In this document: one piece after another, positions 1 through 64,000 of the stretch
Position numbering within the stretch: position 1 is the first letter of the stretch
Layout: each line of letters begins with the position of its first letter
Assembly (NCBI RefSeq): GCF_003853705.1
Contig: NZ_QTQI01000012.1
Coordinates: forward strand, 155,801 to 219,800
DNA from: Burkholderia sp. Bp8992
Lineage (GTDB): Bacteria > Pseudomonadota > Gammaproteobacteria > Burkholderiales > Burkholderiaceae
DNA length: 64,000 bases
Direction of reading: 5' to 3'
Notes under the pieces: generated by a model
What the model saw: only the letters and a program-made list of their open reading frames with translations
Databases searched by the model: none
Told to the model about the DNA's origin: nothing
Program-made: the position numbers and the translations under genes

Positions 1-2
1 CA

Positions 3-212
3 CCCGGGCAGCAGCCGCCCGCGAAGGCGGCGCTGGCCAATCCTGCGTCGGTCAACTGCGAGAAGCTCGGCGGTCGCCATGTGATCCGCAACCTGTCGAG
101 CGGGCAGGTCGGCATGTGCGTGTTCAAGGATGGCCGCGTGTGCGAGGAATGGGCGCTGTACCGCGACGACCGCTGCGTCGGCGGCGGCGCGCCGAAGCGC
201 GTGTCGAACTGA
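3..212 (+). CDS. DUF333 family protein, C-terminal part (gene runs off the left edge)
   Basis: The reading frame is open from the first complete codon to a TGA at 210-212, so only about 69 C-terminal residues are present. They carry the DUF333 pattern: NP-A-VNC-KLGG, then a G-MCVF-DGR-CEEWAL segment, with cysteines spaced as in the family. DUF333 proteins are small, usually exported proteins of unknown role, sometimes annotated as hemolysin-like. The stretch before the domain is Pro/Gln/Ala rich, as expected of a linker after a signal peptide. The start and any signal peptide lie outside the window. Confidence 0.75.
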   Translation, partial: PGQQPPAKAALANPASVNCEKLGGRHVIRNLSSGQVGMCVFKDGRVCEEWALYRDDRCVGGGAPKRVSN

Positions 213-291
213 CCGAACTGGCCGGGCCCGGCCGATCGCGCCCCCGATCGGCCGTCGGCCTGCCCCGCAGTCGATGCGTCCGTAAGCAACT

Positions 292-300
292 TGTTATACT
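292..300 (+). promoter_or_regulatory. Extended -10 promoter of sugE/gdx
   Basis: TGtTATACT is an extended -10 element; no good -35 box is visible. Transcription would start near 306-308, which is exactly where the first riboswitch hairpin begins. Confidence 0.5.
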
Positions 301-307
301 CGGCGCC

Positions 308-352
308 GCCCGGGGACGACCCCGGGTCATTCGCTTCAACGGGGACGGCCCC
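308..352 (+). promoter_or_regulatory. Guanidine-II (mini-ykkC) riboswitch
   Basis: Two GC hairpins stand in tandem. The first pairs CCCGGGG (309-315) with CCCCGGG (320-326) around the loop ACGA (316-319). The second pairs GGGG (341-344) with CCCC (349-352) around the loop ACGG (345-348). Twin hairpins with ACGR loops, placed just upstream of an SMR-family exporter, are the defining features of the guanidine-II riboswitch class. A Shine-Dalgarno GGAG (362-365) and the sugE/gdx start codon (375) follow directly, so translational control by free guanidinium is expected. Confidence 0.88.
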
Positions 353-374
353 ATCCGATACGGAGTACGTCGAG

Positions 375-695
375 ATGGCGTGGGTATGGTTGTTGATCGC
401 CGGTATGCTGGAAGTGGCCTGGGCGGCCGGCCTGAAATCGTCGGACGGCTTCACGAAGCTCGGTCCGTCGGTGTTTACGATCGTGACGGCGCTGGCCAGC
501 TTCGGGCTGCTCGCGGTTGCGATGCGCCAGTTGCCGCTCGGCACGGCCTATGCGGTGTGGACGGGCATCGGCGCGGTCGGGGCGTTCGTGTTCGGCATCG
601 TGATGATGGGCGAGGCGCTGACCGCCGCGCGCGTCGCGAGCGCCGCGCTGATCGTCGCGGGGCTGATCGGCCTCAAGCTGTCGTCGGCCGCCTGA
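375..695 (+). CDS. sugE: Guanidinium exporter, SMR family (Gdx/SugE)
   Basis: This 106-residue protein has four transmembrane segments and belongs to the small multidrug resistance family; it acts as a dual-topology dimer in the inner membrane. Residues typical of the Gdx subtype are present: Glu13 (proton/substrate binding), Trp16, Ser42, Tyr59 and Trp62 within a [14 protein letters not shown] stretch. Gdx proteins exchange guanidinium for protons. The ATG at 375 is chosen over upstream in-frame codons because it gives the standard family length and has GGAG nine bases upstream. The guanidine-II riboswitch immediately upstream supports guanidinium rather than general drug export. Confidence 0.92.
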
Positions 696-783
696 CGCGG
701 GGCATTCGGGCGTCGGCGTCCGAGTGCGCGCCCGCCCACGATATCGCGCTGCGGAATTGCGCCGGTCCCCCGGATAGCCTGTC

Positions 784-789
784 TATAAT
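784..789 (+). promoter_or_regulatory. -10 element upstream of the DUF4126 gene
   Basis: A perfect TATAAT lies 134 bases before the DUF4126 start. The -35 region is weak (TTGCGC sits 21 bases upstream, too far). It may start the transcript for the DUF4126 and FtsX-permease genes. Confidence 0.4.
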
Positions 790-922
790 GGAACGCATTC
801 GGGCCTGAATTCCGTCGCGCTTCTCGCGGCACGCGGTGCCGGTCGCCACGCGCCCTGCGGCCGGCCTGTCCGACTCGATCCGATCAATCGGCAAATCGCA
901 CGGAAAGTGCAAGGAGAGGGCG

Positions 923-1540
923 ATGATCGAAGCCATTTCGCTCGGCGCGGGGCTCGCGTGGGCGAGCGGGCTGCGCTTGTACCTGACGGTGCTGATCGCC
1001 GGCGTGCTGGCGCGGTTCGGCTGGCTCCATCTGCCCGATACGCTGGCCGTCCTGATGTCGCCGTGGGTCATCGGCGCGGCGGCCGTGCTCACCATCACCG
1101 AATTCCTGGCCGACAAGATCCCCGCGTTCGACTCGCTGTGGGATGCCGTGCATACCTTCATCCGCATTCCCGCCGGCGCCGTACTGGCAGCCGGTGCGCT
1201 CGGCCATGCCGATCCGACCGTGCTCGCGGTCGCGGGGCTCGCCGGCGGCTCGCTGGCCGGTGCCGCGCACGTCGCGAAGGCCGGTACGCGCGCGCTGATC
1301 AACCTGTCTCCCGAACCGATTTCGAACTGGGTCGCCTCGTCGACCGAGGACGGCCTCGTCGTCGGCGGGCTCGTGCTGGCATTCTTCGTCCCGCTCGCGT
1401 TCCTCGTGCTGCTCGCCGCGTTCATCGCGGCGTCGGCGTGGGCGCTGCCGCGCCTGTGGCGCGGCGTGTCGGGCGGCTTCCGCGGGATGGCGAACCACAT
1501 GGTGTCGCGGCTCAACTCGATCGGGGGCAAGCGCGATTGA
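923..1540 (+). CDS. DUF4126 domain membrane protein
   Basis: The 205-residue protein has about four to five hydrophobic segments and opens with a glycine-rich LGAGLAWASGLRLY motif typical of DUF4126 proteins, a bacterial inner-membrane family with no assigned function. The ATG at 923 is preceded by a strong AAGGAG (911-916), so longer in-frame starts are not needed. The stop overlaps the next gene's TTG start by three bases, suggesting translational coupling with the FtsX-like permease. A transport or lipid-handling role beside that permease is only a guess. Confidence 0.8.
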   Translation: MIEAISLGAGLAWASGLRLYLTVLIAGVLARFGWLHLPDTLAVLMSPWVIGAAAVLTITEFLADKIPAFDSLWDAVHTFIRIPAGAVLAAGALGHADPTVLAVAGLAGGSLAGAAHVAKAGTRALINLSPEPISNWVASSTEDGLVVGGLVLAFFVPLAFLVLLAAFIAASAWALPRLWRGVSGGFRGMANHMVSRLNSIGGKRD

Positions 1541-4152
1541 ACGAGCGGCAACCCGCGGCGCAGCCGCCGGCCGGGCAGCCCGGCCATGACAGGCCCGCGC
1601 ATGCCGGTCGCTTCGGCCTGCACGACCTGATCCGCCAGGCCGCGCGGATGACCGCGCGCGACTGGCGCGCGGGCGAGTTGACGCTGCTCGTCCTCGCGCT
1701 GGTGCTGGCCGTCGCGGCGCTGACGAGCGTCGGTTTCCTCGCCGACCGCCTGCGCCAGGGGCTCGAACGCGACGCCCGCCAGATGCTCGGCGCCGATTTC
1801 GTCGTGCGCGCCGATCGTCCCGTCGATCCGTCGTTCGACCGGCAGGCCCGGGCGCTCGGCCTGCGTACCGCGACGACCGCCATTTTCCCGAGCATGATCG
1901 CGTCTGCCCCGGGCGGGCAGGCGGCCGAGGCCGCACCGTCGCGCCTCGCGGCCGTGAAGGCCGTGTCGCCCGGGTATCCGCTGCGCGGCGCCGTGGATAT
2001 CGTGCCGGCCGGCGCCGCCGCCGCGCAGAAGGCGGCGGCGATTCCCGCGCCCGGCACCGTGTGGGCCGATCCCGCGCTGCTCGACGCGCTGCACCTGAAG
2101 GCGGGCGATACGGTGCGCGTCGGGTTGCGCACGTTCAAGGTCGCCGCGTCGATTGCCCGCGAGCTCGATCGCGGCTTTTCGTTCGTCAATTTTTCGCCGC
2201 GGCTGATGATGCGCGCGGACGACCTCGTCGCCACCGGGCTGACGGGCTACGGCAGCCGCGTCACCTACCGGCTGCTGGTCGCCGGCGACGCAGCGGCCGT
2301 CGCGCGTTTCGAAGCTTATGCGCACGCGCGCGTCGACGGCGGGAAACTGCGCGGCGTCGGGCTCGAGTCGTTGCAGGAAGGCCAGCCGCAGGTGCGGCAG
2401 ACACTGGATCGCGCGCGCCATTTCCTGACGCTCGTCGCACTGCTGACCGCGCTGCTCGCGGCGGTCGCGATCGCGATGGCCGCGCAGCGCTACATGCGGC
2501 GCCATCTCGACGGCTGCGCGACGATGCGCTGCCTCGGCGTGAGCCGCCGCACGCTCGGCGCGCTGTTCGCACTCGAATTCGCCGGGATCGGCATCGTCTC
2601 GGGCGCCGCGGGCGCGCTGCTCGGCTACGGCGGTCACTGGGCGTTGCTGGCCGCGCTCGGCAGCCTGATCGACGTCGCGCTGCCGCCGCCCACGCTGTGG
2701 CCGGCGCTGATCGGCATGGGCGCCGCGCTCGTGCTGCTGCTCGGCTTCGCGCTGCCGCCGCTCGTGCCGCTCACGCGCGTGCCGCCGGTGCGCGTGCTGC
2801 GACGCGAGTGGGGCGATGCGTCGCGCACCGCATGGGCTGCGTACGCGATCGGCGTCGTGCTGTTCGCGGGGCTGCTGATCGTCGCGGCCGGTAACCTGAA
2901 GCTCGGCCTGATCGTCGCGGGCGGCTTCGCCGGCGCGCTGGTCGGCTTCGCGATGATCGCGCGGCTCGTGCTGTTCGCGGCCGCCCGTGCGGTACGCAAC
3001 GCGCGCGTGGCCGCCGGCGTCGGCTGGCGCTATGCGCTCGCGTCGCTGCACCGGCGCGGCACGGCCAGCGCGCTGCAGATCACCGCGCTCGCGCTCGGCC
3101 TGATGTGCCTGCTGCTGATCGCGATCACGCGCAACGATCTCGTCGCGGGCTGGCGGCAGTCGACGCCGCCCGATGCGCCGAACCAGTTTCTGATCGACAT
3201 CCAGCCCGACCAGCGCGACGACGTTGCCGCCTATCTGGCCGCGCACGGCGTGCGCGATGCGGCGCCCGCGCCGATGGTGCGCGGCCGCCTCGTCGCGATC
3301 AACGGCAAGCCGGTGAATCCGGATGCGTATCCGTCCGACGAGGCGCGCCGGCTCGTCGACCGTGAGTTCAACCTGTCCTATACGACCGAACTGCCGTCCG
3401 ACAACCGGATCGTCGAAGGCGACTGGTTCGGCACCGCGGCCACGCCGCAGATCTCGATCGAGGCCGGCCTTGCAAAGACGCTGAACGTGAAGCCGGGCGA
3501 CACGCTGCGCTTCGACGTGACGGGGCTGACGGTCGACGCGCCGGTCACGAGCGTGCGCAAGCTCGACTGGGGCTCGTTCCGCGTCAACTTCTTCGTGCTG
3601 ATGCCGCCGCCGGTGCTGAAGGATTTCCCGGCCGTCTACCTGACGAGCTTCCATTTGCCCGCGTCGAACGCCGCGCTGCTCGATCCGCTGATCGCGCGCT
3701 ATCCGAACCTGACCGCGATCGACGTCGCGCCGATCCTCGCGCAATTGCAGCGGATGATGCTGCAGGTGGTCGGCGCGGTGCAGTTCCTGTTCCTGTTCAC
3801 GCTCGCGGCCGGCGTGCTGGTGCTGTACACGGCGCTCGCCGGCTCGCGCGACGAGCGCGTGCGCGAGGCCGCGCTGCTGCGTGCGCTCGGCGCGTCGCGC
3901 GCACAGGTCAATGCGGTGCAGCGCGCGGAATTCGTCGTGGTCGGCACGCTGGCCGGCGCGCTGGCATCGGCGGGCGCGATCGCGGTCGGCTGGGTGCTCG
4001 CGTCGCGCGTGTTCGATTTCCAGCTCGCCGTCGATCCGTGGCTCGTGCCGGCCGGCATCGCGGCCGGCGTCGCGTGCGCCGGTGCGGCCGGCTGGCTGAG
4101 CCTGCATAATGTGTTGCGGCGCCCCGCGCTGCAGTCGCTGCGCGACGCATGA
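1537..4152 (+). CDS. FtsX/MacB-type ABC transporter permease (YbbP-like)
   Basis: This 871-residue inner-membrane protein has the YbbP-like arrangement: an N-terminal transmembrane helix (about residues 45-65), a large periplasmic region, a core FtsX domain with paired helices in the middle, a second periplasmic region, and a second FtsX domain at the C-terminus with the ERVREAALLRALGAS signature. Such permeases work with a LolD/YbbA-type ATPase to move lipids or hydrophobic cargo between the membrane and periplasm. No ATPase gene is adjacent. I take the TTG at 1537, overlapping the previous stop; ATG 1648 is the alternative and would give 834 residues. Confidence 0.82.
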   Translation: MNERQPAAQPPAGQPGHDRPAHAGRFGLHDLIRQAARMTARDWRAGELTLLVLALVLAVAALTSVGFLADRLRQGLERDARQMLGADFVVRADRPVDPSFDRQARALGLRTATTAIFPSMIASAPGGQAAEAAPSRLAAVKAVSPGYPLRGAVDIVPAGAAAAQKAAAIPAPGTVWADPALLDALHLKAGDTVRVGLRTFKVAASIARELDRGFSFVNFSPRLMMRADDLVATGLTGYGSRVTYRLLVAGDAAAVARFEAYAHARVDGGKLRGVGLESLQEGQPQVRQTLDRARHFLTLVALLTALLAAVAIAMAAQRYMRRHLDGCATMRCLGVSRRTLGALFALEFAGIGIVSGAAGALLGYGGHWALLAALGSLIDVALPPPTLWPALIGMGAALVLLLGFALPPLVPLTRVPPVRVLRREWGDASRTAWAAYAIGVVLFAGLLIVAAGNLKLGLIVAGGFAGALVGFAMIARLVLFAAARAVRNARVAAGVGWRYALASLHRRGTASALQITALALGLMCLLLIAITRNDLVAGWRQSTPPDAPNQFLIDIQPDQRDDVAAYLAAHGVRDAAPAPMVRGRLVAINGKPVNPDAYPSDEARRLVDREFNLSYTTELPSDNRIVEGDWFGTAATPQISIEAGLAKTLNVKPGDTLRFDVTGLTVDAPVTSVRKLDWGSFRVNFFVLMPPPVLKDFPAVYLTSFHLPASNAALLDPLIARYPNLTAIDVAPILAQLQRMMLQVVGAVQFLFLFTLAAGVLVLYTALAGSRDERVREAALLRALGASRAQVNAVQRAEFVVVGTLAGALASAGAIAVGWVLASRVFDFQLAVDPWLVPAGIAAGVACAGAAGWLSLHNVLRRPALQSLRDA

Positions 4153-4195
4153 GCGTCGCCGGCGGCCCCGAAGATCCCGTTTTCCGACTATCCGT

Positions 4196-4606
4196 ATGAC
4201 CGATGTGAATGACGATGCGCCGTCGCAGCCGACGGCGTTCGAGCTCGTGGGCGGCGAAGCCCGCGTGCGCGACATGGTGGACCGCTTCTACGACCTGATG
4301 GACCTCGAGCCCGAGTTCGCGGAAATTCGCGCGCTGCATCCGCCGTCGCTCGACGGCTCGCGCGACAAGCTGTTCTGGTTCCTGTGCGGCTGGCTCGGCG
4401 GCCCCGACCACTACATCAGCCGGTTCGGTCATCCGCGGCTGCGCGCGCGGCACCTGCCGTTCCCGATCGCGTCGGTCGAGCGCGACCAGTGGCTGCGCTG
4501 CATGGCGTGGGCGATGGAGGATGTCGGGCTGGCCGAGCCGCTGCGCGAGCGGCTGATGCATTCGTTCTACGACACGGCCGACTGGATGCGCAACCGGCCC
4601 GGTTGA
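4196..4606 (+). CDS. Group II truncated haemoglobin
   Basis: The 136-residue protein matches bacterial group II truncated haemoglobins (YjbI/GlbO type). Visible marks are FYDLMD near the B helix, ALHP, a KLFWFLCGWLGGP stretch, the proximal-histidine region HPRLRARHLPFPI and the G-helix tryptophan in DQWLRCMAWAM. These haem proteins bind oxygen or NO and are linked to oxidative and nitrosative stress or redox chemistry. The ATG at 4196 gives the usual length. It lies 43 bases after the permease gene and may be co-transcribed with it, although no functional link is evident. Confidence 0.92.
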   Translation: MTDVNDDAPSQPTAFELVGGEARVRDMVDRFYDLMDLEPEFAEIRALHPPSLDGSRDKLFWFLCGWLGGPDHYISRFGHPRLRARHLPFPIASVERDQWLRCMAWAMEDVGLAEPLRERLMHSFYDTADWMRNRPG

Positions 4607-4712
4607 TCGACCGGTACGCCGCTGCCCGTGCGCCGGGCGATCTGCGTCTGGGCGCACGGGCGGCGTCGCGCGACACTGGCCGTTTCCCCCCCATGGACAC
4701 GAGGCTCGCCCG

Positions 4713-5444
4713 ATGACGACACAAGCACTGTTTCGCGAAGACGCGTACCTCACGCAATGCGACGCGGTCGTCCAGGCCGTCGGCGACGACGGCATCCGGC
4801 TCGACCGCACGGTGTTCTATCCGCTCGGCGGCGGGCAGGCCGGCGACACCGGCACGCTGACGCTGCCCGACGGCAGCACGATCGCGATCACCGATACGCG
4901 CAAGGCGAAGTTCGAAGGCGCGACGCCCGACGATGCGGTGCACGTGCCGGCGCCGGGGCAGGCGGCGAGCGTCGCGACGCTCGCGCCCGGCACGCGCGTG
5001 GTCGCGGCGATCGACTGGTCTCGCCGCTACCGGCACATGCGCCTGCATACGGCCGCGCACCTGATGTGCGCGGTGCTGCCGTACGCGGTCGACGGCTGCA
5101 GCGTGACGGCCGACTACGTGCGGCTCGATTTCGCGACGTCCGATGCGATCGACCGCGACGACGTCGAGCGGCGCCTCGCGGGGCTGGTCGGCGGCGCGCA
5201 TCCGGTCACGACCGAATGGATCACCGACGACGAGATGGCCGAGCGGCCCGAACTCGTGCGCACGATGAGCGTGAAGCCGCCGATGGGCCTCGGCCGCGTG
5301 CGGCTGTTGCGCATTGAAAATGTCGACCTGCAGCCGTGCGGCGGCACGCATGTGCGCAACACGTCCGAAATCGGCGGGCTGCGGGTCGCGAAACTGGAAA
5401 AGAAGAGCGCGCGGACACGGCGCCTCGTACTGGAGTTTGCATGA
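4713..5444 (+). CDS. alaX: Alanyl-tRNA editing protein (AlaX family)
   Basis: This 243-residue protein is a free-standing relative of the alanyl-tRNA synthetase editing domain. It should hydrolyse mischarged Ser-tRNA(Ala) or Gly-tRNA(Ala) in the cytoplasm. The zinc site is visible as HTAAH (about residues 112-116) and CGGTH (about 209-213), with the GGGQ-GD motif near the N-terminus and a C-terminal SAD domain. The length fits the medium AlaX-M class. The stop overlaps the DUF924 start as ATGA, so the two genes are probably translated together. Confidence 0.9.
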   Translation: MTTQALFREDAYLTQCDAVVQAVGDDGIRLDRTVFYPLGGGQAGDTGTLTLPDGSTIAITDTRKAKFEGATPDDAVHVPAPGQAASVATLAPGTRVVAAIDWSRRYRHMRLHTAAHLMCAVLPYAVDGCSVTADYVRLDFATSDAIDRDDVERRLAGLVGGAHPVTTEWITDDEMAERPELVRTMSVKPPMGLGRVRLLRIENVDLQPCGGTHVRNTSEIGGLRVAKLEKKSARTRRLVLEFA

Positions 5445-6058
5445 CGATCGACACCGGCAAGGCCGGCGCGGCGGTGCTGGATCCGCAAGCGCGGGAGATT
5501 CTGGATTTCTGGTTCGGCGAGCCGGGCTCGGCCGAATTCGGGCAGGAACGCAAGGTGTGGTTCAACGGCGGTGCGGCGTTCGACGATGTACTGCGCACGC
5601 GCTACGGCGCGTTGCTCGACGCCGCGTGCGACGGCGCCTGCGATCACTGGGCCGACTCGCCGTCGGGTGCGCTGGCGTTGATCGTCGTGCTGGACCAGTT
5701 TTCGCGCAACATCCATCGCGGCACGCCGCGCGCGTTTGCCGCCGATCCGAAGGCGCTTGCGCTCGCACGCCGGGTCGTCGCGGCCGGCTGGGACGCGCAG
5801 TTGCCGAGCGGCCATCACCGCGCGTTCGCGTACCTGCCGTTCGAGCACGACGAATCGGTCGAGAGCCAAGGCGAAGCCGTGCGCCTGTGCGCGGGCATTC
5901 GCGACGAGGCCGGATGCGAGAGCTATCACCGTTTCGCGCTGCTGCACGCGGCCGTGGTCGAGCGCTTCGGCCGCTTTCCGCACCGGAACGCGATTCTCGG
6001 TCGTGCCTCGACCGACGAGGAGACCGCGTTTCTGCGCGAGCCCGGTTCGTCGTTCTGA
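5441..6058 (+). CDS. DUF924 family protein
   Basis: The 205-residue protein has the DUF924 hallmarks: ILDFWFGE near the N-terminus, a central LDQFSRNIHRGTPRAFA block, a YLPFEHDES block, and RFPHRNAILGR near the C-terminus. The family adopts an all-helical, TPR-like fold and is widespread in proteobacteria without an assigned reaction. The ATG overlaps the alaX stop by four bases (ATGA), so this start is well supported. The next gene is convergent, 164 bases away, and I see no strong terminator between them. Confidence 0.85.
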   Translation: MTIDTGKAGAAVLDPQAREILDFWFGEPGSAEFGQERKVWFNGGAAFDDVLRTRYGALLDAACDGACDHWADSPSGALALIVVLDQFSRNIHRGTPRAFAADPKALALARRVVAAGWDAQLPSGHHRAFAYLPFEHDESVESQGEAVRLCAGIRDEAGCESYHRFALLHAAVVERFGRFPHRNAILGRASTDEETAFLREPGSSF

Positions 6059-6222
6059 CGATCCGGGCAGCGGCGTAAAGCGCAGGGGCCGGGCGATCCC
6101 GCGGATTGGCGCGGGTGCCTCGAAGGCGGGTATCGCGCAAAGGTCGCGCACCGGCCGGACGGGCGCGCGCTACCGTTGCGAAAGATGAAGGCAGGCATGA
6201 CGGCGCATCGCGCCGTCGCGCG

Positions 6223-8115
6223 TTACTGCAGGTGCTGTTCGGGCGTACGCACGTACACGCGCAGCAGTTCCTCGTTGTCGCCCGGGCGGGCGCCCGTCCA
6301 GAACAGTTTCCATTCGTTGCCGGGCGCCGGATCGACGGCGCGCACGCCCTGGACGATCATCCACGTGCAGCGCGTCGACTTCGCGTCGTCGATCGGCGTG
6401 TGCTGGATGCCGGAGAAGTAGTACAGCATCGGCGCTTCCGATTCGCCGAGCCCGTGCAGGCTCGCCATGCAGTCGCCGTCGGTCCATTCGAGCGCGAGAT
6501 GCGCGTTCAGGTCGTCGAACACCGAGCGATAGCTCTTCGCGACGTCGAGCCACGGCAGCAGCAGTGTATAGACGAGGCCCCAGGCGACGAGTGCGCCGGC
6601 GCCCCACGACAGCGCGCCGCGCCAAAGGCCCGTCGTGCGCAGCTTCGGCAGCAGCGTCAGCCAGCCGACGGTCAGCGCGAGCGCGCCGATCACGAGCGCG
6701 GGCTGGATCGGCATCGTCCAGTCGAGCGGCAGCCAGCGGCCGAGCAGTGCGAGATCCGCGCGCGACGCGGCCGGATCGGCCATCACGGCCCAGATCGCCC
6801 ACGCGAGCGCGACGGTCGTGCCGAACAGCACGCGGCTGAAGTAGTCCCACGCGAGATGCAGCCGGCGCGGCAGGCGTTCGATCGCCTGCGCGGCGACCAG
6901 CGCGAGCGGTGCGAAGAACGGCAGGATGTAGAGCTGGCGCGACGTCGCGGACACTTGCAGCACCACGAGCCCGATACCGGCGAACAGCACCGGCAGCGCG
7001 ATGCGCGGCGTGCGCCAGTCGCGCCATGCGCCGCGCGCGAGGGCGACGATCGCGAGCGGCGCGACCGGGAAGCCGACGAGCAGGAACGCGCGCAGGATAA
7101 AGAACGGCTTGTCGTTTTCCGCGCCGAGTTCGGGGACGGAGAAGCCGAAGAACCGGCCGACGTTGTTGTTCCAGAACCACGTCATGAACAGCGGTTCGGA
7201 GCGCAGGAACAGTGCGGTCGGCCAGATCAGCGCGAACGGCGCGAACGCGAGCGCAGCGACGCCGAGCGCGCGCGCGAACGAGCGGGTGCGGCAGGCCGGG
7301 TAGAGCACCAGCGTGCAGATGAGCGTGGCCGCGAACACGAGCGGCACGAACAGCCCTTTCGTCATCAGCGCGATGCCGACGCCCGCGCCGAACATCGGCG
7401 CGGCCCAGCGGCCCGACGGCCGGACCGGCAGCCCGTGGCGCATCTGCTGTGCGCGCGCGACGTGCTGCATCACGAGTTCGAGCAGCCCGCAGAAGCCCAT
7501 CGCCGTGCCGGCGAACAGCGCGACGTCCGTCATCATGTCATGCACGTGCTTGATGACGACGAGCGTGCCCGCGCTGAGCACGACGGGGCCGAGCACGCGC
7601 AGGTCGAACCAGCTGTCCGCACGGCTGGCGACGCGCGCCGCGCGCGCGATGAAGCCGAATGCGAGCGCGGCGAACAGCGCGCTCGCGAGCCGCGCCGCGT
7701 CGTGCAGCGGCATCACGCGCTGCAGCAGCCACGCGAGGCTCGTCGCGACCCATGCGTAAAGCGGCGGCTTTTCCATGAACGGCAGGCCGGCATTGGTCGG
7801 CACGACGAAGTCGCCGGTCTCGAGCATGTGCTGGATGATGCCGAACGTGTAGGTTTCGTCCTGCTTCCACGGATCGTGGCCGAGCACGCCCGGCAGCGTG
7901 TACGCGCAGACCAGCGCGGCGACGAACAGCCACGCCCGCCAGCCGAGCAGGGCCGAGCGGTCGCGCACGGTGCGGGGGGCGGCGGTCGACGCCACGACGG
8001 GCGTGCCGGCGGCGTCGAGCGTCGCGGCGGTGTCGGCGTCGGCGGTCGAACGGGTGAGCTGGGCCGGCGCGGGCACAGACGTGCGTCGCCGGCTGGGCGC
8101 TGCGGTTCCAGGCAT
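6223..8115 (-). CDS. GT39-family (ArnT-like) membrane glycosyltransferase
   Basis: The protein is about 630 residues with roughly a dozen transmembrane helices. An early WKQDETY motif carries the acidic pair used by PMT/ArnT enzymes, and a short soluble C-terminal domain follows. GT39 enzymes move a sugar from a polyprenyl-phosphate donor onto an acceptor on the periplasmic face of the inner membrane; here the acceptor could be lipid A or another envelope molecule. I choose the ATG at 8115. A GTG at 8175 would add 20 poorly conserved residues, and neither start has a strong ribosome-binding site. No arn operon is nearby, so sugar and acceptor remain unknown. Confidence 0.8.
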   Translation of the reverse strand: MPGTAAPSRRRTSVPAPAQLTRSTADADTAATLDAAGTPVVASTAAPRTVRDRSALLGWRAWLFVAALVCAYTLPGVLGHDPWKQDETYTFGIIQHMLETGDFVVPTNAGLPFMEKPPLYAWVATSLAWLLQRVMPLHDAARLASALFAALAFGFIARAARVASRADSWFDLRVLGPVVLSAGTLVVIKHVHDMMTDVALFAGTAMGFCGLLELVMQHVARAQQMRHGLPVRPSGRWAAPMFGAGVGIALMTKGLFVPLVFAATLICTLVLYPACRTRSFARALGVAALAFAPFALIWPTALFLRSEPLFMTWFWNNNVGRFFGFSVPELGAENDKPFFILRAFLLVGFPVAPLAIVALARGAWRDWRTPRIALPVLFAGIGLVVLQVSATSRQLYILPFFAPLALVAAQAIERLPRRLHLAWDYFSRVLFGTTVALAWAIWAVMADPAASRADLALLGRWLPLDWTMPIQPALVIGALALTVGWLTLLPKLRTTGLWRGALSWGAGALVAWGLVYTLLLPWLDVAKSYRSVFDDLNAHLALEWTDGDCMASLHGLGESEAPMLYYFSGIQHTPIDDAKSTRCTWMIVQGVRAVDPAPGNEWKLFWTGARPGDNEELLRVYVRTPEQHLQ

Positions 8116-8262
8116 GGAAAAGATCTCGGGTCGAGTCGAGCGGTCCGCGACTTGGGCAGGACCGATAAGGGCCACATCAGGGTGGCGAAGTCCAAGCGTT
8201 TATGACGCCTGTCTGATTGCCCGCTAGTAGAGCACGGAACTATTACGGATGTTTACTGAAAC

Positions 8263-8298
8263 CGTCACGAAATTGTGGAGATTTGTGGTGTCGTGACG
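8263..8298. repeat. 8-bp inverted repeat in the SDR-GT39 spacer
   Basis: CGTCACGA (8263-8270) is repeated inverted as TCGTGACG (8291-8298) with a 20-base gap. No U-tract follows on either strand, so it is not a normal terminator. It lies downstream of the SDR gene and upstream of the GT39 gene on the minus strand. Confidence 0.45.
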
Positions 8299-8343
8299 AC
8301 AGAACGCTGCTGGCGGCGCGTCGCGCGCGCCGCGCGGGCGAGA

Positions 8344-9105
8344 TTACCGGCCGCCGCCGACGTCGAGCAGGGCGCCCGTCGTGTAGGACGCCGCGTCGCC
8401 GAGCAGCCAGACGACCGCTTCGGCGATCTCCTGCGCTTCGCCCGCGCGGCCGAGCGGCGTTTGCACGCCGAGGCGGGCCGCCCGGCCCGGCTGGCCGCCG
8501 CTGGCGTGAATATCGGTCTCGATCAGGCCGGGGCGCACCGCGTTGACGCGCACGCCGTGCGGGCCGAGTTCCTTCGCGAGGCCGATCGTCAACGAGTCGA
8601 CCGCGCCTTTCGACCCCGCATAGTCGACGTATTCGTTCGGCGAACCGAGCCGCGACGCGATCGACGACACGTTGACGATCGCGCCGCCGCGGCCGCCACG
8701 GTCGATGGACAGCCGGCGCGCGGCTTCGCGGGCGCACAGGTACGCACCGAGCACGTTGGTGTCGAACATCCGCCGCAGCCGGTCGACCGGCATGTCGGCG
8801 AGCGGCATCGACGGCGCGACGATGCCGGCGTTGTTGACGAGCGCGTCGAGGCGTCCGAACGCGGCCATGACGGTGTCGAACATCGCGATGACGTCCGCCT
8901 CGTTCGCGACATCGCCCGCGACGATGCACGCGCGGCCGCCCGCGTCGCGCACGGCTTGCGCGGTGAGTTCGGCCGCTGCCGCGTCGCGTGCGTAATTGAT
9001 GCCGACGTCCCAGCCGCGTTCGGCCGCGAGCACGGCGGTCGCGCGGCCGATGCCGCGGCTCGCGCCGGTGATGAGGACGGCCTTGCGATCGGACGGTGCG
9101 GTCAT
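8344..9105 (-). CDS. Short-chain dehydrogenase/reductase (SDR)
   Basis: The 253-residue protein is a classical cytoplasmic SDR. The cofactor motif TGASRGIG lies at about residues 13-20, NNAG near 91-94, the catalytic serine in NVSSIAS, and the active-site Tyr and Lys in YAGSK. The C-terminus ends with the usual T-G-LLDVGGGR block. The substrate cannot be read from sequence; close relatives are often annotated glucose 1-dehydrogenase or 3-oxoacyl-ACP reductase without proof. It precedes the GT39 gene on the same strand with a 228-base spacer, so it is probably a separate unit. Confidence 0.88.
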   Translation of the reverse strand: MTAPSDRKAVLITGASRGIGRATAVLAAERGWDVGINYARDAAAAELTAQAVRDAGGRACIVAGDVANEADVIAMFDTVMAAFGRLDALVNNAGIVAPSMPLADMPVDRLRRMFDTNVLGAYLCAREAARRLSIDRGGRGGAIVNVSSIASRLGSPNEYVDYAGSKGAVDSLTIGLAKELGPHGVRVNAVRPGLIETDIHASGGQPGRAARLGVQTPLGRAGEAQEIAEAVVWLLGDAASYTTGALLDVGGGR

Positions 9106-9127
9106 GGCGTGCGGTTTCCGGTGACGA

Positions 9128-9709
9128 TTACTTCGCGGCGTCGGGCGCCCACTTGTCGCGGGCGGGCGGCTGGTAGCGGCGCAGCCGCTCGATCAGCGCG
9201 ACGGGCTCGGATTCGACACACAGCGCGTCGAAATAGGCCGGACGCATGAAGCCTTCGTCGACCGTATGGCGCAGCAGCGCGATCAACGGATCGTAGAACG
9301 AATCGATGTTGTAGACCGCGACGGGCTTGCGGTGATAGCCGAGCTGCGCCCACGTGTAGACCTCGAAGAGCTCTTCGAGCGTGCCGGCGCCGCCGGGCAT
9401 CGCGACGAACGCGTCGGAGAGGTCGGCCATCATCTTCTTGCGGTGGTGCATGTCGGGCACGACGTGCAGTTCCGACAGCCCCGTATGGCCGACTTCCTTG
9501 TCGACGAGCAGTTCCGGGATCACGCCGACCGCATGGCCGCCGGCAGCCATCACTTCGTCGGCGATCACGCCCATCAGGCCGACTCGGCCGCCGCCGTAGA
9601 CGAGCGTGAGGCCCGCATCGACGAGCGCGCGGCCGAATGCGCGCGCGGCGTCGGCATAGACGGGCCGCACGCCGGGCGACGAGCCGCAGTAAACGCAGAC
9701 TGCCTTCAT
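9128..9709 (-). CDS. LOG-family nucleotide 5'-monophosphate phosphoribohydrolase
   Basis: The 193-residue protein has the LOG signature MPGGAGTLEELFEVYTWAQLG and the N-terminal CVYCGSSPG and GGGRVGLMG blocks. LOG enzymes cleave the ribose phosphate from cytokinin nucleotides or other purine 5'-monophosphates; the bacterial enzyme may act on AMP-like nucleotides. The ATG at 9709 overlaps the TetR stop as ATGA, so the pair is translationally coupled. The family is often mis-annotated as lysine decarboxylase, an activity these proteins lack. Confidence 0.9.
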   Translation of the reverse strand: MKAVCVYCGSSPGVRPVYADAARAFGRALVDAGLTLVYGGGRVGLMGVIADEVMAAGGHAVGVIPELLVDKEVGHTGLSELHVVPDMHHRKKMMADLSDAFVAMPGGAGTLEELFEVYTWAQLGYHRKPVAVYNIDSFYDPLIALLRHTVDEGFMRPAYFDALCVESEPVALIERLRRYQPPARDKWAPDAAK

Positions 9710-10464
9710 TGCTTGGGATCCTTGGCGGGTGCCTGCCCGGTGACGACGGGGCTGTCGGCGGGGCGCGGCGAGCCGTCGCGCGGCGGCAGGTAGTCGGTGA
9801 ACTGGCGCTTCGGCAGCTTGCCCGAGACCAGGTCGTCGAACAGCTGGCGCGAACGGCCGCGCAGGTACGGCGCCATCACGGAGATCACGTGCATGCTGAC
9901 CTGGTGCAGTTCCTCGCGGATCGCGTCCTGGTCGTTGTATTTGCGCGGGTGCATCACGTACTGATACGACAGCCAGTAGGTCGAGATCACGGCCATGTTG
10001 GTGGCAATGACTTCGATCTCGGCGGGCGTGGCGACCATTTCCGCGTCGGACACGAGCAGCTCGCACATGTCGCGCGCGAAGCGCACCTTGTGGCTGATGA
10101 TCTGCTTGAAGTGCGTCTCGAGCGTGCGGTTGCGGGCGAGCAGGTCGTTGAGGTCGCGATACAGGAACCGGTAGGTCCACATGAAATCGGCCATGTACTG
10201 CAGGTACGACCAGGTTTCGTCGATCGTCGGACGGTGATCTTCAGGGAAGCGCAGCCGCCGTTCGATCTGCTGCTCGAACTGCGCGAAGATGCTGTTGATG
10301 ATGTCGTCCTTGTTGCGGAAATGGTAGTACAGGTTGCCTGGACTGATTTCCATTTCCTCGGCGATCGTCGTGGTCGTGACGTTCGGCTCGCCGATCTCGT
10401 TGAAGAGTTTCAACGACAACTCGAGAATCCGTTCGCGGGTGCGGCGGGGAGGTTTCGCTTCCAT
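9706..10464 (-). CDS. TetR/AcrR-family transcriptional regulator
   Basis: The 252-residue protein has an N-terminal TetR helix-turn-helix (about residues 9-55: RERILELSLKLFNEIG, then TTTIAEEMEISPGNLYYHF). A long helical ligand-binding domain follows, rich in aromatic residues (WSYLQYMADFMWTYRFLYRDL), and the tail is Pro-rich and probably disordered. It is upstream of, and overlaps, the LOG gene, so it may regulate its own two-gene transcript. The effector is unknown. The promoter should lie in the 205-base spacer 10465-10669, where I recognise no clear operator. Confidence 0.88.
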   Translation of the reverse strand: MEAKPPRRTRERILELSLKLFNEIGEPNVTTTTIAEEMEISPGNLYYHFRNKDDIINSIFAQFEQQIERRLRFPEDHRPTIDETWSYLQYMADFMWTYRFLYRDLNDLLARNRTLETHFKQIISHKVRFARDMCELLVSDAEMVATPAEIEVIATNMAVISTYWLSYQYVMHPRKYNDQDAIREELHQVSMHVISVMAPYLRGRSRQLFDDLVSGKLPKRQFTDYLPPRDGSPRPADSPVVTGQAPAKDPKQ

Positions 10465-10669
10465 GTCGTCCGGCCCTGTGTGTGCCGGACTGGCGGGCGC
10501 TGCAATCGATGCTGCGTGATTCGTCCGGCGCGGGTTGCTGTTCTATGTCTAGCGGACGATTATAAACCGGGGTTTCGCCCCACCGGGGCATTTCGTGATC
10601 GCGGCCCCGCGCGGCGCATGGTGCAGCGCCGCACGCGGGCGGCGCGCGACGCGTCCGCCCGATACCCGT

Positions 10670-11206
10670 CTAGAAGCCGAGCCAGTGTGCGACGACCGGG
10701 CCGAGCACGAAGCCCCACGTGGTCACGCACGCGAACAGCGCAACCGTCACGGCCGCGCTGCCGAGATCCTTCGCGCGCTTGGAGAGTTCGTGGCGCTCGA
10801 GCGAGATGCGGTCGATCGCGGCCTCGACGCTCGAGTTCAGCAGCTCGACGATCAGCACGAGCAGTACCGAGCCGATCAGCAACGCGCGCGACGCGGCCGG
10901 CACCGGCGCGAACGCACCGATCGGGAGCATCAGCGCGGCGAGCGTGAGTTCCTGGCGAAACGCGCTCTCCTCGCGGATCGCGACGCGAAAGCCGTTCAGC
11001 GAATGCTTGAGGGCGTACCACGCGCGCGTGATGCCGCGGTGGCGCTTGTACGGGTTCGGCGGCAGCGGCGACAGCTGGTCGTCGGGGCCGAGCGGCTCGT
11101 GCGCGTGCACGTCCGCTTCGGCGTGCGGCTCTTCCTCGTCGAACGGGCGGTGCCGTTGCGGCGTGGAGGCAGGGGGCGGGGTCTTGTCGTTCAGGTCTCG
11201 TTTCAA
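10670..11206 (-). CDS. dgkA: Diacylglycerol kinase (DgkA family)
   Basis: The C-terminal ~125 residues form a prokaryotic diacylglycerol kinase: an amphipathic ALKHSLNGFRVAIREESAFRQE segment, three membrane helices, and the catalytic ELLNSSVEAAIDR...KRAKDLGSAAV motif. The enzyme phosphorylates diacylglycerol to phosphatidic acid at the inner membrane. A ~50-residue acidic, Pro/His-rich extension precedes the domain and is unusual for the family. No ATG is available; the TTG at 11206 overlaps the glycosyltransferase stop (TTGA) and gives 178 residues. As third gene after PlcP-like and GT4 genes, it could recycle the diacylglycerol they handle. Confidence 0.87.
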   Translation of the reverse strand: MKRDLNDKTPPPASTPQRHRPFDEEEPHAEADVHAHEPLGPDDQLSPLPPNPYKRHRGITRAWYALKHSLNGFRVAIREESAFRQELTLAALMLPIGAFAPVPAASRALLIGSVLLVLIVELLNSSVEAAIDRISLERHELSKRAKDLGSAAVTVALFACVTTWGFVLGPVVAHWLGF

Positions 11207-12237
11207 ACGGCGGCACCTTCGGCTGGCGAGTACGCGGTCTTCGGCAGCGGCTTCAGATGCGACGCGAACTGCTCGGATGCCGCGCGCCACGAGAAGCGTT
11301 CCGCCCACGCGCGCGCAGTCGTGCGTTCGATCTTCAGCGCTTCGAGGCAGGCTTCCTGCAGGTCCTCGTGCATCGCGCCCGCGTCGCCGCCGCTGAGCAC
11401 GTCGATCGGGCCCGTGACGGGATACGCGGCCACCGGCGTACCGCAGGCGAGGGCTTCGAGCAGCACGAGGCCGAACGTGTCGGTGCGACTCGGGAACACG
11501 AACACGTCGGCCGCAGCATACACCTTTGCAAGCTCGCCCTGTGACAGCACGCCGAGATAGTTCGCCTCCGGATAGCGCGACTTCAGCTCCGCGAGCGCGG
11601 GGCCTTCGCCCGCGACCCACTTCGAGCCGGGCAGGTCCAGGCGCAGGAACGCCTCGACGTTCTTCTCGATCGCGACGCGGCCCACGTACAGGAAGATCGG
11701 CCGCGCGGTGTTGAGCACCTTCGAATCCATCGGCCGGAAGATGTCGAGATCGACGCCGCGGGTCCACAGCACGACGTTCGTGAAGCCGAATTTCTCGAGG
11801 TCCTGCTTGACGACCGGCGTCGGCGCCATCACCGCGAGCGACGGGCCGTGGAACCAGTGCAGGAAGCGATAGGTCGCCGCCAGCGGGATGCCGAAGCGCG
11901 CCTGCACGTATTCCGGAAAGCGCGTGTGGTACGCGGTCGTGTACGGCAGCTTGCGCGAGCGCGCGTAGCGCCGCGCGGCGAGGCCGAGCGGGCCTTCGGT
12001 CGCGATGTGCAGCGCATCGGGTGCGAACGCATCGATCCGCGCGCGCAGCTTGCGGTACGGCAGGATCGACAGGCGGATCTCGGGGTAGGTCGGGCAGGGT
12101 ATCGTGCGGAATTCCAGCGGCGTCAGCAGTTCGACGCGGTGGCCGAGCGCGGTGAGTTCGCGCGACGTGCTCTTCAGCGTGCGCACGACGCCGTTGACCT
12201 GCGGTTCCCACGCGTCGGTGACGATCATGATCTTCAT
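11203..12237 (-). CDS. GT4-family glycosyltransferase, candidate diacylglycerol glycosyltransferase (Agt-like)
   Basis: The 344-residue protein has the two-domain GT-B layout: an N-terminal acceptor domain beginning KIMIVTDAWEPQVNGVVRTL, as in SqdX/Agt/alpha-mannosyltransferase relatives, and a C-terminal nucleotide-sugar domain with VGRVAIEKNVEAFL and PSRTDTFGLVLLEALACGTPV (the E-x7-E motif). Between a PlcP-like phosphoesterase gene (29-base gap) and dgkA (overlapping), the best inference is glycosylation of diacylglycerol to a glycolipid. The family assignment is firm. The lipid acceptor is inferred from context and from reports that plcP and agt are neighbours in other proteobacteria. A mannosyltransferase for another glycoconjugate is the alternative. 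Confidence 0.83.
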   Translation of the reverse strand: MKIMIVTDAWEPQVNGVVRTLKSTSRELTALGHRVELLTPLEFRTIPCPTYPEIRLSILPYRKLRARIDAFAPDALHIATEGPLGLAARRYARSRKLPYTTAYHTRFPEYVQARFGIPLAATYRFLHWFHGPSLAVMAPTPVVKQDLEKFGFTNVVLWTRGVDLDIFRPMDSKVLNTARPIFLYVGRVAIEKNVEAFLRLDLPGSKWVAGEGPALAELKSRYPEANYLGVLSQGELAKVYAAADVFVFPSRTDTFGLVLLEALACGTPVAAYPVTGPIDVLSGGDAGAMHEDLQEACLEALKIERTTARAWAERFSWRAASEQFASHLKPLPKTAYSPAEGAAV

Positions 12238-12266
12238 CGCGGCTTTGTCCTGTAGGTAGGGTTGTG

Positions 12267-13205
12267 TCAGGCAGTGGCCTTGGCCTTGCGCGACGCGGTC
12301 TCCGACGGTGCGGTGCGCATCACCGTCCAGTAGACGATCTTCAGTTCGCCTTCCATCGTTTCGACGAGTGCGGACAGGCTTTCGACCCAGTCGCCGTCGT
12401 TGCAGTACAGCACGCCGTCGATGTCGCGGATCTCGGCCTTGTGGATGTGGCCGCACACGACGCCGTCGCAGCCGCGGCGGCGCGCCTCGTCGGTCATCAC
12501 GGTCTCGAACTGCGAGATGAAGTTGACCGCGTTCTTGACCTGGTGCTTCAGGTACTGCGACAGCGACCAGTACTGGAAGCCGAGCCGGCTGCGGATCCGG
12601 TTGAACCAGCGGTTCAGCACGAGGATCAGCGTGTACAGCGTGTCGCCGAGGTACGCGAGCCATTTCGCGTGCTGGATCACGCCGTCGAACAGGTCGCCGT
12701 GCACGATCCACAAACGTTTGCCCGCGAGCGTCGTGTGGAACGCCTCGCCGCGCACCTGGATGTCGCCGAACGCGAGATCGCAGAACTGCCGCGCGCCTTC
12801 GTCGTGGTTGCCGGGGATGTAGACGACCTGCGTGCCCTTGCGCGCCTTGCGCAGGATCTTCTGCACGACGTCGTTGTGCGCCTGCGGCCAGTACCAGCCC
12901 TTCTTCAGCTGCCAGCCGTCGATGATGTCGCCGACGAGGTACAGGTATTCCGAATCGTTGTGGCGCAGGAAGTCGAGCAGGTACGGCGCCTGGCAGCCGC
13001 TCGAGCCGAGGTGGATGTCGGACAGCCAGATGGTGCGGTACCGATGGGTGGACGGGTCGGGGTCGTCGTGCTGCGTGGTGTGCGCGGCAGGCGGTTCTTG
13101 CGACGCCAGGCCATCGGTGACAGCCGAGCCGGACAGGAAGGCGGTGGCGGCGCGGGCGCCGATAGGGTGACGGAACAGGGAGGTCGCGGACGTTTTCTGG
13201 CCCAT
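12267..13205 (-). CDS. plcP: PlcP-like metallophosphoesterase (candidate Pho-regulated phospholipase C)
   Basis: The 312-residue protein is a calcineurin-like phosphoesterase with all five metal motifs: SDIHLG, GDIIDGW, GNHDEG, VHGD and GHIHK. It also shares blocks such as GCQAPYLLDFLRHND and KGWYWPQAHNDVVQK with proteins annotated as UDP-2,3-diacylglucosamine pyrophosphatase-like, the group that holds the rhizobial and marine PlcP phospholipases C. PlcP releases diacylglycerol from membrane phospholipids during phosphate starvation. About 50 low-complexity residues precede the domain, so the exact start is less sure. A strong Pho-box match lies 47 bases upstream, and glycosyltransferase and kinase genes follow. 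LpxH-type lipid A hydrolase is the alternative, but the neighbours argue against it. Confidence 0.78.
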   Translation of the reverse strand: MGQKTSATSLFRHPIGARAATAFLSGSAVTDGLASQEPPAAHTTQHDDPDPSTHRYRTIWLSDIHLGSSGCQAPYLLDFLRHNDSEYLYLVGDIIDGWQLKKGWYWPQAHNDVVQKILRKARKGTQVVYIPGNHDEGARQFCDLAFGDIQVRGEAFHTTLAGKRLWIVHGDLFDGVIQHAKWLAYLGDTLYTLILVLNRWFNRIRSRLGFQYWSLSQYLKHQVKNAVNFISQFETVMTDEARRRGCDGVVCGHIHKAEIRDIDGVLYCNDGDWVESLSALVETMEGELKIVYWTVMRTAPSETASRKAKATA

Positions 13206-13251
13206 GCATGACTCGCGCCGGTTGACATTACCGGCATTCCGCCATGCGGGC

Positions 13252-13269
13252 GTGACTGTGCCATGACAG
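13252..13269 (-). promoter_or_regulatory. Pho box upstream of plcP
   Basis: Read on the minus strand the site is CTGTCATggcaCAGTCAC. It fits the PhoB direct-repeat consensus CTGTCAY-N4-CTGTCAY at 13 of 14 positions, with exact 4-base spacing. It ends 46 bases before the plcP ATG and points toward it. A convincing -10 at the canonical distance is not seen (CGGAAT at best). Confidence 0.72.
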
Positions 13270-13430
13270 TCACGAGACGTTCTTATTACGACCGTTGCAG
13301 GGTGTTTAGCAGTGAATCGATGGGCGTTGCGTAGCCTGCCGCACGGAACGGCCGACGGTTGTGCGGCAAGGCCGTCGGGCAGGGTGACGGAAGGCGGTAC
13401 GAGCGGTTTTCGTCTGGCGAATGCGGCGCG

Positions 13431-13937
13431 TCAGCGTGGTATGGCGACGACGCGTGTGCGCGCGATCCGGTCGTGCGGGAACTGGCGATCGCCATGCAGC
13501 CGGGCAGCGCCGGCCCAGATGACGACCCAGGCGGCCGTGAGCGCGAGCGTGACGGGCACCGACAGGCCGAGGAGCGGATGCAGCGCGAGCGGCGGCAGGA
13601 ACCACAGCCAGCCGAGCGCATAGCGGACGAGCGCGTGGCCGGCGCCCAGCGGCCGGCCGCTCGACGATTCGAGGCGCAGCCGCCAAGTCTTCATCGGCAG
13701 TGTCTGGCCGCCGTGGGTCCAGAACCACACGAAGTACGCGCCGACGACGAGCGCGATCCACGCGGCGAGCAGGTTGTGATGGACGAGGCCGTTGCGTTGC
13801 TGCGTCGCGAGGCTGAACGCGAGCCCGGCGAAGAACACGACGCCGAACAGCAGCACGCCTTCGTAGAGCAGCGCGGCGAGACGCCGCCGCACGGACGGTG
13901 TGGTGGTTGTGGTGTCGGGTGCGCGGGCGTTCGCCAC
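13431..13937 (-). CDS. RDD family membrane protein
   Basis: The 168-residue protein begins with a short polar N-terminus followed by SVRRRLAALLYEGVLLFGVVFF, the RDD-type start (Arg then acidic residues at the first helix). It has three to four transmembrane helices and a GGQTLPMKTWRLRL loop characteristic of the family. RDD proteins are inner-membrane proteins of mostly unknown role; some act in ion exchange. It is the last gene of the sigma factor-DUF3619-DUF3106-RDD operon, six bases after the DUF3106 gene. Confidence 0.85.
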   Translation of the reverse strand: MANARAPDTTTTTPSVRRRLAALLYEGVLLFGVVFFAGLAFSLATQQRNGLVHHNLLAAWIALVVGAYFVWFWTHGGQTLPMKTWRLRLESSSGRPLGAGHALVRYALGWLWFLPPLALHPLLGLSVPVTLALTAAWVVIWAGAARLHGDRQFPHDRIARTRVVAIPR

Positions 13938-13943
13938 GGCCGC

Positions 13944-14705
13944 TCAGGAGCCCTTGAACAGCGAGGGGGCGTCGGCGGGCGATACGGGCGCCACGGCGGG
14001 CGGTGCGGATGCGGTGCCGGCCGTCGACGAGGCCGGCACCGGCTGCGCGGCGGCGCCGGCCGACGCGGGCGCCGGTGCGGCGGCCGCGCCGCTTGCCGGA
14101 TGTTCGTGCGAATTGACGAGGCGACGGACGTCACGGTCGGCGACGGTCGGCGGTGCGCTGACGACGCTCGGCTTGCGGCGGCGCTCGGCGGCCGCGAGAC
14201 GTTCCTTCTGTTCCTCGGGGAGCTGCTGATAGGCCTTCCACGCGCGCTCGCGCGCCTGCGCGGACAGCTCCTTCGCGCTCTGGTAGTTCTCGCGCGCGAC
14301 GCGGCGCTGCTCGGGCGTCATCTTCGCCCATTCGGTCATCCGGTCCTGCAGGCGTTTCTGGTCATCGGGCGTCAACTTCGCGAAACGCGATGCGATCTTC
14401 AGCCATTTTCGCTTGCGGGCGTCGCTGAAGCCGTCCCATTGGTCGGCGAACGGCGCGAGAGCCGCGTGCTGGGCCGGCGTGAGGCGCGCCCACGACAGCG
14501 GGCCGGTGGCGGCCGGCAGCGGCAGGGGCAGCGGCGGGAGTTCGGTGGTCAGCCCGGTCGCGGCCGAGGCCGGCGCGGCGGGGCTGACGGCCGCGACGGT
14601 GGTCGTCGCGGGGGCCGGGTGGAATCGGGAATACGTGGCGACGTAGGAAACGGCGATCGCAATCACGCATCCGAAAAATACGGCCAGGCCGCGCTTCTGA
14701 CTCAC
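13944..14705 (-). CDS. DUF3106 domain-containing exported or membrane-anchored protein
   Basis: The 253-residue protein starts at a GTG (14705) preceded by GAGGGG. One N-terminal hydrophobic segment (about residues 7-24) is followed by an Ala/Pro-rich linker, then a DUF3106 core with repeated L-P-Q/E-R-R units (for example RLTPAQHAALAPFADQW and KLTPDDQKRLQDRM). The C-terminus is Ala/Pro-rich and probably disordered. The core resembles small periplasmic Spy/CpxP-like helical repeats, which is only a resemblance. It lies between DUF3619 and RDD genes in an ECF sigma operon, so it may be part of an envelope-stress response. Confidence 0.8.
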   Translation of the reverse strand: MSQKRGLAVFFGCVIAIAVSYVATYSRFHPAPATTTVAAVSPAAPASAATGLTTELPPLPLPLPAATGPLSWARLTPAQHAALAPFADQWDGFSDARKRKWLKIASRFAKLTPDDQKRLQDRMTEWAKMTPEQRRVARENYQSAKELSAQARERAWKAYQQLPEEQKERLAAAERRRKPSVVSAPPTVADRDVRRLVNSHEHPASGAAAAPAPASAGAAAQPVPASSTAGTASAPPAVAPVSPADAPSLFKGS

Positions 14706-14731
14706 CCGTGCGATCCCCTCGTTATTGTCTG

Positions 14732-15157
14732 TTAGTGAGCGCGCGAAAGATACGCGTTGAACCCGTGATCGAGATACGCGTTGAGCGGCAGGTCGTCGCT
14801 GAGCATCGCCGCGTCGATGTCGGCGAGTTCGGCGGTGCGCTGCATGTCTTCCCAGTAGGCGATGCCGACGAGCCCCGCGAGCAGCAGCGCCAGCGGCCAC
14901 GCGCGCAGCAGGCGGCGCGCGAACGACGCCTGCGGGCGGCTCGCGGGAGCCGTGCCGTAGGCGCCGGCCGCGCCGGCGAAGGCCGGCACGAACACCGGCG
15001 CGGTCGCGGCTTCGGGCTTCTTGCGCGCGAGCGCGGCCCGGCGGGCGACGGCCAGGCGGTCGGTGGTCGCGGCAGGCAGGGCGGCCGTGCGCTCGTCAAG
15101 CGCGCGGCGCACCTTCAGCGCGAATTCGTATTCTCGATTTGCGGGAGCGGAGCTCAT
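14732..15157 (-). CDS. DUF3619 family protein, possible membrane anti-sigma factor
   Basis: The 141-residue protein has a cytoplasmic-looking N-terminal half (REYEFALKVRRALDERTAALP), an Ala/Pro-rich linker, one transmembrane helix (about residues 85-103, LLRAWPLALLLAGLVGIAYW) and a short C-terminal tail ending in LPLNAYLDHGFNAYL. Its start overlaps the stop of the sigma factor gene (ATGA), so translation is coupled one-to-one. That position and single-helix topology are what one expects of a cognate anti-sigma factor. No zinc-binding anti-sigma HXXXCXXC motif is present, so the role is inferred from context. Confidence 0.82.
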   Translation of the reverse strand: MSSAPANREYEFALKVRRALDERTAALPAATTDRLAVARRAALARKKPEAATAPVFVPAFAGAAGAYGTAPASRPQASFARRLLRAWPLALLLAGLVGIAYWEDMQRTAELADIDAAMLSDDLPLNAYLDHGFNAYLSRAH

Positions 15158-15717
15158 AGCGTGATTCCTTTGGCCTTGAGCGCTTGCGCCAGTGTATGGG
15201 TGGCCCGCGAGCAGTGCGTCTTCACGCTGCCCTCGGAGCACCCCATTGCGGCGGCAGTCTCGGCGACATCCATATCTTCCCAATAACGCATCAGGAACGC
15301 TTCCCGTTGACGCGCCGGAAGCTTCTGGATTTCTTCGTCGATCAGGGCCAGAACCTGCTCTCTTTCGAGGCGGTGCTCGCTGCTCTCGACGCCCGCGTTG
15401 TCGTCCGCGGATTCGAGTGTTTCGAGCGGGTCGAAGTCTTCGTCGTCGGTATTGTTCAGCGACGAGAAGAGCGTGACCCAGGTGTTGCGGACTTTCTGCC
15501 GACGAAACCAGTCGTGGACCGTATTCTGCAGGATCCGTTGAAAAAGCAGCGGCAATTCGGCCGCCGGCCGGTCGCCGTACTTTTCGGCGAGCTTGATCAT
15601 CGCGTCCTGCACGATGTCGAGCGACGCATCGTCGTCACGCACGGCGTACGCGGCCTGCTTGAACGCGCGCCTTTCGACGCCCGCCAGAAAGTCGGCGAGT
15701 TCCTTGTCTGATGCCAT
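15154..15717 (-). CDS. RNA polymerase sigma factor, ECF (sigma-70 family)
   Basis: The 187-residue protein has a region 2 (AAYAVRDDDASLDIVQDAMIKLAEKYGD, then LPLLFQRILQNTVHDWFRRQKVR), an acidic linker (about residues 90-110) and a region 4 helix-turn-helix (LPARQREAFLMRYWEDMDVAETAAAMGCSEGSVKTHCSRATHTLAQAL). It should direct RNA polymerase to a small regulon and probably to its own promoter. The ATG at 15717 is the natural start. It heads a four-gene operon and is divergent from ilvB. Confidence 0.9.
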   Translation of the reverse strand: MASDKELADFLAGVERRAFKQAAYAVRDDDASLDIVQDAMIKLAEKYGDRPAAELPLLFQRILQNTVHDWFRRQKVRNTWVTLFSSLNNTDDEDFDPLETLESADDNAGVESSEHRLEREQVLALIDEEIQKLPARQREAFLMRYWEDMDVAETAAAMGCSEGSVKTHCSRATHTLAQALKAKGITL

Positions 15718-16072
15718 TCCGTGAAGGTATGCGCTGCGGGCCGCTGCGTGGTGAAAAAGGTCGAAAAATTTCGTAAAACCCGCGGATGCTATCAAATTTT
15801 CGTGCCGCTTGGCACCGGGGCGGGCGCTGCACGTTGCGCGCGAGCCGCGGCAGTGGGGCGCCGGGCGGCGTGCATGATGCGGTGCGGGATATTTTGCTTG
15901 ACGACCCAATCGCGACCCGCTATCGTCAGCGATTCGCAACATGAAGTGATGGTCTCATTTGAGGCTGGCCCAAGAAGCCCGCCCTTCAAACTGGACGCGC
16001 CGCTTGAACCCGAGCCACAAGCCCGGCAGAGAGCACCCGATCAATTTTTTGCCGAAAATTCGAAAGGTCAAA
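15718..16072. other. Divergent intergenic region between the sigma factor gene and ilvB
   Basis: The region holds the promoters of both genes. It is relatively AT-rich near 15755-15805. The ilvB promoter lies at 15898-15926, giving a transcribed leader of about 140 bases. I searched that leader for a short ORF rich in Ile, Val or Leu codons and for a terminator hairpin and found neither, so classical attenuation of ilvB is not supported. Confidence 0.6.
15898..15926 (+). promoter_or_regulatory. Sigma-70 promoter of ilvB
   Basis: A TTGACG -35 box (15898-15903), a 17-base spacer and a TATCGT -10 box (15921-15926). Transcription should begin near 15933. Confidence 0.6.
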
Positions 16073-17836
16073 ATGAACATGCCCAGCGCGGAATTCTCCA
16101 CGTCGGAACCCCTTTCCCCTCCCGATAGCGACTCCATCGGCGGCACCGTGCTGATGAAGGCACTCGCCGACGAAAACGTCGAATTCATCTGGGGCTACCC
16201 CGGCGGCTCGGTTCTCTACATCTACGACGAGCTGTACAAGCAGGACAAGATTCAGCACGTGCTGGTGCGCCATGAACAGGCGGCCGTGCACGCAGCCGAT
16301 GCGTATGCGCGTTCCACCGGCAATGTCGGCGTCTGTCTCGTGACGTCGGGCCCCGGTGTCACCAACGCGGTGACCGGCATCGCAACGGCCTACATGGATT
16401 CGATCCCGATGGTCGTGATCAGCGGCCAGGTGCCGACTGCCGCGATCGGCCAGGATGCTTTCCAGGAATGCGACACCGTCGGCATCACGCGTCCGTGCGT
16501 GAAGCACAACTTCCTCGTGAAGGACGTGCGCGACCTCGCGGAAACCGTCAAGAAGGCGTTCTACATCGCCCGTACCGGCCGTCCGGGCCCGGTGCTGATC
16601 GACATCCCGAAGGACATCTCGAAGACGCCGTGCCAGTACGAGCCGGTCAAGAGCGTGTCGCTGCGTTCGTACAACCCCGTCACGAAGGGCCATTCGGGCC
16701 AGATCCGCAAGGCCGTGTCGCTGCTGCTGACGGCCAAGCGCCCGTACATCTACACGGGTGGCGGCATCATCCTCGCCGATGCGTCGCGTGAGCTGAACCA
16801 GTTCGCGGACCTGCTCGGCTACCCGGTCACGAACACGCTGATGGGCCTCGGCGGCTATCGCGCGTCGGACAGGAAATTCCTCGGCATGCTCGGCATGCAC
16901 GGCACCTACGAAGCGAACATGGCGATGCAGCACTGCGACGTGCTGATCGCGATCGGTGCCCGCTTCGACGACCGCGTGATCGGCGATCCGGCGCACTTCG
17001 CGTCGCGTCCGCGCAAGATCATCCACATCGATATCGACCCGTCGTCGATCTCGAAGCGCGTGAAGGTCGACATCCCGATCGTCGGCGACGTGAAGGAAGT
17101 GCTGAAGGAGCTGATCGAGCAGCTGCAGACGGCCGAGCACGGCCCCGACACCGAGGCGCTCGCGCAATGGTGGAAGGACATCGAGGGCTGGCGCTCGAAG
17201 GACTGCCTGAAGTACGACCGCGAAAGCGAGATCATCAAGCCGCAGTACGTGGTGGAGAAGGCGTGGGAGCTGACGGACGGCAATGCGTTCGTGTGCTCGG
17301 ACGTCGGCCAGCACCAGATGTGGGCTGCGCAGTTCTACCGATTCAACAAGCCGCGTCGCTGGATCAACTCCGGCGGCCTCGGCACGATGGGCTTCGGCCT
17401 GCCGGCAGCGATGGGCGTCAAGATGGCGCACCCGGACGACGACGTGCTGTGCATCACGGGCGAAGGCTCGATCCAGATGTGCATCCAGGAACTGTCGACC
17501 TGCCTGCAGTACGACACGCCCGTGAAGATCATTTCGCTGAACAACCGCTATCTCGGCATGGTCCGCCAGTGGCAGCAGATCGAATACAGCAAGCGCTATT
17601 CGCATTCGTACATGGATGCGCTGCCGGATTTCGTGAAGCTCGCCGAAGCGTACGGCCATGTGGGCTTGCGGATCGAAAAGACCTCGGATGTGGAGCCGGC
17701 GCTGAAGGAAGCGCTGCGCCTGAAGGACCGCACCGTGTTTCTCGACTTCCAGACCGATCCGACCGAAAACGTCTGGCCGATGGTACAGGCCGGCAAGGGC
17801 ATCACCGAGATGCTGCTCGGATCGGAAGACCTGTAA
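16073..17836 (+). CDS. ilvB: Acetolactate synthase, large (catalytic) subunit
   Basis: The 587-residue enzyme condenses two pyruvates to 2-acetolactate, or pyruvate plus 2-oxobutyrate to acetohydroxybutyrate, the first common step of Val, Leu and Ile synthesis. The catalytic glutamate region is RHEQAAVHAADAYAR, the FAD/central domain follows, and the thiamine diphosphate motif is GEGSIQMCIQELSTCLQY near residue 470. The ATG at 16073 gives the usual beta-proteobacterial length. It is followed by ilvH (113-base gap) and ilvC. Confidence 0.97.
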   Translation: MNMPSAEFSTSEPLSPPDSDSIGGTVLMKALADENVEFIWGYPGGSVLYIYDELYKQDKIQHVLVRHEQAAVHAADAYARSTGNVGVCLVTSGPGVTNAVTGIATAYMDSIPMVVISGQVPTAAIGQDAFQECDTVGITRPCVKHNFLVKDVRDLAETVKKAFYIARTGRPGPVLIDIPKDISKTPCQYEPVKSVSLRSYNPVTKGHSGQIRKAVSLLLTAKRPYIYTGGGIILADASRELNQFADLLGYPVTNTLMGLGGYRASDRKFLGMLGMHGTYEANMAMQHCDVLIAIGARFDDRVIGDPAHFASRPRKIIHIDIDPSSISKRVKVDIPIVGDVKEVLKELIEQLQTAEHGPDTEALAQWWKDIEGWRSKDCLKYDRESEIIKPQYVVEKAWELTDGNAFVCSDVGQHQMWAAQFYRFNKPRRWINSGGLGTMGFGLPAAMGVKMAHPDDDVLCITGEGSIQMCIQELSTCLQYDTPVKIISLNNRYLGMVRQWQQIEYSKRYSHSYMDALPDFVKLAEAYGHVGLRIEKTSDVEPALKEALRLKDRTVFLDFQTDPTENVWPMVQAGKGITEMLLGSEDL

Positions 17837-17948
17837 CGGCGCGACGCGCGCTTGAGCCCGATGCGGCCGCCTTCACGAAAGGCGGTGCGGCACCGGGCGG
17901 CGCGCGGCGCGAGTGAATCGACACGGACACATTCTGGAAGAAGCGAAC

Positions 17949-18440
17949 ATGAGACACATCATTTCCGTCCTGCTGGAGAACGAACCGGGCGCGCTGTCGC
18001 GCGTGGTCGGCCTGTTCTCCGCACGCGGCTACAACATCGAAACCTTGACGGTGGCGCCGACCGAAGACCAATCGCTGTCGCGGCTCACCATCGTTTCCAT
18101 TGGCTCCGACGACGTGATCGAACAGATCACGAAGCATCTGAACCGCTTGATCGAGGTGGTGAAAGTGGTGGACCTGACCGACGGTGCACACATCGAACGC
18201 GAGCTGATGCTGATCAAGGTACGTGCAGTGGGCAAGGAGCGCGAAGAAATGAAGCGGATGTCGGACATTTTCCGCGGCCGCATCATCGACGTGACCGAAA
18301 AGACCTACACGATCGAATTGACGGGCGCGAGCGACAAGCTCGACGCATTCATCCAGGGGCTGGACGCGGGCGCGATCCTGGAGACCGTGCGCACCGGCAG
18401 CTCCGGCATCGGGCGCGGCGAGCGCATCCTGAAGGTGTGA
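17949..18440 (+). CDS. ilvH: Acetolactate synthase, small (regulatory) subunit
   Basis: The 163-residue protein begins RHIISVLLENEPGALSRVVGLFSARGYNIETL, an ACT domain that binds valine and confers feedback inhibition on the catalytic subunit. The C-terminal ALS-SS-C domain ends in SSGIGRGERILKV. Full family length. It follows ilvB and precedes ilvC in one operon. Confidence 0.97.
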   Translation: MRHIISVLLENEPGALSRVVGLFSARGYNIETLTVAPTEDQSLSRLTIVSIGSDDVIEQITKHLNRLIEVVKVVDLTDGAHIERELMLIKVRAVGKEREEMKRMSDIFRGRIIDVTEKTYTIELTGASDKLDAFIQGLDAGAILETVRTGSSGIGRGERILKV

Positions 18441-18526
18441 TGCCGAAATTGCCAGACAGGCACGCCGGGTGCGCCGTCATGTCCCGGCCCGCAGTACTCC
18501 ATCCGAACGAATTGTTGAATTTTTGA

Positions 18527-19561
<1,035 letters not shown>

Positions 19562-19606
19562 GCACCGCGTGCTGTTCCGGCCCTTCGAGTGGAGGGTCGG
19601 TATCAA

Positions 19607-19645
19607 AAAGCCGTCCGAAGGCAGCAGTGCCCCGGGCGGCTTTTG
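19607..19645 (+). terminator. Rho-independent terminator after ilvC
   Basis: AAAGCCGTCC (19607-19616) pairs with GGGCGGCTTT (19634-19643), with one G-U pair, followed by a short T run. Confidence 0.65.
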
Positions 19646-19688
19646 CTATCCTACGGGCTTTGCAATTCACCGAACACAGAACGAATCC

Positions 19689-20333
19689 ATGAACTATCCT
19701 CATCCGATCATCGCGCGCGAAGGCTGGCCGTTCATCGCGATTGCTGCCGTCGTCGCGCTGTTGATCCACGCCGTCGGGGGCTTCGGCTTCGCGTGGCCGT
19801 TCTGGCTGCTGCTCGTCTTCGTCGTCCAGTTCTTCCGCGATCCGCAGCGCCCGATCCCGGCGCAGCCGAATGCGGTGCTGTGCCCGGCAGACGGCCGCAT
19901 CGTCGCGGTCGAGACCGCACAAGACCCGTACGCGAACCGTGAAGCGCTGAAGATCAGCGTGTTCATGAATGTATTCAATGTCCACTCGCAGCGTTCGCCG
20001 GTCGATGGCGCGATCACCAAGGTCGAATACTTCCCGGGCGCGTTCCTGAACGCGGCGATCGACAAGGCGTCGACCGAGAACGAGCGCAATGCGGTCGTGA
20101 TCCAGACGGCAAGCGGCAAGACCGTCACCGCCGTGCAGATCGCGGGCCTCGTCGCCCGCCGGATCCTCTGCTACGTCCGGGCCGGCGAGCCGCTGTCGCG
20201 CGGCCAGCGCTACGGTTTCATCCGCTTCGGTTCGCGCGTCGACGTGTACCTGCCGCTCGGCAGCCGCGCGAAGGTGTCGATCGGCGAGAAGGTCTACGCG
20301 TCGTCGACGATCCTCGCCGAGCTCGAGCAGTAA
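19689..20333 (+). CDS. psd: Phosphatidylserine decarboxylase proenzyme
   Basis: The 214-residue enzyme makes phosphatidylethanolamine from phosphatidylserine at the inner membrane. It has an N-terminal membrane segment, the conserved [10 protein letters not shown] and CPADGRIV blocks, the HSQRSPVDG metal/active-site region, and a self-cleavage site at the Gly-Ser of [11 protein letters not shown], which yields the pyruvoyl group. This is the shorter form common in beta-proteobacteria. pssA follows 15 bases later and supplies its substrate. Confidence 0.96.
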
Positions 20334-20348
20334 GCGGCGGGGCGCACG

Positions 20349-21221
20349 ATGGCCGCATTCAAACCGCGTCGGCCGCGTAACGGCTCCGGCCAGACGCCAC
20401 GCCCGTTCCGCCGCAACAAGGTGATGGCGCCCGATGCGGCGCCGCTCGAGAGCCGCCGCGCCGCGCGCCAGCGGTTCCTGAAGACGCGCGGCATCTACCT
20501 GCTGCCGAACGCATTCACGACCGCCGCGCTGTTCTGCGGCTTCTTCGCGGTCGTGCAGGCGATGAACGTGCGCTTCGAGATCGCCGCGATCGCGATTTTC
20601 GTCGCGATGGTGCTCGACGGGATGGACGGGCGCGTCGCACGCATGACGCACACGCAGAGCGCGTTCGGCGAGCAGTTCGACAGCCTGTCGGACATGGTGT
20701 CGTTCGGCGTCGCGCCCGCGCTCGTGATGTACGAGTGGGTGCTGAAGGATCTCGGCCGCTGGGGCTGGCTCGCCGCGTTCGTCTACTGCTCGGGCGCCGC
20801 GCTGCGTCTCGCGCGCTTCAACACGAACATCGGCGTGGTCGACAAGCGCTTCTTCCAGGGGCTGCCCAGCCCGGCCGCCGCCGCGCTGATCGCGGGCTTC
20901 GTGTGGCTCGCGACCGACAACCGCGTGCCGATGAAGCTCGGCTGGCTGCCGTGGGTCGCGTTCGTGCTGACGATCTATGCGGGCGTGACGATGGTGTCGA
21001 ACGCGCCGTTCTACAGCGGCAAGGCGCTCGACGTGCGGCACCGCGTGCCGTTCGCGGCGATCCTGCTGGTCGTCGTCGCGTTCGTGCTCGTGTCGTCCGA
21101 TCCGCCGCTGATGCTGTTCTGCCTGTTTGTCCTGTACGGGCTGTCCGGCTATGTGTTCTGGGCCTATATGGCCGTCCGCGGGCGCGCGAATCCGGCGCGC
21201 TCGTCGCAGCGCGATCACTGA
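20349..21221 (+). CDS. pssA: CDP-diacylglycerol-serine O-phosphatidyltransferase
   Basis: The 290-residue integral membrane enzyme makes phosphatidylserine from CDP-diacylglycerol and serine. The CDP-alcohol phosphatidyltransferase motif is visible as MDGRVAR...G...D...D (about residues 93-115), within several transmembrane helices. About 45 basic residues precede the first helix. It is co-transcribed with psd and ends at a strong terminator. Confidence 0.95.
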   Translation: MAAFKPRRPRNGSGQTPRPFRRNKVMAPDAAPLESRRAARQRFLKTRGIYLLPNAFTTAALFCGFFAVVQAMNVRFEIAAIAIFVAMVLDGMDGRVARMTHTQSAFGEQFDSLSDMVSFGVAPALVMYEWVLKDLGRWGWLAAFVYCSGAALRLARFNTNIGVVDKRFFQGLPSPAAAALIAGFVWLATDNRVPMKLGWLPWVAFVLTIYAGVTMVSNAPFYSGKALDVRHRVPFAAILLVVVAFVLVSSDPPLMLFCLFVLYGLSGYVFWAYMAVRGRANPARSSQRDH

Positions 21222-21237
21222 CGTGCGATTGACCCGG

Positions 21238-21268
21238 AAACGGCGGCCTCGAGGCCGCCGTTTTTATT
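21238..21268 (+). terminator. Rho-independent terminator after pssA
   Basis: A perfect 13-bp palindromic stem, AAACGGCGGCCTC (21238-21250) with GAGGCCGCCGTTT (21251-21263), runs into a T-rich tail. Confidence 0.9.
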
Positions 21269-21316
21269 TGTCCCCCTTTTCGCGCCGGGCCGCGGGAATC
21301 CCCGGGCGGCGTCCGA

Positions 21317-21345
21317 TTGCGCGGTCACTGGAATGCCGCTATAGT
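21317..21345 (+). promoter_or_regulatory. Promoter of the leuA leader transcript
   Basis: A TTGCGC -35-like box (21317-21322), a 17-base spacer and a TATAGT -10 box (21340-21345). The expected start site, about 7-8 bases on, coincides with the A of the leader-peptide ATG at 21353. Confidence 0.6.
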
Positions 21346-21352
21346 CTTCGGC

Positions 21353-21433
21353 ATGACTGCATCTTCCCGCCTCTCCCTCCTTCTAGCCGGTGCGCCGCTA
21401 CGCGCGCTAGCTTTGGCGCGCCTGCCGCGCTGA
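21353..21433 (+). CDS. Candidate leucine-rich leader peptide of leuA (26 aa)
   Basis: This small ORF, ATG 21353 to TGA 21431-21433, encodes 26 residues of which 8 are leucine. Five of the eight leucines use uncommon codons for this GC-rich genome (three CTA, one CTT, one TTG). It begins MTASSRLSLLLAG. It lies 104 bases before leuA and its ATG sits where transcription should start, so it has no ribosome-binding site and would be translated leaderless. High leucine content with rare codons is the hallmark of an attenuation leader. I see no convincing terminator with a U-tract downstream, only a CGCCA/TGGCG hairpin (about 21476-21489), so the mechanism is open. Confidence 0.6.
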   Translation: MTASSRLSLLLAGAPLRALALARLPR

Positions 21434-21537
21434 CCGTTCTCGCCCCCCGTCTCAAGCCTCGTCTGTTGTTGAGCGTCGCCAGCGGTGGCGCGATCTCATT
21501 ACGTTTGACTTCCGTATAAAGAGCCCTGGAGCCCCCC

Positions 21538-23082
21538 ATGACAGACAAGCTGATCATTTTCGATACGACGTTGCGTGACGGCGAACAATCGCCCGGCGCG
21601 TCGATGACGAAGGAAGAGAAAATCCGCATCGCGAAGAACCTCGAGCGGATGAAGGTCGACGTGATCGAAGCCGGCTTCGCGGCCAGCTCGAACGGCGACT
21701 TCGACGCGATCCACACGATCGCCGGTCTCGTGAAGGACAGCACGATCTGTTCGCTGGCGCGAGCCAACGACAAGGACATCCAGCGCGCGGCCGACGCGCT
21801 GAAGCCGGCCAACAGCTCGCGGATCCACACGTTCATCGCGACGTCGCCGCTGCACATGGAGAAGAAGCTGCGGATGACGCCCGACCAGGTGTTCGAGCAG
21901 GCACGTCTCGCGGTGCGTTTCGCGCGCAAGTTCACCGACAACGTCGAATTCTCGCCGGAAGACGGCAGCCGTTCGGATCTCGATTTCCTGTGCCGCGTGC
22001 TGGAAGCCGTGATCGCGGAAGGCGCGACGACGATCAACATCGCCGACACGGTCGGCTACGGCGTGCCGGAGCTCTACGGCAACCTCGTGAAGACGCTGCG
22101 CGAGCGCATTCCGAACTCGGACAAGGCGATCTTCTCGGTGCACTGCCACAACGACCTCGGGATGGCGGTCGCGAACTCGCTGGCCGGCGTGAAGATCGGC
22201 GGTGCGCGCCAGATCGAGTGCACGATCAACGGGCTCGGCGAGCGCGCGGGCAACACGTCGCTCGAAGAAATCGTGATGGCCGTGAAGACGCGCAAGGACT
22301 ACTTCGGCCTCGACGTCGGCATCGACACGACGCAGATCGTGCCGACGTCGAAGCTCGTGTCGCAGATCACCGGTTTCGTCGTGCAGCCGAACAAGGCGGT
22401 GGTCGGCGCGAACGCGTTCGCGCACGCGTCGGGCATCCACCAGGACGGCGTGCTGAAGGCACGCGACACCTACGAGATCATGCGCGCGGAAGACGTGGGC
22501 TGGACTGCGAACAAGATCGTGCTCGGCAAGCTGTCGGGCCGTAACGCGTTCAAGCAGCGCCTGCAGGAACTCGGCGTGTCGCTCGACAGCGAAGCCGAAC
22601 TGAACGCCGCGTTCATGCGTTTCAAGGATCTGGCCGACCGCAAGGCCGAGATCTTCGACGAGGACATCATCGCGATCGTCTCCGAAGAGTCGGCGCTCGC
22701 GCACGAGCAGGAGCACTACAAGTTCGTGTCGCTGTCGCAGCGCTCGGAAACGGGCGAGCAGCCGCAGGCGAAGGTCGTGTTCGCGGTCGAAGGCCAGGAA
22801 GTGACGGGCGAGGCGCGCGGCAACGGCCCGGTCGACGCGACGTTCAATGCGATCGAGGGTGAAGTCGGCAGCGGGTCCGAACTGCTGCTGTACTCGGTGA
22901 ACGCCATCACGACCGGCACGCAGGCGCAGGGCGAGGTGACCGTCCGCCTGTCGAAGAGCGGGCGGATCGTCAATGGCGTCGGCACCGATCCGGACATCGT
23001 CGCCGCATCGGCGAAGGCGTACATCTCCGCGCTGAACAAGCTGCATTCGAAGGACGACAAGCTCAACCCGCAGCGCTCGTAA
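21538..23082 (+). CDS. leuA: 2-isopropylmalate synthase
   Basis: The 514-residue enzyme condenses acetyl-CoA with 2-oxoisovalerate, committing carbon to leucine. The N-terminal TIM barrel has [16 protein letters not shown] and the metal-binding HCHNDLG motif (about residue 203). The C-terminal regulatory domain (from about residue 385) binds leucine for feedback inhibition. GGAG lies six bases before the ATG. A leucine-rich leader ORF upstream suggests additional control by leucyl-tRNA supply. Confidence 0.97.
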
Positions 23083-23106
23083 GCGCCGCGCGCTGAGCCT
23101 CTCCGG

Positions 23107-23144
23107 AACGCCCCGTGCGGCCCTGCGCCGCCGGGGCGTTTTTT
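23107..23144 (+). terminator. Rho-independent terminator after leuA
   Basis: AACGCCCCG (23107-23115) pairs with CGGGGCGTT (23132-23140), followed by TTTT. It separates leuA from the convergent SulP gene. Confidence 0.85.
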
Positions 23145-23154
23145 CATCTGCCGC

Positions 23155-24705
23155 TCATTCGGCGGCCGGCGCGCGGAACAGCCAGCGGCGCGTCGCCGGG
23201 CGCGGCGCCGGGCTGCGCCGGCGGAACTCGACCGCGATCCCGCGACGCGGCGCATCGGCGACGAACGCGTCGAGCAGTTCGAGCACGTCGTGATCGATGT
23301 AGTCGGCGCGTGTCGCGTCGATGATCACCGCCGCGCGGTCCGGAATGTGCCGCAGGTGGTGCTTGACCTGCACCTTGCCGAGGAACGACACGTCCTTGCG
23401 GAACGACAGCAGGAAGTGGTCGTCGTGCTGCGCGAGCGTGACGGGGCTCTTCAGGTTCGCGACGGCGACCGCCAGCACGCTGCACGCGAGGCCGAGCGCG
23501 ATGCCGAACAGCAGGTCGACCGAGAGCACGCCGATGATCGTCGCCGCGAACGGCACGAACGCGGCCGGCCCTTGCTTCATCACCGAACGGAACAGCGCCG
23601 GCTTCGCGAGCTTGAAGCCCGTGTGGATCAGGATTGCGGCGAGGCTCGCGAGCGGGATCAGGTTGATGAGTCCGGTGAGCGCGAACACGCTCGCGAGCAG
23701 CAAAATCCCGTGGACGATGGCCGACATCCGGCTTTGCGCGCCCGCGTTGACGTTAACCGAGCTGCGTACGATCACCGACGTGATCGGCAGCCCGCCAACG
23801 GCGCCCGCGACGAGATTGCCGACGCCCTGGGCCTTCAGCTCGCGATCGGGCTGCACCGGCCGGCGCTTCGGGTCGATCTGCTCGACGGCTTCGAGGCTCA
23901 GCAGCGTCTCGAGGCTCGCGACGACCGCGAGCGTGATCGCGACGCGCCACACGTCCGGATTGACGAGCTGCGCGAAGTTCGGGCCGAGCTCCGCATGCTT
24001 GAGCGAGGCCGCGAGCGCCGCGAACGACCCGAGCTCGGGCAGCGTCACGCGATGGGCGGCGCCCGGCGCGACGGCCGGCGCGACGAAGCCAAGCACGAGC
24101 GTCGCGCCGATCCCGAGCACGACGACTGCGAGCGGCGCGGGTACCGAGCGCACCAGCGCGAAGCGGCGCAGTACAGGCGTGTCCCACGCGATCAGCAGCG
24201 CGAGCGACGCGAGCGCGATGGCCGTGGCGGCCCATGCGACCGGCAGGCCCGGCCAGTTCGCAAACGGTTGCGCGGCCGAGCCGCCGATGCCGAACGCGAA
24301 CGGAATCTGCTTCACGATCAGCAGCAGGCCGATCGCGGCGAGCATGCCCTTGATGACGGGCGACGGCACGTAGGCGGCGAAGCGGCCGGCGCGCAGCATG
24401 CCGAACCCGAACTGCAGCACGCCGGACAGCAGCACCGCGAGCAGGAACGCGGAGAAGCTGCCGAGTTGCGCGATCCCTTCGACGACGATCACGACGAGGC
24501 CGGCGGCCGGCCCGCTGACGGACAGCGACGAGCCGCTCAGCAGCGCGACGACGATGCCGCCGACGATGCCGGACACGAGCCCGGCGAACGGTTCGACGCC
24601 CGAGGCGTTGGCGATGCCGAGACAGAGCGGCAGTGCGACGAGGAAAACGACGATGCCGGCGACGATGTCGCGCGGCAGGGTGGACAGGCGCTCGTTCAGT
24701 TTCAT
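23155..24705 (-). CDS. SulP-family (SLC26) anion transporter
   Basis: The 516-residue inner-membrane protein has the SulP core of about 12-14 helices, with the early VALPLCLGIANASGV motif and the LPITSVIVRSSVNVNAGAQSRMSAIVHG block, and a C-terminal cytoplasmic STAS-like region (about residues 425-500). Substrates of the family include sulfate, bicarbonate and dicarboxylates. The gene lies 39 bases after a beta-carbonic anhydrase gene on the same strand, which favours bicarbonate. The substrate is inferred from context, not read from residues. Confidence 0.88.
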   Translation of the reverse strand: MKLNERLSTLPRDIVAGIVVFLVALPLCLGIANASGVEPFAGLVSGIVGGIVVALLSGSSLSVSGPAAGLVVIVVEGIAQLGSFSAFLLAVLLSGVLQFGFGMLRAGRFAAYVPSPVIKGMLAAIGLLLIVKQIPFAFGIGGSAAQPFANWPGLPVAWAATAIALASLALLIAWDTPVLRRFALVRSVPAPLAVVVLGIGATLVLGFVAPAVAPGAAHRVTLPELGSFAALAASLKHAELGPNFAQLVNPDVWRVAITLAVVASLETLLSLEAVEQIDPKRRPVQPDRELKAQGVGNLVAGAVGGLPITSVIVRSSVNVNAGAQSRMSAIVHGILLLASVFALTGLINLIPLASLAAILIHTGFKLAKPALFRSVMKQGPAAFVPFAATIIGVLSVDLLFGIALGLACSVLAVAVANLKSPVTLAQHDDHFLLSFRKDVSFLGKVQVKHHLRHIPDRAAVIIDATRADYIDHDVLELLDAFVADAPRRGIAVEFRRRSPAPRPATRRWLFRAPAAE

Positions 24706-24744
24706 GGTTGGGGCGATTTCATTGGCGTTGGGGCGGGGGATGCA

Positions 24745-25386
24745 TCAGCCGAGCGCGTCGGCGGTTGCGGTCAGCGCGGGTTCGACGTCGACGGGCGCCG
24801 CCGCGTAGCCCGAATCGAGCTCCAGCAGGCGACCGTCGGCGAGCGAGAAGATCCAGCCATGCACGAGCGGCGGCCGCTCGCGACCGCGCACGATCGGCGA
24901 CGCGCGCAGCAGCCGTACCTGTTCGAGCACGTTCAGTTCGGCGAGGCGATCGGCGGCGGCCGTATCGTCGAGCCCGCCGAGCATGTCGCGATGGCGCCGC
25001 GCGAGCGCGCAGAGCGGTGCGATGCGGCGCGCGACGTGCGGCAGGTCGGCCGGCGGCGGTAGCAGCGACGCGCGCACGCCGCCGCAGCCGTAGTGCCCGC
25101 ACACGATCACGTGGTCGACCTTCAGCACGCGCACCGCGTACTCGAGCACGCTGGCGGAATTGTCGTCGTCGGGGTGGAACAGGTTCGCGATGTTGCGATG
25201 GACGAACAGTTCGCCGGGCGCGCAGTGCGTGATGGTTTCGGCCGGCACGCGGCTGTCGGCGCAGCCGATCCACAGGACGCGCGGGTTCTGGCCGCGCGCG
25301 AGCGCGTCGAAGAAGCCGGGCGAGTGTTCACGCGTCTCGCGGGCCCAGGCAATGTTGGCAACCAGCATGCTCTTGGGGCGATTCAT
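24745..25386 (-). CDS. can: Beta-class carbonic anhydrase
   Basis: The 213-residue zinc enzyme interconverts CO2 and bicarbonate. The metal and catalytic ligands are present: Cys-Ala-Asp-Ser-Arg near residue 43 and His-Tyr-Gly-Cys near residue 98, plus the FVHRNIAN block. Full length for the family. It is followed by the SulP transporter gene and probably shares its transcript, suggesting a small inorganic-carbon uptake or pH-homeostasis unit. Confidence 0.95.
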   Translation of the reverse strand: MNRPKSMLVANIAWARETREHSPGFFDALARGQNPRVLWIGCADSRVPAETITHCAPGELFVHRNIANLFHPDDDNSASVLEYAVRVLKVDHVIVCGHYGCGGVRASLLPPPADLPHVARRIAPLCALARRHRDMLGGLDDTAAADRLAELNVLEQVRLLRASPIVRGRERPPLVHGWIFSLADGRLLELDSGYAAAPVDVEPALTATADALG

Positions 25387-25694
25387 GAGGACTCCTTTGT
25401 GACCAAGGCAAATAAATATCGATGAAATGACGCAATCGCAATCTTTCTGAATTGAAAGGTTCGGTTTCGACTGATATTAGGGGTATGCCCTAGCACTCCG
25501 GGTGCAATGAAACAAATTGTTTCAAATTGATTTGGCGTAGTGCATCGTGTGCACCAACCCAACGCATGACATGCCCCGGATATGCCTGATTCGGCGCAAT
25601 GGCCCGCATGACGGGGCGTTCAGCGGATTGCCATCGGCGCGTCATCGATCGGGAAAGTTTTCCGCAATAATCCTCGAATTAAATAAGGCGGCGG
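25387..25694. other. AT-rich intergenic region upstream of the carbonic anhydrase gene
   Basis: The region is clearly lower in GC than its surroundings. It holds the carbonic anhydrase promoter region on the minus strand and a 17-bp palindrome at 25508-25524. A 60-codon plus-strand ORF at 25547-25729 runs through the terminator hairpin, has no recognisable domain or ribosome-binding site, and is not accepted as a gene. Confidence 0.6.
25508..25524. promoter_or_regulatory. 17-bp palindrome, candidate operator
   Basis: TGAAACAAATTGTTTCA has perfect 7-base arms around AAT. It lies about 122 bases upstream of the carbonic anhydrase start. Size and symmetry suit a dimeric repressor or activator; the protein is unknown. 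Confidence 0.45.
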
Positions 25695-25738
25695 AAAAAA
25701 GGAAATGGCCATTCCGCAATAATTCGTGAATGGCCATT
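25695..25738 (-). terminator. Rho-independent terminator after the lipoprotein gene
   Basis: On the minus strand an 11-bp stem (25738-25728 with 25714-25704), whose arms each contain the palindrome AATGGCCATT, is followed by TTTCCTTTTTT. It sits 35 bases after the lipoprotein stop. Confidence 0.65.
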
Positions 25739-25772
25739 GTGATAATTGCGTGTAAATGCGTAATCGGTCAGG

Positions 25773-26285
25773 TCAGAACAGGTTGCGGCGATCGGGATCG
25801 TGCAGCGGGTCCGGGGTTTTCTGCGTGATGCGCAGGATGCCCTGCGGATCGAAATAGAAGCTGTACATCATGTACCAGACGTTGTTCTCGAGATACCGGT
25901 AGGTCCACACCTCGCGCTTCATCAGCGGGAAGTAGGACGTCTCGACCGGGCGTCCGAAATTGACGAGCACGTCGGTCTTCGTCCATTTGCCGATTTCCGC
26001 GCGATAGAACTCGCTCGGCTGCAACACCTGGCGCACGTTGACGATCTTGTGGGCCGCGTCGACATCGGCCGCGATCGTGACCTCGCCCATCGGCTGGGTC
26101 GGCCACATCAGTCGCTTGCCGCCGCCGGGCAGGTCGTAGATCTCGCGCGGCGGCCCCATGCGCGCGACGATCGCCGACTCGTCCTGGCCGGCCTGGTATT
26201 GCTGCCACGGTTGCGCGCAACCGGCCAGCAGTGCGGCGGCACAGGCGACCAGCACCGGCAGGCGCGCGGGAATGCGAATGCGCAT
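25773..26285 (-). CDS. Small outer-membrane lipoprotein (BamE/OmlA-like fold suspected)
   Basis: The 170-residue protein has a signal peptide with a clear lipobox (LLAGC, Cys at about residue 23), followed by DESAIVARMGPPREIYDLPGGGKRLMWPTQP. This pattern of a short helix, a G-x-P turn and beta strands resembles SmpA/OmlA/BamE-like lipoproteins. A second similar unit, TDVLVNFGRPVETSYFPLMKREVWTYRYLENN, follows. The function is unknown; a role in the envelope is likely. It is a single-gene unit between a terminator and a divergent gene. Confidence 0.78.
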   Translation of the reverse strand: MRIRIPARLPVLVACAAALLAGCAQPWQQYQAGQDESAIVARMGPPREIYDLPGGGKRLMWPTQPMGEVTIAADVDAAHKIVNVRQVLQPSEFYRAEIGKWTKTDVLVNFGRPVETSYFPLMKREVWTYRYLENNVWYMMYSFYFDPQGILRITQKTPDPLHDPDRRNLF

Positions 26286-26453
26286 GGGATCCTCCAGAAC
26301 ACGGAAACAGGACCCGTTGTATCACGGACGGCGCGCGACGGTGCATCGCCCGGAAAAAATCGGTGCGGATCGCCGGCAGGGCCGGGCTTGCGGGCGGCGG
26401 GCGCGCCGGCCTATGATCCGCGCTTCTCGGGCAGATTGAAGGGCAGGTGGCCG

Positions 26454-27713
26454 ATGCAGGGTTGGAAGCGGTGCGCGCTCGCGTTGAGCGCAGGATGGAT
26501 GCTCGTGTCGTCCGCGTTTGCCGGCGGCGAGCCCGTGCGGATCGCGCTGGTCGAAGGGATGTCGGGCCCGTTCGCGAACGCGGGCGCGGCGGTCGAGCGC
26601 AACGTGCGCTTCGGCGTCGAGCAGGTCAACGCGGCGGGCGGCGTGAAGCTGCGCGACGGCGCGCACCCGCTCGAACTCGTCGTGCTCGACAGCAAGGGCA
26701 GCCCGGAGGAGGCGCTCGTGCAGCTGCGCGCGGCCGCGGACCGCCATATCGGCTTCGTTGCGCAGGGCAACAGCTCGGCCGTCGCGGCCGCGCTCGTCGC
26801 GGCGCTCGACAAGCTGAACGCGCGCAACCCGGACAACCGGATGCTGTTCCTGAACTATTCGGCCGACGATCCCGCGCTGACCGGTGCGCGCTGCAGCTTC
26901 TGGCATTTCCGCTTCGATGCGCACGCGGGCATGCGGATGGCCGCGCTCGCGGACGTGATGGCGCACGACCGCGCGCTGCGCAGGGTCTATCTGCTGAACC
27001 AGGACTACAGCTTCGGCCACGACGTCAGCGCGCTCGCGCGGCAGGCGCTGGCCACGCGGCGCCCGGACGTGACGATCGCCGGCGACGAATTCCACCCGAT
27101 CGGCCGGATCAAGGATTTTGCGCCGTATATCGCGAAGATCCGCGCGAGCGGGGCGGACGCCGTCGTGACCGGCAACTGGGGCAACGACCTCACGCTGCTC
27201 GTGAAAGCGGCGCGCGAGCAGGGGCTGAACGCGAAGTTCTACACGTTCTACGGCAACAGCCTCGGCGCGCCGGCCGCGCTCGGCGACGCCGGCGTCGGGC
27301 GCGTCGTGGCCGTGGCCGACTGGCACCCGAACGCGGGCGGCGCGAAATCGGACGCGTTCTACCGCGCGTTCCGGACCCGTTTCCCGGCCGCGCAGGACGA
27401 CTATCCGGTGCGGCGGATGAGCCTGATGATCGAGATGCTGGCCGCGGCGATGAGCCGAGCGGGATCGGCCGACCCTGTCGCGGTCGCGCGGGCGCTCGAG
27501 GGTTTGTCGTTCGACGACGGTTTCCATGCGTCGCGGATGCGCGCGCAGGATCATCAGTTGATCCAGCCCCTTTATGTGATGGAGATGGACAAGGCCGGCA
27601 CGCCGGGCGTGCGCTTCGACAACGAGGGGTCGGGCTATGGCTTCCGGACGGTGCTGGCGGTGCCGGCGCAGCGCACGGAGATGCCGTCCGCATGCTCGAT
27701 GACGCGTCCGTGA
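26454..27713 (+). CDS. Branched-chain amino acid-type ABC substrate-binding protein
   Basis: The 419-residue protein has an N-terminal signal peptide (cleavage after SSAFA) and a periplasmic-binding type 1 fold like LivK: VRIALVEGMSGPFANAGAA at the start and a hinge region YLLNQDYSFGHDV in the middle. Such proteins deliver amino acids, urea or aromatic compounds to ABC permeases. No permease or ATPase gene is adjacent, so the partner is elsewhere or the protein has another use. The ligand cannot be told from sequence. Confidence 0.86.
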   Translation: MQGWKRCALALSAGWMLVSSAFAGGEPVRIALVEGMSGPFANAGAAVERNVRFGVEQVNAAGGVKLRDGAHPLELVVLDSKGSPEEALVQLRAAADRHIGFVAQGNSSAVAAALVAALDKLNARNPDNRMLFLNYSADDPALTGARCSFWHFRFDAHAGMRMAALADVMAHDRALRRVYLLNQDYSFGHDVSALARQALATRRPDVTIAGDEFHPIGRIKDFAPYIAKIRASGADAVVTGNWGNDLTLLVKAAREQGLNAKFYTFYGNSLGAPAALGDAGVGRVVAVADWHPNAGGAKSDAFYRAFRTRFPAAQDDYPVRRMSLMIEMLAAAMSRAGSADPVAVARALEGLSFDDGFHASRMRAQDHQLIQPLYVMEMDKAGTPGVRFDNEGSGYGFRTVLAVPAQRTEMPSACSMTRP

Positions 27714-27742
27714 CAGGAAGCGGTAAGAACGGCGAGGAGTTG

Positions 27743-27751
27743 TGCTACAAT
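27743..27751 (+). promoter_or_regulatory. Extended -10 promoter of rpsO
   Basis: TGcTACAAT is an extended -10 element 70 bases before the rpsO start; the -35 box is weak. Confidence 0.5.
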
Positions 27752-27820
27752 GCCCGCCGGTTGTAAGTCACGGCACGGCCATTCTTCCGTGTCCGCCTGT
27801 TCAGTTAGAAAGGAAATCAC

Positions 27821-28090
27821 ATGTCTGTTGCAGATATCAAGAAGTCGGAAGTCGTTGCTCAGTTCGCCCGCGGTACCAACGACACGGGGTCGCCCGAAGT
27901 CCAGGTCGCACTGCTGACCGCACGTATCGTCGAACTGACGGGTCACTTCAAGACCCACGCGAAGGATCACCACAGCCGCCGCGGCCTGCTGCGCATGGTG
28001 AGCCGCCGCCGCAAGCTGCTCGACTACCTCAAGGGCAAGGATGCCGACCGTTACCGCGCACTGATCGAGAAGCTGGGTCTGCGTAAGTAA
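27821..28090 (+). CDS. rpsO: 30S ribosomal protein S15
   Basis: The 89-residue protein binds the central domain of 16S rRNA. It shows the family blocks [30 protein letters not shown] and [19 protein letters not shown] precedes the ATG. It lies directly upstream of pnp, the order conserved in most proteobacteria, and is followed by a terminator that probably lets part of the transcription continue into pnp. Confidence 0.98.
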
Positions 28091-28113
28091 TCGAGGCGAT
28101 TGCCGCCAGCAAG

Positions 28114-28152
28114 ATGCCTGTGTCAGTCCGCTGATACAGGCATTTTGTTTTT
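28114..28152 (+). terminator. Rho-independent terminator between rpsO and pnp
   Basis: A 12-13-bp stem (28114-28126 with 28131-28143, one G-U pair, loop TCCG) is followed by TTTTGTTTTT. Confidence 0.85.
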
Positions 28153-28240
28153 GCGCGGTGCGTAGCGTCACGCGCATCGCAGGCTGTCCGGCACGTTCGT
28201 GCGGGGCAGCCGCAACGACTGATACCGGGGCAGGATTTGT

Positions 28241-28283
28241 GTCATTCCAGCGCGTCGCTGCGCGAGCGCCGCGCTGGAATGGC
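28241..28283 (+). other. Long hairpin in the pnp leader (possible RNase III site)
   Basis: GTCATTCCAGCGCG (28241-28254) pairs with CGCGCTGGAATGGC (28270-28283), 14 pairs with one G-U, and an inner CGCT/AGCG stem continues the helix. It ends about 97 bases before pnp. In E. coli a long pnp-leader stem is cut by RNase III as part of PNPase autoregulation; this one is similarly placed. No U-run follows, so it is not a terminator. Confidence 0.6.
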
Positions 28284-28380
28284 ATAAAAAACACACCTTG
28301 CTCCGGGTGATTCGGTCGGGACGCCGCTGTGCCGGATGGCCGGCGCGGCGAATGAAATGCATGAATACAAAGGAGCAACC

Positions 28381-30528
28381 ATGTCCATGTTCAACAAGGT
28401 CGTGAAGGAATTCCAGTGGGGCCAGCACAAGGTGCGCCTCGAAACCGGTGAAGTCGCTCGTCAGGCGAGCGGTGCGGTGATCGTCGACGTCGAAGACACC
28501 GTCGTGCTGGCAACCGTCGTCGGCGCGAAGTCGGCGAAGCCGGGTCAGGACTTCTTCCCGCTGACCGTCGATTACCTCGAGAAGACCTACTCGGCCGGCA
28601 AGATCCCGGGCGGCTTCTTCCGCCGCGAAGGCCGTCCGTCGGAGCACGAGACGCTGACGTCGCGCCTGATCGACCGTCCGCTGCGCCCGCTGTTCCCGGA
28701 AGGCTTCTACAACGAAGTCCAGGTCGTGATCCACGTGCTGTCCGTGAACCCGGAAATCCCGGCGGACATCCCCGCGCTGATCGGCGCATCGGCTGCGCTC
28801 GCCGTGTCGGGCCTGCCGTTCAACGGCCCGGTCGGTGCCGCACGCGTGGCGTACATCGACAACGCATACGTGCTGAACCCGACGCGTGACCAGATCAAGG
28901 CATCGAGCCTCGACCTCGTCGTCGCGGGTACGGAGCGCGCCGTGCTGATGGTCGAGTCGGAAGCCGACCAGCTGTCGGAAGACGTGATGCTGGGCGCAGT
29001 GGTGTTCGGTCACGAGCAGATGCAGATTGCGATCGACGCGATCCACGAGCTGGTGCGCGAAGGCGGCAAGCCCGAGTGGGACTGGCAGCCGGCGCCGAAG
29101 AACGAGCCGCTGATCGCACGCGTGACCGAGCTGGCGCAGAACGACCTGCTCGCCGCTTACCAGCTGCGCGACAAGCAAGCGCGTTCGGCGAAGCTGAAGG
29201 AAGTCTACGCGGCGACCTCGGCGAAGCTCGAGGAAGAGGCGCTGGCGGCCGGTACGGTCGCGGCCGACAAGGCTACCGTCGGCAACGTGCTGTTCGACAT
29301 CGAGGCAAAGATCGTCCGTTCGCAGATCCTGAACGGCGAGCCGCGTATCGACGGCCGCGACACGCGCACCGTGCGCCCGATCGAAATCCGCACCGGCGTG
29401 CTGCCGCGTACCCACGGCTCGGCGCTGTTCACGCGCGGCGAGACGCAGGCGCTGGTCGTCGCGACGCTCGGCACGAAGGGTGACGAGCAGATCATCGACG
29501 CGCTCGAAGGCGAATACCGCGAGCGCTTCATGCTCCACTACAACATGCCGCCGTTCGCGACCGGCGAAACGGGCCGCGTCGGCTCGCCGAAGCGCCGCGA
29601 AATCGGCCACGGCCGCCTCGCGAAGCGCGCGCTGGTCAAGTGCCTGCCGAGCGCTGACGAATTCGGTTACTCGATCCGCGTCGTGTCGGAAATCACCGAA
29701 TCGAACGGTTCGTCGTCGATGGCATCGGTGTGCGGCGGCTGCCTCGCGCTGATGGACGCCGGCGTGCCGATGAAGGCGCACGTCGCGGGTATCGCGATGG
29801 GCCTGATCCTCGAAGGCAACAAGTTCGCGGTGCTGACCGACATCCTCGGCGACGAAGATCACCTCGGCGACATGGACTTCAAGGTGGCCGGCACGGAGCA
29901 AGGCGTGACGGCGCTGCAGATGGACATCAAGATCCAGGGCATCACGAAGGAAATCATGCAGGTCGCGCTCGCGCAGGCGAAGGAAGGCCGCATGCACATC
30001 CTCGGCAAGATGACGTCGGCAGTCTCGGGTGCGAACACGCAACTGTCGGAATTCGCGCCGCGCATGATCACGATCAAGATCAACCCGGAAAAGATCCGCG
30101 ACGTGATCGGCAAGGGCGGTTCGGTGATTCGCGCGCTGACGGAAGAAACGGGCACGACCATCGACATCTCCGATGACGGCGTCGTGACGATCGCGAGCAC
30201 GAACAGCGACGGCATGGCCGAAGCGAAGAAGCGCATCGAGCAAATCACGGCCGAAATCGAAGTCGGCCAGGTGTACGAAGGCACGGTGCTCAAGCTGCTC
30301 GATTTCGGCGCGATCGTGAACCTGCTGCCGGGCAAGGACGGCCTGCTGCACATCTCGGAAATCGTCAACGAGCGTGTGAAGGACATCAACGACTACCTGA
30401 AGGAAGGTCAGCAGGTCAAGGTCAAGGTCATTCAGACGGACGAGAAGGGCCGTGTGCGCCTGTCGGCCAAGGCGCTGCTGAACGAAGCAGCCGCGGCAGC
30501 GCAGTCGGACACGCCGCCGCAGCAGTAA
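28381..30528 (+). CDS. pnp: Polyribonucleotide nucleotidyltransferase (PNPase)
   Basis: The 715-residue enzyme degrades RNA 3' to 5' using phosphate. In order it has a first RNase PH domain, a helical domain, a second catalytic RNase PH domain (about residues 320-540), a KH domain with IGKGG (about residue 575) and an S1 domain at the C-terminus ([19 protein letters not shown]). The ATG at 28381 is preceded by AAAGGAG and begins [11 protein letters not shown], as in relatives. It is a partner of the RNA degradosome in many bacteria. Confidence 0.98.
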
Positions 30529-30543
30529 GCGGACGGGCGGACC

Positions 30544-30580
30544 AACGGCCGGCAGTGCGAAAGCGCGCCGGCCGTTTTTT
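30544..30580 (+). terminator. Rho-independent terminator after pnp
   Basis: AACGGCCGGC (30544-30553) pairs with GCCGGCCGTT (30567-30576), followed by a T run. Confidence 0.88.
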
Positions 30581-30676
30581 CTGTAGCATCGTTGTGCGGC
30601 GCAGCAGCGCCGGCGAGGCGCTCGTGCCGTGCGCGCGGGCGTGCCATCCGATTCCGATCCTGGAGCCTCCCTCACC

Positions 30677-31696
30677 ATGAAAGCCATCGAAATCACCGAA
30701 TTCGGCGCCCCCGACGTGCTGAAGCTTGCGGAGCGTCCGCGCCCCGAACCGAAGCGCGGCGAGGTGCTGATCAAGGTGGCGGCTTCCGGCGTGAACCGGC
30801 CCGACGTGTTCCAGCGCAAGGGTGCCTATGCGCCGCCGCCGGGTGCGTCGGATCTGCCGGGGCTCGAGGTGGCGGGCGAAATCGTCGGCGGCGATCTGTC
30901 CGATGTCGCGCTGAACCCGTTCGGCCTGAAGCTGGGCGATCGCGTGTGCGCGCTGCTCGCGGGCGGCGGTTACGCCGAATACGCGGTCGCACCGCTGCCG
31001 CAATGCCTGCCCGTGCCCGACGGGCTCACCGATATCGAGGCCGCGTCGCTGCCCGAAACGTTCTTCACCGTGTGGAGCAACGTGTTCGACCGTGCGGGGC
31101 TCGGCGCGGGCGAAGGCGGCGAGCAGGAGACGCTGCTGGTTCAGGGCGGCTCGAGCGGCATCGGCGTGACGGCCATCCAGATCGCGCATGCGCTCGGCTT
31201 TCGCGTGTTCGCGACGGCCGGCACCGCCGACAAATGCCGCGCGTGCGAGGCGCTCGGCGCCGAACGTGCGATCAACTACAAGACCGAAGACTTCGTCGAG
31301 GTCGTGAAGTCGCTGACGCACGATCGCGGCGTCGACGTGATCCTCGACATGGTGGCGGGCTCGTACGTGCCGCGCGAGCTGTCCGCGCTCGCGGACGGTG
31401 GCCGTCTCGTGCTGATCGCGCTGCTCGGCGGCGCGAAGGCCGACGTCAACCTGAGCGAGATCCTGCGCCGCCGGCTGACCATCACGGGTTCGACGCTGCG
31501 GCCGCGCCCGGTCGAGTTCAAGGCGCGCATCGCCGCGCAACTGAAGGCGCGCGTGTGGCCGCTGATCGCCGACGGCCGCATCAAGCCGGTGATCTATCGC
31601 GTGCTGCCGGCCGCGGACGCCGCGCAGGCGCATGCGCTGATGGAAAGCAGCGAGCACACCGGCAAGATCGTCCTCGATTGGGGTACGAACGCCTGA
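30677..31696 (+). CDS. NAD(P)H quinone oxidoreductase (zinc-independent MDR family, PIG3-like)
   Basis: The 339-residue protein is a medium-chain reductase without structural zinc ligands. It has GVNRPDVFQRKGAYAPPPGASD near residues 38-60, the NADPH-binding LLVQGGSSGIGVTAIQIAHALG in the middle, and GSTLRPRPVEFKA near residue 280, all typical of the PIG3/TP53I3-type quinone reductases. It should reduce quinones with NADPH in the cytoplasm. It stands between pnp and tpiA as its own unit, with no functional tie to either. Confidence 0.9.
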   Translation: MKAIEITEFGAPDVLKLAERPRPEPKRGEVLIKVAASGVNRPDVFQRKGAYAPPPGASDLPGLEVAGEIVGGDLSDVALNPFGLKLGDRVCALLAGGGYAEYAVAPLPQCLPVPDGLTDIEAASLPETFFTVWSNVFDRAGLGAGEGGEQETLLVQGGSSGIGVTAIQIAHALGFRVFATAGTADKCRACEALGAERAINYKTEDFVEVVKSLTHDRGVDVILDMVAGSYVPRELSALADGGRLVLIALLGGAKADVNLSEILRRRLTITGSTLRPRPVEFKARIAAQLKARVWPLIADGRIKPVIYRVLPAADAAQAHALMESSEHTGKIVLDWGTNA

Positions 31697-31728
31697 CGGC
31701 CCGTGTGGCCGGGCTTGACATGCGCGGT

Positions 31729-31758
31729 TTGACCGGTTCAAGCCGTGCGCAGTAAAAT
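31729..31758 (+). promoter_or_regulatory. Sigma-70 promoter of tpiA
   Basis: A TTGACC -35 box (31729-31734), an 18-base spacer and a TAAAAT -10 box (31753-31758), about 73 bases before the tpiA transcript's coding start. Confidence 0.6.
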
Positions 31759-31837
31759 CGCGGGTTTGCTTCGCCAGATCAAACCTGACGGCCGGTTTCC
31801 GGCGCGTTAATGACCAAGCGGTGACGAGACAGACACG

Positions 31838-32593
31838 ATGTCGAAACAGAGAACTAAGCGGGTGATCGGCAACTGGAAGATGCACGGCCGGCTGGCCGGC
31901 AACCAGGCGTTGCTGAACGAAGTGGTGCAGGGTGTAGGCGCGGTGGCGGCCGAAACGTCGGTCGGCGTGTGCGTGCCGTTCCCGTATCTCGCGCAGGTTC
32001 ACGCGCAGCTCGATGGCGGCCGTGTCGCCTGGGGCGCGCAGGACGTGTCCGCGCACGAACAGGGCGCGTTCACCGGCGAAGTGGCGGCCGCGATGGTCGC
32101 GGAGTTCGGCGCACGCTATGCGATCGTCGGTCACTCGGAGCGCCGCGCGTATCACCGCGAAAGCAACGAGACGGTCGCGGCGAAGACGCAGCGCGCGCTC
32201 GCAGCCGGCCTCACGCCGGTCGTGTGCGTCGGCGAGACGCTCGCCGAGCGCGAGTCGGGTGCGACCGAGCAGGTCGTCGGTGCGCAGCTCGACGCGGTGC
32301 TGGCCGTGCTGACGGCCGACGAGGCTGCCCGCATCGTCGTCGCGTACGAGCCGGTCTGGGCGATCGGCACGGGCAAGAGCGCGACGTCGGCGCAGGCGCA
32401 GGACGTGCACGCGTTCCTGCGCGCGCGCCTCGCGGCGAAGGGTGCGGCGGACGTATCCGTGCTGTACGGCGGCAGCGTGAAGCCGGACAACGCGGAAGAG
32501 CTGTTCGCGCAGCCGGACATCGACGGCGGCCTGATCGGCGGCGCGTCGTTGAAGGCGGAAGATTTCCTGGCGATCTGCCGGGCCGCGCGATAA
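31838..32593 (+). CDS. tpiA: Triosephosphate isomerase
   Basis: The 251-residue TIM barrel interconverts dihydroxyacetone phosphate and glyceraldehyde 3-phosphate. Catalytic residues are in GNWKMHG (Lys), IVGHSERR (His) and [11 protein letters not shown] (Glu), and the phosphate loop is [10 protein letters not shown]. secG follows 72 bases later, as in many beta-proteobacteria. Confidence 0.98.
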
Positions 32594-32665
32594 GCGGTCC
32601 GAGATCGAATTGAACCATGACGGCGGCCGGACGGTCCGGTCGCCCGATCCAATCGGGTGGGTGTG

Positions 32666-33046
32666 ATGCTGTTATTCAAGACGCTGATTATTGTGGTGCA
32701 GGTGCTGTCTGCACTCGGTGTGATTGGTCTCGTGCTGCTGCAGCACGGCAAGGGTGCCGACATGGGCGCCGCGTTCGGCAGCGGCGCGTCGGGCAGCCTG
32801 TTCGGTGCGACGGGGTCGGCGAACTTCCTGTCGCGCACGACGGGCATTCTCGCGACGATCTTCTTCGTCGCGACGCTCGCGCTGACGTACCTCGGTTCGT
32901 ACAAGTCGACGCCGTCGGCCGGCGTGCTCGGCGCGGTAGCGACCGCACCGGCATCGGCGCCTGCAGCATCGGCACCGGCAGTCGCGGCATCCGCCGCTGT
33001 TGCGGGTTCGGCTGCAAGCGCGCCGGGCCAGGATGTCCCGAAATAA
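32666..33046 (+). CDS. secG: Protein-export membrane protein SecG
   Basis: The 126-residue protein has two transmembrane helices separated by the conserved loop LLQHGKGADMGAAFGSGASGSLFG, marking it as SecG, an accessory subunit of the SecYEG translocon. A long Ala/Pro/Ser tail follows the second helix, as in other beta-proteobacterial SecG proteins. ATG 32666 is chosen; two in-frame GTG codons just upstream (32657 and 32663) are alternatives. A leucine tRNA gene follows. Confidence 0.95.
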   Translation: MLLFKTLIIVVQVLSALGVIGLVLLQHGKGADMGAAFGSGASGSLFGATGSANFLSRTTGILATIFFVATLALTYLGSYKSTPSAGVLGAVATAPASAPAASAPAVAASAAVAGSAASAPGQDVPK

Positions 33047-33157
33047 AAAGTTAAATTTTTTGCGTTTGTGCGTTGAACAAATCTGGAACTCGGGTTAGAA
33101 TTTAATTCTTGAAGCGATTCGCGGGAAACAAGCAGCACAACCCGAGTTGCATGCAGT

Positions 33158-33242
33158 GCCGACGTGGTGAAATTGGTAGACACGCTATCTTGAGGGGGTA
33201 GTGGCGAAAGCTGTGCGAGTTCGAGTCTCGCCGTCGGCACCA
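33158..33242 (+). tRNA. leuU: tRNA-Leu (anticodon GAG)
   Basis: The 85-base sequence folds as a class II tRNA. The acceptor arm pairs GCCGACG (33158-33164) with CGTCGGC (33232-33238). The anticodon loop TTGAGGG gives GAG at 33192-33194, the variable arm is long, the T arm is GCGAG-TTCGAGT-CTCGC, the discriminator is A, and the CCA end is encoded. It reads CUC and CUU. The secG-tRNA-Leu(GAG) order also occurs in E. coli. Confidence 0.97.
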
Positions 33243-33251
33243 AAGTTACTC

Positions 33252-33284
33252 AATGCCAGCCGCTTCTAGTGGCTGGCATTTTTC
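33252..33284 (+). terminator. Rho-independent terminator after tRNA-Leu
   Basis: AATGCCAGCC (33252-33261) pairs with GGCTGGCATT (33271-33280), followed by a T run. It separates the tpiA-secG-tRNA unit from the nuo operon. Confidence 0.88.
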
Positions 33285-33395
33285 ATTTCTGGGGTGTGCT
33301 TGCGGTTGTCTTGCGATCGCCTGCACTCCGAAATGATTCCTTCCGCCGGAAGTGGTATTCTCCGGACGCTCAGAACCAACCGATAGAGGATTGCC

Positions 33396-33755
33396 TTGAA
33401 CCTCGCAGCCTATTACCCCGTCTTGTTGTTCCTCCTCGTGGGCACTGGTTTAGGTATAGCGCTGGTCAGCATCGGCAAGCTCCTGGGTCCCAACAAGCCG
33501 GACGTCGAGAAGAACGCACCGTACGAGTGCGGCTTCGAAGCCTTTGAAGACGCCCGGATGAAATTCGACGTCCGGTATTACCTCGTCGCCATCCTGTTCA
33601 TCATCTTCGATCTCGAAACCGCATTCCTGTTTCCGTGGGGCGTCGCGCTCCGGGACATCGGCTGGCCGGGTTTCATCGCAATGATGATTTTTCTGCTCGA
33701 ATTCCTGCTGGGCTTTGCCTATATCTGGAAGAAAGGCGGCCTCGACTGGGAGTGA
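33396..33755 (+). CDS. nuoA: NADH-quinone oxidoreductase subunit A
   Basis: This is the first gene of the complex I operon. The 119-residue protein has three transmembrane helices and the conserved [33 protein letters not shown] block, whose loop lies near the quinone site. Translation starts at a TTG (33396) preceded by AGAGGA, giving [10 protein letters not shown] as in close relatives; no ATG fits. Thirteen more nuo genes follow in the usual order. Confidence 0.96.
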
Positions 33756-33817
33756 TGGGTTAATCGCCGGTTTGCATGGGCGGCCACGCTCGGTCGCTCG
33801 TCTGGAGTGGAAAGCAA

Positions 33818-34297
33818 ATGAGTATCGAAGGGGTCTTGAAGGAAGGGTTTGTCACCACGACGGCTGACAAGCTGATCAACTGGACGCGTACCGGCTCGCT
33901 GTGGCCGATGACGTTCGGGCTCGCGTGTTGCGCCGTCGAGATGATGCATGCGGGCGCGGCCCGTTATGACCTGGACCGGTTCGGGGTCGTGTTCCGTCCG
34001 AGTCCGCGTCAGTCGGACGTGATGATCGTCGCCGGCACGCTGTGCAACAAGATGGCGCCGGCGCTGCGTCGCGTGTACGACCAGATGGCCGAGCCGCGCT
34101 GGGTGATCTCGATGGGATCGTGCGCGAACGGTGGCGGTTACTACCACTACTCGTATTCGGTGGTCCGCGGTTGCGACCGGATCGTGCCGGTCGACGTCTA
34201 CGTGCCGGGCTGTCCGCCCACGGCCGAGGCGCTGGTCTATGGCGTGATCCAGCTTCAGGCGAAGATCCGCCGCACCAATACCATCGCCCGTCAATAA
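33818..34297 (+). CDS. nuoB: NADH-quinone oxidoreductase subunit B
   Basis: The 159-residue peripheral-arm subunit carries the last cluster (N2, 4Fe-4S) before quinone. Cysteine ligands are visible in LACCAVEMM (tandem Cys), GSC and PGCPP. The ATG at 33818 follows GGAAAG and gives the family length. Confidence 0.97.
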
Positions 34298-34318
34298 AGC
34301 CCCGAGCGTCCCCTCAAT

Positions 34319-34921
34319 ATGGCAAGCAAAATCGAGACCCTCAAGGCAAACCTCGAAGCCGCGCTCGGCGCGCGCGTGGTGAGCCTCACCGAAGCGATCG
34401 GTGAACTGACGCTCGTCGTGAAGGCGAGCGATTACCTCGAAGTCGCAAAGACGCTGCGCGACGATCCGAAGCTCCGTTTCGAGCAGCTGATCGATCTCTG
34501 CGGCGTCGACTACCAGACCTTCGGCGACGGCGCCTACGACGGCCCGCGTTTCGCGGCCGTGTCGCACCTGCTGTCGGTCACGAACAACTGGCGCCTGCGC
34601 CTGCGCGCATTCGCGCCGGACGACGACCTGCCGATCGTGGCATCGCTGGTCGACATCTGGACCTCCGCGAACTGGTACGAGCGTGAAGCGTTCGACCTGT
34701 ACGGCATCGTGTTCGAAGGCCACCCCGACCTGCGTCGCATCCTCACCGACTACGGCTTCATCGGTCACCCGTTCCGCAAGGACTTCCCGGTGTCGGGCTA
34801 CGTCGAAATGCGTTACGACCCGGAAGAGAAGCGGGTCGTGTACCAGCCGGTGACGATCGAGCCGCGCGAAATCACGCCGCGCGTGATCCGCGAGGATCGC
34901 TATGGCGGTCTGAAACATTAA
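34319..34921 (+). CDS. nuoC: NADH-quinone oxidoreductase subunit C
   Basis: The 200-residue protein is the 30-kDa subunit of the peripheral arm, identified by [37 protein letters not shown] and the C-terminal [12 protein letters not shown] region. It is a separate gene, not fused to nuoD as in E. coli. nuoD begins nine bases after its stop. Confidence 0.97.
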
Positions 34922-34930
34922 GGGGGCGTC

Positions 34931-36184
34931 ATGGCAGAAATCAAGAACTACACGCTCAACTTCGGCCCGCAGCACCCGGCAGCGCACGGCGTGCTGCGCC
35001 TCGTGCTCGAGCTCGACGGCGAAGTCATCCAGCGTGCCGATCCGCACATCGGCCTGCTGCACCGCGCGACGGAAAAGCTCGCGGAATCCAAGACCTTCAT
35101 CCAGTCCGTGCCGTACATGGACCGTCTCGACTACGTGTCGATGATGGTCAACGAGCACGGCTACGTGCTCGCGATCGAGAAGCTGCTCGGCATCGACGTG
35201 CCGGAGCGCGCGCAGTACATCCGCGTGCTGTTCGACGAGATCACGCGCGTGCTGAACCACCTGATGTGGATCGGCGCGCACGCACTCGACGTCGGCGCGA
35301 TGGCCGTGTTCCTGTACGCCTTCCGCGAACGCGAAGACCTGATGGACGTGTACGAGGCTGTGTCCGGCGCCCGGATGCACGCGGCGTACTACCGTCCGGG
35401 CGGCGTCTACCGCGACCTGCCTGACGCAATGCCGCAATACAAGGCGTCGAAGATTCGCAACGAGAAGGCGCTCGCGAAGATGAACGAAGCGCGCAGCGGC
35501 TCGGTGCTCGACTTCATCGACGACTTCTTCACGCGCTTCCCGAAGTGCGTCGACGAATACGAAACGCTGCTCACCGACAACCGGATCTGGAAGCAGCGTC
35601 TGGTCGGGATCGGCGTGGTCAGCCCGGAACGTGCGCTGCAGATGGGCCTGACGGGCCCGATGCTGCGCGGCTCGGGTATCGCATGGGATCTGCGCAAGAA
35701 GCAGCCGTACGAAGTGTACGATCGCATCGATTTCGACGTGCCGGTCGGCGTGAACGGCGATTGCTACGACCGCTATCTGGTGCGCGTCGAAGAAATGCGC
35801 CAGTCGATCCGCATCGCGAAACAGTGTATTGAGTGGCTCCGCAAGAATCCGGGCCCGGTGATGACGGACAATCACAAGGTTGCCCCGCCGTCGCGCGTCG
35901 GCATGAAGACCAACATGGAAGACTTGATTCACCACTTCAAGCTCTTCACCGAAGGTTTTCATGTGCCGGAAGGCGAAGCGTACGCGGCGGTCGAGCATCC
36001 GAAGGGTGAATTCGGCATCTACCTCGTGTCGGACGGTGCCAACAAGCCGTATCGCCTCAAGATTCGCGCACCGGGTTTCGCTCACCTGGCGTCGCTCGAC
36101 GAAATGGCGCGCGGTCACATGATCGCCGACGCCGTCACGATCATCGGTACGCAGGACATCGTGTTCGGCGAGATCGATCGCTAA
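34931..36184 (+). CDS. nuoD: NADH-quinone oxidoreductase subunit D
   Basis: The 417-residue 49-kDa subunit forms the quinone pocket with NuoB. It shows [22 protein letters not shown] with the quinone-site His, [12 protein letters not shown], and the C-terminal DIVFGEIDR end that is nearly invariant. Derived from the hydrogenase large subunit but without Ni ligands. Confidence 0.98.
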
Positions 36185-36356
36185 TGGTTGCGCCGCCTGC
36201 GCGAGCGGGCGGCGAGCAGTAAGTCACACGCGATGCGCGCTGAACCGGCGCGGCTTCGCAAGCTGTCAACAGAGTGAGCGCCAGGTCTGCCGTCCATGCA
36301 CCCCAGTGTGCGGCAGGTTGTTCGTTCGGTAGGAATTGAAAGAGTCGTGTCTGAAA

Positions 36357-36842
36357 ATGATCTCAGCTGAAGGCCTGAAGGAAATCGATCGAGCGTTGAC
36401 GAAGTATCCCGCCGATCAGAAACAGTCCGCCGTGATGTCGGCGTTGGCCGTGGCTCAAGAAGAGCACGGCTGGCTGTCGCCCGAACTGATGCAGTTCGTC
36501 GCGGACTATCTCGGCATGCCGGCCGTTGCCGTGCAGGAAGTCGCGACGTTCTACACGATGTACGAGCTCAACCCGGTCGGCAAGCACAAGATCACGCTCT
36601 GTACGAACCTGCCGTGCCAGCTCGGCCCGCACGGCGGCGCGGAAGCGACTGCCGACTACCTGAAACAGAAGCTCGGCATCGGCTTCGGCGAGACCACGCC
36701 CGACGGCAAGTTCACGCTGAAGGAAGGCGAATGCATGGGCTCGTGCGGCGATGCGCCGGTGCTGCTGGTGAACAATCACAGAATGTGCAGCTTCATGAGC
36801 CGCGAGAAGATCGACCAGCTGCTTGAGGAGCTCTCGAAATGA
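36357..36842 (+). CDS. nuoE: NADH-quinone oxidoreductase subunit E
   Basis: The 161-residue 24-kDa subunit holds a 2Fe-2S cluster (N1a) in a thioredoxin-like fold; the ligands are the Cys pairs in CTNLPC and CMGSC. The ATG at 36357 gives [11 protein letters not shown], the usual N-terminus; in-frame codons upstream would add seven residues. The stop overlaps nuoF (ATGA). The 172 bases before it show no clear promoter. Confidence 0.96.
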
Positions 36843-38149
36843 CGTCCCTCCACGACCGTCACATCAAACCGCTGATCCTCGCTGGTCTGAACGGCGAGAA
36901 CTGGCATCTCGAAGATTACGTTGCACGCGGCGGCTACAAGCAGCTGCGCCGCATTCTCGAAGAAAAGATTCCGCCCGAGCAGGTGATCGCCGACGTGAAG
37001 GCGTCGGGCCTGCGCGGCCGCGGCGGTGCGGGCTTCCCGACCGGCCTGAAGTGGAGCTTCATGCCGCGCCAGTTCCCGGGGCAGAAGTACCTCGTCTGCA
37101 ACTCGGACGAAGGCGAACCGGGTACGTTCAAGGATCGCGACATCCTGCGCTGGAACCCGCACGCGCTGATCGAAGGCATGGCCATCGGCGCATATGCAAT
37201 GGGCATCACCGTCGGCTACAACTACATCCACGGCGAAATCTTCGAAGTGTATCGACGCTTCGAAGCCGCGCTCGATGAAGCGCGCGCAGCCGGGTTCCTC
37301 GGCGACCACATCATGGGCTCGGAATTCTCGTTCCAGCTGCACGCGCACCACGGTTACGGCGCGTACATCTGCGGCGAGGAAACGGCGCTGCTCGAGTCGC
37401 TCGAAGGCAAGAAGGGCCAGCCGCGCTTCAAGCCGCCGTTCCCGGCGAGCTTCGGCGTGTACGGCAAGCCGACCACGATCAACAACACCGAGACGTTCGC
37501 GGCGGTGCCGTTCCTGCTGTCCATCGGGCCGCAGAACTACCTCGAGATCGGCAAGCCGAACAACGGCGGCACGAAGATTTTCTCGGTGTCGGGCGACGTC
37601 GAGCGTCCGGGCAACTACGAAGTGCCGCTCGGCACGCCGTTCGCGACGCTGATGGAGCTCGCCGGCGGGATGCGCGGCGGCAAGAAGATCAAGGCCGTGA
37701 TTCCGGGCGGTTCGTCGGCGCCGGTGATCCCGGGCGACATCATGATGCAGACGGATCTCGACTACGATTCGATCGCGAAGGCCGGCTCGATGCTCGGCTC
37801 GGGCGCGGTGATCGTGATGGACGAGACGCGTTGCATGGTGCGCTCGCTGCTGCGCCTGTCGTACTTCTATTACGAGGAATCGTGCGGCCAGTGCACGCCG
37901 TGCCGTGAAGGCACCGGCTGGCTGTATCGCGTCGTGAACCGTATCGAACACGGCGAAGGGCGCCAGGAAGATCTGGACCTGCTGAACTCGGTGGCCGAGA
38001 ACATCATGGGCCGCACGATCTGTGCACTCGGCGATGCGGCGGCGATGCCGGTGCGCGGGATGCTCAAGCACTACTGGGACGAATTCGCGTACCACGTCGA
38101 GCACAAGCACTGCATGGTCGGCGGCCACGCGCACGCGGCGGCAGCCTGA
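36839..38149 (+). CDS. nuoF: NADH-quinone oxidoreductase subunit F
   Basis: The 436-residue 51-kDa subunit binds NADH and FMN and passes electrons to a 4Fe-4S cluster (N3). Key blocks are [17 protein letters not shown] (NADH), [21 protein letters not shown] (FMN region) and [11 protein letters not shown] (cluster ligands). Its start overlaps nuoE by four bases. Confidence 0.98.
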
Positions 38150-38231
38150 AGCGAACCCGGTTGCGGAATTTGAGCGCACGGTCGGGCGAAGGCGCGAACG
38201 GGCGGAAATAGGTTAAGGACCATTCACCATC

Positions 38232-40562
38232 ATGGTTGAACTTGAAATAGACGGCAAGAAGGTCGAGGTGCCCGAAGGCAGCATGGTGATCCAGGCTGCG
38301 CACAAGGCGGATACGTACATTCCTCACTTCTGCTATCACAAGAAACTGTCGGTTGCGGCCAACTGCCGGATGTGTCTCGTCGAAGTCGAGAAGATGCCGA
38401 AGGCCGTGCCAGCCTGCGCGACCCCCGTGTCGGCCGGCATGATCGTCCACACGCAGTCCGACAAGGCTGTGAAGGCGCAGCAGTCGGTGATGGAATTCCT
38501 CCTCATCAATCACCCGCTCGATTGCCCGATCTGCGATCAGGGCGGCGAATGCCAGCTGCAGGATCTGGCGGTCGGCTACGGCAAGTCCTCGTCGCGCTAC
38601 TCGGAAGAAAAGCGCGTGGTGTTCCACAAGAACGTGGGCCCGCTGATCTCGATGGAAGAAATGTCGCGCTGCATCCACTGCACGCGCTGCGTCCGCTTCG
38701 GCCAGGAAATCGCCGGCGTGATGGAGTTCGGCATGCTGGGCCGCGGCGAGCACTCGGAAATCACGACGTTCGTCGGCAAGACGGTCGATTCCGAAATGTC
38801 GGGCAACATGATCGACCTGTGCCCGGTCGGCGCGCTGACCAGCAAGCCGTTCCGCTACAGCGCCCGTACGTGGGAACTGTCGCGCCGCAAGTCGGTGAGC
38901 CCGCACGATTCCGTCGGCGCGAACCTCGTCGTGCAGGTGAAGAACAACCGCGTGATGCGCGTGCTGCCGTTCGAGAACGAAGCGATCAACGAATGCTGGA
39001 TCTCGGACAAGGACCGCTTCTCGTATGAAGGCCTCAACAGCGAAGAGCGCCTGACGAAGCCGATGCTGAAGCAGGGCGGCCAGTGGATCGAAACCGACTG
39101 GCAGACCGCGCTCGAATACGTCGCGAAGGGCCTGAAGGGCATCGCCGCGGATCACGGCGCGAACGCGCTGGCGATGCTCGCGAGCGCGCACAGCACCGCT
39201 GAAGAGCTGTTCCTCGTGAAGCAGCTCGCCAACGAACTGAAGACGCCGAACGTCGACTTCCGTCTGCGTCAGCAGGATTTCTCGGCGCCGGTCCAGGGTG
39301 CACCGTGGCTCGGCATGCCGATCGCCGACCTGTCGAACGTGGATGCCGCGTTCGTCGTCGGTTCGTTCCTGCGCCGCGACCACCCGCTGTTCGCGTCGCG
39401 CCTGCGTCAGGCTGCGAAGAACGGTGCGAAGCTGCACTTCCTGCACGCGACCGGTGACGACGCACTGATCCCGACCGCGCAACGCATCGTCGCTGCACCG
39501 TCCGCATGGCTCGACGAGCTGGCCGGCATCGCCGCGGCCGTCGCGCAACTGCGCGGCGTCGCGCTGCCCGACGCGCTGGCAGGCGTCACCGCATCGCCGG
39601 CCGCCCAGGCTGTCGCGCAGTCGCTCTCGAACGGCGAACGCCGTGCGGTGCTGCTCGGCAACGTTGCGGTCCGTCACCCGGAATTCGCGAAGCTGCACGC
39701 CGTCGCCAAGTGGATCGCCGACAACACCGGCGCCACGTTCGGCTTCCTGACGGAAGCGGCGAACACGGTCGGCGCGCACGTCGTCGGCGCACTGCCGGGC
39801 GAAGGCGGCCTGAATGCACGTGAAGCATTCGCGCAGCCGCGCAAGGGCTACGTGCTGCTGAACGTCGAGCCGGAATTCGACACCGCCGATCCGGCGCAGG
39901 CACTGGCCGCGCTGAACCAGGCCGAAATGGTCGTCGTGATGTCGCCGTTCAAGCACGGCCTCGACTACGCCGACGTGCTGCTGCCGGTTGCGCCGTTTAC
40001 GGAAACGGCCGGCACGTACGTCAACGCGGAAGGCACCGTGCAGAGCTTCAACGGCGTCGTGCGCCCGCTCGGCGACACGCGTCCGGGCTGGAAGGTGCTG
40101 CGCGTGCTCGGCAGCCTGCTCGGCCTGCCGAACTTCGAATACGAGACCGCGGAAGAAGTGCGTGTCGCGGCACTCGGCGACGCCGGCGTCGCAGGCCGCC
40201 TGTCGAACCAGACGTCGGTCGCGCCGGTGCGCGCCGCGGCGAACGCCGCGAACGGCGGTTTCGAGCGCCTGGCCGATGTACCGATCTATCACGCCGACGC
40301 GCTCGTGCGCCGTGCAGGTGCGCTGCACCTGACGACCGCCGCGAAGGCGGCGAATGCCGCAGCCCTGCCGGCCGCGCTGTTCGACAAGCTGGGCTTGAAG
40401 GAAGGCGACGCCGTGCGCGTGCGCCAGGGCGAGCGTGCGGTGCAGTTGCCGGCCGTGCGCGACGCGAATCTTGCGGAGACGGTCGTTCGCGTGTCGGCGG
40501 CGACGCCTGCCGGCGCAGCGCTCGGCAGCCTGTCCGGTGAACTGGTGGTGGAGAAGGCGTAA
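38232..40562 (+). CDS. nuoG: NADH-quinone oxidoreductase subunit G
   Basis: The 776-residue 75-kDa subunit carries several Fe-S clusters. An N-terminal ferredoxin-like 2Fe-2S domain (Cys in YIPHFCYHKKLSVAANCRMC) comes first, then the His-Cys 4Fe-4S motif, then CIHCTRCVRFGQE, and then a long molybdopterin oxidoreductase-like domain that has lost the cofactor. The Ala-rich C-terminal third is poorly conserved in the family. nuoH starts at the base after its stop codon. Confidence 0.97.
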   Translation: MVELEIDGKKVEVPEGSMVIQAAHKADTYIPHFCYHKKLSVAANCRMCLVEVEKMPKAVPACATPVSAGMIVHTQSDKAVKAQQSVMEFLLINHPLDCPICDQGGECQLQDLAVGYGKSSSRYSEEKRVVFHKNVGPLISMEEMSRCIHCTRCVRFGQEIAGVMEFGMLGRGEHSEITTFVGKTVDSEMSGNMIDLCPVGALTSKPFRYSARTWELSRRKSVSPHDSVGANLVVQVKNNRVMRVLPFENEAINECWISDKDRFSYEGLNSEERLTKPMLKQGGQWIETDWQTALEYVAKGLKGIAADHGANALAMLASAHSTAEELFLVKQLANELKTPNVDFRLRQQDFSAPVQGAPWLGMPIADLSNVDAAFVVGSFLRRDHPLFASRLRQAAKNGAKLHFLHATGDDALIPTAQRIVAAPSAWLDELAGIAAAVAQLRGVALPDALAGVTASPAAQAVAQSLSNGERRAVLLGNVAVRHPEFAKLHAVAKWIADNTGATFGFLTEAANTVGAHVVGALPGEGGLNAREAFAQPRKGYVLLNVEPEFDTADPAQALAALNQAEMVVVMSPFKHGLDYADVLLPVAPFTETAGTYVNAEGTVQSFNGVVRPLGDTRPGWKVLRVLGSLLGLPNFEYETAEEVRVAALGDAGVAGRLSNQTSVAPVRAAANAANGGFERLADVPIYHADALVRRAGALHLTTAAKAANAAALPAALFDKLGLKEGDAVRVRQGERAVQLPAVRDANLAETVVRVSAATPAGAALGSLSGELVVEKA

Positions 40563-41630
40563 ATGAGCTTGTTCGATACGATCAACGCGGGCGGGGCCGA
40601 GCTTCTCGGCTTCGCGTGGCCGACGGTGTGGGCAGTCGTGCGCATCCTCGTCGTCTCCGTCGTCATCCTGCTGTGCGTCGCGTACCTGATTCTGTGGGAA
40701 CGCAAGCTGATCGGCTGGATGCACGTGCGTCTCGGCCCGAACCGCGTCGGCCCCGGCGGCCTGCTGCAGCCGATCGCCGACGTGCTGAAGCTGCTGCTGA
40801 AGGAAGTCATTCAGCCGAGCGCGGCCAGCCGCTGGCTGTACCTGATCGCGCCGGTCATGACCGTCGTGCCGGCGTTCGCCGTGTGGGCCGTGATTCCGTT
40901 CCAGGCCGAAGCGGTCCTCGCGAACGTGAACGCGGGCCTGCTGTACGCGATGGCGATCTCGTCGATCGGCGTGTACGCGGTGATTCTGGCGGGCTGGGCA
41001 TCGAACTCGAAGTACGCGTTCCTCGGCGCGATGCGCGCCGCGGCACAGATGGTGTCGTACGAAATCTCGATGGGCTTCGCGCTGGTGCTGGTGCTGATGA
41101 CGGCCGGCAGCCTGAACCTGTCCGAAATCGTCGGTTCGCAACAGCACGGCTTCTTCGCGGGCCACGGCGTGAACTTCCTGTCGTGGAACTGGCTGCCGCT
41201 GCTGCCGGCGTTCGTCGTGTACTTCATCTCGGGCATCGCCGAAACGAACCGCCACCCGTTCGACGTGGTGGAAGGGGAGTCGGAGATCGTCGCGGGTCAC
41301 ATGATCGATTACTCGGGCATGGCGTTCGCGCTGTTCTTCCTCGCCGAGTACATCAACATGATCGTGATCTCGGCGCTGGCCGCGACGCTGTTCCTCGGCG
41401 GCTGGGACGCACCGTTCGAATTCCTGTCGTTCATCCCGGGCATCTTCTGGCTGGTGCTGAAGGTCTTCGCACTGCTGTCGGTGTTCATCTGGGTCCGCGC
41501 GACGTTCCCGCGCTACCGTTACGACCAGATCATGCGCCTGGGCTGGAAGGTGTTCCTGCCCGTCACGGTGATCTGGGTGATCGTGGTTGGCTTCTGGATG
41601 ATGTCGCCGCTGAACATCTGGGTGAAGTAA
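40563..41630 (+). CDS. nuoH: NADH-quinone oxidoreductase subunit H
   Basis: The 355-residue membrane subunit joins the two arms and lines the quinone channel. It has about eight helices, with the conserved [20 protein letters not shown] near the N-terminus, MVSYEISMG in the middle, and the acidic [24 protein letters not shown] loop that contacts the quinone site. Confidence 0.98.
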
Positions 41631-41640
41631 GGACGAAATC

Positions 41641-42129
41641 ATGACGGCTATCCAACACTTCTTTAAGACTTTCTTCCTGACCGAGCTGCTGAAGGGGCTC
41701 GCGCTGACCGGTCGTTACACGTTCAAGCGCAAGGTCACCGTGCAGTTCCCGGAAGAAAAGACCCCGATCTCGCCGCGTTTCCGCGGTCTGCATGCACTGC
41801 GCCGCTACGAAAACGGCGAGGAGCGCTGCATCGCGTGCAAGCTGTGCGAGGCCGTGTGCCCCGCGCTGGCGATCACGATCGAATCGGAAACGCGCGCGGA
41901 CAACACGCGCCGCACGACGCGCTACGACATCGACCTGACGAAGTGCATCTTTTGCGGTTTCTGCGAAGAGAGCTGCCCGGTCGATTCGATCGTCGAGACG
42001 CAGATTCTCGAGTACCACGGCGAAAAGCGCGGCGACCTGTATTTCACGAAGGAAATGCTGCTCGCGGTGGGCGATCGCTACGAGAAGGACATCGCCGCGG
42101 CGAAGGCTGCCGACGCGCCGTATCGTTGA
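41641..42129 (+). CDS. nuoI: NADH-quinone oxidoreductase subunit I
   Basis: The 162-residue subunit holds two 4Fe-4S clusters (N6a, N6b) bound by two CxxCxxCxxxCP motifs: [12 protein letters not shown] and [12 protein letters not shown]. An N-terminal amphipathic segment anchors it to the membrane arm. A 112-base gap without a recognisable signal precedes nuoJ. Confidence 0.98.
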
Positions 42130-42241
42130 TTGTGTTTGCAGTGCCGGCCCGAAGCCAGGGCCGAGCCGCCGCGACGGGTGCGGCACGCGAGAGCGTCCCG
42201 CAAGCCGCGCCTGACTATGGCCTAACGATGAACCGGTAATC

Positions 42242-42892
42242 ATGGAATTCACGACCGTACTGTTCTACATCTTCGCGCTGCTCCTGGTGGTATCAGGGCT
42301 GAAGGTGATCACTTCGCGCAACCCGGTGGCGTCTGCGCTTTTCCTTGTGCTGGCGTTCTTCAACGCCGCCGCGATCTGGATGCTGCTGGAAGCGGAATTC
42401 CTCGCGATCCTGCTGGTGCTGGTCTACGTGGGCGCCGTGATGGTGCTGTTCCTGTTCGTCGTGATGATGCTGGACATCAACATCGACTACCTGCGCCGCG
42501 ACTTCAAGCGTTTCGTTCCGATGGCGACCGTGGTCGGCGCGATCATCGTGATCGAGACCGCGCTGATCCTGTGGCGCGGCTACGGCGACACGCACACGGT
42601 GCACGCGATGGCGACGGGCGAGATGGCCAACTGGTCGAACACGCGCCTGATCGGCAAGGTCATCTACACCGACTACATCTTCGCGTTTGAAATCGCCGGC
42701 CTCGTGCTGCTGGTCGCGATCATTGCCGCCATCGGGCTGACCGAGCGCAAGGGCAAGGACAGCAAGCGCCAGCGCGTGTCGGATCAGGTCAAGGTGCACC
42801 GCAACGACCGCGTGCGCCTCGTGAAGATGGAAGCGGAAAAGCCGCAGCCGGAAACGGCGCAGAGCGAAGCCGGTTCGGGCACCAACGGCTAA
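42242..42892 (+). CDS. nuoJ: NADH-quinone oxidoreductase subunit J
   Basis: The 216-residue membrane subunit has five helices, including the conserved VYVGAVMVLFLFVVMMLDIN segment with its pi-bulge. A hydrophilic C-terminal tail of about 45 residues ends in a Glu/Ala-rich stretch and is longer than in many species. nuoK follows 18 bases later. Confidence 0.96.
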   Translation: MEFTTVLFYIFALLLVVSGLKVITSRNPVASALFLVLAFFNAAAIWMLLEAEFLAILLVLVYVGAVMVLFLFVVMMLDINIDYLRRDFKRFVPMATVVGAIIVIETALILWRGYGDTHTVHAMATGEMANWSNTRLIGKVIYTDYIFAFEIAGLVLLVAIIAAIGLTERKGKDSKRQRVSDQVKVHRNDRVRLVKMEAEKPQPETAQSEAGSGTNG

Positions 42893-42910
42893 GCGGAGGA
42901 AAAGAAAATC

Positions 42911-43216
42911 ATGCTGACTCTTGCTCACTACCTTGTGCTCGGCGCGATCCTGTTTGCGATCGCGATCGTCGGGATCTTCCTGAACCGCCGCAACGTCATC
43001 ATCATTCTGATGTCGATCGAGCTGATGCTGCTGGCGGTGAATACCAACTTCGTCGCGTTCTCGCATTACCTCGGCGATGTGCACGGCCAGATCTTCGTGT
43101 TCTTCGTGCTGACCGTCGCCGCAGCGGAAGCCGCGATCGGCCTCGCGATTCTGGTGACCCTGTTCCGTAAGCTCGACACGATCAATGTCGAGGATCTCGA
43201 TCAGCTCAAAGGTTAA
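42911..43216 (+). CDS. nuoK: NADH-quinone oxidoreductase subunit K
   Basis: The 101-residue subunit has three helices and the two conserved membrane glutamates in the [18 protein letters not shown] and [14 protein letters not shown] segments that take part in proton transfer. Standard length. GGAGGAAAAG precedes the ATG. Confidence 0.97.
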
Positions 43217-43233
43217 TTTCAGGCAACGCTGTT

Positions 43234-45288
<2,055 letters not shown>

Positions 45289-45306
45289 GGCGAGGGGACA
45301 AGAACA

Positions 45307-46797
45307 ATGCACGCTTTTCCGATTCTCAGTACCGCGATCTGGTTGCCGATCGTTTTCGGCCTCCTGGTACTCGCGGTGGGTAACGACAAAAATCCGGGAA
45401 CGGCCCGCTGGGTCGCGCTGATCGGCTCGCTGCTCGGTCTCGCGGTCACGATCCCGCTGATCACGGGCTTCGACTCGAGCACGGCTGCGCTGCAGTTCGT
45501 CGAGAAGTCGACCTGGATCGAACGTTTCGACATCGCCTATCACCTCGGCGTCGACGGCATCTCGATGTGGTTCGTCGTGCTGACCGCGCTGATCACGGTG
45601 ATCGTCGTGATCGCCGCGTGGGAAGTGATCACCGAGAACGTCGCGCAATACCTCGCGGCCTTCCTGATCCTGTCCGGGATCATGATCGGCGTGTTCTCGT
45701 CGGCCGACGGCCTGCTGTTCTACGTGTTCTTCGAAGCGACCCTGATCCCGATGTACATCATCATCGGCGTGTGGGGCGGCCCGAACCGCGTGTATGCGGC
45801 GTTCAAGTTCTTCCTGTACACGCTGGCCGGCTCGCTGCTGATGCTGGTCGCGCTGATCTACCTGTACACGGAAACGCACTCGTTCGACCTCGCGACGTGG
45901 CAGAACGCGAAGATCGCGATGACGCCGCAGATCCTGCTGTTCATCGCGTTCTTCCTCGCGTTCGCGGTGAAGGTGCCGATGTGGCCGGTGCACACGTGGC
46001 TGCCGGATGCGCACGTGGAAGCGCCGACGGGCGGCTCGGTCGTGCTGGCTGCGATCATGCTGAAGCTCGGCGCGTACGGTTTCCTGCGCTTCTCGCTGCC
46101 GATCACGCCTGACGCGAGCCACTTCCTGGCACCGGTCGTGATCACGCTGTCGCTGATCGCGGTGATCTACATCGGCCTCGTCGCGATGGTGCAGTCCGAC
46201 ATGAAGAAGCTGGTCGCGTATTCGTCGATCGCGCACATGGGCTTCGTCACGCTCGGTTTCTTCATCTTCAACCAGCTCGGCGTCGAAGGCGCGATCATCC
46301 AGATGATCTCGCACGGCTTCGTGTCGGGCGCGATGTTCCTCTGCATCGGCGTGCTGTACGACCGCGTGCACTCGCGCCAGATCGCCGATTACGGCGGCGT
46401 CGTCAACGTGATGCCGAAGTTCGCGGCATTCGCGATGCTGTTCTCGATGGCCAACTGCGGCCTTCCGGGTACCTCGGGTTTCGTCGGCGAGTTCATGGTG
46501 ATTCTCGCGGCCGTCCAGTACAACTTCTGGATCGCCTTCGGCGCGGCGTTCACGCTGATCCTCGGCGCGGCTTACACGCTGTGGATGTACAAGCGCGTGT
46601 ACTTCGGCGCGGTGGCGAACGATCACGTTGCCAAGCTGAAGGACATCGGCCGTCGCGAATTCCTGATGCTGGCCGTGCTTGCCGCGTTCACGATGCTGAT
46701 GGGCCTGTATCCGAAGCCTTTCACCGACGTGATGCACGTTTCCGTGGAAAACCTCCTCTCCCATGTCGCGCAGTCGAAGCTGCCGCTGGCCCAGTAA
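45307..46797 (+). CDS. nuoM: NADH-quinone oxidoreductase subunit M
   Basis: The 496-residue antiporter-like proton pump subunit has about 14 helices, with the conserved FYVFFEATLIPMYIIIGVWGG (key Glu) and VKVPMWPVHTWLPDAHVEAPTGGSV (key Lys region) motifs. Regular length and no anomalies. Confidence 0.98.
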   Translation: MHAFPILSTAIWLPIVFGLLVLAVGNDKNPGTARWVALIGSLLGLAVTIPLITGFDSSTAALQFVEKSTWIERFDIAYHLGVDGISMWFVVLTALITVIVVIAAWEVITENVAQYLAAFLILSGIMIGVFSSADGLLFYVFFEATLIPMYIIIGVWGGPNRVYAAFKFFLYTLAGSLLMLVALIYLYTETHSFDLATWQNAKIAMTPQILLFIAFFLAFAVKVPMWPVHTWLPDAHVEAPTGGSVVLAAIMLKLGAYGFLRFSLPITPDASHFLAPVVITLSLIAVIYIGLVAMVQSDMKKLVAYSSIAHMGFVTLGFFIFNQLGVEGAIIQMISHGFVSGAMFLCIGVLYDRVHSRQIADYGGVVNVMPKFAAFAMLFSMANCGLPGTSGFVGEFMVILAAVQYNFWIAFGAAFTLILGAAYTLWMYKRVYFGAVANDHVAKLKDIGRREFLMLAVLAAFTMLMGLYPKPFTDVMHVSVENLLSHVAQSKLPLAQ

Positions 46798-46821
46798 TCG
46801 CGAGCGGAGGAACTCAAGATC

Positions 46822-48288
46822 ATGAACGCTCCTATGAATGTCCTGTTGCCTGACGCGCTGGTGATGGCCGCCATCGTCGTCGCATGGCTGAACGATACCT
46901 TTACCGGTGCTTCCGGCCGCCGCCTGACCTATCTGATCGCGGTCGTTTCGTCGGTCGTCGCCGGCGTGTGGTTCGCGGTGCAGGCGCTCGACCCGCAGCA
47001 GTACTACTTCTTCTCGAAGATGATCGTCGTCGACTCGTTCGCGAGCATGATGAAGGCGGTCGTGTCGTTCGGTTTCGCGGTCTCGCTCGTCTATTCGCGC
47101 AAGTACCTCGAAGATCGCGACATGTTCCGCGGCGACGTCTTCCTGCTCGGCATGTTCTCGCTGCTCGGCCAGCTGGTCATGGTGTCGGGCAACAACTTCC
47201 TGACGCTGTACCTCGGTCTCGAACTGATGTCGCTGTCGTTGTACGCCGTCATCGCGCTGCGCCGCGACGCCGCGCAGTCGAGCGAAGCCGCGATGAAGTA
47301 CTACGTGCTGGGCGCACTCGCATCGGGCTTCGTGCTGTACGGCATCTCGATGCTCTACGGCGCGACCGGCTCGCTCGAGCTGGGCGAGGTGTACAAGGCC
47401 GTCGGCGGCAACACCGACGCAGCCGTGCTGATGTTCGGGGTGGTCTTCGTCGTCGCCGGTATTGCCTTCAAGCTCGGCGCCGTGCCGTTCCACATGTGGG
47501 TGCCGGACGTCTACCAGGGTGCACCGACCGCGATGACGCTGTTCGTCGGCGGCGGCCCGAAGGTTGCCGCGTTCGCGTGGGGCCTGCGTTTCCTGGTGAT
47601 GGGCCTGCTGCCGCTTGCACAGAACTGGCAGACCGCGCTCGTGATCCTCGCGGCGCTGTCGCTGATCGTCGGTAACATCACCGGTATCGTCCAGCGCAAC
47701 ATCAAGCGGATGCTCGCGTACTCGGCGATCTCGAACATGGGCTTCGTGCTGCTCGGCCTGCTCGCAGGCATCGTGAAGGGCGACGCGACGGCACCGGCGA
47801 ATGCGTACAGCTCGGCGATGTTCTACGCGATCGTCTACCTGATCACGACGCTCGGCTCGTTCGGCGTGGTGATGCTGCTCGCACGCCGCGATTTCGAAGC
47901 AGAGACGATCGACGACTTCAAGGGCCTCAACAAGCGCAGCCCGGTGTTCGCGTTCGTGATGATGGTCATGATGTTCTCGCTGGCCGGCATCCCGCCGACC
48001 GTCGGCTTCTACGCGAAGCTGGCCGTGCTCGAGGCGACCGTCAACGCGGGCCTCACGTGGCTGGCCGTGCTGGCCGTGATCACGTCGCTGTTCGGCGCGT
48101 TCTACTACCTGCGCATCGTGAAGCTGATGTACTTCGATGCACCGCAGGACTCGACGCCGATCTCGGGTGATTTCTGCAAGCGCACGATCCTCGTGCTGAA
48201 CGGCCTGGCGGTCGTCGTGCTCGGCCTGATCCCGAGCCCGCTGCTGACGGCCTGCCTGCAGGCAATCCGTCACACGCTGCCGCTGTAA
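46822..48288 (+). CDS. nuoN: NADH-quinone oxidoreductase subunit N
   Basis: The 488-residue antiporter-like subunit ends the nuo set. It has TLYLGLELMSLSLYAV and KLGAVPFHMWVPDVYQGAPTAMTLF, the standard proton-path motifs. Its stop codon shares a base with the ATG of the DUF2818 gene (TAATG), so the two are translated together. Confidence 0.98.
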   Translation: MNAPMNVLLPDALVMAAIVVAWLNDTFTGASGRRLTYLIAVVSSVVAGVWFAVQALDPQQYYFFSKMIVVDSFASMMKAVVSFGFAVSLVYSRKYLEDRDMFRGDVFLLGMFSLLGQLVMVSGNNFLTLYLGLELMSLSLYAVIALRRDAAQSSEAAMKYYVLGALASGFVLYGISMLYGATGSLELGEVYKAVGGNTDAAVLMFGVVFVVAGIAFKLGAVPFHMWVPDVYQGAPTAMTLFVGGGPKVAAFAWGLRFLVMGLLPLAQNWQTALVILAALSLIVGNITGIVQRNIKRMLAYSAISNMGFVLLGLLAGIVKGDATAPANAYSSAMFYAIVYLITTLGSFGVVMLLARRDFEAETIDDFKGLNKRSPVFAFVMMVMMFSLAGIPPTVGFYAKLAVLEATVNAGLTWLAVLAVITSLFGAFYYLRIVKLMYFDAPQDSTPISGDFCKRTILVLNGLAVVVLGLIPSPLLTACLQAIRHTLPL

Positions 48289-48584
48289 TGTCGGCAGCCG
48301 GCTGGTTTATCGTGCTGTTGGCGCTCGTGTGCGCCAACCTGCCGTTCCTGAACCAACGCCTCTTCGCCGTCGTGCCGTTCGGCGCGGCGAAGAAGAGTGC
48401 GTGGGTGCGGATCGGCGAGCTGATCGTGCTGTACTTCGTTGTCGGCGCGCTCGGCTTCTGGCTCGAGTCGCGCGCCGGCAACCGCTTCGAACAGGGCTGG
48501 CAGTTTTACGCGATCACGTTCAGTCTCTTCATCGTGTTCGCGTTCCCCGGCTTCACGTTCCAGTATCTCGTCAAACGACGCTGA
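48288..48584 (+). CDS. DUF2818 family membrane protein
   Basis: The 98-residue protein has three hydrophobic segments (about residues 5-15, 46-60 and 73-92) and the family features WFIVLLALVCANLPFLNQR and an FPGFTFQYLVKRR end. It overlaps the nuoN stop by one base. The family sits just downstream of nuoN in beta-proteobacteria as far as I recall, so a role in complex I assembly or stability is a reasonable but untested inference. Confidence 0.88.
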   Translation: MSAAGWFIVLLALVCANLPFLNQRLFAVVPFGAAKKSAWVRIGELIVLYFVVGALGFWLESRAGNRFEQGWQFYAITFSLFIVFAFPGFTFQYLVKRR

Positions 48585-48624
48585 CGGCTCCGGCCGTCCG
48601 TCGCGCTCAATTCAGGAGCCGCCG

Positions 48625-49215
48625 ATGGCCGAACTACCCAATCACGACGCCGCACTCACCGAAACCTGCCTCGAGAGCGAGGCGATTTTCGAAGGCTCGT
48701 TCCTCAAGCTCAAGCGCGACACCGTCCGTCTGCCGGACGGCAAGAAGGCCACGCGCGAATACGTCCAGCATCCGGGCGCGGTGATGGTGATCCCGCTGTT
48801 CGACGACGGCCGCGTGCTGATGGAAAGCCAGTATCGCTACCCGATCGGCAAGGTAATGGCCGAATTCCCGGCCGGCAAGCTCGATCCGAACGAAGGTGCG
48901 CTTGCGTGTGCCGTGCGCGAGCTGCGCGAGGAAACGGGTTATACGGCACGCGAATACGTGTTCCTGGCCCGCATTCACCCGATCATTTCCTACTCGACCG
49001 AATTCATCGACCTGTACCTGGCGCGCGGGCTCACGGCCGGCGAGCGCAAGCTCGACGAAGGCGAATTCCTCGAAACCTTTACCGCCACGCAGGCCGACCT
49101 GCAGGAATGGGTGCGCACGGGCCAGATCACCGACGTGAAGACGATCATCGGCACGATGTGGCTCGACAAGGTGCTGTCCGGCACCTGGCCGCTCGGGCCG
49201 GTCGTGACGCCCTGA
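48625..49215 (+). CDS. nudF: NUDIX hydrolase, ADP-ribose pyrophosphatase type
   Basis: The 196-residue protein has a perfect Nudix box (G-x5-E-x7-REUxEExGU) beginning at GKLDPNEGALACAVRELREE near residue 90, with QYRYPIGKVMAEFPAG just before it, typical of ADP-ribose pyrophosphatases. It should cleave ADP-ribose or related nucleoside diphosphate sugars to limit toxic protein modification. CAGGAG precedes the ATG at 48625. Substrate assignment is by subfamily resemblance. Confidence 0.88.
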   Translation: MAELPNHDAALTETCLESEAIFEGSFLKLKRDTVRLPDGKKATREYVQHPGAVMVIPLFDDGRVLMESQYRYPIGKVMAEFPAGKLDPNEGALACAVRELREETGYTAREYVFLARIHPIISYSTEFIDLYLARGLTAGERKLDEGEFLETFTATQADLQEWVRTGQITDVKTIIGTMWLDKVLSGTWPLGPVVTP

Positions 49216-49302
49216 GCGGGGCGTCAGCAGCGGGTGGGGCGCCGCGTTACAATCCGGTGACGCGGTGCGTTCCTGCCGCGCGATCCGGATTTAGCACGAT
49301 CG

Positions 49303-49330
49303 TTCACAAACTCGCTTTTTGCGCTACACT
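49303..49330 (+). promoter_or_regulatory. Promoter of the DUF1178 gene
   Basis: TTCACA (49303-49308), a 16-base spacer and TACACT (49325-49330), about 22 bases before the ATG. The match is moderate. Confidence 0.45.
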
Positions 49331-49351
49331 CGTCACACGCCCTGATTCAGC

Positions 49352-49774
49352 ATGAAGGTCCTCGATTTACAGTGCCCGCACGGTCATCGGTTCGAAGGCT
49401 GGTTCGCTTCCGCCGATGAATTCGAAGCGCAGTTGTCCCGCAAGCTGGTCGAATGTCCGGTGTGCGGGACGACCGAGGTCAACCGTCTGCCGTCGGCACC
49501 GCGCCTGAACCTGTCGGGCGCGACGCAGGCCCGGCCGGCCGATCCGCGTGCGCTGCAGGCGCAGGTGATGCGCGCGCTGCGCGAGGTGCTGGAGAAGACC
49601 GAGAACGTGGGCGAGCGCTTCGCCGAGGAAGCGCGGCGCATCCATTACAACGAGGCGCCCGCACGCAGCATTCGTGGCGTCACGACGCCGGAAGATGCGC
49701 AATCCCTGGCCGAAGAAGGCATCGACGTGATGCCGCTGCCGATTCCAGCCGCGCTGAAAGAACCGCTGCAATGA
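49352..49774 (+). CDS. DUF1178 family protein
   Basis: The 140-residue protein begins KVLDLQCPHGHRFEGWFAS, then has CPVCG: two CxxH/CxxC pairs that probably form a zinc ribbon, and a helical C-terminal part ending in LAEEGIDVMPLPIPAA. These features define DUF1178, a small cytoplasmic family of unknown function. It ends 54 bases before the acyl-CoA dehydrogenase operon. Confidence 0.88.
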   Translation: MKVLDLQCPHGHRFEGWFASADEFEAQLSRKLVECPVCGTTEVNRLPSAPRLNLSGATQARPADPRALQAQVMRALREVLEKTENVGERFAEEARRIHYNEAPARSIRGVTTPEDAQSLAEEGIDVMPLPIPAALKEPLQ

Positions 49775-49828
49775 CGTACGCAGTGTGTCTTTGCCGGGCC
49801 GGACGGCCGCGGACAGGAGACACTGCGC

Positions 49829-51025
49829 ATGGATCTGGATTATTCACCCGCCGACGACGCATTCCGCGTTGACGTCCGCGCCTGGCTCGAGGCCAACCTG
49901 CCTCGCGCACTGCGCGCCAAGGTACTCGATCACAAACGACTCGACCGCGAGGATTTCGCGAGCTGGCACCGGATTCTCGGCCAGCGCGGCTGGTCCGCGC
50001 CTGCCTGGCCCGTCGAATACGGCGGCCCGGGCTGGAACGCGACGCAGCGGCACATCTGGGACGAGGAGTGCGCACGGATCGGTGCGCCGACCGTGTTGCC
50101 GTTCGGCGTGTCGATGGTCGCGCCGGTGCTGATGAAGTACGGCAGCGAAGCACAGAAGCGGCACTATCTGCCGCGCATACTCGACGGTTCCGACTGGTGG
50201 TGCCAGGGTTACTCGGAGCCCGGTTCGGGATCCGACCTCGCGTCGTTGCGCACGCGCGCCGAGCGCCACGGCGACCACTATGTCGTCAACGGCCAGAAGA
50301 CCTGGACGACGCTCGGCCAGTACGCCGACATGATGTTCTGCCTCGTGCGCACCGATCCGGCCGCGAAGAAGCAGGAGGGCATCTCGTTCCTGCTGATCGA
50401 CATGAAGACGCCCGGCATCACGGTGCGCCCGATCGTCATGCTCGACGAGGACCACGAGGTCAACGAAGTGTTCTTCGAGGACGTGAAGGTGCCGGTCGAA
50501 AACCTCGTGGGCGACGAGAACCGCGGCTGGACCTATGCGAAATATCTGCTCGGCCATGAGCGCACCGGCATCGCGCGCGTCGGTGCGTCGAAGCGCGAGC
50601 TCGCGTTCCTGAAGCGCGTGGCGTCGAACCAGCGCAAGAACGGCAAGCCGTTGCTCGCCGATCCGGTATTTGCCGCGAAGGTCGCGGCGCTCGAAGTCGA
50701 GCTGATGGCGCTCGATGTGACGGTGCTGCGTGTCGTCAGCCGTGAGACGAGCGGCAAGGGGCCCGGCCCCGAGGCATCGATGCTGAAGATCAAGGGCACC
50801 GAGGTGCAGCAGGCGCTCACCGAACTGATGGTCGACGCGATCGGCCCGCTCGCCGCGCCATTCGACGTGTCGTTCCTCGACGGCGAGCGCGAGCACAGCA
50901 TCGCGGGCGACGACGATGCGGCGCCGCTCGCCGCGTACTACTTCAATTACCGGAAGACGTCGATCTACGGCGGCTCGAACGAGATCCAGAAGAACATCAT
51001 CGCGCAGATGATTCTGGGGCTGTGA
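49829..51025 (+). CDS. Acyl-CoA dehydrogenase, alpha-type subunit
   Basis: The 398-residue flavoprotein has the acyl-CoA dehydrogenase layout, with GYSEPGSGSDLASLRTRAERHGDHYVVNGQKTWTTL at the FAD/substrate site and YGGSNEIQKNIIAQMILG at the C-terminus. The C-terminal catalytic glutamate of the medium-chain type is replaced by Gly (YGGS), so the base is probably in the LLGHERTGIAR helix. It pairs with the following ACAD gene (19-base gap); heteromeric pairs like this act in steroid or branched acyl-CoA catabolism in other bacteria. Substrate unknown. Confidence 0.9.
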   Translation: MDLDYSPADDAFRVDVRAWLEANLPRALRAKVLDHKRLDREDFASWHRILGQRGWSAPAWPVEYGGPGWNATQRHIWDEECARIGAPTVLPFGVSMVAPVLMKYGSEAQKRHYLPRILDGSDWWCQGYSEPGSGSDLASLRTRAERHGDHYVVNGQKTWTTLGQYADMMFCLVRTDPAAKKQEGISFLLIDMKTPGITVRPIVMLDEDHEVNEVFFEDVKVPVENLVGDENRGWTYAKYLLGHERTGIARVGASKRELAFLKRVASNQRKNGKPLLADPVFAAKVAALEVELMALDVTVLRVVSRETSGKGPGPEASMLKIKGTEVQQALTELMVDAIGPLAAPFDVSFLDGEREHSIAGDDDAAPLAAYYFNYRKTSIYGGSNEIQKNIIAQMILGL

Positions 51026-51044
51026 TCAGGGAACGGAGACAACC

Positions 51045-52178
51045 ATGGATTTCAGCTTTACCGATGAGCAGCAGCAGTTTTCCGACGCGCTGCGCCGTTA
51101 TCTCGGCGAGCAATACGGATTCGAGGCGCGCCAGGCGATTGTGCGCAGCGACACGGGCGTGTCGGACACGCAATGGAGCGCGTTCACGGAACTGGGGCTG
51201 ACCGCGCTGCCCGTGCCGGACGCGCAGGGCGGCTTCGGCGGCGGCCCGGTCGACATGCTGGTCGTGATGCAGGAGCTCGGCCGCGCGCTGGTGATCGAGC
51301 CGTACTGGGCCACCGCGGTCGGTGTCGAGGCGTTGCGCATCGCCGGCTCCGGTGCAGGCGAGGATGCGGCGCTGCTGGAGGCGGTCGCGCAGGGACAGAA
51401 GCGGCTGGCGGTGGCGTTCCATGAGCCGCATGCGCGCTACGACCTGTACGAACTCGACACGCACGCGCACGAACAGGGCGGCACGTACCGGCTGACCGGT
51501 ATCAAGTCGGTCGTTCAGCACGGCGCACAGGTGCAGGCGTGGATCGTGCCGGCACGCGTCGATGGCGGCGGCATCGGCCTTTTCGTCGTCGAACGCGATG
51601 CGTCGAACGCGAAGGTGGCCGACTACCGGACGATCGACGGCCAGCGTGCCGCAACGCTCGAATTCAACGAAACGCCGGCCCGACTGCTGACGGGTGGTGC
51701 GCGCGACGCGGCGGCGCTCGAGCAGATTGCCGATTACGCGACGTTCCTGCTGTGCGCGGAAGCGGTCGGCGCGCTCGACGAGCTGAATCGCGCGACGGTC
51801 GAATACACGAAGACGCGCGAGCAGTTCGGCGTGCCGATCGCGCGCTTCCAGGCGCTGCAGCACCGGATGGTCGACATGCTGATCCACGCGGAGCAGGCGC
51901 GTTCGCTGACCTATCTGGCGGCAGTGCGTTACGCGAGCGGCGACGCCGATGCGCGGCGCAAGGCCGTGTCGGCCGCGAAGGCCCGGATCGGCGCGGCCGC
52001 GCGCTTCGTCGGCCAGCAGGCCGTCCAGTTGCACGGCGGCATGGGTGTGACCAACGAGGTCGCCGCTGCGCATTTGTTCAAGCGGCTGACGATCATCGAG
52101 ACGACGCTCGGCGACACCGATCATCATCTTGCCCGCTTCGCCGCGCTGCCCGATTTCGCGCAGACCGACGCAGCATGA
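51045..52178 (+). CDS. Acyl-CoA dehydrogenase, beta-type partner subunit
   Basis: The 377-residue protein has a divergent N-terminal and middle domain, with the second half conserved: RFQALQHRMVDMLI and QAVQLHGGMGVTNEVAAAHLFKR. Short, divergent ACADs next to a fuller one form alpha2beta2 enzymes in the cholesterol-side-chain FadE systems, the likely model here. Its stop overlaps an ATG of the next gene. The chain length and structure of the substrate cannot be read. Confidence 0.88.
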   Translation: MDFSFTDEQQQFSDALRRYLGEQYGFEARQAIVRSDTGVSDTQWSAFTELGLTALPVPDAQGGFGGGPVDMLVVMQELGRALVIEPYWATAVGVEALRIAGSGAGEDAALLEAVAQGQKRLAVAFHEPHARYDLYELDTHAHEQGGTYRLTGIKSVVQHGAQVQAWIVPARVDGGGIGLFVVERDASNAKVADYRTIDGQRAATLEFNETPARLLTGGARDAAALEQIADYATFLLCAEAVGALDELNRATVEYTKTREQFGVPIARFQALQHRMVDMLIHAEQARSLTYLAAVRYASGDADARRKAVSAAKARIGAAARFVGQQAVQLHGGMGVTNEVAAAHLFKRLTIIETTLGDTDHHLARFAALPDFAQTDAA

Positions 52179-52216
52179 CGGCGACGCGCGAGCGTCCCAG
52201 ACGAGGAGACCTGCAA

Positions 52217-52678
52217 GTGGGTATCAGTTACGAAGACCTGGTGGTGGGCAGCACCACCGAAGTGGGCCGCTACACGTTCGAGCCCGACGACATCAAGGCG
52301 TTCGCCGAACGCTATGACCCGCAACCGTTTCACCTCGACGAAGAAGCGGGGAAGGCATCGCATTTCGGCGGCCTCGTCGCGAGCGGCTGGCATACGTGCT
52401 CGGTGTTCATGAGCCTGCTCGTCAAGAAGCTCGGGCCGGATTCGACCAGCATGGGCTCGCCCGGCATCGACTCGATCCGCTGGCTTAAGCCGGTGCGGGC
52501 CGGCGACACGATCACGATGTACCAGAAGGTCCACGACAAGCGCGTGTCGGAGAGCAAGCCCGACCGCGGCATCGTGTCGACGGAGTGGGTCGGCGTGAAC
52601 GAAGCCGGCGAGACGGTGATCAGCGTGCATACGAAGGTGCTGTTCGGGCTGCGCCATCCGGGAGGCACGAAAGGATGA
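52217..52678 (+). CDS. MaoC-family enoyl-CoA hydratase (first of a pair)
   Basis: The 153-residue protein has a single hotdog fold with the hydratase-type catalytic pattern D-x4-H in RYDPQPFHLDEEAGKASHFGG. It should hydrate the enoyl-CoA made by the upstream dehydrogenases. I choose the GTG at 52217 because GAGGAG (52203-52208) is ideally spaced before it; the ATG at 52175 overlapping the previous stop would add 14 charged residues. Its stop overlaps the next MaoC gene (ATGA). Confidence 0.87.
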   Translation: MGISYEDLVVGSTTEVGRYTFEPDDIKAFAERYDPQPFHLDEEAGKASHFGGLVASGWHTCSVFMSLLVKKLGPDSTSMGSPGIDSIRWLKPVRAGDTITMYQKVHDKRVSESKPDRGIVSTEWVGVNEAGETVISVHTKVLFGLRHPGGTKG

Positions 52679-53151
52679 CGGGCGTGACCTTGCCGCTGAT
52701 CGCGTCGGCGCAGGCGCTGCAGGCGAGGGTCGGCGCGGAGCCGCTCGCGAGCGGCTGGATCGCGATCGACCAGCCTCGCGTCGACGGTTTCGCCGACGCG
52801 ACCGGCGATCATCAATGGATCCACGTCGACCCCGAGCGCGCGCGACGCGAGTCGCCGTTCGGCGGCCCGATCGCACACGGGTTCCTGACGCTGTCGCTGA
52901 TCCCTGCGTTGATGACCGACGCGATGCGCTTCGAGCAGAAGATGGGTGTGAACTACGGGCTGAATCGCGTGCGATTCCTGAAGCCCGTGCCGGTCGGTGC
53001 ACGCGTGCGCGCGCTGTTTGCGGTGAAGGAAACCGCCGACGCCGCGCAGGGCGGGGTGCAGGTGACGTGGTCGGTGTCGATCCAGGCCGAGCGTCCCGAT
53101 GCGCCGCTGCCGGTGTGCGCGGCAGAGTTCATCACGCTACACTACTTCTGA
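52675..53151 (+). CDS. MaoC-family dehydratase (second of a pair)
   Basis: The 158-residue hotdog protein has the motif GDHQWIHVDPERARRESPFGGPIAHGFLTLSL, including the D-x4-H catalytic pattern. It overlaps the first MaoC gene by four bases. Two adjacent single-domain MaoC genes after an ACAD pair may encode two subunits of one hydratase, as in steroid degradation, or two hydratases acting in sequence. Confidence 0.88.
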   Translation: MTGVTLPLIASAQALQARVGAEPLASGWIAIDQPRVDGFADATGDHQWIHVDPERARRESPFGGPIAHGFLTLSLIPALMTDAMRFEQKMGVNYGLNRVRFLKPVPVGARVRALFAVKETADAAQGGVQVTWSVSIQAERPDAPLPVCAAEFITLHYF

Positions 53152-53155
53152 AGCG

Positions 53156-53183
53156 CGGGGCGGCAGGCACGGCGGCCGCCCCG
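53156..53183. terminator. GC hairpin between convergent genes
   Basis: CGGGGCGGC (53156-53164) pairs with GCCGCCCCG (53175-53183). There is no T run on either side, so it may be a weak bidirectional terminator or an mRNA 3'-end stabiliser. Confidence 0.4.
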
Positions 53184-53203
53184 CCGGTCACGTCACATGC
53201 GTG

Positions 53204-53896
53204 TCAGTGCTTCGCGTATTGCGTCGCGCCGAACAGCACTTCTCGCGCCTTGTCGTCCTGCAGTGCCTTGCGCATCGACGCGAGCACTTCGACGCCGCGC
53301 TGCACGGCCGGTCGCGCGGCGATCGCATCGAACCAGCGCTTCACGTTCGGCAGCTCGTCGAGCACGATGCCCTGGTTTTGCCACGAACGCGTCCACGGGA
53401 ACGTCGCAATGTCTGCGATCGTGTACGTGTCGCCCGCGAGATACTCCGATTCGCCGAGGCGCTTGTCCATCACGTTGTACAGGCGCTTCGCTTCGTTCGT
53501 ATAGCGGTTGACCGCGTATTCGATCTTCTCCGGCGCATACATGCGGAAGTGGTGTGCCTGTCCGAGCATCGGGCCGACACCGCCCATCTGGAACATCAGC
53601 CACTCGAGCGTCGCATAGCGCGCGGCCGGATCGGCCGGCAGGAACTTGCCGGTCTTCTCCGCGAGATAGATCAGGATCGCACCCGATTCGAACAGCGAGA
53701 TCGGCTTGCCGCCAGGGCCGTCCGGATCGACGATGGCCGGAATCTTGTTGTTCGGGCTGATCTTCAGGAAGTCGGGCTCGAACTGGTCGCCCGCGCCGAT
53801 ATCGACCGGATGAACACGGTATGCGAGGCCCGTTTCCTCGAGCATGATGTGTACCTTGTGGCCGTTCGGGGTCGCCCAGCTATAGACGTCGATCAT
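53204..53896 (-). CDS. Glutathione S-transferase, nu-class (YfcG-like)
   Basis: The 230-residue protein has the thioredoxin-fold start IDVYSWATPNGHKVHIMLEETGL with the Thr-Pro-Asn motif of YfcG/YghU-type disulfide-bond oxidoreductases, the ESGAILIYLAEKTGKFLP block at the glutathione site, and an all-helical C-terminal domain. It probably works with glutathione as a disulfide reductase or peroxidase. The ATG at 53896 is preceded by AAGGAG. Confidence 0.9.
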   Translation of the reverse strand: MIDVYSWATPNGHKVHIMLEETGLAYRVHPVDIGAGDQFEPDFLKISPNNKIPAIVDPDGPGGKPISLFESGAILIYLAEKTGKFLPADPAARYATLEWLMFQMGGVGPMLGQAHHFRMYAPEKIEYAVNRYTNEAKRLYNVMDKRLGESEYLAGDTYTIADIATFPWTRSWQNQGIVLDELPNVKRWFDAIAARPAVQRGVEVLASMRKALQDDKAREVLFGATQYAKH

Positions 53897-54103
53897 CGTC
53901 AACTCCTTGGTTGCATGCGCGAAAACGGCGCCGGGAGCGCCGCGACAGGCGGTCATTAGAGCATGGATCGACGCGGGCTGCTGGCGACGGAATCGTGCCT
54001 GCGGATGCGTGCGCGCAGCGACGTGGTGCGTGTCGTCGACGTCGTGCGCGGCGCGTCTCGATACATTTTCGTGCGGCTTCGATCGCCGGTGCGACAGGGC
54101 GAA

Positions 54104-54895
54104 TCAGCGCTTGTAGCGCGGCTGGCGTTTCTCGAGAAATGCGGTAATGCCTTCGAGCCCGTCCGCATGATGCAGCGACGTGACGAAATGATCGCGCTCG
54201 GTGCCGAGATGCGGTTCGAGCGGTTGCGTCGTCGCATCGTCGAGCAGCGACTTGATGCGCGAGAGTGCGTTCGGCGAAATGCCGGCGAGCGTTTCGGCCC
54301 ATGCGAGCGCGTCCGTCAGTGCCGCGCCGGGCACGGCGAGCCGGTTGACGACGCCGAGCGCATGCAGCCGCTCGGCCGTGACCGGCTTACCTTCGAACAG
54401 GATCTCGGCCGCCATCGCGCGCGGCAGGGCGCGCGCGAGGAACCACGAACCGCCGCCGTCCGGCGTCAGGCCCACACGCGCATACGACATCACGAATTTC
54501 GCGTCGTGCGCGGCGACGATCAGGTCGCACGCGAGCGCGAGCGAGAAGCCCGCGCCGGCGGCGGCGCCTTCGACGGCCGCGATCACCGGTTTCGTCGCCG
54601 CGCGGATCGCCGTGACCCACGCGGCGAGCTGATCGATGCTGTCGGCCTGGTAGGACGGATCCTTCGAACGGTTCTCGAGCAGGCGGTTCAGGTTGCCGCC
54701 GGCGCAGAAGAAGCGATCGGCGCCCGTCAGGACGACCGCGCGAATCGCGGGATCGCGATCGGCGGTGGCGATCGCTTCGATGCCGGCCGCGTACATGTCG
54801 GGATGCAGCGCGTTGCGCGCGCCGGGATTGGACAGCGTGAGGACGAGCGTCGAATCGCTCTCGGGCGGACGCGAGGCCAGCAGTTCAGCACTCAT
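54104..54895 (-). CDS. Enoyl-CoA hydratase/isomerase family protein
   Basis: The 263-residue crotonase-fold protein shows the oxyanion-hole segments (LTGADRFFCAGGNLNRL and VEGAAAGAGFSLALACDLIVAA) and LTPDGGGSWFLARALPRAMA in the active-site helix, where the usual hydratase glutamate is replaced by Asp. Crotonase-fold enzymes hydrate, isomerise or hydrolyse acyl-CoAs; the Asp suggests an isomerase-like or altered reaction. ATG 54895 is chosen; a longer start at 54970 adds basic residues only. It is divergent from a GST gene. Confidence 0.85.
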   Translation of the reverse strand: MSAELLASRPPESDSTLVLTLSNPGARNALHPDMYAAGIEAIATADRDPAIRAVVLTGADRFFCAGGNLNRLLENRSKDPSYQADSIDQLAAWVTAIRAATKPVIAAVEGAAAGAGFSLALACDLIVAAHDAKFVMSYARVGLTPDGGGSWFLARALPRAMAAEILFEGKPVTAERLHALGVVNRLAVPGAALTDALAWAETLAGISPNALSRIKSLLDDATTQPLEPHLGTERDHFVTSLHHADGLEGITAFLEKRQPRYKR

Positions 54896-55014
54896 GCGAG
54901 CGTGTCTCCATCGGATGGCGGCGCGGCGGCGCCGCGTATGTTGCGTGGACAGGCGGAACGGCTGTCGCAACGGATGTAATGTTGTCGGGGCGAACGCAAA
55001 ACTTGCTTTAGACT

Positions 55015-55028
55015 AGCACGAACGTGCT
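55015..55028. promoter_or_regulatory. 14-bp palindrome, candidate operator
   Basis: AGCACGAACGTGCT is a perfect inverted repeat with 6-base arms in the 202-base divergent spacer between the enoyl-CoA hydratase and the GST genes. The form suits a TetR-family regulator of acyl-CoA metabolism. The regulator is unknown. Confidence 0.45.
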
Positions 55029-55097
55029 TTTCAGCGCGATGAATCCCGATGCGGCCGGCACTGTTGAGGCCGCGCTTCAGCAAGGAAGGAGACTTTG

Positions 55098-55754
55098 ATG
55101 CTACAGCTGTGCGGTATTCCGTTGTCCAACTATTACAACAAGGTGAAGTTCGTGCTGCTCGAGCACGACATCCCGTTCGAGGAGTCGGTGTGCGGTTTGC
55201 CGATCAGCGATCCGGCCAAGCTCGTCGATTCGCCGCTCGGCAAGATTCCGTTCCTGAAGACCGAGGAAGGCGCGCTGTTCGAGTCGCAGGCGATCATCGA
55301 ATACCTGGCCGCGCGCTATCCCGGGAAAGGCATTTTTCCGGCGAGCCCGTTCGCGGCAGCGAAGGTGCGCGAACTGGTCGAGACACTCGAGCTGTATCTC
55401 GAATGGATGGCGCGAGAGGTCTATACGGAAGCGTTTTTCGGCGGCAAGGTCAGCGACGGGATGAAGGCGCACGTCGAGAAGCGCCTGCCGCGCGCGATCG
55501 ATGCGTTCAAGCAGATGACGCAGTTTTCGCCGTATGTGCTCGGCGACGCGTTCGGCCTTGCGGACATCGCCGCGTGGGTCCATCTGCCGGTCATCGGGAT
55601 GGCGACGAAGGCCATATTCGGACGCGATTTCCTGCTCGACGCCGGCATCGACTGGAAGGCGCACGCGAAGCTGGTTGGCGAGCGCCCGGCCGCGCAGCGC
55701 GTGGCAGCCGAGCGCAAGGCGTACATCGAAGCGACAAGCGTCGCGCGTCCGTAA
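55098..55754 (+). CDS. Glutathione S-transferase family protein
   Basis: The 218-residue protein begins MLQLCGIPLSNYYNKVKFVLLEHDIPFEE, a GST thioredoxin domain with a Ser/Tyr-type active-site loop, then LVDSPLGKIPFL and FESQAIIEYLA for glutathione binding, and a helical C-terminal domain. AAGGAAGGA precedes the ATG at 55098. The conjugation substrate is unknown. It is divergent from the enoyl-CoA hydratase and convergent with an aminotransferase. Confidence 0.9.
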   Translation: MLQLCGIPLSNYYNKVKFVLLEHDIPFEESVCGLPISDPAKLVDSPLGKIPFLKTEEGALFESQAIIEYLAARYPGKGIFPASPFAAAKVRELVETLELYLEWMAREVYTEAFFGGKVSDGMKAHVEKRLPRAIDAFKQMTQFSPYVLGDAFGLADIAAWVHLPVIGMATKAIFGRDFLLDAGIDWKAHAKLVGERPAAQRVAAERKAYIEATSVARP

Positions 55755-55761
55755 GCGCGGT

Positions 55762-55795
55762 TCCCGCAGGGCGGCCCGTCGCCGCCCGTGCGGGA
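55762..55795. terminator. GC hairpin between convergent genes
   Basis: TCCCGCA-GGGCGGC (55762-55775) pairs with GCCGCCC-g-TGCGGGA (55781-55795), a 14-pair stem with one bulge and no T run. It is probably a bidirectional terminator. Confidence 0.5.
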
Positions 55796-55796
55796 C

Positions 55797-56969
55797 TTAC
55801 AGCCGGGCGAGTCGTTCGAGCGCGGACGCGAGCGTGCGTTCCTGCTTCGCGAAGCAGAAGCGTACGACGCCCGATTCGTGCTGCTCGTGATAGAACGCCG
55901 ACACCGGAATGGCGGCCACGCCGATCTCCGACGTCAGCCACTTCGAGAATTCCGCTTCGGGCAGGTCGCTGATTGCCGAGTAATCGACGCACTGGAAGTA
56001 CGTGCCCGTGCACGGCAGCAGCTTGAAGCGCGTGCGCTCGAGGCCGGCACGGAAGAAGTCGCGCTTCTTCTGGTAGAAGCCGGCCAGCGACAGGTACGGT
56101 GCCGGATCGCGCAGGTAGTCGGCGAGCCCGAACTGCATCGGCGTGTTCACCGTGAATACGTTGAATTGGTGGACCTTGCGGAATTCCGCGGTCAGCGCGG
56201 CAGGGGCCGCGACGTAGCCGACCTTCCAGCCCGTCACGTGATAGGTCTTGCCGAAGCTCGACACGATGAAGCTGCGCGCCGCGAGTTCCGGGTAGCGCGC
56301 GACGCTTTCGTGGCGCGCACCGTCGTAGACCATGTGCTCGTACACCTCGTCCGACAGGATCAGCACGTTGGTGCCGCGCACGATGTCCTCGAGCTTGCGC
56401 ATGTCCGCCTCGCGCCACACGGTACCCGTCGGGTTGTGCGGCGTGTTGATCAGGATCATGCGCGTCTTCGGCGTGATCGCGGCCGCAAGACGGTCGAACG
56501 GGATCGCGTAGTCGGGCGCCTCCAGCGTGACGAACACGGGCGTGCCGCCCGCGAGTTCGATCGACGGCAGGTAGCTGTCGTAGGTCGGTTCGACGACGAT
56601 CACTTCGTCGCCCGGATGCACCGCACACAGGATCGCCGTCAGCAGCGCCTGCGTCGCGCCGGCCGTCACCGTGATCTCGGTGGCCGGATCGTAGCGCCGG
56701 CCGTAGACCTGCGCGATCTTGTCGGCGATCGCGTCGCGCAGCGGTGCGACGCCGGCCATCGGCGGATACTGGTTGTGCCCGTTGCGCATCGCGGCCGCGA
56801 CCGCGTCGACGATGCGCGGGTCGCAATCGAAATCCGGGAAGCCCTGGCCAAGGTTCACCGCGCCTTTTTCGGCGGCTAGCGCGCTCATGACCGTGAAGAT
56901 CGTCGTGCCGACGTTCGGCAGGCGCGAGGGGAAAACGGGGGTCGTTGGCATGTCTGAAGGAGCGTTCAT
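55797..56969 (-). CDS. PLP-dependent aminotransferase, class I/II (methionine aminotransferase YbdL-like)
   Basis: The 390-residue fold-type I enzyme has NLGQGFPDFDCDP near residue 40, an NTPHNPTGTVW stretch at the PLP pocket, SSFGKTYHVTGWKVGY with the Schiff-base lysine, and the C-terminal arginine region VVRFCFAKQE. The N-terminus and spacing fit the YbdL/KAT-type subfamily, which transaminates methionine, aromatic amino acids or kynurenine. Substrate uncertain. Confidence 0.88.
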   Translation of the reverse strand: MNAPSDMPTTPVFPSRLPNVGTTIFTVMSALAAEKGAVNLGQGFPDFDCDPRIVDAVAAAMRNGHNQYPPMAGVAPLRDAIADKIAQVYGRRYDPATEITVTAGATQALLTAILCAVHPGDEVIVVEPTYDSYLPSIELAGGTPVFVTLEAPDYAIPFDRLAAAITPKTRMILINTPHNPTGTVWREADMRKLEDIVRGTNVLILSDEVYEHMVYDGARHESVARYPELAARSFIVSSFGKTYHVTGWKVGYVAAPAALTAEFRKVHQFNVFTVNTPMQFGLADYLRDPAPYLSLAGFYQKKRDFFRAGLERTRFKLLPCTGTYFQCVDYSAISDLPEAEFSKWLTSEIGVAAIPVSAFYHEQHESGVVRFCFAKQERTLASALERLARL

Positions 56970-57002
56970 CGATACGGTCGAATTCGGGTGGTGCGGCGTA
57001 GG

Positions 57003-57500
57003 TCAGGCCGGCGTGGTCGTCGCGTCCGGCGCGGCGTCGAGCGCGCAAGCCTCGGCAAATGGCGCGGGCTGCGCGATCCGGAAGCCGAAGTCGCGTGCGG
57101 TGCGCTTCGCGAGCTTCAGCAGCGCGCGGTCTTTCGACACGAGCCACTCGGCCTGCGCGGCGCGGGCGAGTTCGAGAAACTTCTGGTCGTCGCGGTCCTT
57201 GCACTTCGGCAGCGGCGGCGCGTCGGCGTCGACGGGCGGCGGCTCGACGAGGCTCGCGAGGCGGGCGACGGTCGCGAGTGCGGCCGCCTTGTCGATCGCG
57301 CGCGACTGGAACTGCGGATAGTCGAGCACGTATTCGAGCTCGGTCAGGCAGCGGCCGTCGATCACGGCGGCAAGCGCGCCGCTTTCCAGCGCGGCCCGGA
57401 TCGGGCGCGTAGCGGGGTCGTCGAATACGAGGATGTCGATCCAGACGTTCGAGTCGAGCACGACGCGGTGTGCGGCATGCGGGGCGAGAGAGCGGGTCAT
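57003..57500 (-). CDS. PIN-domain protein, putative toxin component without visible antitoxin
   Basis: The 165-residue protein has a PIN fold: VVLDSNVWIDIL near the N-terminus, LTELEYVL in the middle and KCKDRDDQKFLELARAAQAEWLVSKDRALLKL with the remaining acidic residues. Such domains are metal-dependent RNases and are often toxins. No short antitoxin ORF is seen within 150 bases on either side; the neighbours are an aminotransferase (33 bases downstream) and divergent yaaA. It may be a solitary PIN RNase. Confidence 0.82.
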   Translation of the reverse strand: MTRSLAPHAAHRVVLDSNVWIDILVFDDPATRPIRAALESGALAAVIDGRCLTELEYVLDYPQFQSRAIDKAAALATVARLASLVEPPPVDADAPPLPKCKDRDDQKFLELARAAQAEWLVSKDRALLKLAKRTARDFGFRIAQPAPFAEACALDAAPDATTTPA

Positions 57501-57557
57501 TCGTTACAATCGGTGGTTTTCGTCTGACCGCAAGGCACGGCGTGCCAGCGAGCCTCT

Positions 57558-58340
57558 ATGATAATCGTTCTCTCTCCAGCCAAATCCCTCGACTACGATA
57601 CGCCCGCGCACGTCCAGTCTTACACGAAGCCTGCATTCGTCGACGACGCGTCCGAGCTGATCGACGGCCTGCGCAAGCTGTCGCCGCAGGACATCGCGAC
57701 ACTGATGGATATTTCCGATCCGCTCGCGCGCCTGAATTTCCAGCGCTACGCCGACTGGTCGCGGACCTTTACGCCGGCCAACGCGAAGCAGGCCGTGCTC
57801 GCGTTCAACGGCGACGTCTATGAAGGTTTCGACGCGAAATCGCTGTCGTCGGCCGATCTCGACTATGCGCAGCAGCACGTGCGCGTGCTGTCGGGCCTGT
57901 ACGGGCTGCTGCGTCCGCTCGACCTGCTGCAGCCGTACCGGCTCGAGATGGGTACGCGTTTCGCCAACGCGCGCGGCAAGGATCTGTACGCGTTCTGGGG
58001 CGACCGCATCACGCGGGCGCTGAACGAGCAGCTCGAGACGCGCAGCGGCGCGGCGCGTGTGCTGGTCAACTGCGCGTCGACCGAGTACTTCAAGTCGGTC
58101 AAGCCGAAACTGCTGGCCGCGCCGGTCGTCACGCCGGTGTTCGAGGACTGGAAGGGCGGGCGCTACAAGATCATCAGCTTCCATGCGAAGCGCGCGCGCG
58201 GCCTGATGGCGCGTTTTATCGTCGAGAACCGGATTGCCGACCCGAAGGCGCTCAAGGATTTCGCGACGGAAGGCTATGCATTCGACGCGGCCGCGTCGAA
58301 CGATTCGACTTACGTATATCGCCGGCGCGTCGGCGAGTAA
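57558..58340 (+). CDS. yaaA: Peroxide stress protein YaaA (DUF328)
   Basis: The 260-residue protein starts [16 protein letters not shown], the invariant YaaA opening, and has YADWSRTFT, the [10 protein letters not shown] block and [18 protein letters not shown]. YaaA reduces free intracellular iron and limits oxidative damage during peroxide stress in E. coli, and it binds DNA. Full-length and conserved. A TACAAT -10-like box lies at 57503-57508, in the divergent spacer. Confidence 0.95.
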
Positions 58341-58402
58341 CCCGGCCGGCCGTTCACGAGACGGCCGGCGCATGAGGCCGGGCACGTGGTACACCGCGCG
58401 CC

Positions 58403-58511
58403 CCGGTCGACAGCTTTGCGTAGGACTGGCACAGGCGCTAAAGCGCGAACGCCGGTCGACAGCTTTGCATGGGACCGGTGTAAGCGCTAAAGCGCTAACG
58501 CCGGTCGACAC
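58403..58511. repeat. 49-bp tandem repeat (two copies plus 11-bp start of a third)
   Basis: Units begin at 58403, 58452 and 58501, each starting CCGGTCGACA. Each full unit ends with a small inverted repeat around GCGCTAAAGCGC. The units differ at a few bases. The repeat ends just before the ribosome-binding site of the M14 carboxypeptidase gene. Confidence 0.85.
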
Positions 58512-58522
58512 AGGAGAGACAG

Positions 58523-59677
58523 ATGGCACTTTCGATCACCAGCAATTTCGACGCAGGCGCAATCGACGTCGTGTCGTGCGACAGCCCAGACTCGATCCGG
58601 CTGCGCGTGCGCGGCGACAATCGCTCGGAATTCGCACAATGGTTTTACTACCGCTTGACGGGCGCGCGCGGCGAGCGGTGCGTGATGACGTTCGAGAACG
58701 CGGCCGACTGCGCGTATCCGTCGGGCTGGCGCAACTACCACGCGGTGGCGAGCTACGACCGCGTCGACTGGTTCCGCGTGCCGACGACGTTCGACGGCAA
58801 GACGATGACCATCGACCATACGCCGGAGTTCGACAGCATCTACTACGCGTATTTCGAACCGTACTCGGAAGAGCGCCACGCAGCGTTTCTCGGTGCGGTC
58901 CAGCAGTTGCCGCAGGCGAGCGTCGTCGAGCTCGGCCGCACGGTCGAGGGCCGTCCGATGTCGCTGCTGACGCTCGGCACGCCGGAAACCGACGACGCGC
59001 CGAAGAAGAAGGTGTGGATCATCGCGCGCCAGCATCCGGGCGAGTCGATGGCCGAATGGTTCGTCGAGGGGCTCGTCAAGCGGCTGGCAGGCTGGGGTGA
59101 CTGGGCCGGCGATCCGGTTGCGCGCAAGCTCTACGATCGCGTGACGTTCTACATCGTCCCGAACATGAACCCGGACGGCAGTGTGCATGGCAACCTGCGC
59201 ACCAACGCGGCAGGCGCGAACCTGAATCGCGAGTGGATGGCGCCGGATGCCGAACGCAGCCCCGAGGTGCTGGCCGTGCGCGACGCGATCCATGCAATCG
59301 GCTGCGACATGTTCTTCGACATTCACGGCGACGAGGATCTGCCGTACGTGTTCGTCGCCGGTTCGGAGATGTTGCCGAGCTTTACCGAGCAGCAGGGCAA
59401 GGAACAGACTGCGTTCATCGACGCGTTCAAGGTCGCGAGCCCCGACTTCCAGACCGAGCACGGCTACGCGGCAAGCAAGTACAAGGAAGATGCACTCAAG
59501 CTCGCGTCGAAGTACATCGGCCACCAGTTCGGCTGCCTGTCGCTGACGCTCGAGATGCCGTTCAAGGACAACGCGAACCTGCCCGACGAGCGCGTCGGCT
59601 GGAACGGCGAGCGCAGCGCGGCGCTCGGCGCGGCGATGCTGGCCGCGATCCTGGTGCACGTCGACACGTTCGCGTAA
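58523..59677 (+). CDS. M14-family metallocarboxypeptidase (cytosolic carboxypeptidase-like)
   Basis: The 384-residue protein has an N-terminal beta domain (about residues 1-115, with FAQWFYYRLTGARGERCVMTFENA) and a zinc carboxypeptidase domain: RQHPGESMAEWF supplies the first His and Glu, FDIHGDE the second His, and NMNPDGSVHGNLRTNAAGANLNREW holds the substrate-binding Asn/Arg. It resembles the cytosolic carboxypeptidase subfamily that trims acidic tails in eukaryotes. The bacterial substrate is unknown. AGGAGAG precedes the ATG. A strong terminator follows. Confidence 0.9.
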   Translation: MALSITSNFDAGAIDVVSCDSPDSIRLRVRGDNRSEFAQWFYYRLTGARGERCVMTFENAADCAYPSGWRNYHAVASYDRVDWFRVPTTFDGKTMTIDHTPEFDSIYYAYFEPYSEERHAAFLGAVQQLPQASVVELGRTVEGRPMSLLTLGTPETDDAPKKKVWIIARQHPGESMAEWFVEGLVKRLAGWGDWAGDPVARKLYDRVTFYIVPNMNPDGSVHGNLRTNAAGANLNREWMAPDAERSPEVLAVRDAIHAIGCDMFFDIHGDEDLPYVFVAGSEMLPSFTEQQGKEQTAFIDAFKVASPDFQTEHGYAASKYKEDALKLASKYIGHQFGCLSLTLEMPFKDNANLPDERVGWNGERSAALGAAMLAAILVHVDTFA

Positions 59678-59696
59678 GCGTATCGCCGTCATATGA

Positions 59697-59732
59697 AAAA
59701 AGCCGGGGCATCTCAGGATGCCCCGGCTTTTT
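59697..59732. terminator. Bidirectional Rho-independent terminator
   Basis: AAAAAGCCGGGGCATC (59697-59712) pairs perfectly with GATGCCCCGGCTTTTT (59717-59732) around TCAG. The A and T tracts let it work for both convergent genes. Confidence 0.93.
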
Positions 59733-59759
59733 CGCGTCCGTCGTTGCCGCTCGGGCGTA

Positions 59760-60380
59760 TCAGGACTTCTTCGCGGTTTTCTTCTTCACGACCTTCTTCT
59801 GGCCGCTCGATTTTTTCGTTGCGACGGCTTTCTTGCTGGTGCGGCCCGATGCCTTCGCCTTGGCCTTGCCGCGGTGCGACTTGCCCTTGAATTTCTTCGT
59901 CGACGACGAGCGTTCGGCGCGCGGCTTCAGCGGCGGAACGGGGTCGTTCCAGCTGAACGCGAGCATTTGCTGGCCGACATAGCCGCAACGGAATTTCAGC
60001 GGTGTCGGGTCGCTGCCGTCGCTGTGGATGCCTTGGCCGTCGACGGTGACGATGTTGTCGACCTTCACGCGCTGCTTGCCCTGGTCGAACGAGTCGTTCC
60101 AGGGCGTGATCGTCGCGTTGCCGCTGTCGAATGCGTTCGGTGCGAAGTCGACGCGATCGAACGCCGTCGACGTGCTGGCGATGAAGCTGCCGTGCGCCGC
60201 ACAATCGGCGGCAAGCGGATCGGCATGCATCTCGTTGACGAATTTGTTGATCAGTTCGGAGCGCTGGTCGAGCAGGTCGGCGAATGCCGGTGTGGGAAGC
60301 GCAAGCGACAGGCCCGCGATACAGGCTGCCAGCTTGCCGAGCGCCCGGAAAATCCGGAACGAGGCAGGTGAGCTGTCCAT
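59760..60380 (-). CDS. Exported protein with lysine-rich tail (possibly BspC-type)
   Basis: The 206-residue protein has an N-terminal signal peptide (ALGKLAACIAGLSLALPTPAFA, cleavage before DLL), then a globular region of about 110 residues with one Cys pair (ADC...FRCG) and the sequence FVNEMHADPLAADCAAHGSFI. A final ~55-residue tail is almost entirely Lys, Ser, Ala, Gly and Arg. The globular part may belong to the BspC domain group; I am not certain. ATG 60380 is chosen because the signal peptide then begins normally; ATG 60410 adds ten residues. The basic tail would be expected to bind nucleic acid or anionic surfaces. Confidence 0.75.
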   Translation of the reverse strand: MDSSPASFRIFRALGKLAACIAGLSLALPTPAFADLLDQRSELINKFVNEMHADPLAADCAAHGSFIASTSTAFDRVDFAPNAFDSGNATITPWNDSFDQGKQRVKVDNIVTVDGQGIHSDGSDPTPLKFRCGYVGQQMLAFSWNDPVPPLKPRAERSSSTKKFKGKSHRGKAKAKASGRTSKKAVATKKSSGQKKVVKKKTAKKS

Positions 60381-60549
60381 CTGGTTATTGGTGAGGAGCG
60401 AATGAGACATCGGGCACGTATAGATGCCCGATGAAGAACAGGAGTTCAATCTTAGCGTAAAAAAGTTGTGCGGCAGTAGACGGCGTATTCTGCCGCAGCG
60501 CGGAAGGAGCCGACGGTATGCGTTGAACGTACGCGAATCCGGGGGGAAT

Positions 60550-61224
60550 TCAGGCGCGCGGGCCGCCGAGGCGATAGCGCCTGACGTCGAAGGTCGTGAC
60601 CCACGCAGGGCGATAGACGGCGATGAGTGCCGTCGCCATGCCGGTGAACCATGCTTCGCCGAGTGCGAGCAGTGCAGTGTTCAGCAGATAGCCGGCAGGA
60701 ATCACGACGGGCACGCCATCCGCGAGCGCGAGCTGGACGCCGGCCGCTGCCGCGGCGACTGCGACGATCGCGATGGCCGGAGACAGGAACCCCTGCCCGG
60801 TGATGAACGATGCAAGGTTGTGCGGCAGCCACGCGAGCGCGGCGCGCTGCAGCAACGCTGACACGGCGACAGGCAGTGCACCGTAGATCAGATAGGTCAG
60901 GCCAATGCCCTGCCACGGCGCGTCGAAGATGATCGCGGCAACCGCCGTGACGGCGCCCATCGCGATCAGTGCGAGCGTCCAGTCGAACAGTGTGACGAGC
61001 AGCGTGGCGCCAAGCAGATGCATGACGATGCCGTCTTCGAGCCACGCATTCGATGCCCAGAGTACCGAGATCGCCGTGACGAGCGCGAGCCACACGTGCT
61101 GGAGCGTGGCGTCCTGCAGGCGCACGAACGGGCGATTCCAGATCGCGAGCGCGAGCAGGGCCACGGCGGCGATCCAGCCACCGATGCCAACCCAGAGCGG
61201 AAGCGGTGTGAAGAGAAAACCCAT
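60550..61224 (-). CDS. CbiM-like energy-coupling factor permease family protein
   Basis: The 224-residue protein has about six or seven transmembrane helices, including WLEDGIVMHLLGATLLVTLFDWTLALIAMG and LIYGALPVAVSALLQRAALAWLPHN, which place it in the CbiM/NikM superfamily. In true cobalt or nickel transporters the N-terminus is Met-His-Ile and the His binds metal; here it is MGFLFTPLP. No CbiQ or CbiO gene is nearby. It may bind another metal or be a non-transport member of the family. Confidence 0.75.
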   Translation of the reverse strand: MGFLFTPLPLWVGIGGWIAAVALLALAIWNRPFVRLQDATLQHVWLALVTAISVLWASNAWLEDGIVMHLLGATLLVTLFDWTLALIAMGAVTAVAAIIFDAPWQGIGLTYLIYGALPVAVSALLQRAALAWLPHNLASFITGQGFLSPAIAIVAVAAAAAGVQLALADGVPVVIPAGYLLNTALLALGEAWFTGMATALIAVYRPAWVTTFDVRRYRLGGPRA

Positions 61225-61299
61225 GCGTCCATATTACTCGTTGAGCATCAAAGGTGGGAATCCGCGCATACCGACCGTCGCAATATCGAGACTGTTTGC

Positions 61300-62136
61300 C
61301 TAGCGCCCGCGCCGGAACCGTGACGGCGGCTCGGCGGCGAGCGGCAGGTCCTGTACGCCCGCGTTCGCGGCGGGCAGCGGGTACGGATGGTCACTCCGTT
61401 GTGAACGCAGCGGAACCGGACCGCGTTCGCCGATGCTCGGCTTGCGTGCGCGGTTGCGGTTCGCCAGCAACACCTCGAGATGTGGTGACAGCCAGCCGTT
61501 GTAGATCGCGACTGCGGCGGCACGGTTCGCGGCACCGAGCTGCTGGAAGATGCTGGCGAGGTGGATCTTCACGGTGCCTTCGCTGATGCCGAGTGTGCGG
61601 GCGATCATCTTGTTCGTGCTGCCCATATGGACGAAGCGCATGATCTGCGCTTGCCGCGGCGACAGGAGGCCGCTTGGCGGGCGGCGCGGAAGCGATCCGG
61701 CAAGCGTCTGGAAATGGGCATCGTGGCGTGCTGCAGCCACGGAGGGCAGCAGGCTGAGCGCGCTCGGCGGAATGTAGTGCCCGCCCAGCAGCACGATTTC
61801 CAGCGCTCGCACGATCAGGTGCGGACGCGTGGAATGCGGAATCACGCCCGCGACACCATGGTTGAAGAAGCGCTGGACGGCGTCGGGCGGCGCTTCGTCG
61901 ACCAGCACGGCGGCCGGTGTCGGCGAACATGCGCTGCAGAGCGCCTGAAGCTCGCCGAGCCGGCCGACGTCGAGCCAGTCGATCGCGACGAGGTCGAAAC
62001 GCTGGGCACGCAGCAGGCGGCGCGCCTGAAAACTGTCGGGCGCATCATTGATGCTGGCGTGACGGTCGATCTGCCGCAGCAGGGCCTTCAGTCCATCACG
62101 CCGCTCGGCGTCTGAGTTAAGCATCAGGAACCGCAT
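61300..62136 (-). CDS. LuxR-family response regulator with degenerate receiver domain
   Basis: The 278-residue protein has an N-terminal receiver-like domain and a C-terminal LuxR (GerE) helix-turn-helix: LSPRQAQIMRFVHMGSTNKMIARTLGISEGTVKIHLASIFQQLGA (about residues 160-205). The receiver keeps an Asp at residue 53 but has Ser-Asp in place of the acidic pair, lacks the Thr/Ser and lacks the Lys (His instead), so it may not be phosphorylated. ATG 62136 has GGAG at 62145-62148; the TTG at 62142 is too close to that site. No histidine kinase gene is adjacent. A disordered tail follows the DNA-binding domain. Confidence 0.83.
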   Translation of the reverse strand: MRFLMLNSDAERRDGLKALLRQIDRHASINDAPDSFQARRLLRAQRFDLVAIDWLDVGRLGELQALCSACSPTPAAVLVDEAPPDAVQRFFNHGVAGVIPHSTRPHLIVRALEIVLLGGHYIPPSALSLLPSVAAARHDAHFQTLAGSLPRRPPSGLLSPRQAQIMRFVHMGSTNKMIARTLGISEGTVKIHLASIFQQLGAANRAAAVAIYNGWLSPHLEVLLANRNRARKPSIGERGPVPLRSQRSDHPYPLPAANAGVQDLPLAAEPPSRFRRGR

Positions 62137-62275
62137 ATTCAATCTCCGTAAGGGTGAGTCATTGATTGCTGTCGGGCATGCGTTGGCCCCGATAATGACA
62201 AAAACCTTACACGATGTCTGCTAGGCTGAAAGGCTTAGGAATTGTCCGAAATTTCGGGCGGAAAACGATCGGACA

Positions 62276-62312
62276 AGAAAAAAGCCGCTCCGGCGGCAAC
62301 CGGGAGCGGCTT
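62276..62312 (-). terminator. Rho-independent terminator after the DUF2863 gene
   Basis: On the minus strand AAGCCGCTCC pairs with GGAGCGGCTT (62312-62303 with 62291-62282), followed by TTTTTT. Confidence 0.85.
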
Positions 62313-62347
62313 CGAACCGGCAGGCCATGGAGGCCGGCGGCATCGGG

Positions 62348-63565
62348 TCAGTGGAAGTGAGGCTGGGCGGGCGATGCGTCTTCCGGCATCTCCGCATGGA
62401 CGATTTCGCCGAGCGGATCCGCGTAGAGCGGCACGCCGCAGTCGTCGCAGTATTCCGGTTCGAAGCGGCCCGCGTGCCGGCGGACGTCGGTTACGCCGCA
62501 TTCCTTCAGCAGGCTCACGATTTCCTCGAGCGGTCCTTCCATCGGCGCTTCGCCTTCGAGCGTCGCGCTGTCGATCGACACGTCGCCGTTTTCGCGGCCG
62601 TACAGTGGCCATACGACGCCGTAGATCACGTCGTTGCTGGCACGCCGCGTGAAGCCGACACGATACTCGTCGATACGGCGCTCGCCGAAGCCCGCGACCA
62701 CCGCGCGCAGCTCCTGCGGCGCCGCACCAAGTGTGTCAAACAGATAACGAATGGCCGTTCGAACCGTGTGCGGACGAATGCGCTCGTCCGCATCGCGGCA
62801 GGCCGAGTAGTACGCGTCCGGAAGCAGGCATTCGAATTCACAGCCGGGCAGGGCGATCGACAGGTTCGGGCCGCCCTGGGCCGTCCACTGCTCGAGACAC
62901 TGGCCGCGTTCGATCCGGCTGCCGTTCTCCTCTTCCTGCCAGCGGAACAGCGGCGCGCCGGCAGGCGCGGCGACGACCGCAAGCAGGAAGCGCGGGTCGG
63001 CCAGGATCGGCGACGTTTCGGGCAGGTCGCCGAAGCTCAGCTTGGGCGTGTGCTGGCTGATCGCCGCATGTGCGAGCTGCTGCGCAAGCCGGTAGGTTTC
63101 GACGTGGTGCCGCGGCAACTGGTCGATGCTGTAGAGGAACGGCGCGAGCCCGACGAGCGTACCGTTCGCGAGGACATGCGCCTGCAGGTGCGTTCGCAGC
63201 GCGTCGGCAACGTCGCCCTTGAGCGGCCCCGACGGAATCATGTAGCGCGTCCATGCAAGCACCGGAACCGCGACCAGCAGCGCATCGTATGGTTGGCCGT
63301 CGTGCTCGAGCACCATCGACTCGCTGTGCGTCTCGGCCATGTCGGCCAGCGCACCGTACGCATCGGGATGATTCTGCTGAAGGTGGTCGAGTGCTGCGTC
63401 GAGCGTGGTCTGGTTGCCGTTGCGGACAATCTTGGCGAGCAGCGCATCGAGCTTCGCTTCCCAGAAGCGATCCTCGATGCGGCTGCCCGAGGCGAAGAGC
63501 GCAAGCGACAGACCGACCAGTTTGTCGGCATCGGGGGGGAGGCGTTTGGCGATTCGCTGGCGCAT
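62348..63565 (-). CDS. DUF2863 family protein
   Basis: The 405-residue, mainly soluble protein has the DUF2863 pattern: KRLPPDADKLVGLSLALFASGSRIEDRFWE at the N-terminus, a central PVLAWTRYMIPSGPL block, and a C-terminal zinc-finger-like CDDCG preceded by EPEY. The family is common in Burkholderiales; no function is known. It is the last gene before the rRNA promoter region and is transcribed away from it. Confidence 0.82.
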   Translation of the reverse strand: MRQRIAKRLPPDADKLVGLSLALFASGSRIEDRFWEAKLDALLAKIVRNGNQTTLDAALDHLQQNHPDAYGALADMAETHSESMVLEHDGQPYDALLVAVPVLAWTRYMIPSGPLKGDVADALRTHLQAHVLANGTLVGLAPFLYSIDQLPRHHVETYRLAQQLAHAAISQHTPKLSFGDLPETSPILADPRFLLAVVAAPAGAPLFRWQEEENGSRIERGQCLEQWTAQGGPNLSIALPGCEFECLLPDAYYSACRDADERIRPHTVRTAIRYLFDTLGAAPQELRAVVAGFGERRIDEYRVGFTRRASNDVIYGVVWPLYGRENGDVSIDSATLEGEAPMEGPLEEIVSLLKECGVTDVRRHAGRFEPEYCDDCGVPLYADPLGEIVHAEMPEDASPAQPHFH

Positions 63566-63698
63566 ATTAAAGACGTATATAGAAAGAGGCGAAGAACCTC
63601 ACATTCTAGTCCGTTCTTTGCACCATAAGCGGTCTCGTGCCCGGACAGGGCCGAGCGGCCGAATTTGCGGCGTTCGTAAAAAAGTTGCGCCGAACCCC
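63566..63698. other. Intergenic region between the DUF2863 gene and the rRNA promoters
   Basis: The region holds the DUF2863 promoter on the minus strand and an upstream segment of the rRNA promoter on the plus strand (short A tracts near 63678-63683 could serve as an UP element). I see no gene in it. Small ORFs on both strands overlapping 63600-63930 lack ribosome-binding sites and domains. Confidence 0.55.
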
Positions 63699-63727
63699 TT
63701 GCGCGATTGCCGTCAGGTGCATAGAAT
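63699..63727 (+). promoter_or_regulatory. Upstream rRNA operon promoter
   Basis: TTGCGC (63699-63704), a 17-base spacer and TAGAAT (63722-63727), preceded by an A tract. It is one of two tandem promoters reading into the rRNA operon. Confidence 0.55.
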
Positions 63728-63858
63728 CACGCCTCTTTCGCGCTAACGGAAACGCGGCGCGGGAGGAAGGGAAGCGGTGCTGTTGAGGCTCGGTGGTAGC
63801 GGCCTCGGCGGTACGGAAGTTGAGCCCCGCAGTCGCAACGATGTGATGTAAAAAGTTG

Positions 63859-63887
63859 TTGACGAGCTGCGAAACACGGTTCATAAT
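63859..63887 (+). promoter_or_regulatory. Main rRNA operon promoter
   Basis: TTGACG (63859-63864), a 17-base spacer and CATAAT (63882-63887). Close to consensus, about 160 bases downstream of the first promoter and directly before the leader. Confidence 0.75.
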
Positions 63888-63921
63888 CTCGCTTCTCTGC
63901 TGCTGAAAACGCAGCGCTGCT

Positions 63922-63960
63922 GAGAAACACGGAGTTTCTCGCAGAAATGCTCTTTAAAAA
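63922..63960 (+). promoter_or_regulatory. rRNA leader antitermination signals (boxB-like hairpin and boxA)
   Basis: GAGAAAC/GTTTCTC (63922-63928 with 63934-63940) forms a boxB-like hairpin. TGCTCTTTAAAAA (63948-63960) is a boxA, the NusB/NusE binding site. Together they mark the 5' leader of a 16S-23S-5S operon; the mature 16S begins past the window's end. Confidence 0.85.
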
Positions 63961-64000
63961 TTAACAGCCGATAAGTGTGGGCGCTTGATGGAAGCGAGCT

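Follow-up and report, generated by a model that had tools for sequence, protein, structure and literature searches.

plcP-agt systems are known from Pseudomonas aeruginosa, Agrobacterium, roseobacters, SAR11, and Methylosinus (PMC9239053). The P. aeruginosa locus has a predicted Pho box, PlcP is reported to be upregulated at low phosphate, and the formation of MGDG needs agt1 and plcP, while that of GADG needs agt2 (PMC8528852). For Pseudomonas putida BIRD-1, PlcP and the diacylglycerol (DAG) kinase DagK are described to be both enriched on phosphate depletion; the portion of that report available to us describes no agt operon and does not name DagK among the proteins lost in the regulatory mutant, and its discussion calls the set PHO-dependent (PMC5082522). 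Escherichia coli dgkA null mutants show about 20-fold-higher DAG, and the loss is lethal under osmotic challenge (PMC8027125).

The locus described here lies within a 64-kb stretch of DNA, which we refer to as the window. Like the P. aeruginosa plcP-agt1 locus (PA3219-PA3218), it has a plcP gene directly followed by an agt gene, whose products are 53% identical to PlcP of the PA3219-type locus over 236 aa and 52% identical to Agt1, encoded by the gene adjoining plcP, over 336 aa. Unlike that locus, it has an adjoining dgkA, and only one close Agt is found in G001, the nearest genome compared (the next best match scores 42 bits), whereas P. aeruginosa possesses a second glycosyltransferase, Agt2. 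The initial annotation described three closely spaced or overlapping minus-strand genes for a metallophosphoesterase, a GT4 glycosyltransferase, and a diacylglycerol kinase, and both the open reading frames with their overlaps and the family calls agree with our analysis (Table 1). The agt gene starts 29 nt downstream of the plcP end, and each profile score exceeds its Pfam cut-off (Metallophos, 39 bits for PlcP; Glyco_transf_4, 86 bits for Agt; DAGK_prokar, 109 bits for DgkA). We consider it probable that the three genes form an operon for PhoB-controlled lipid renovation, with PlcP stripping the phospholipids, Agt glycosylating the DAG, and DgkA salvaging it. The plcP-agt part is an already known system, given the identities of 51 to 53% for PlcP and Agt and the 15 of 15 residues shared with the SAR11 enzyme; the linked dgkA is the only departure from the characterized loci. 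The initial overall reading is upheld in part: the families, the warning about the LpxH label, the gene order, and the Pho box hold, while the glycolipid, the phosphate response, and the role of DgkA are predictions. In the open-licence literature, we found no publication joining dgkA to plcP-agt.

Table 1. Features of the plcP-agt-dgkA locus, in window coordinates
Feature	Position	Strand	Description
plcP	12267-13205	-	312 aa; PlcP-type phospholipase C, metallophosphoesterase superfamily (predicted)
agt	11203-12237	-	344 aa; GT4 diacylglycerol glycosyltransferase, Agt/GTcp group (predicted)
dgkA	10670-11206	-	178 aa; integral membrane DAG kinase of the DAGK_prokar family; begins with TTG, within TTGA
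TTGA overlap of agt stop and dgkA start	11203-11206	-	4 nt shared
DgkA N-terminal extension	11039-11206	-	56 aa; proline-rich, mildly acidic, fast-evolving, in frame
Predicted Pho box CTGTCATGGCACAGTCAC	13252-13269	-	46 nt 5' of the plcP ATG
20-bp block GTAATAAGAACGTCTCGTGA adjoining the Pho box	13270-13289	-	Conservation equal to that of the box in 32 aligned rows

The window PlcP is also similar to Sinorhizobium meliloti PlcP (51% identity over 258 aa), the P. aeruginosa and S. meliloti proteins being 47% identical to each other; the S. meliloti gene differs from the window gene in that the one record considered shows neither agt nor dgkA among the genes annotated within 5 kb. About 54 aa precede the conserved core of the window protein, which contains all the metallophosphoesterase motifs (D..H, GD..D, GNHD, H.D, and GH.H). 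The residues D63, H65, D93, N133, H134, H169, H253, and H255 are invariant among 33 rows, and we take the conserved motif residues to be metal ligands.

Annotation pipelines label such phosphoesterases as LpxH, an enzyme of lipid A synthesis. Three records, one of S. meliloti and two of P. aeruginosa, name the PlcP protein "UDP-2,3-diacylglucosamine diphosphatase," which is the mislabeling that the initial annotation had warned of. We rejected the LpxH identity and consider it extremely improbable: the window PlcP has a weak likeness to the NCBIfam LpxH models (33.6 and 35.1 bits), which misses their cut-offs of 190 and 134, and 14 longer PlcP rows score only 34 to 52, whereas LpxH is found above the cut-off in 39 of 41 genomes, with a separate LpxH elsewhere in G001 reaching 232 bits. 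The motif GNHD is present in 84 of 84 PlcP rows, compared to GNRD in 29 of 29 LpxH rows. The two groups split in the tree with a support of 100; two of the 31 LpxH loci (L299 and L301), falling outside a motif pattern that allowed R or H in GNxD, and PlcP rows with a stop or shorter than 220 aa were omitted from this tree, which includes 5 of the 80 named loci. In a quick tree, the ancestor of the window, P. aeruginosa, and S. meliloti PlcP proteins comprises 72 rows and no LpxH (SH-aLRT, 81), so the phosphoesterase groups with PlcP and apart from LpxH, as initially proposed. In Burkholderia and close genera, genes labeled as lipid A synthesis are in this way a pointer to lipid replacement that spares phosphate.

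The window Agt has both the GRVAxEKN and FPSxTDTFG motifs in common with GTcp of "Candidatus Pelagibacter" HTCC7211 and Agt of Agrobacterium, and it keeps all 15 residues mutated in the SAR11 GTcp, including the His104-Asp256 dyad (residue list from PMC8231724). The strict motifs are not essential marks of the family, since the tested P. aeruginosa Agt1 departs from both, with GRLATEKN and FPSLTDTYG instead. By analogy to these relatives, the window Agt is probably a UDP-sugar:DAG glycosyltransferase. Its sugar is not readable from the sequence because the relatives differ, GTcp being described to accept three UDP-sugars and a Pseudomonas homologue UDP-glucose only (PMC8231724).

The DgkA protein is identical to the solved E. 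coli-type DgkA chain (PDB ID 3ze3; 97.9 bits) at 59 of 112 positions and keeps E28, E69, N72, E76, K94, and D95, for which we assume the E. coli numbering and catalytic roles. Two E. coli positions differ (A14 is L and A29 is S in the window), which counts against the proposed function. In contrast to its E. coli counterpart, which is not known to be part of a plcP-agt-type operon, the window dgkA shares a Pho box-preceded locus with plcP and agt and encodes the N-terminal tail. The initial annotation had the set adding a kinase, which is true of the linkage to plcP-agt but not in the sense of an extra copy, as no DAGK_prokar gene other than the window-type dgkA was found in G001. The soluble DAG kinase family (PF00781) gives one partial match there, with 23.0 bits versus a cut-off of 23.6.

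The predicted Pho box agrees with 12 of 14 consensus positions and is the best site in the window. It is the one match with at most two mismatches, compared to an average of 0.16 in shuffled sequences; because 15 of 100 shuffles also have at least one match, the box is only suggestive from the window alone. In G001 (7.6 Mb, 94% complete), the strict pattern is found once, at the plcP promoter, and its reversed control has no match, which supports the box as it was originally given. A relaxed pattern yields 36 sites versus 7 for the reversed control, including a tandem pair located 56 and 88 nt upstream of pstS (PstS, 528 bits). These two were the only ones recognized as preceding a Pho gene when the DNA downstream of 29 relaxed-site loci was translated, the other loci being judged by translation alone, without library comparison. 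Ten Burkholderia rows (L112 to L121) have the box in register, 45 to 46 nt before the start, with scores of 10 to 12, and in locus L046, a related plcP is located directly upstream of pstS. PhoB may control the operon. The box has a mean identity of 87%, compared to 62% for the remainder of the footprint, and conservation by itself does not single it out, since the 18 bp directly upstream reach 91%. Before the dgkA-plcP-agt genes of L350 and L351, no Pho box was found (best scores of 7 and 8 of 14), which counts against the proposed control. A scan of positions 10400 to 13500 found no sigma70-like promoter, and as it missed the plcP promoter too, the lack of one for dgkA carries no weight; nor do the three terminators found, with 2.0 expected. 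Rfam has no match in positions 9000 to 19000.

Among plcP loci of the Burkholderiales, the order plcP-agt-dgkA is conserved in 58 of the 80 named loci and in 11 of the 79 that were evenly drawn, the drawn sample being the best 79 of 91 plcP matches (12 fragments or weak matches, with E values of 1e-35 or worse, were dropped). All six named Cupriavidus loci, including that of Cupriavidus necator A5-1, have the three genes in this order. Together with the Pho box in the Burkholderia rows, this bears out the conservation on which the initial annotation relied. The plcP and agt genes are adjacent in 73 of the named and 36 of the drawn loci, and 25 of these 36 drawn pairs lack a linked dgkA, like the loci of P. 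aeruginosa and S. meliloti, indicating that the basic pathway can do without DgkA. Outside the Burkholderiales, two genomes belonging to one genus have dgkA-plcP-agt and one further genome has plcP-GT4-dgkA, where about 0.026 cases of dgkA and plcP within 2 kb would be expected by chance among the 29 outside genomes with both genes.

The most likely reading is that PhoB turns on stripping, glycosylation, and diacylglycerol salvage together. At low phosphate, phosphorylated PhoB would bind the Pho box, with plcP, agt, and dgkA transcribed as one unit. Judging from characterized relatives, PlcP would act at the inner membrane and cleave PE or PG into DAG and a phosphorylated head group, and Agt would use a UDP-sugar to attach glucose or glucuronate to the DAG, so that a glycolipid free of phosphorus is formed. 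DgkA could then phosphorylate the DAG left over by Agt to phosphatidic acid, which would keep DAG from accumulating and let the acyl chains re-enter phospholipid. Excess DAG, the expected product of PlcP, harms E. coli, and the operon includes an enzyme that would remove it, a point hardly treated in the portions of the literature covered; dgkA looks like a built-in return valve, possibly leading stripped lipid back to phospholipid. For Paraburkholderia xenovorans at low phosphate, PE is stated to be replaced by ornithine lipids ("data not shown"), and the part of that report available to us mentions no DAG glycolipid (PMC7814305), which counts against the model.

The tight spacing also bears on whether dgkA is merely a housekeeping passenger, that is, the sole DAG kinase of the cell, acting independently of phosphate on DAG that is released as periplasmic glucan or lipid A is modified, and located behind plcP-agt by chance. 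The 4-nt agt/dgkA overlap recurs across genera with differing start codons (TTG, GTG, or ATG at the same offset in a number of relatives), and the dgkA-plcP linkage recurs in other arrangements outside the Burkholderiales, so we regard this account as rather unlikely, even though G001, like 8 of the 11 drawn plcP-agt-dgkA genomes, shows a single DAGK_prokar gene, and dgkA is present in 127 of 160 Burkholderiales genomes with only 11 showing the three-gene order. E. coli DgkA does perform such salvage (PMC8027125), and a housekeeping role does not preclude a Pho-linked one.

The glycolipid might instead serve another purpose, as a constitutive membrane or anchor lipid rather than a phosphate-sparing substitute. 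This would fit the 74 of 158 plcP loci without a Pho site of at least 11 of 14 (L136 was omitted as too short), but the in-register box of the ten Burkholderia rows, the single strict motif in the 7.6 Mb of G001, and the plcP gene directly before pstS make it quite improbable. The DAGK_prokar family includes Gram-positive kinases with other substrates, and DgkA could accordingly act on another lipid alcohol, its link to PlcP not running via DAG; its identity to E. coli-type DgkA and the DAG-making relatives of the linked plcP render this very unlikely.

A quick kinase tree, built from 15 named loci picked for spread and 60 hand-picked dgkA regions, hinted at several origins of the operon kinases. 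We do not propose repeated independent recruitment of dgkA within the Burkholderiales, as a more careful tree, limited to rows with the strict three-gene order, is compatible with one clade (AU test, P = 0.45); nine rows with long branches or duplication were removed from it (L235, L242, L239, L245, L250, L096, L221, L243, and L204). Since one origin can explain the operon kinases, the Burkholderiales cases do not count as independent. With the arrangements f21 and f26 added, the one-clade test gives a P value of 0.046 for both together and 0.34 and 0.19 singly.

In Burkholderia and close genera, placing the only DAG kinase of the cell under PhoB with PlcP and Agt might make renovation a reversible DAG hub, in which the balance of Agt and DgkA, perhaps tuned by the tail, splits DAG between glycolipid and phospholipid; we offer this as a tentative possibility. 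The tail, initially described as an unusual acidic extension, is a real, lineage-specific, poorly conserved stretch, but it is only mildly acidic, with 11 D/E versus 7 K/R and 12 P among the first 56 aa. It is fast-evolving yet in frame, according to a dN/dS comparison of six equal-length rows only, and a long tail is limited to Burkholderia and close genera.

The plcP and agt genes represent a known system, of which the present locus, with a diacylglycerol (DAG) kinase gene linked to them in a predicted operon, is a variant; no publication joining a DAG kinase to the plcP-agt operon was found in the open-licence literature searched. The plcP and agt genes are separated by 29 nt, and agt and dgkA overlap by 4 nt. 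The window has 53% of sampled 31-mers in common with the nearest genome compared (G001), and the closest named PlcP matches (97%) are those of Burkholderia sp. D-99, B. arboris, and Burkholderia sp. LMG 13014, which we take to belong to the cepacia group.

Coordinates of the operon, its promoter elements, and other features
Feature	Sequence	Coordinates	Strand	Remarks
plcP	window	12267-13205	minus	Pfam Metallophos, over cut-off
agt	window	11203-12237	minus	Pfam GT4, over cut-off
dgkA	window	10670-11206	minus	Pfam DAGK_prokar, over cut-off
Predicted Pho box	window	13252-13269	minus	CTGTCATGGCACAGTCAC; 46 nt before plcP ATG; 12/14 positions, best site in the window
20-bp block	window	13270-13289		GTAATAAGAACGTCTCGTGA; adjoins Pho box, equally conserved in 32 aligned rows
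650-aa protein	window	6223-8175		no Pfam match; ArnT-like NCBIfam model matches weakly, 51 bits against a cut-off of 567
plcP, OlsB-like gene, dgkA	L054 (G156)	2233-6124		1.3-Mb genome
Region of GT28 gene with MGDG_synth domain	L053 (G142)	4774-5988		after plcP, replacing agt
Region of plcP and pstS	L046 (G070)	5029-6123		pstS directly downstream of plcP
Region of plcP and ppk1 (polyphosphate kinase)	L360 (Mitsuaria plasmid)	4028-7094		ppk1 directly after plcP

An LpxH identity was rejected for the window PlcP, which scores 33.6 and 35.1 bits with models whose cut-offs are 190 and 134. G001 has a distinct LpxH gene (232 bits), and LpxH exceeds the cut-off in 39 of 41 genomes of its order, probably the Burkholderiales (202 to 314 bits), with the PlcP rows scoring 34 to 52 (14 longer rows) and 22 (one fragment) with the LpxH model. 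A 113-row tree sets the LpxH rows apart by a branch with a support of 100, and the motif GNHD is present in 84/84 PlcP rows and GNRD in 29/29 LpxH rows. Our PlcP reference loci are plasmid-collection records, comprising P. aeruginosa plcP-agt blocks and one S. meliloti record, in which an AHL synthase and a LuxR gene adjoin plcP. One P. aeruginosa block, with azoR3 and cyaB annotated around plcP-agt, is by gene order the PA3219-PA3218 region, given the PA numbers that we presume for these neighbours. The window PlcP is 53% identical to P. aeruginosa PlcP and 51% to S. meliloti PlcP; the two reference sequences share 47%, and the available part of PMC8528852 states 46% for PA3219 and S. meliloti PlcP. 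All three reference records label plcP as UDP-2,3-diacylglucosamine diphosphatase, and the warning of the initial annotation that this gene is easily mis-annotated as a lipid A enzyme was therefore right. Two P. aeruginosa plasmid records (L357 and L358) hold the plcP-agt block with what appear to be its usual chromosomal neighbours, which reflects either the capture of a chromosomal segment or an assembly issue.

The window Agt is 52% identical to P. aeruginosa Agt and keeps both group motifs given in the available part of PMC8231724, GRVAxEKN and FPSxTDTFG, as well as 15/15 of the mutated residues listed there. Among 106 neighbouring Agt proteins (at least 350 bits), FPSxTDTFG is found in 104 and GRVAxEKN in 96 (V or I allowed), and in the draw across the phylum 21 of 27 loci checked have a same-strand ORF carrying FPSxTDTFG after plcP. 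P. aeruginosa Agt1, however, has neither motif in strict form, so the motifs mark this subgroup and not the function. A second close Agt was not found in G001, the next match having 42 bits.

E. coli DgkA structures match the window DgkA with 97.9 bits and 59/112 identical residues. Applying the E. coli residue numbering and roles as we presume them, E28, E69, N72, E76, K94, and D95 are kept, and A14 and A29 are changed. The dgkA gene starts with TTG at the 4-nt overlap in 10 Burkholderia rows (L112 to L121), several Paraburkholderia, Caballeronia, and Trinickia rows have GTG or ATG at the same offset, and in other rows the first start lies further downstream; the recurrence at this offset in relatives supports TTG as the predicted start. 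The N-terminal tail is in frame and evolves faster than the domain (dN of 0.016 to 0.110 versus 0.008 to 0.019, with similar dS) in five comparisons, of which L113 differs little, the sequences of a sixth (G001) being too close to tell tail from domain. The tail is short in Cupriavidus, Ralstonia, and Bordetella-MAG rows. Read by eye, the patch PFDE/PFDD recurs in Burkholderia, Paraburkholderia, and Caballeronia rows, and EPLGPDD/EPLSPDD in Burkholderia, Caballeronia, and Trinickia rows.

Within the order, 83 of 160 evenly drawn genomes have a plcP match (E value of 1e-5 or better). Among the best 79 of the 91 matching rows, agt adjoins plcP in 36 loci, and 11 loci, falling in four families by code, have plcP-agt-dgkA. 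The 80 best named loci, which as best matches are weighted toward close relatives of the window, include 73 with agt and 58 with all three genes (55 under a stricter start criterion), with 6 ending too early to judge gene order. Under the strict criterion, and by genus as titled, the three genes occur in 13/13 Burkholderia, 18/19 Paraburkholderia, 6/6 Caballeronia, 2/2 Ralstonia, 5/8 Polynucleobacter, and 3/6 Cupriavidus loci, the other 3 Cupriavidus loci failing on the inferred domain start alone. The named Thiobacillus, Lautropia, and Sheuella rows are without the set, and a further genome of the order (G068) has plcP-GT4-dgkA.

Across 180 genomes of the phylum, plcP is present in 55 (E value of 1e-30 or better) and dgkA in 88. 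Besides G001 and G032, the two genes are adjacent in three genomes: G246 and G223, from one genus of another class, have dgkA-plcP-agt with the kinase first (L350 and L351), and G272 has plcP-GT4-dgkA (L352). Among the 29 genomes that carry both genes and lie outside the order, chance alone would give about 0.026 adjacencies at a distance of up to 2 kb. A search upstream of the L350 and L351 sets found no Pho box.

Scanning 480 nt per locus, a predicted Pho-box site of at least 11/14 positions was found at 84 of 158 plcP loci, compared with 1.9% of background windows, and at 25 of 79 loci in the drawn set alone; many of the 158 rows are close kin, and the counts are therefore not independent. 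The strict pattern has one match in G001, at the plcP promoter, and the relaxed pattern has 36 sites versus 7 for a control, including two in tandem ahead of pstS. In a footprint of 32 rows, conservation extends over about 40 bp, covering the Pho box and the 20 bp that precede it.

The PlcP and Agt steps would proceed as in their close relatives, since these are characterised in the available parts of PMC8528852 and PMC9239053; section 6 of the latter describes the loss of GADG upon plcP-agt deletion. DAG would be the intermediate common to PlcP, Agt, and DgkA, with DgkA being the sole other DAG-using enzyme of the operon. According to the available part of PMC8027125, loss of DgkA in E. coli leads to an about 20-fold accumulation of DAG, which is lethal in osmotically challenging environments, and that of PMC5082522 reports both DagK and PlcP enriched in P. 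putida BIRD-1 under phosphate depletion. The likeliest role of DgkA would therefore be the salvage of surplus DAG, together with the ability to reverse the pathway. The gene may also provide a housekeeping service besides phosphate starvation, since it is the only such kinase found in G001, where it is the one DAGK_prokar gene and no DAGK_cat was found over the cut-off; among the 11 drawn genomes with plcP-agt-dgkA, 8 have one DAGK_prokar gene and 3 (G077, G129, and G153) have two. A role of DgkA as a DAG sink fits G156, where no DAG glycosyltransferase lies between plcP and dgkA. Here, plcP is accompanied by an OlsB-like acyltransferase gene (169 bits, below the 350 cut-off), with dgkA about 0.5 kb beyond, by divergent acyltransferase-like and PAP2 genes, and by a GT4-like ORF (88 bits) 3.3 kb off on the opposite strand.

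Other genes follow plcP in G142, in G070, and on a Mitsuaria plasmid (see table), the GT28 gene of G142 being likely another way to glycosylate DAG.
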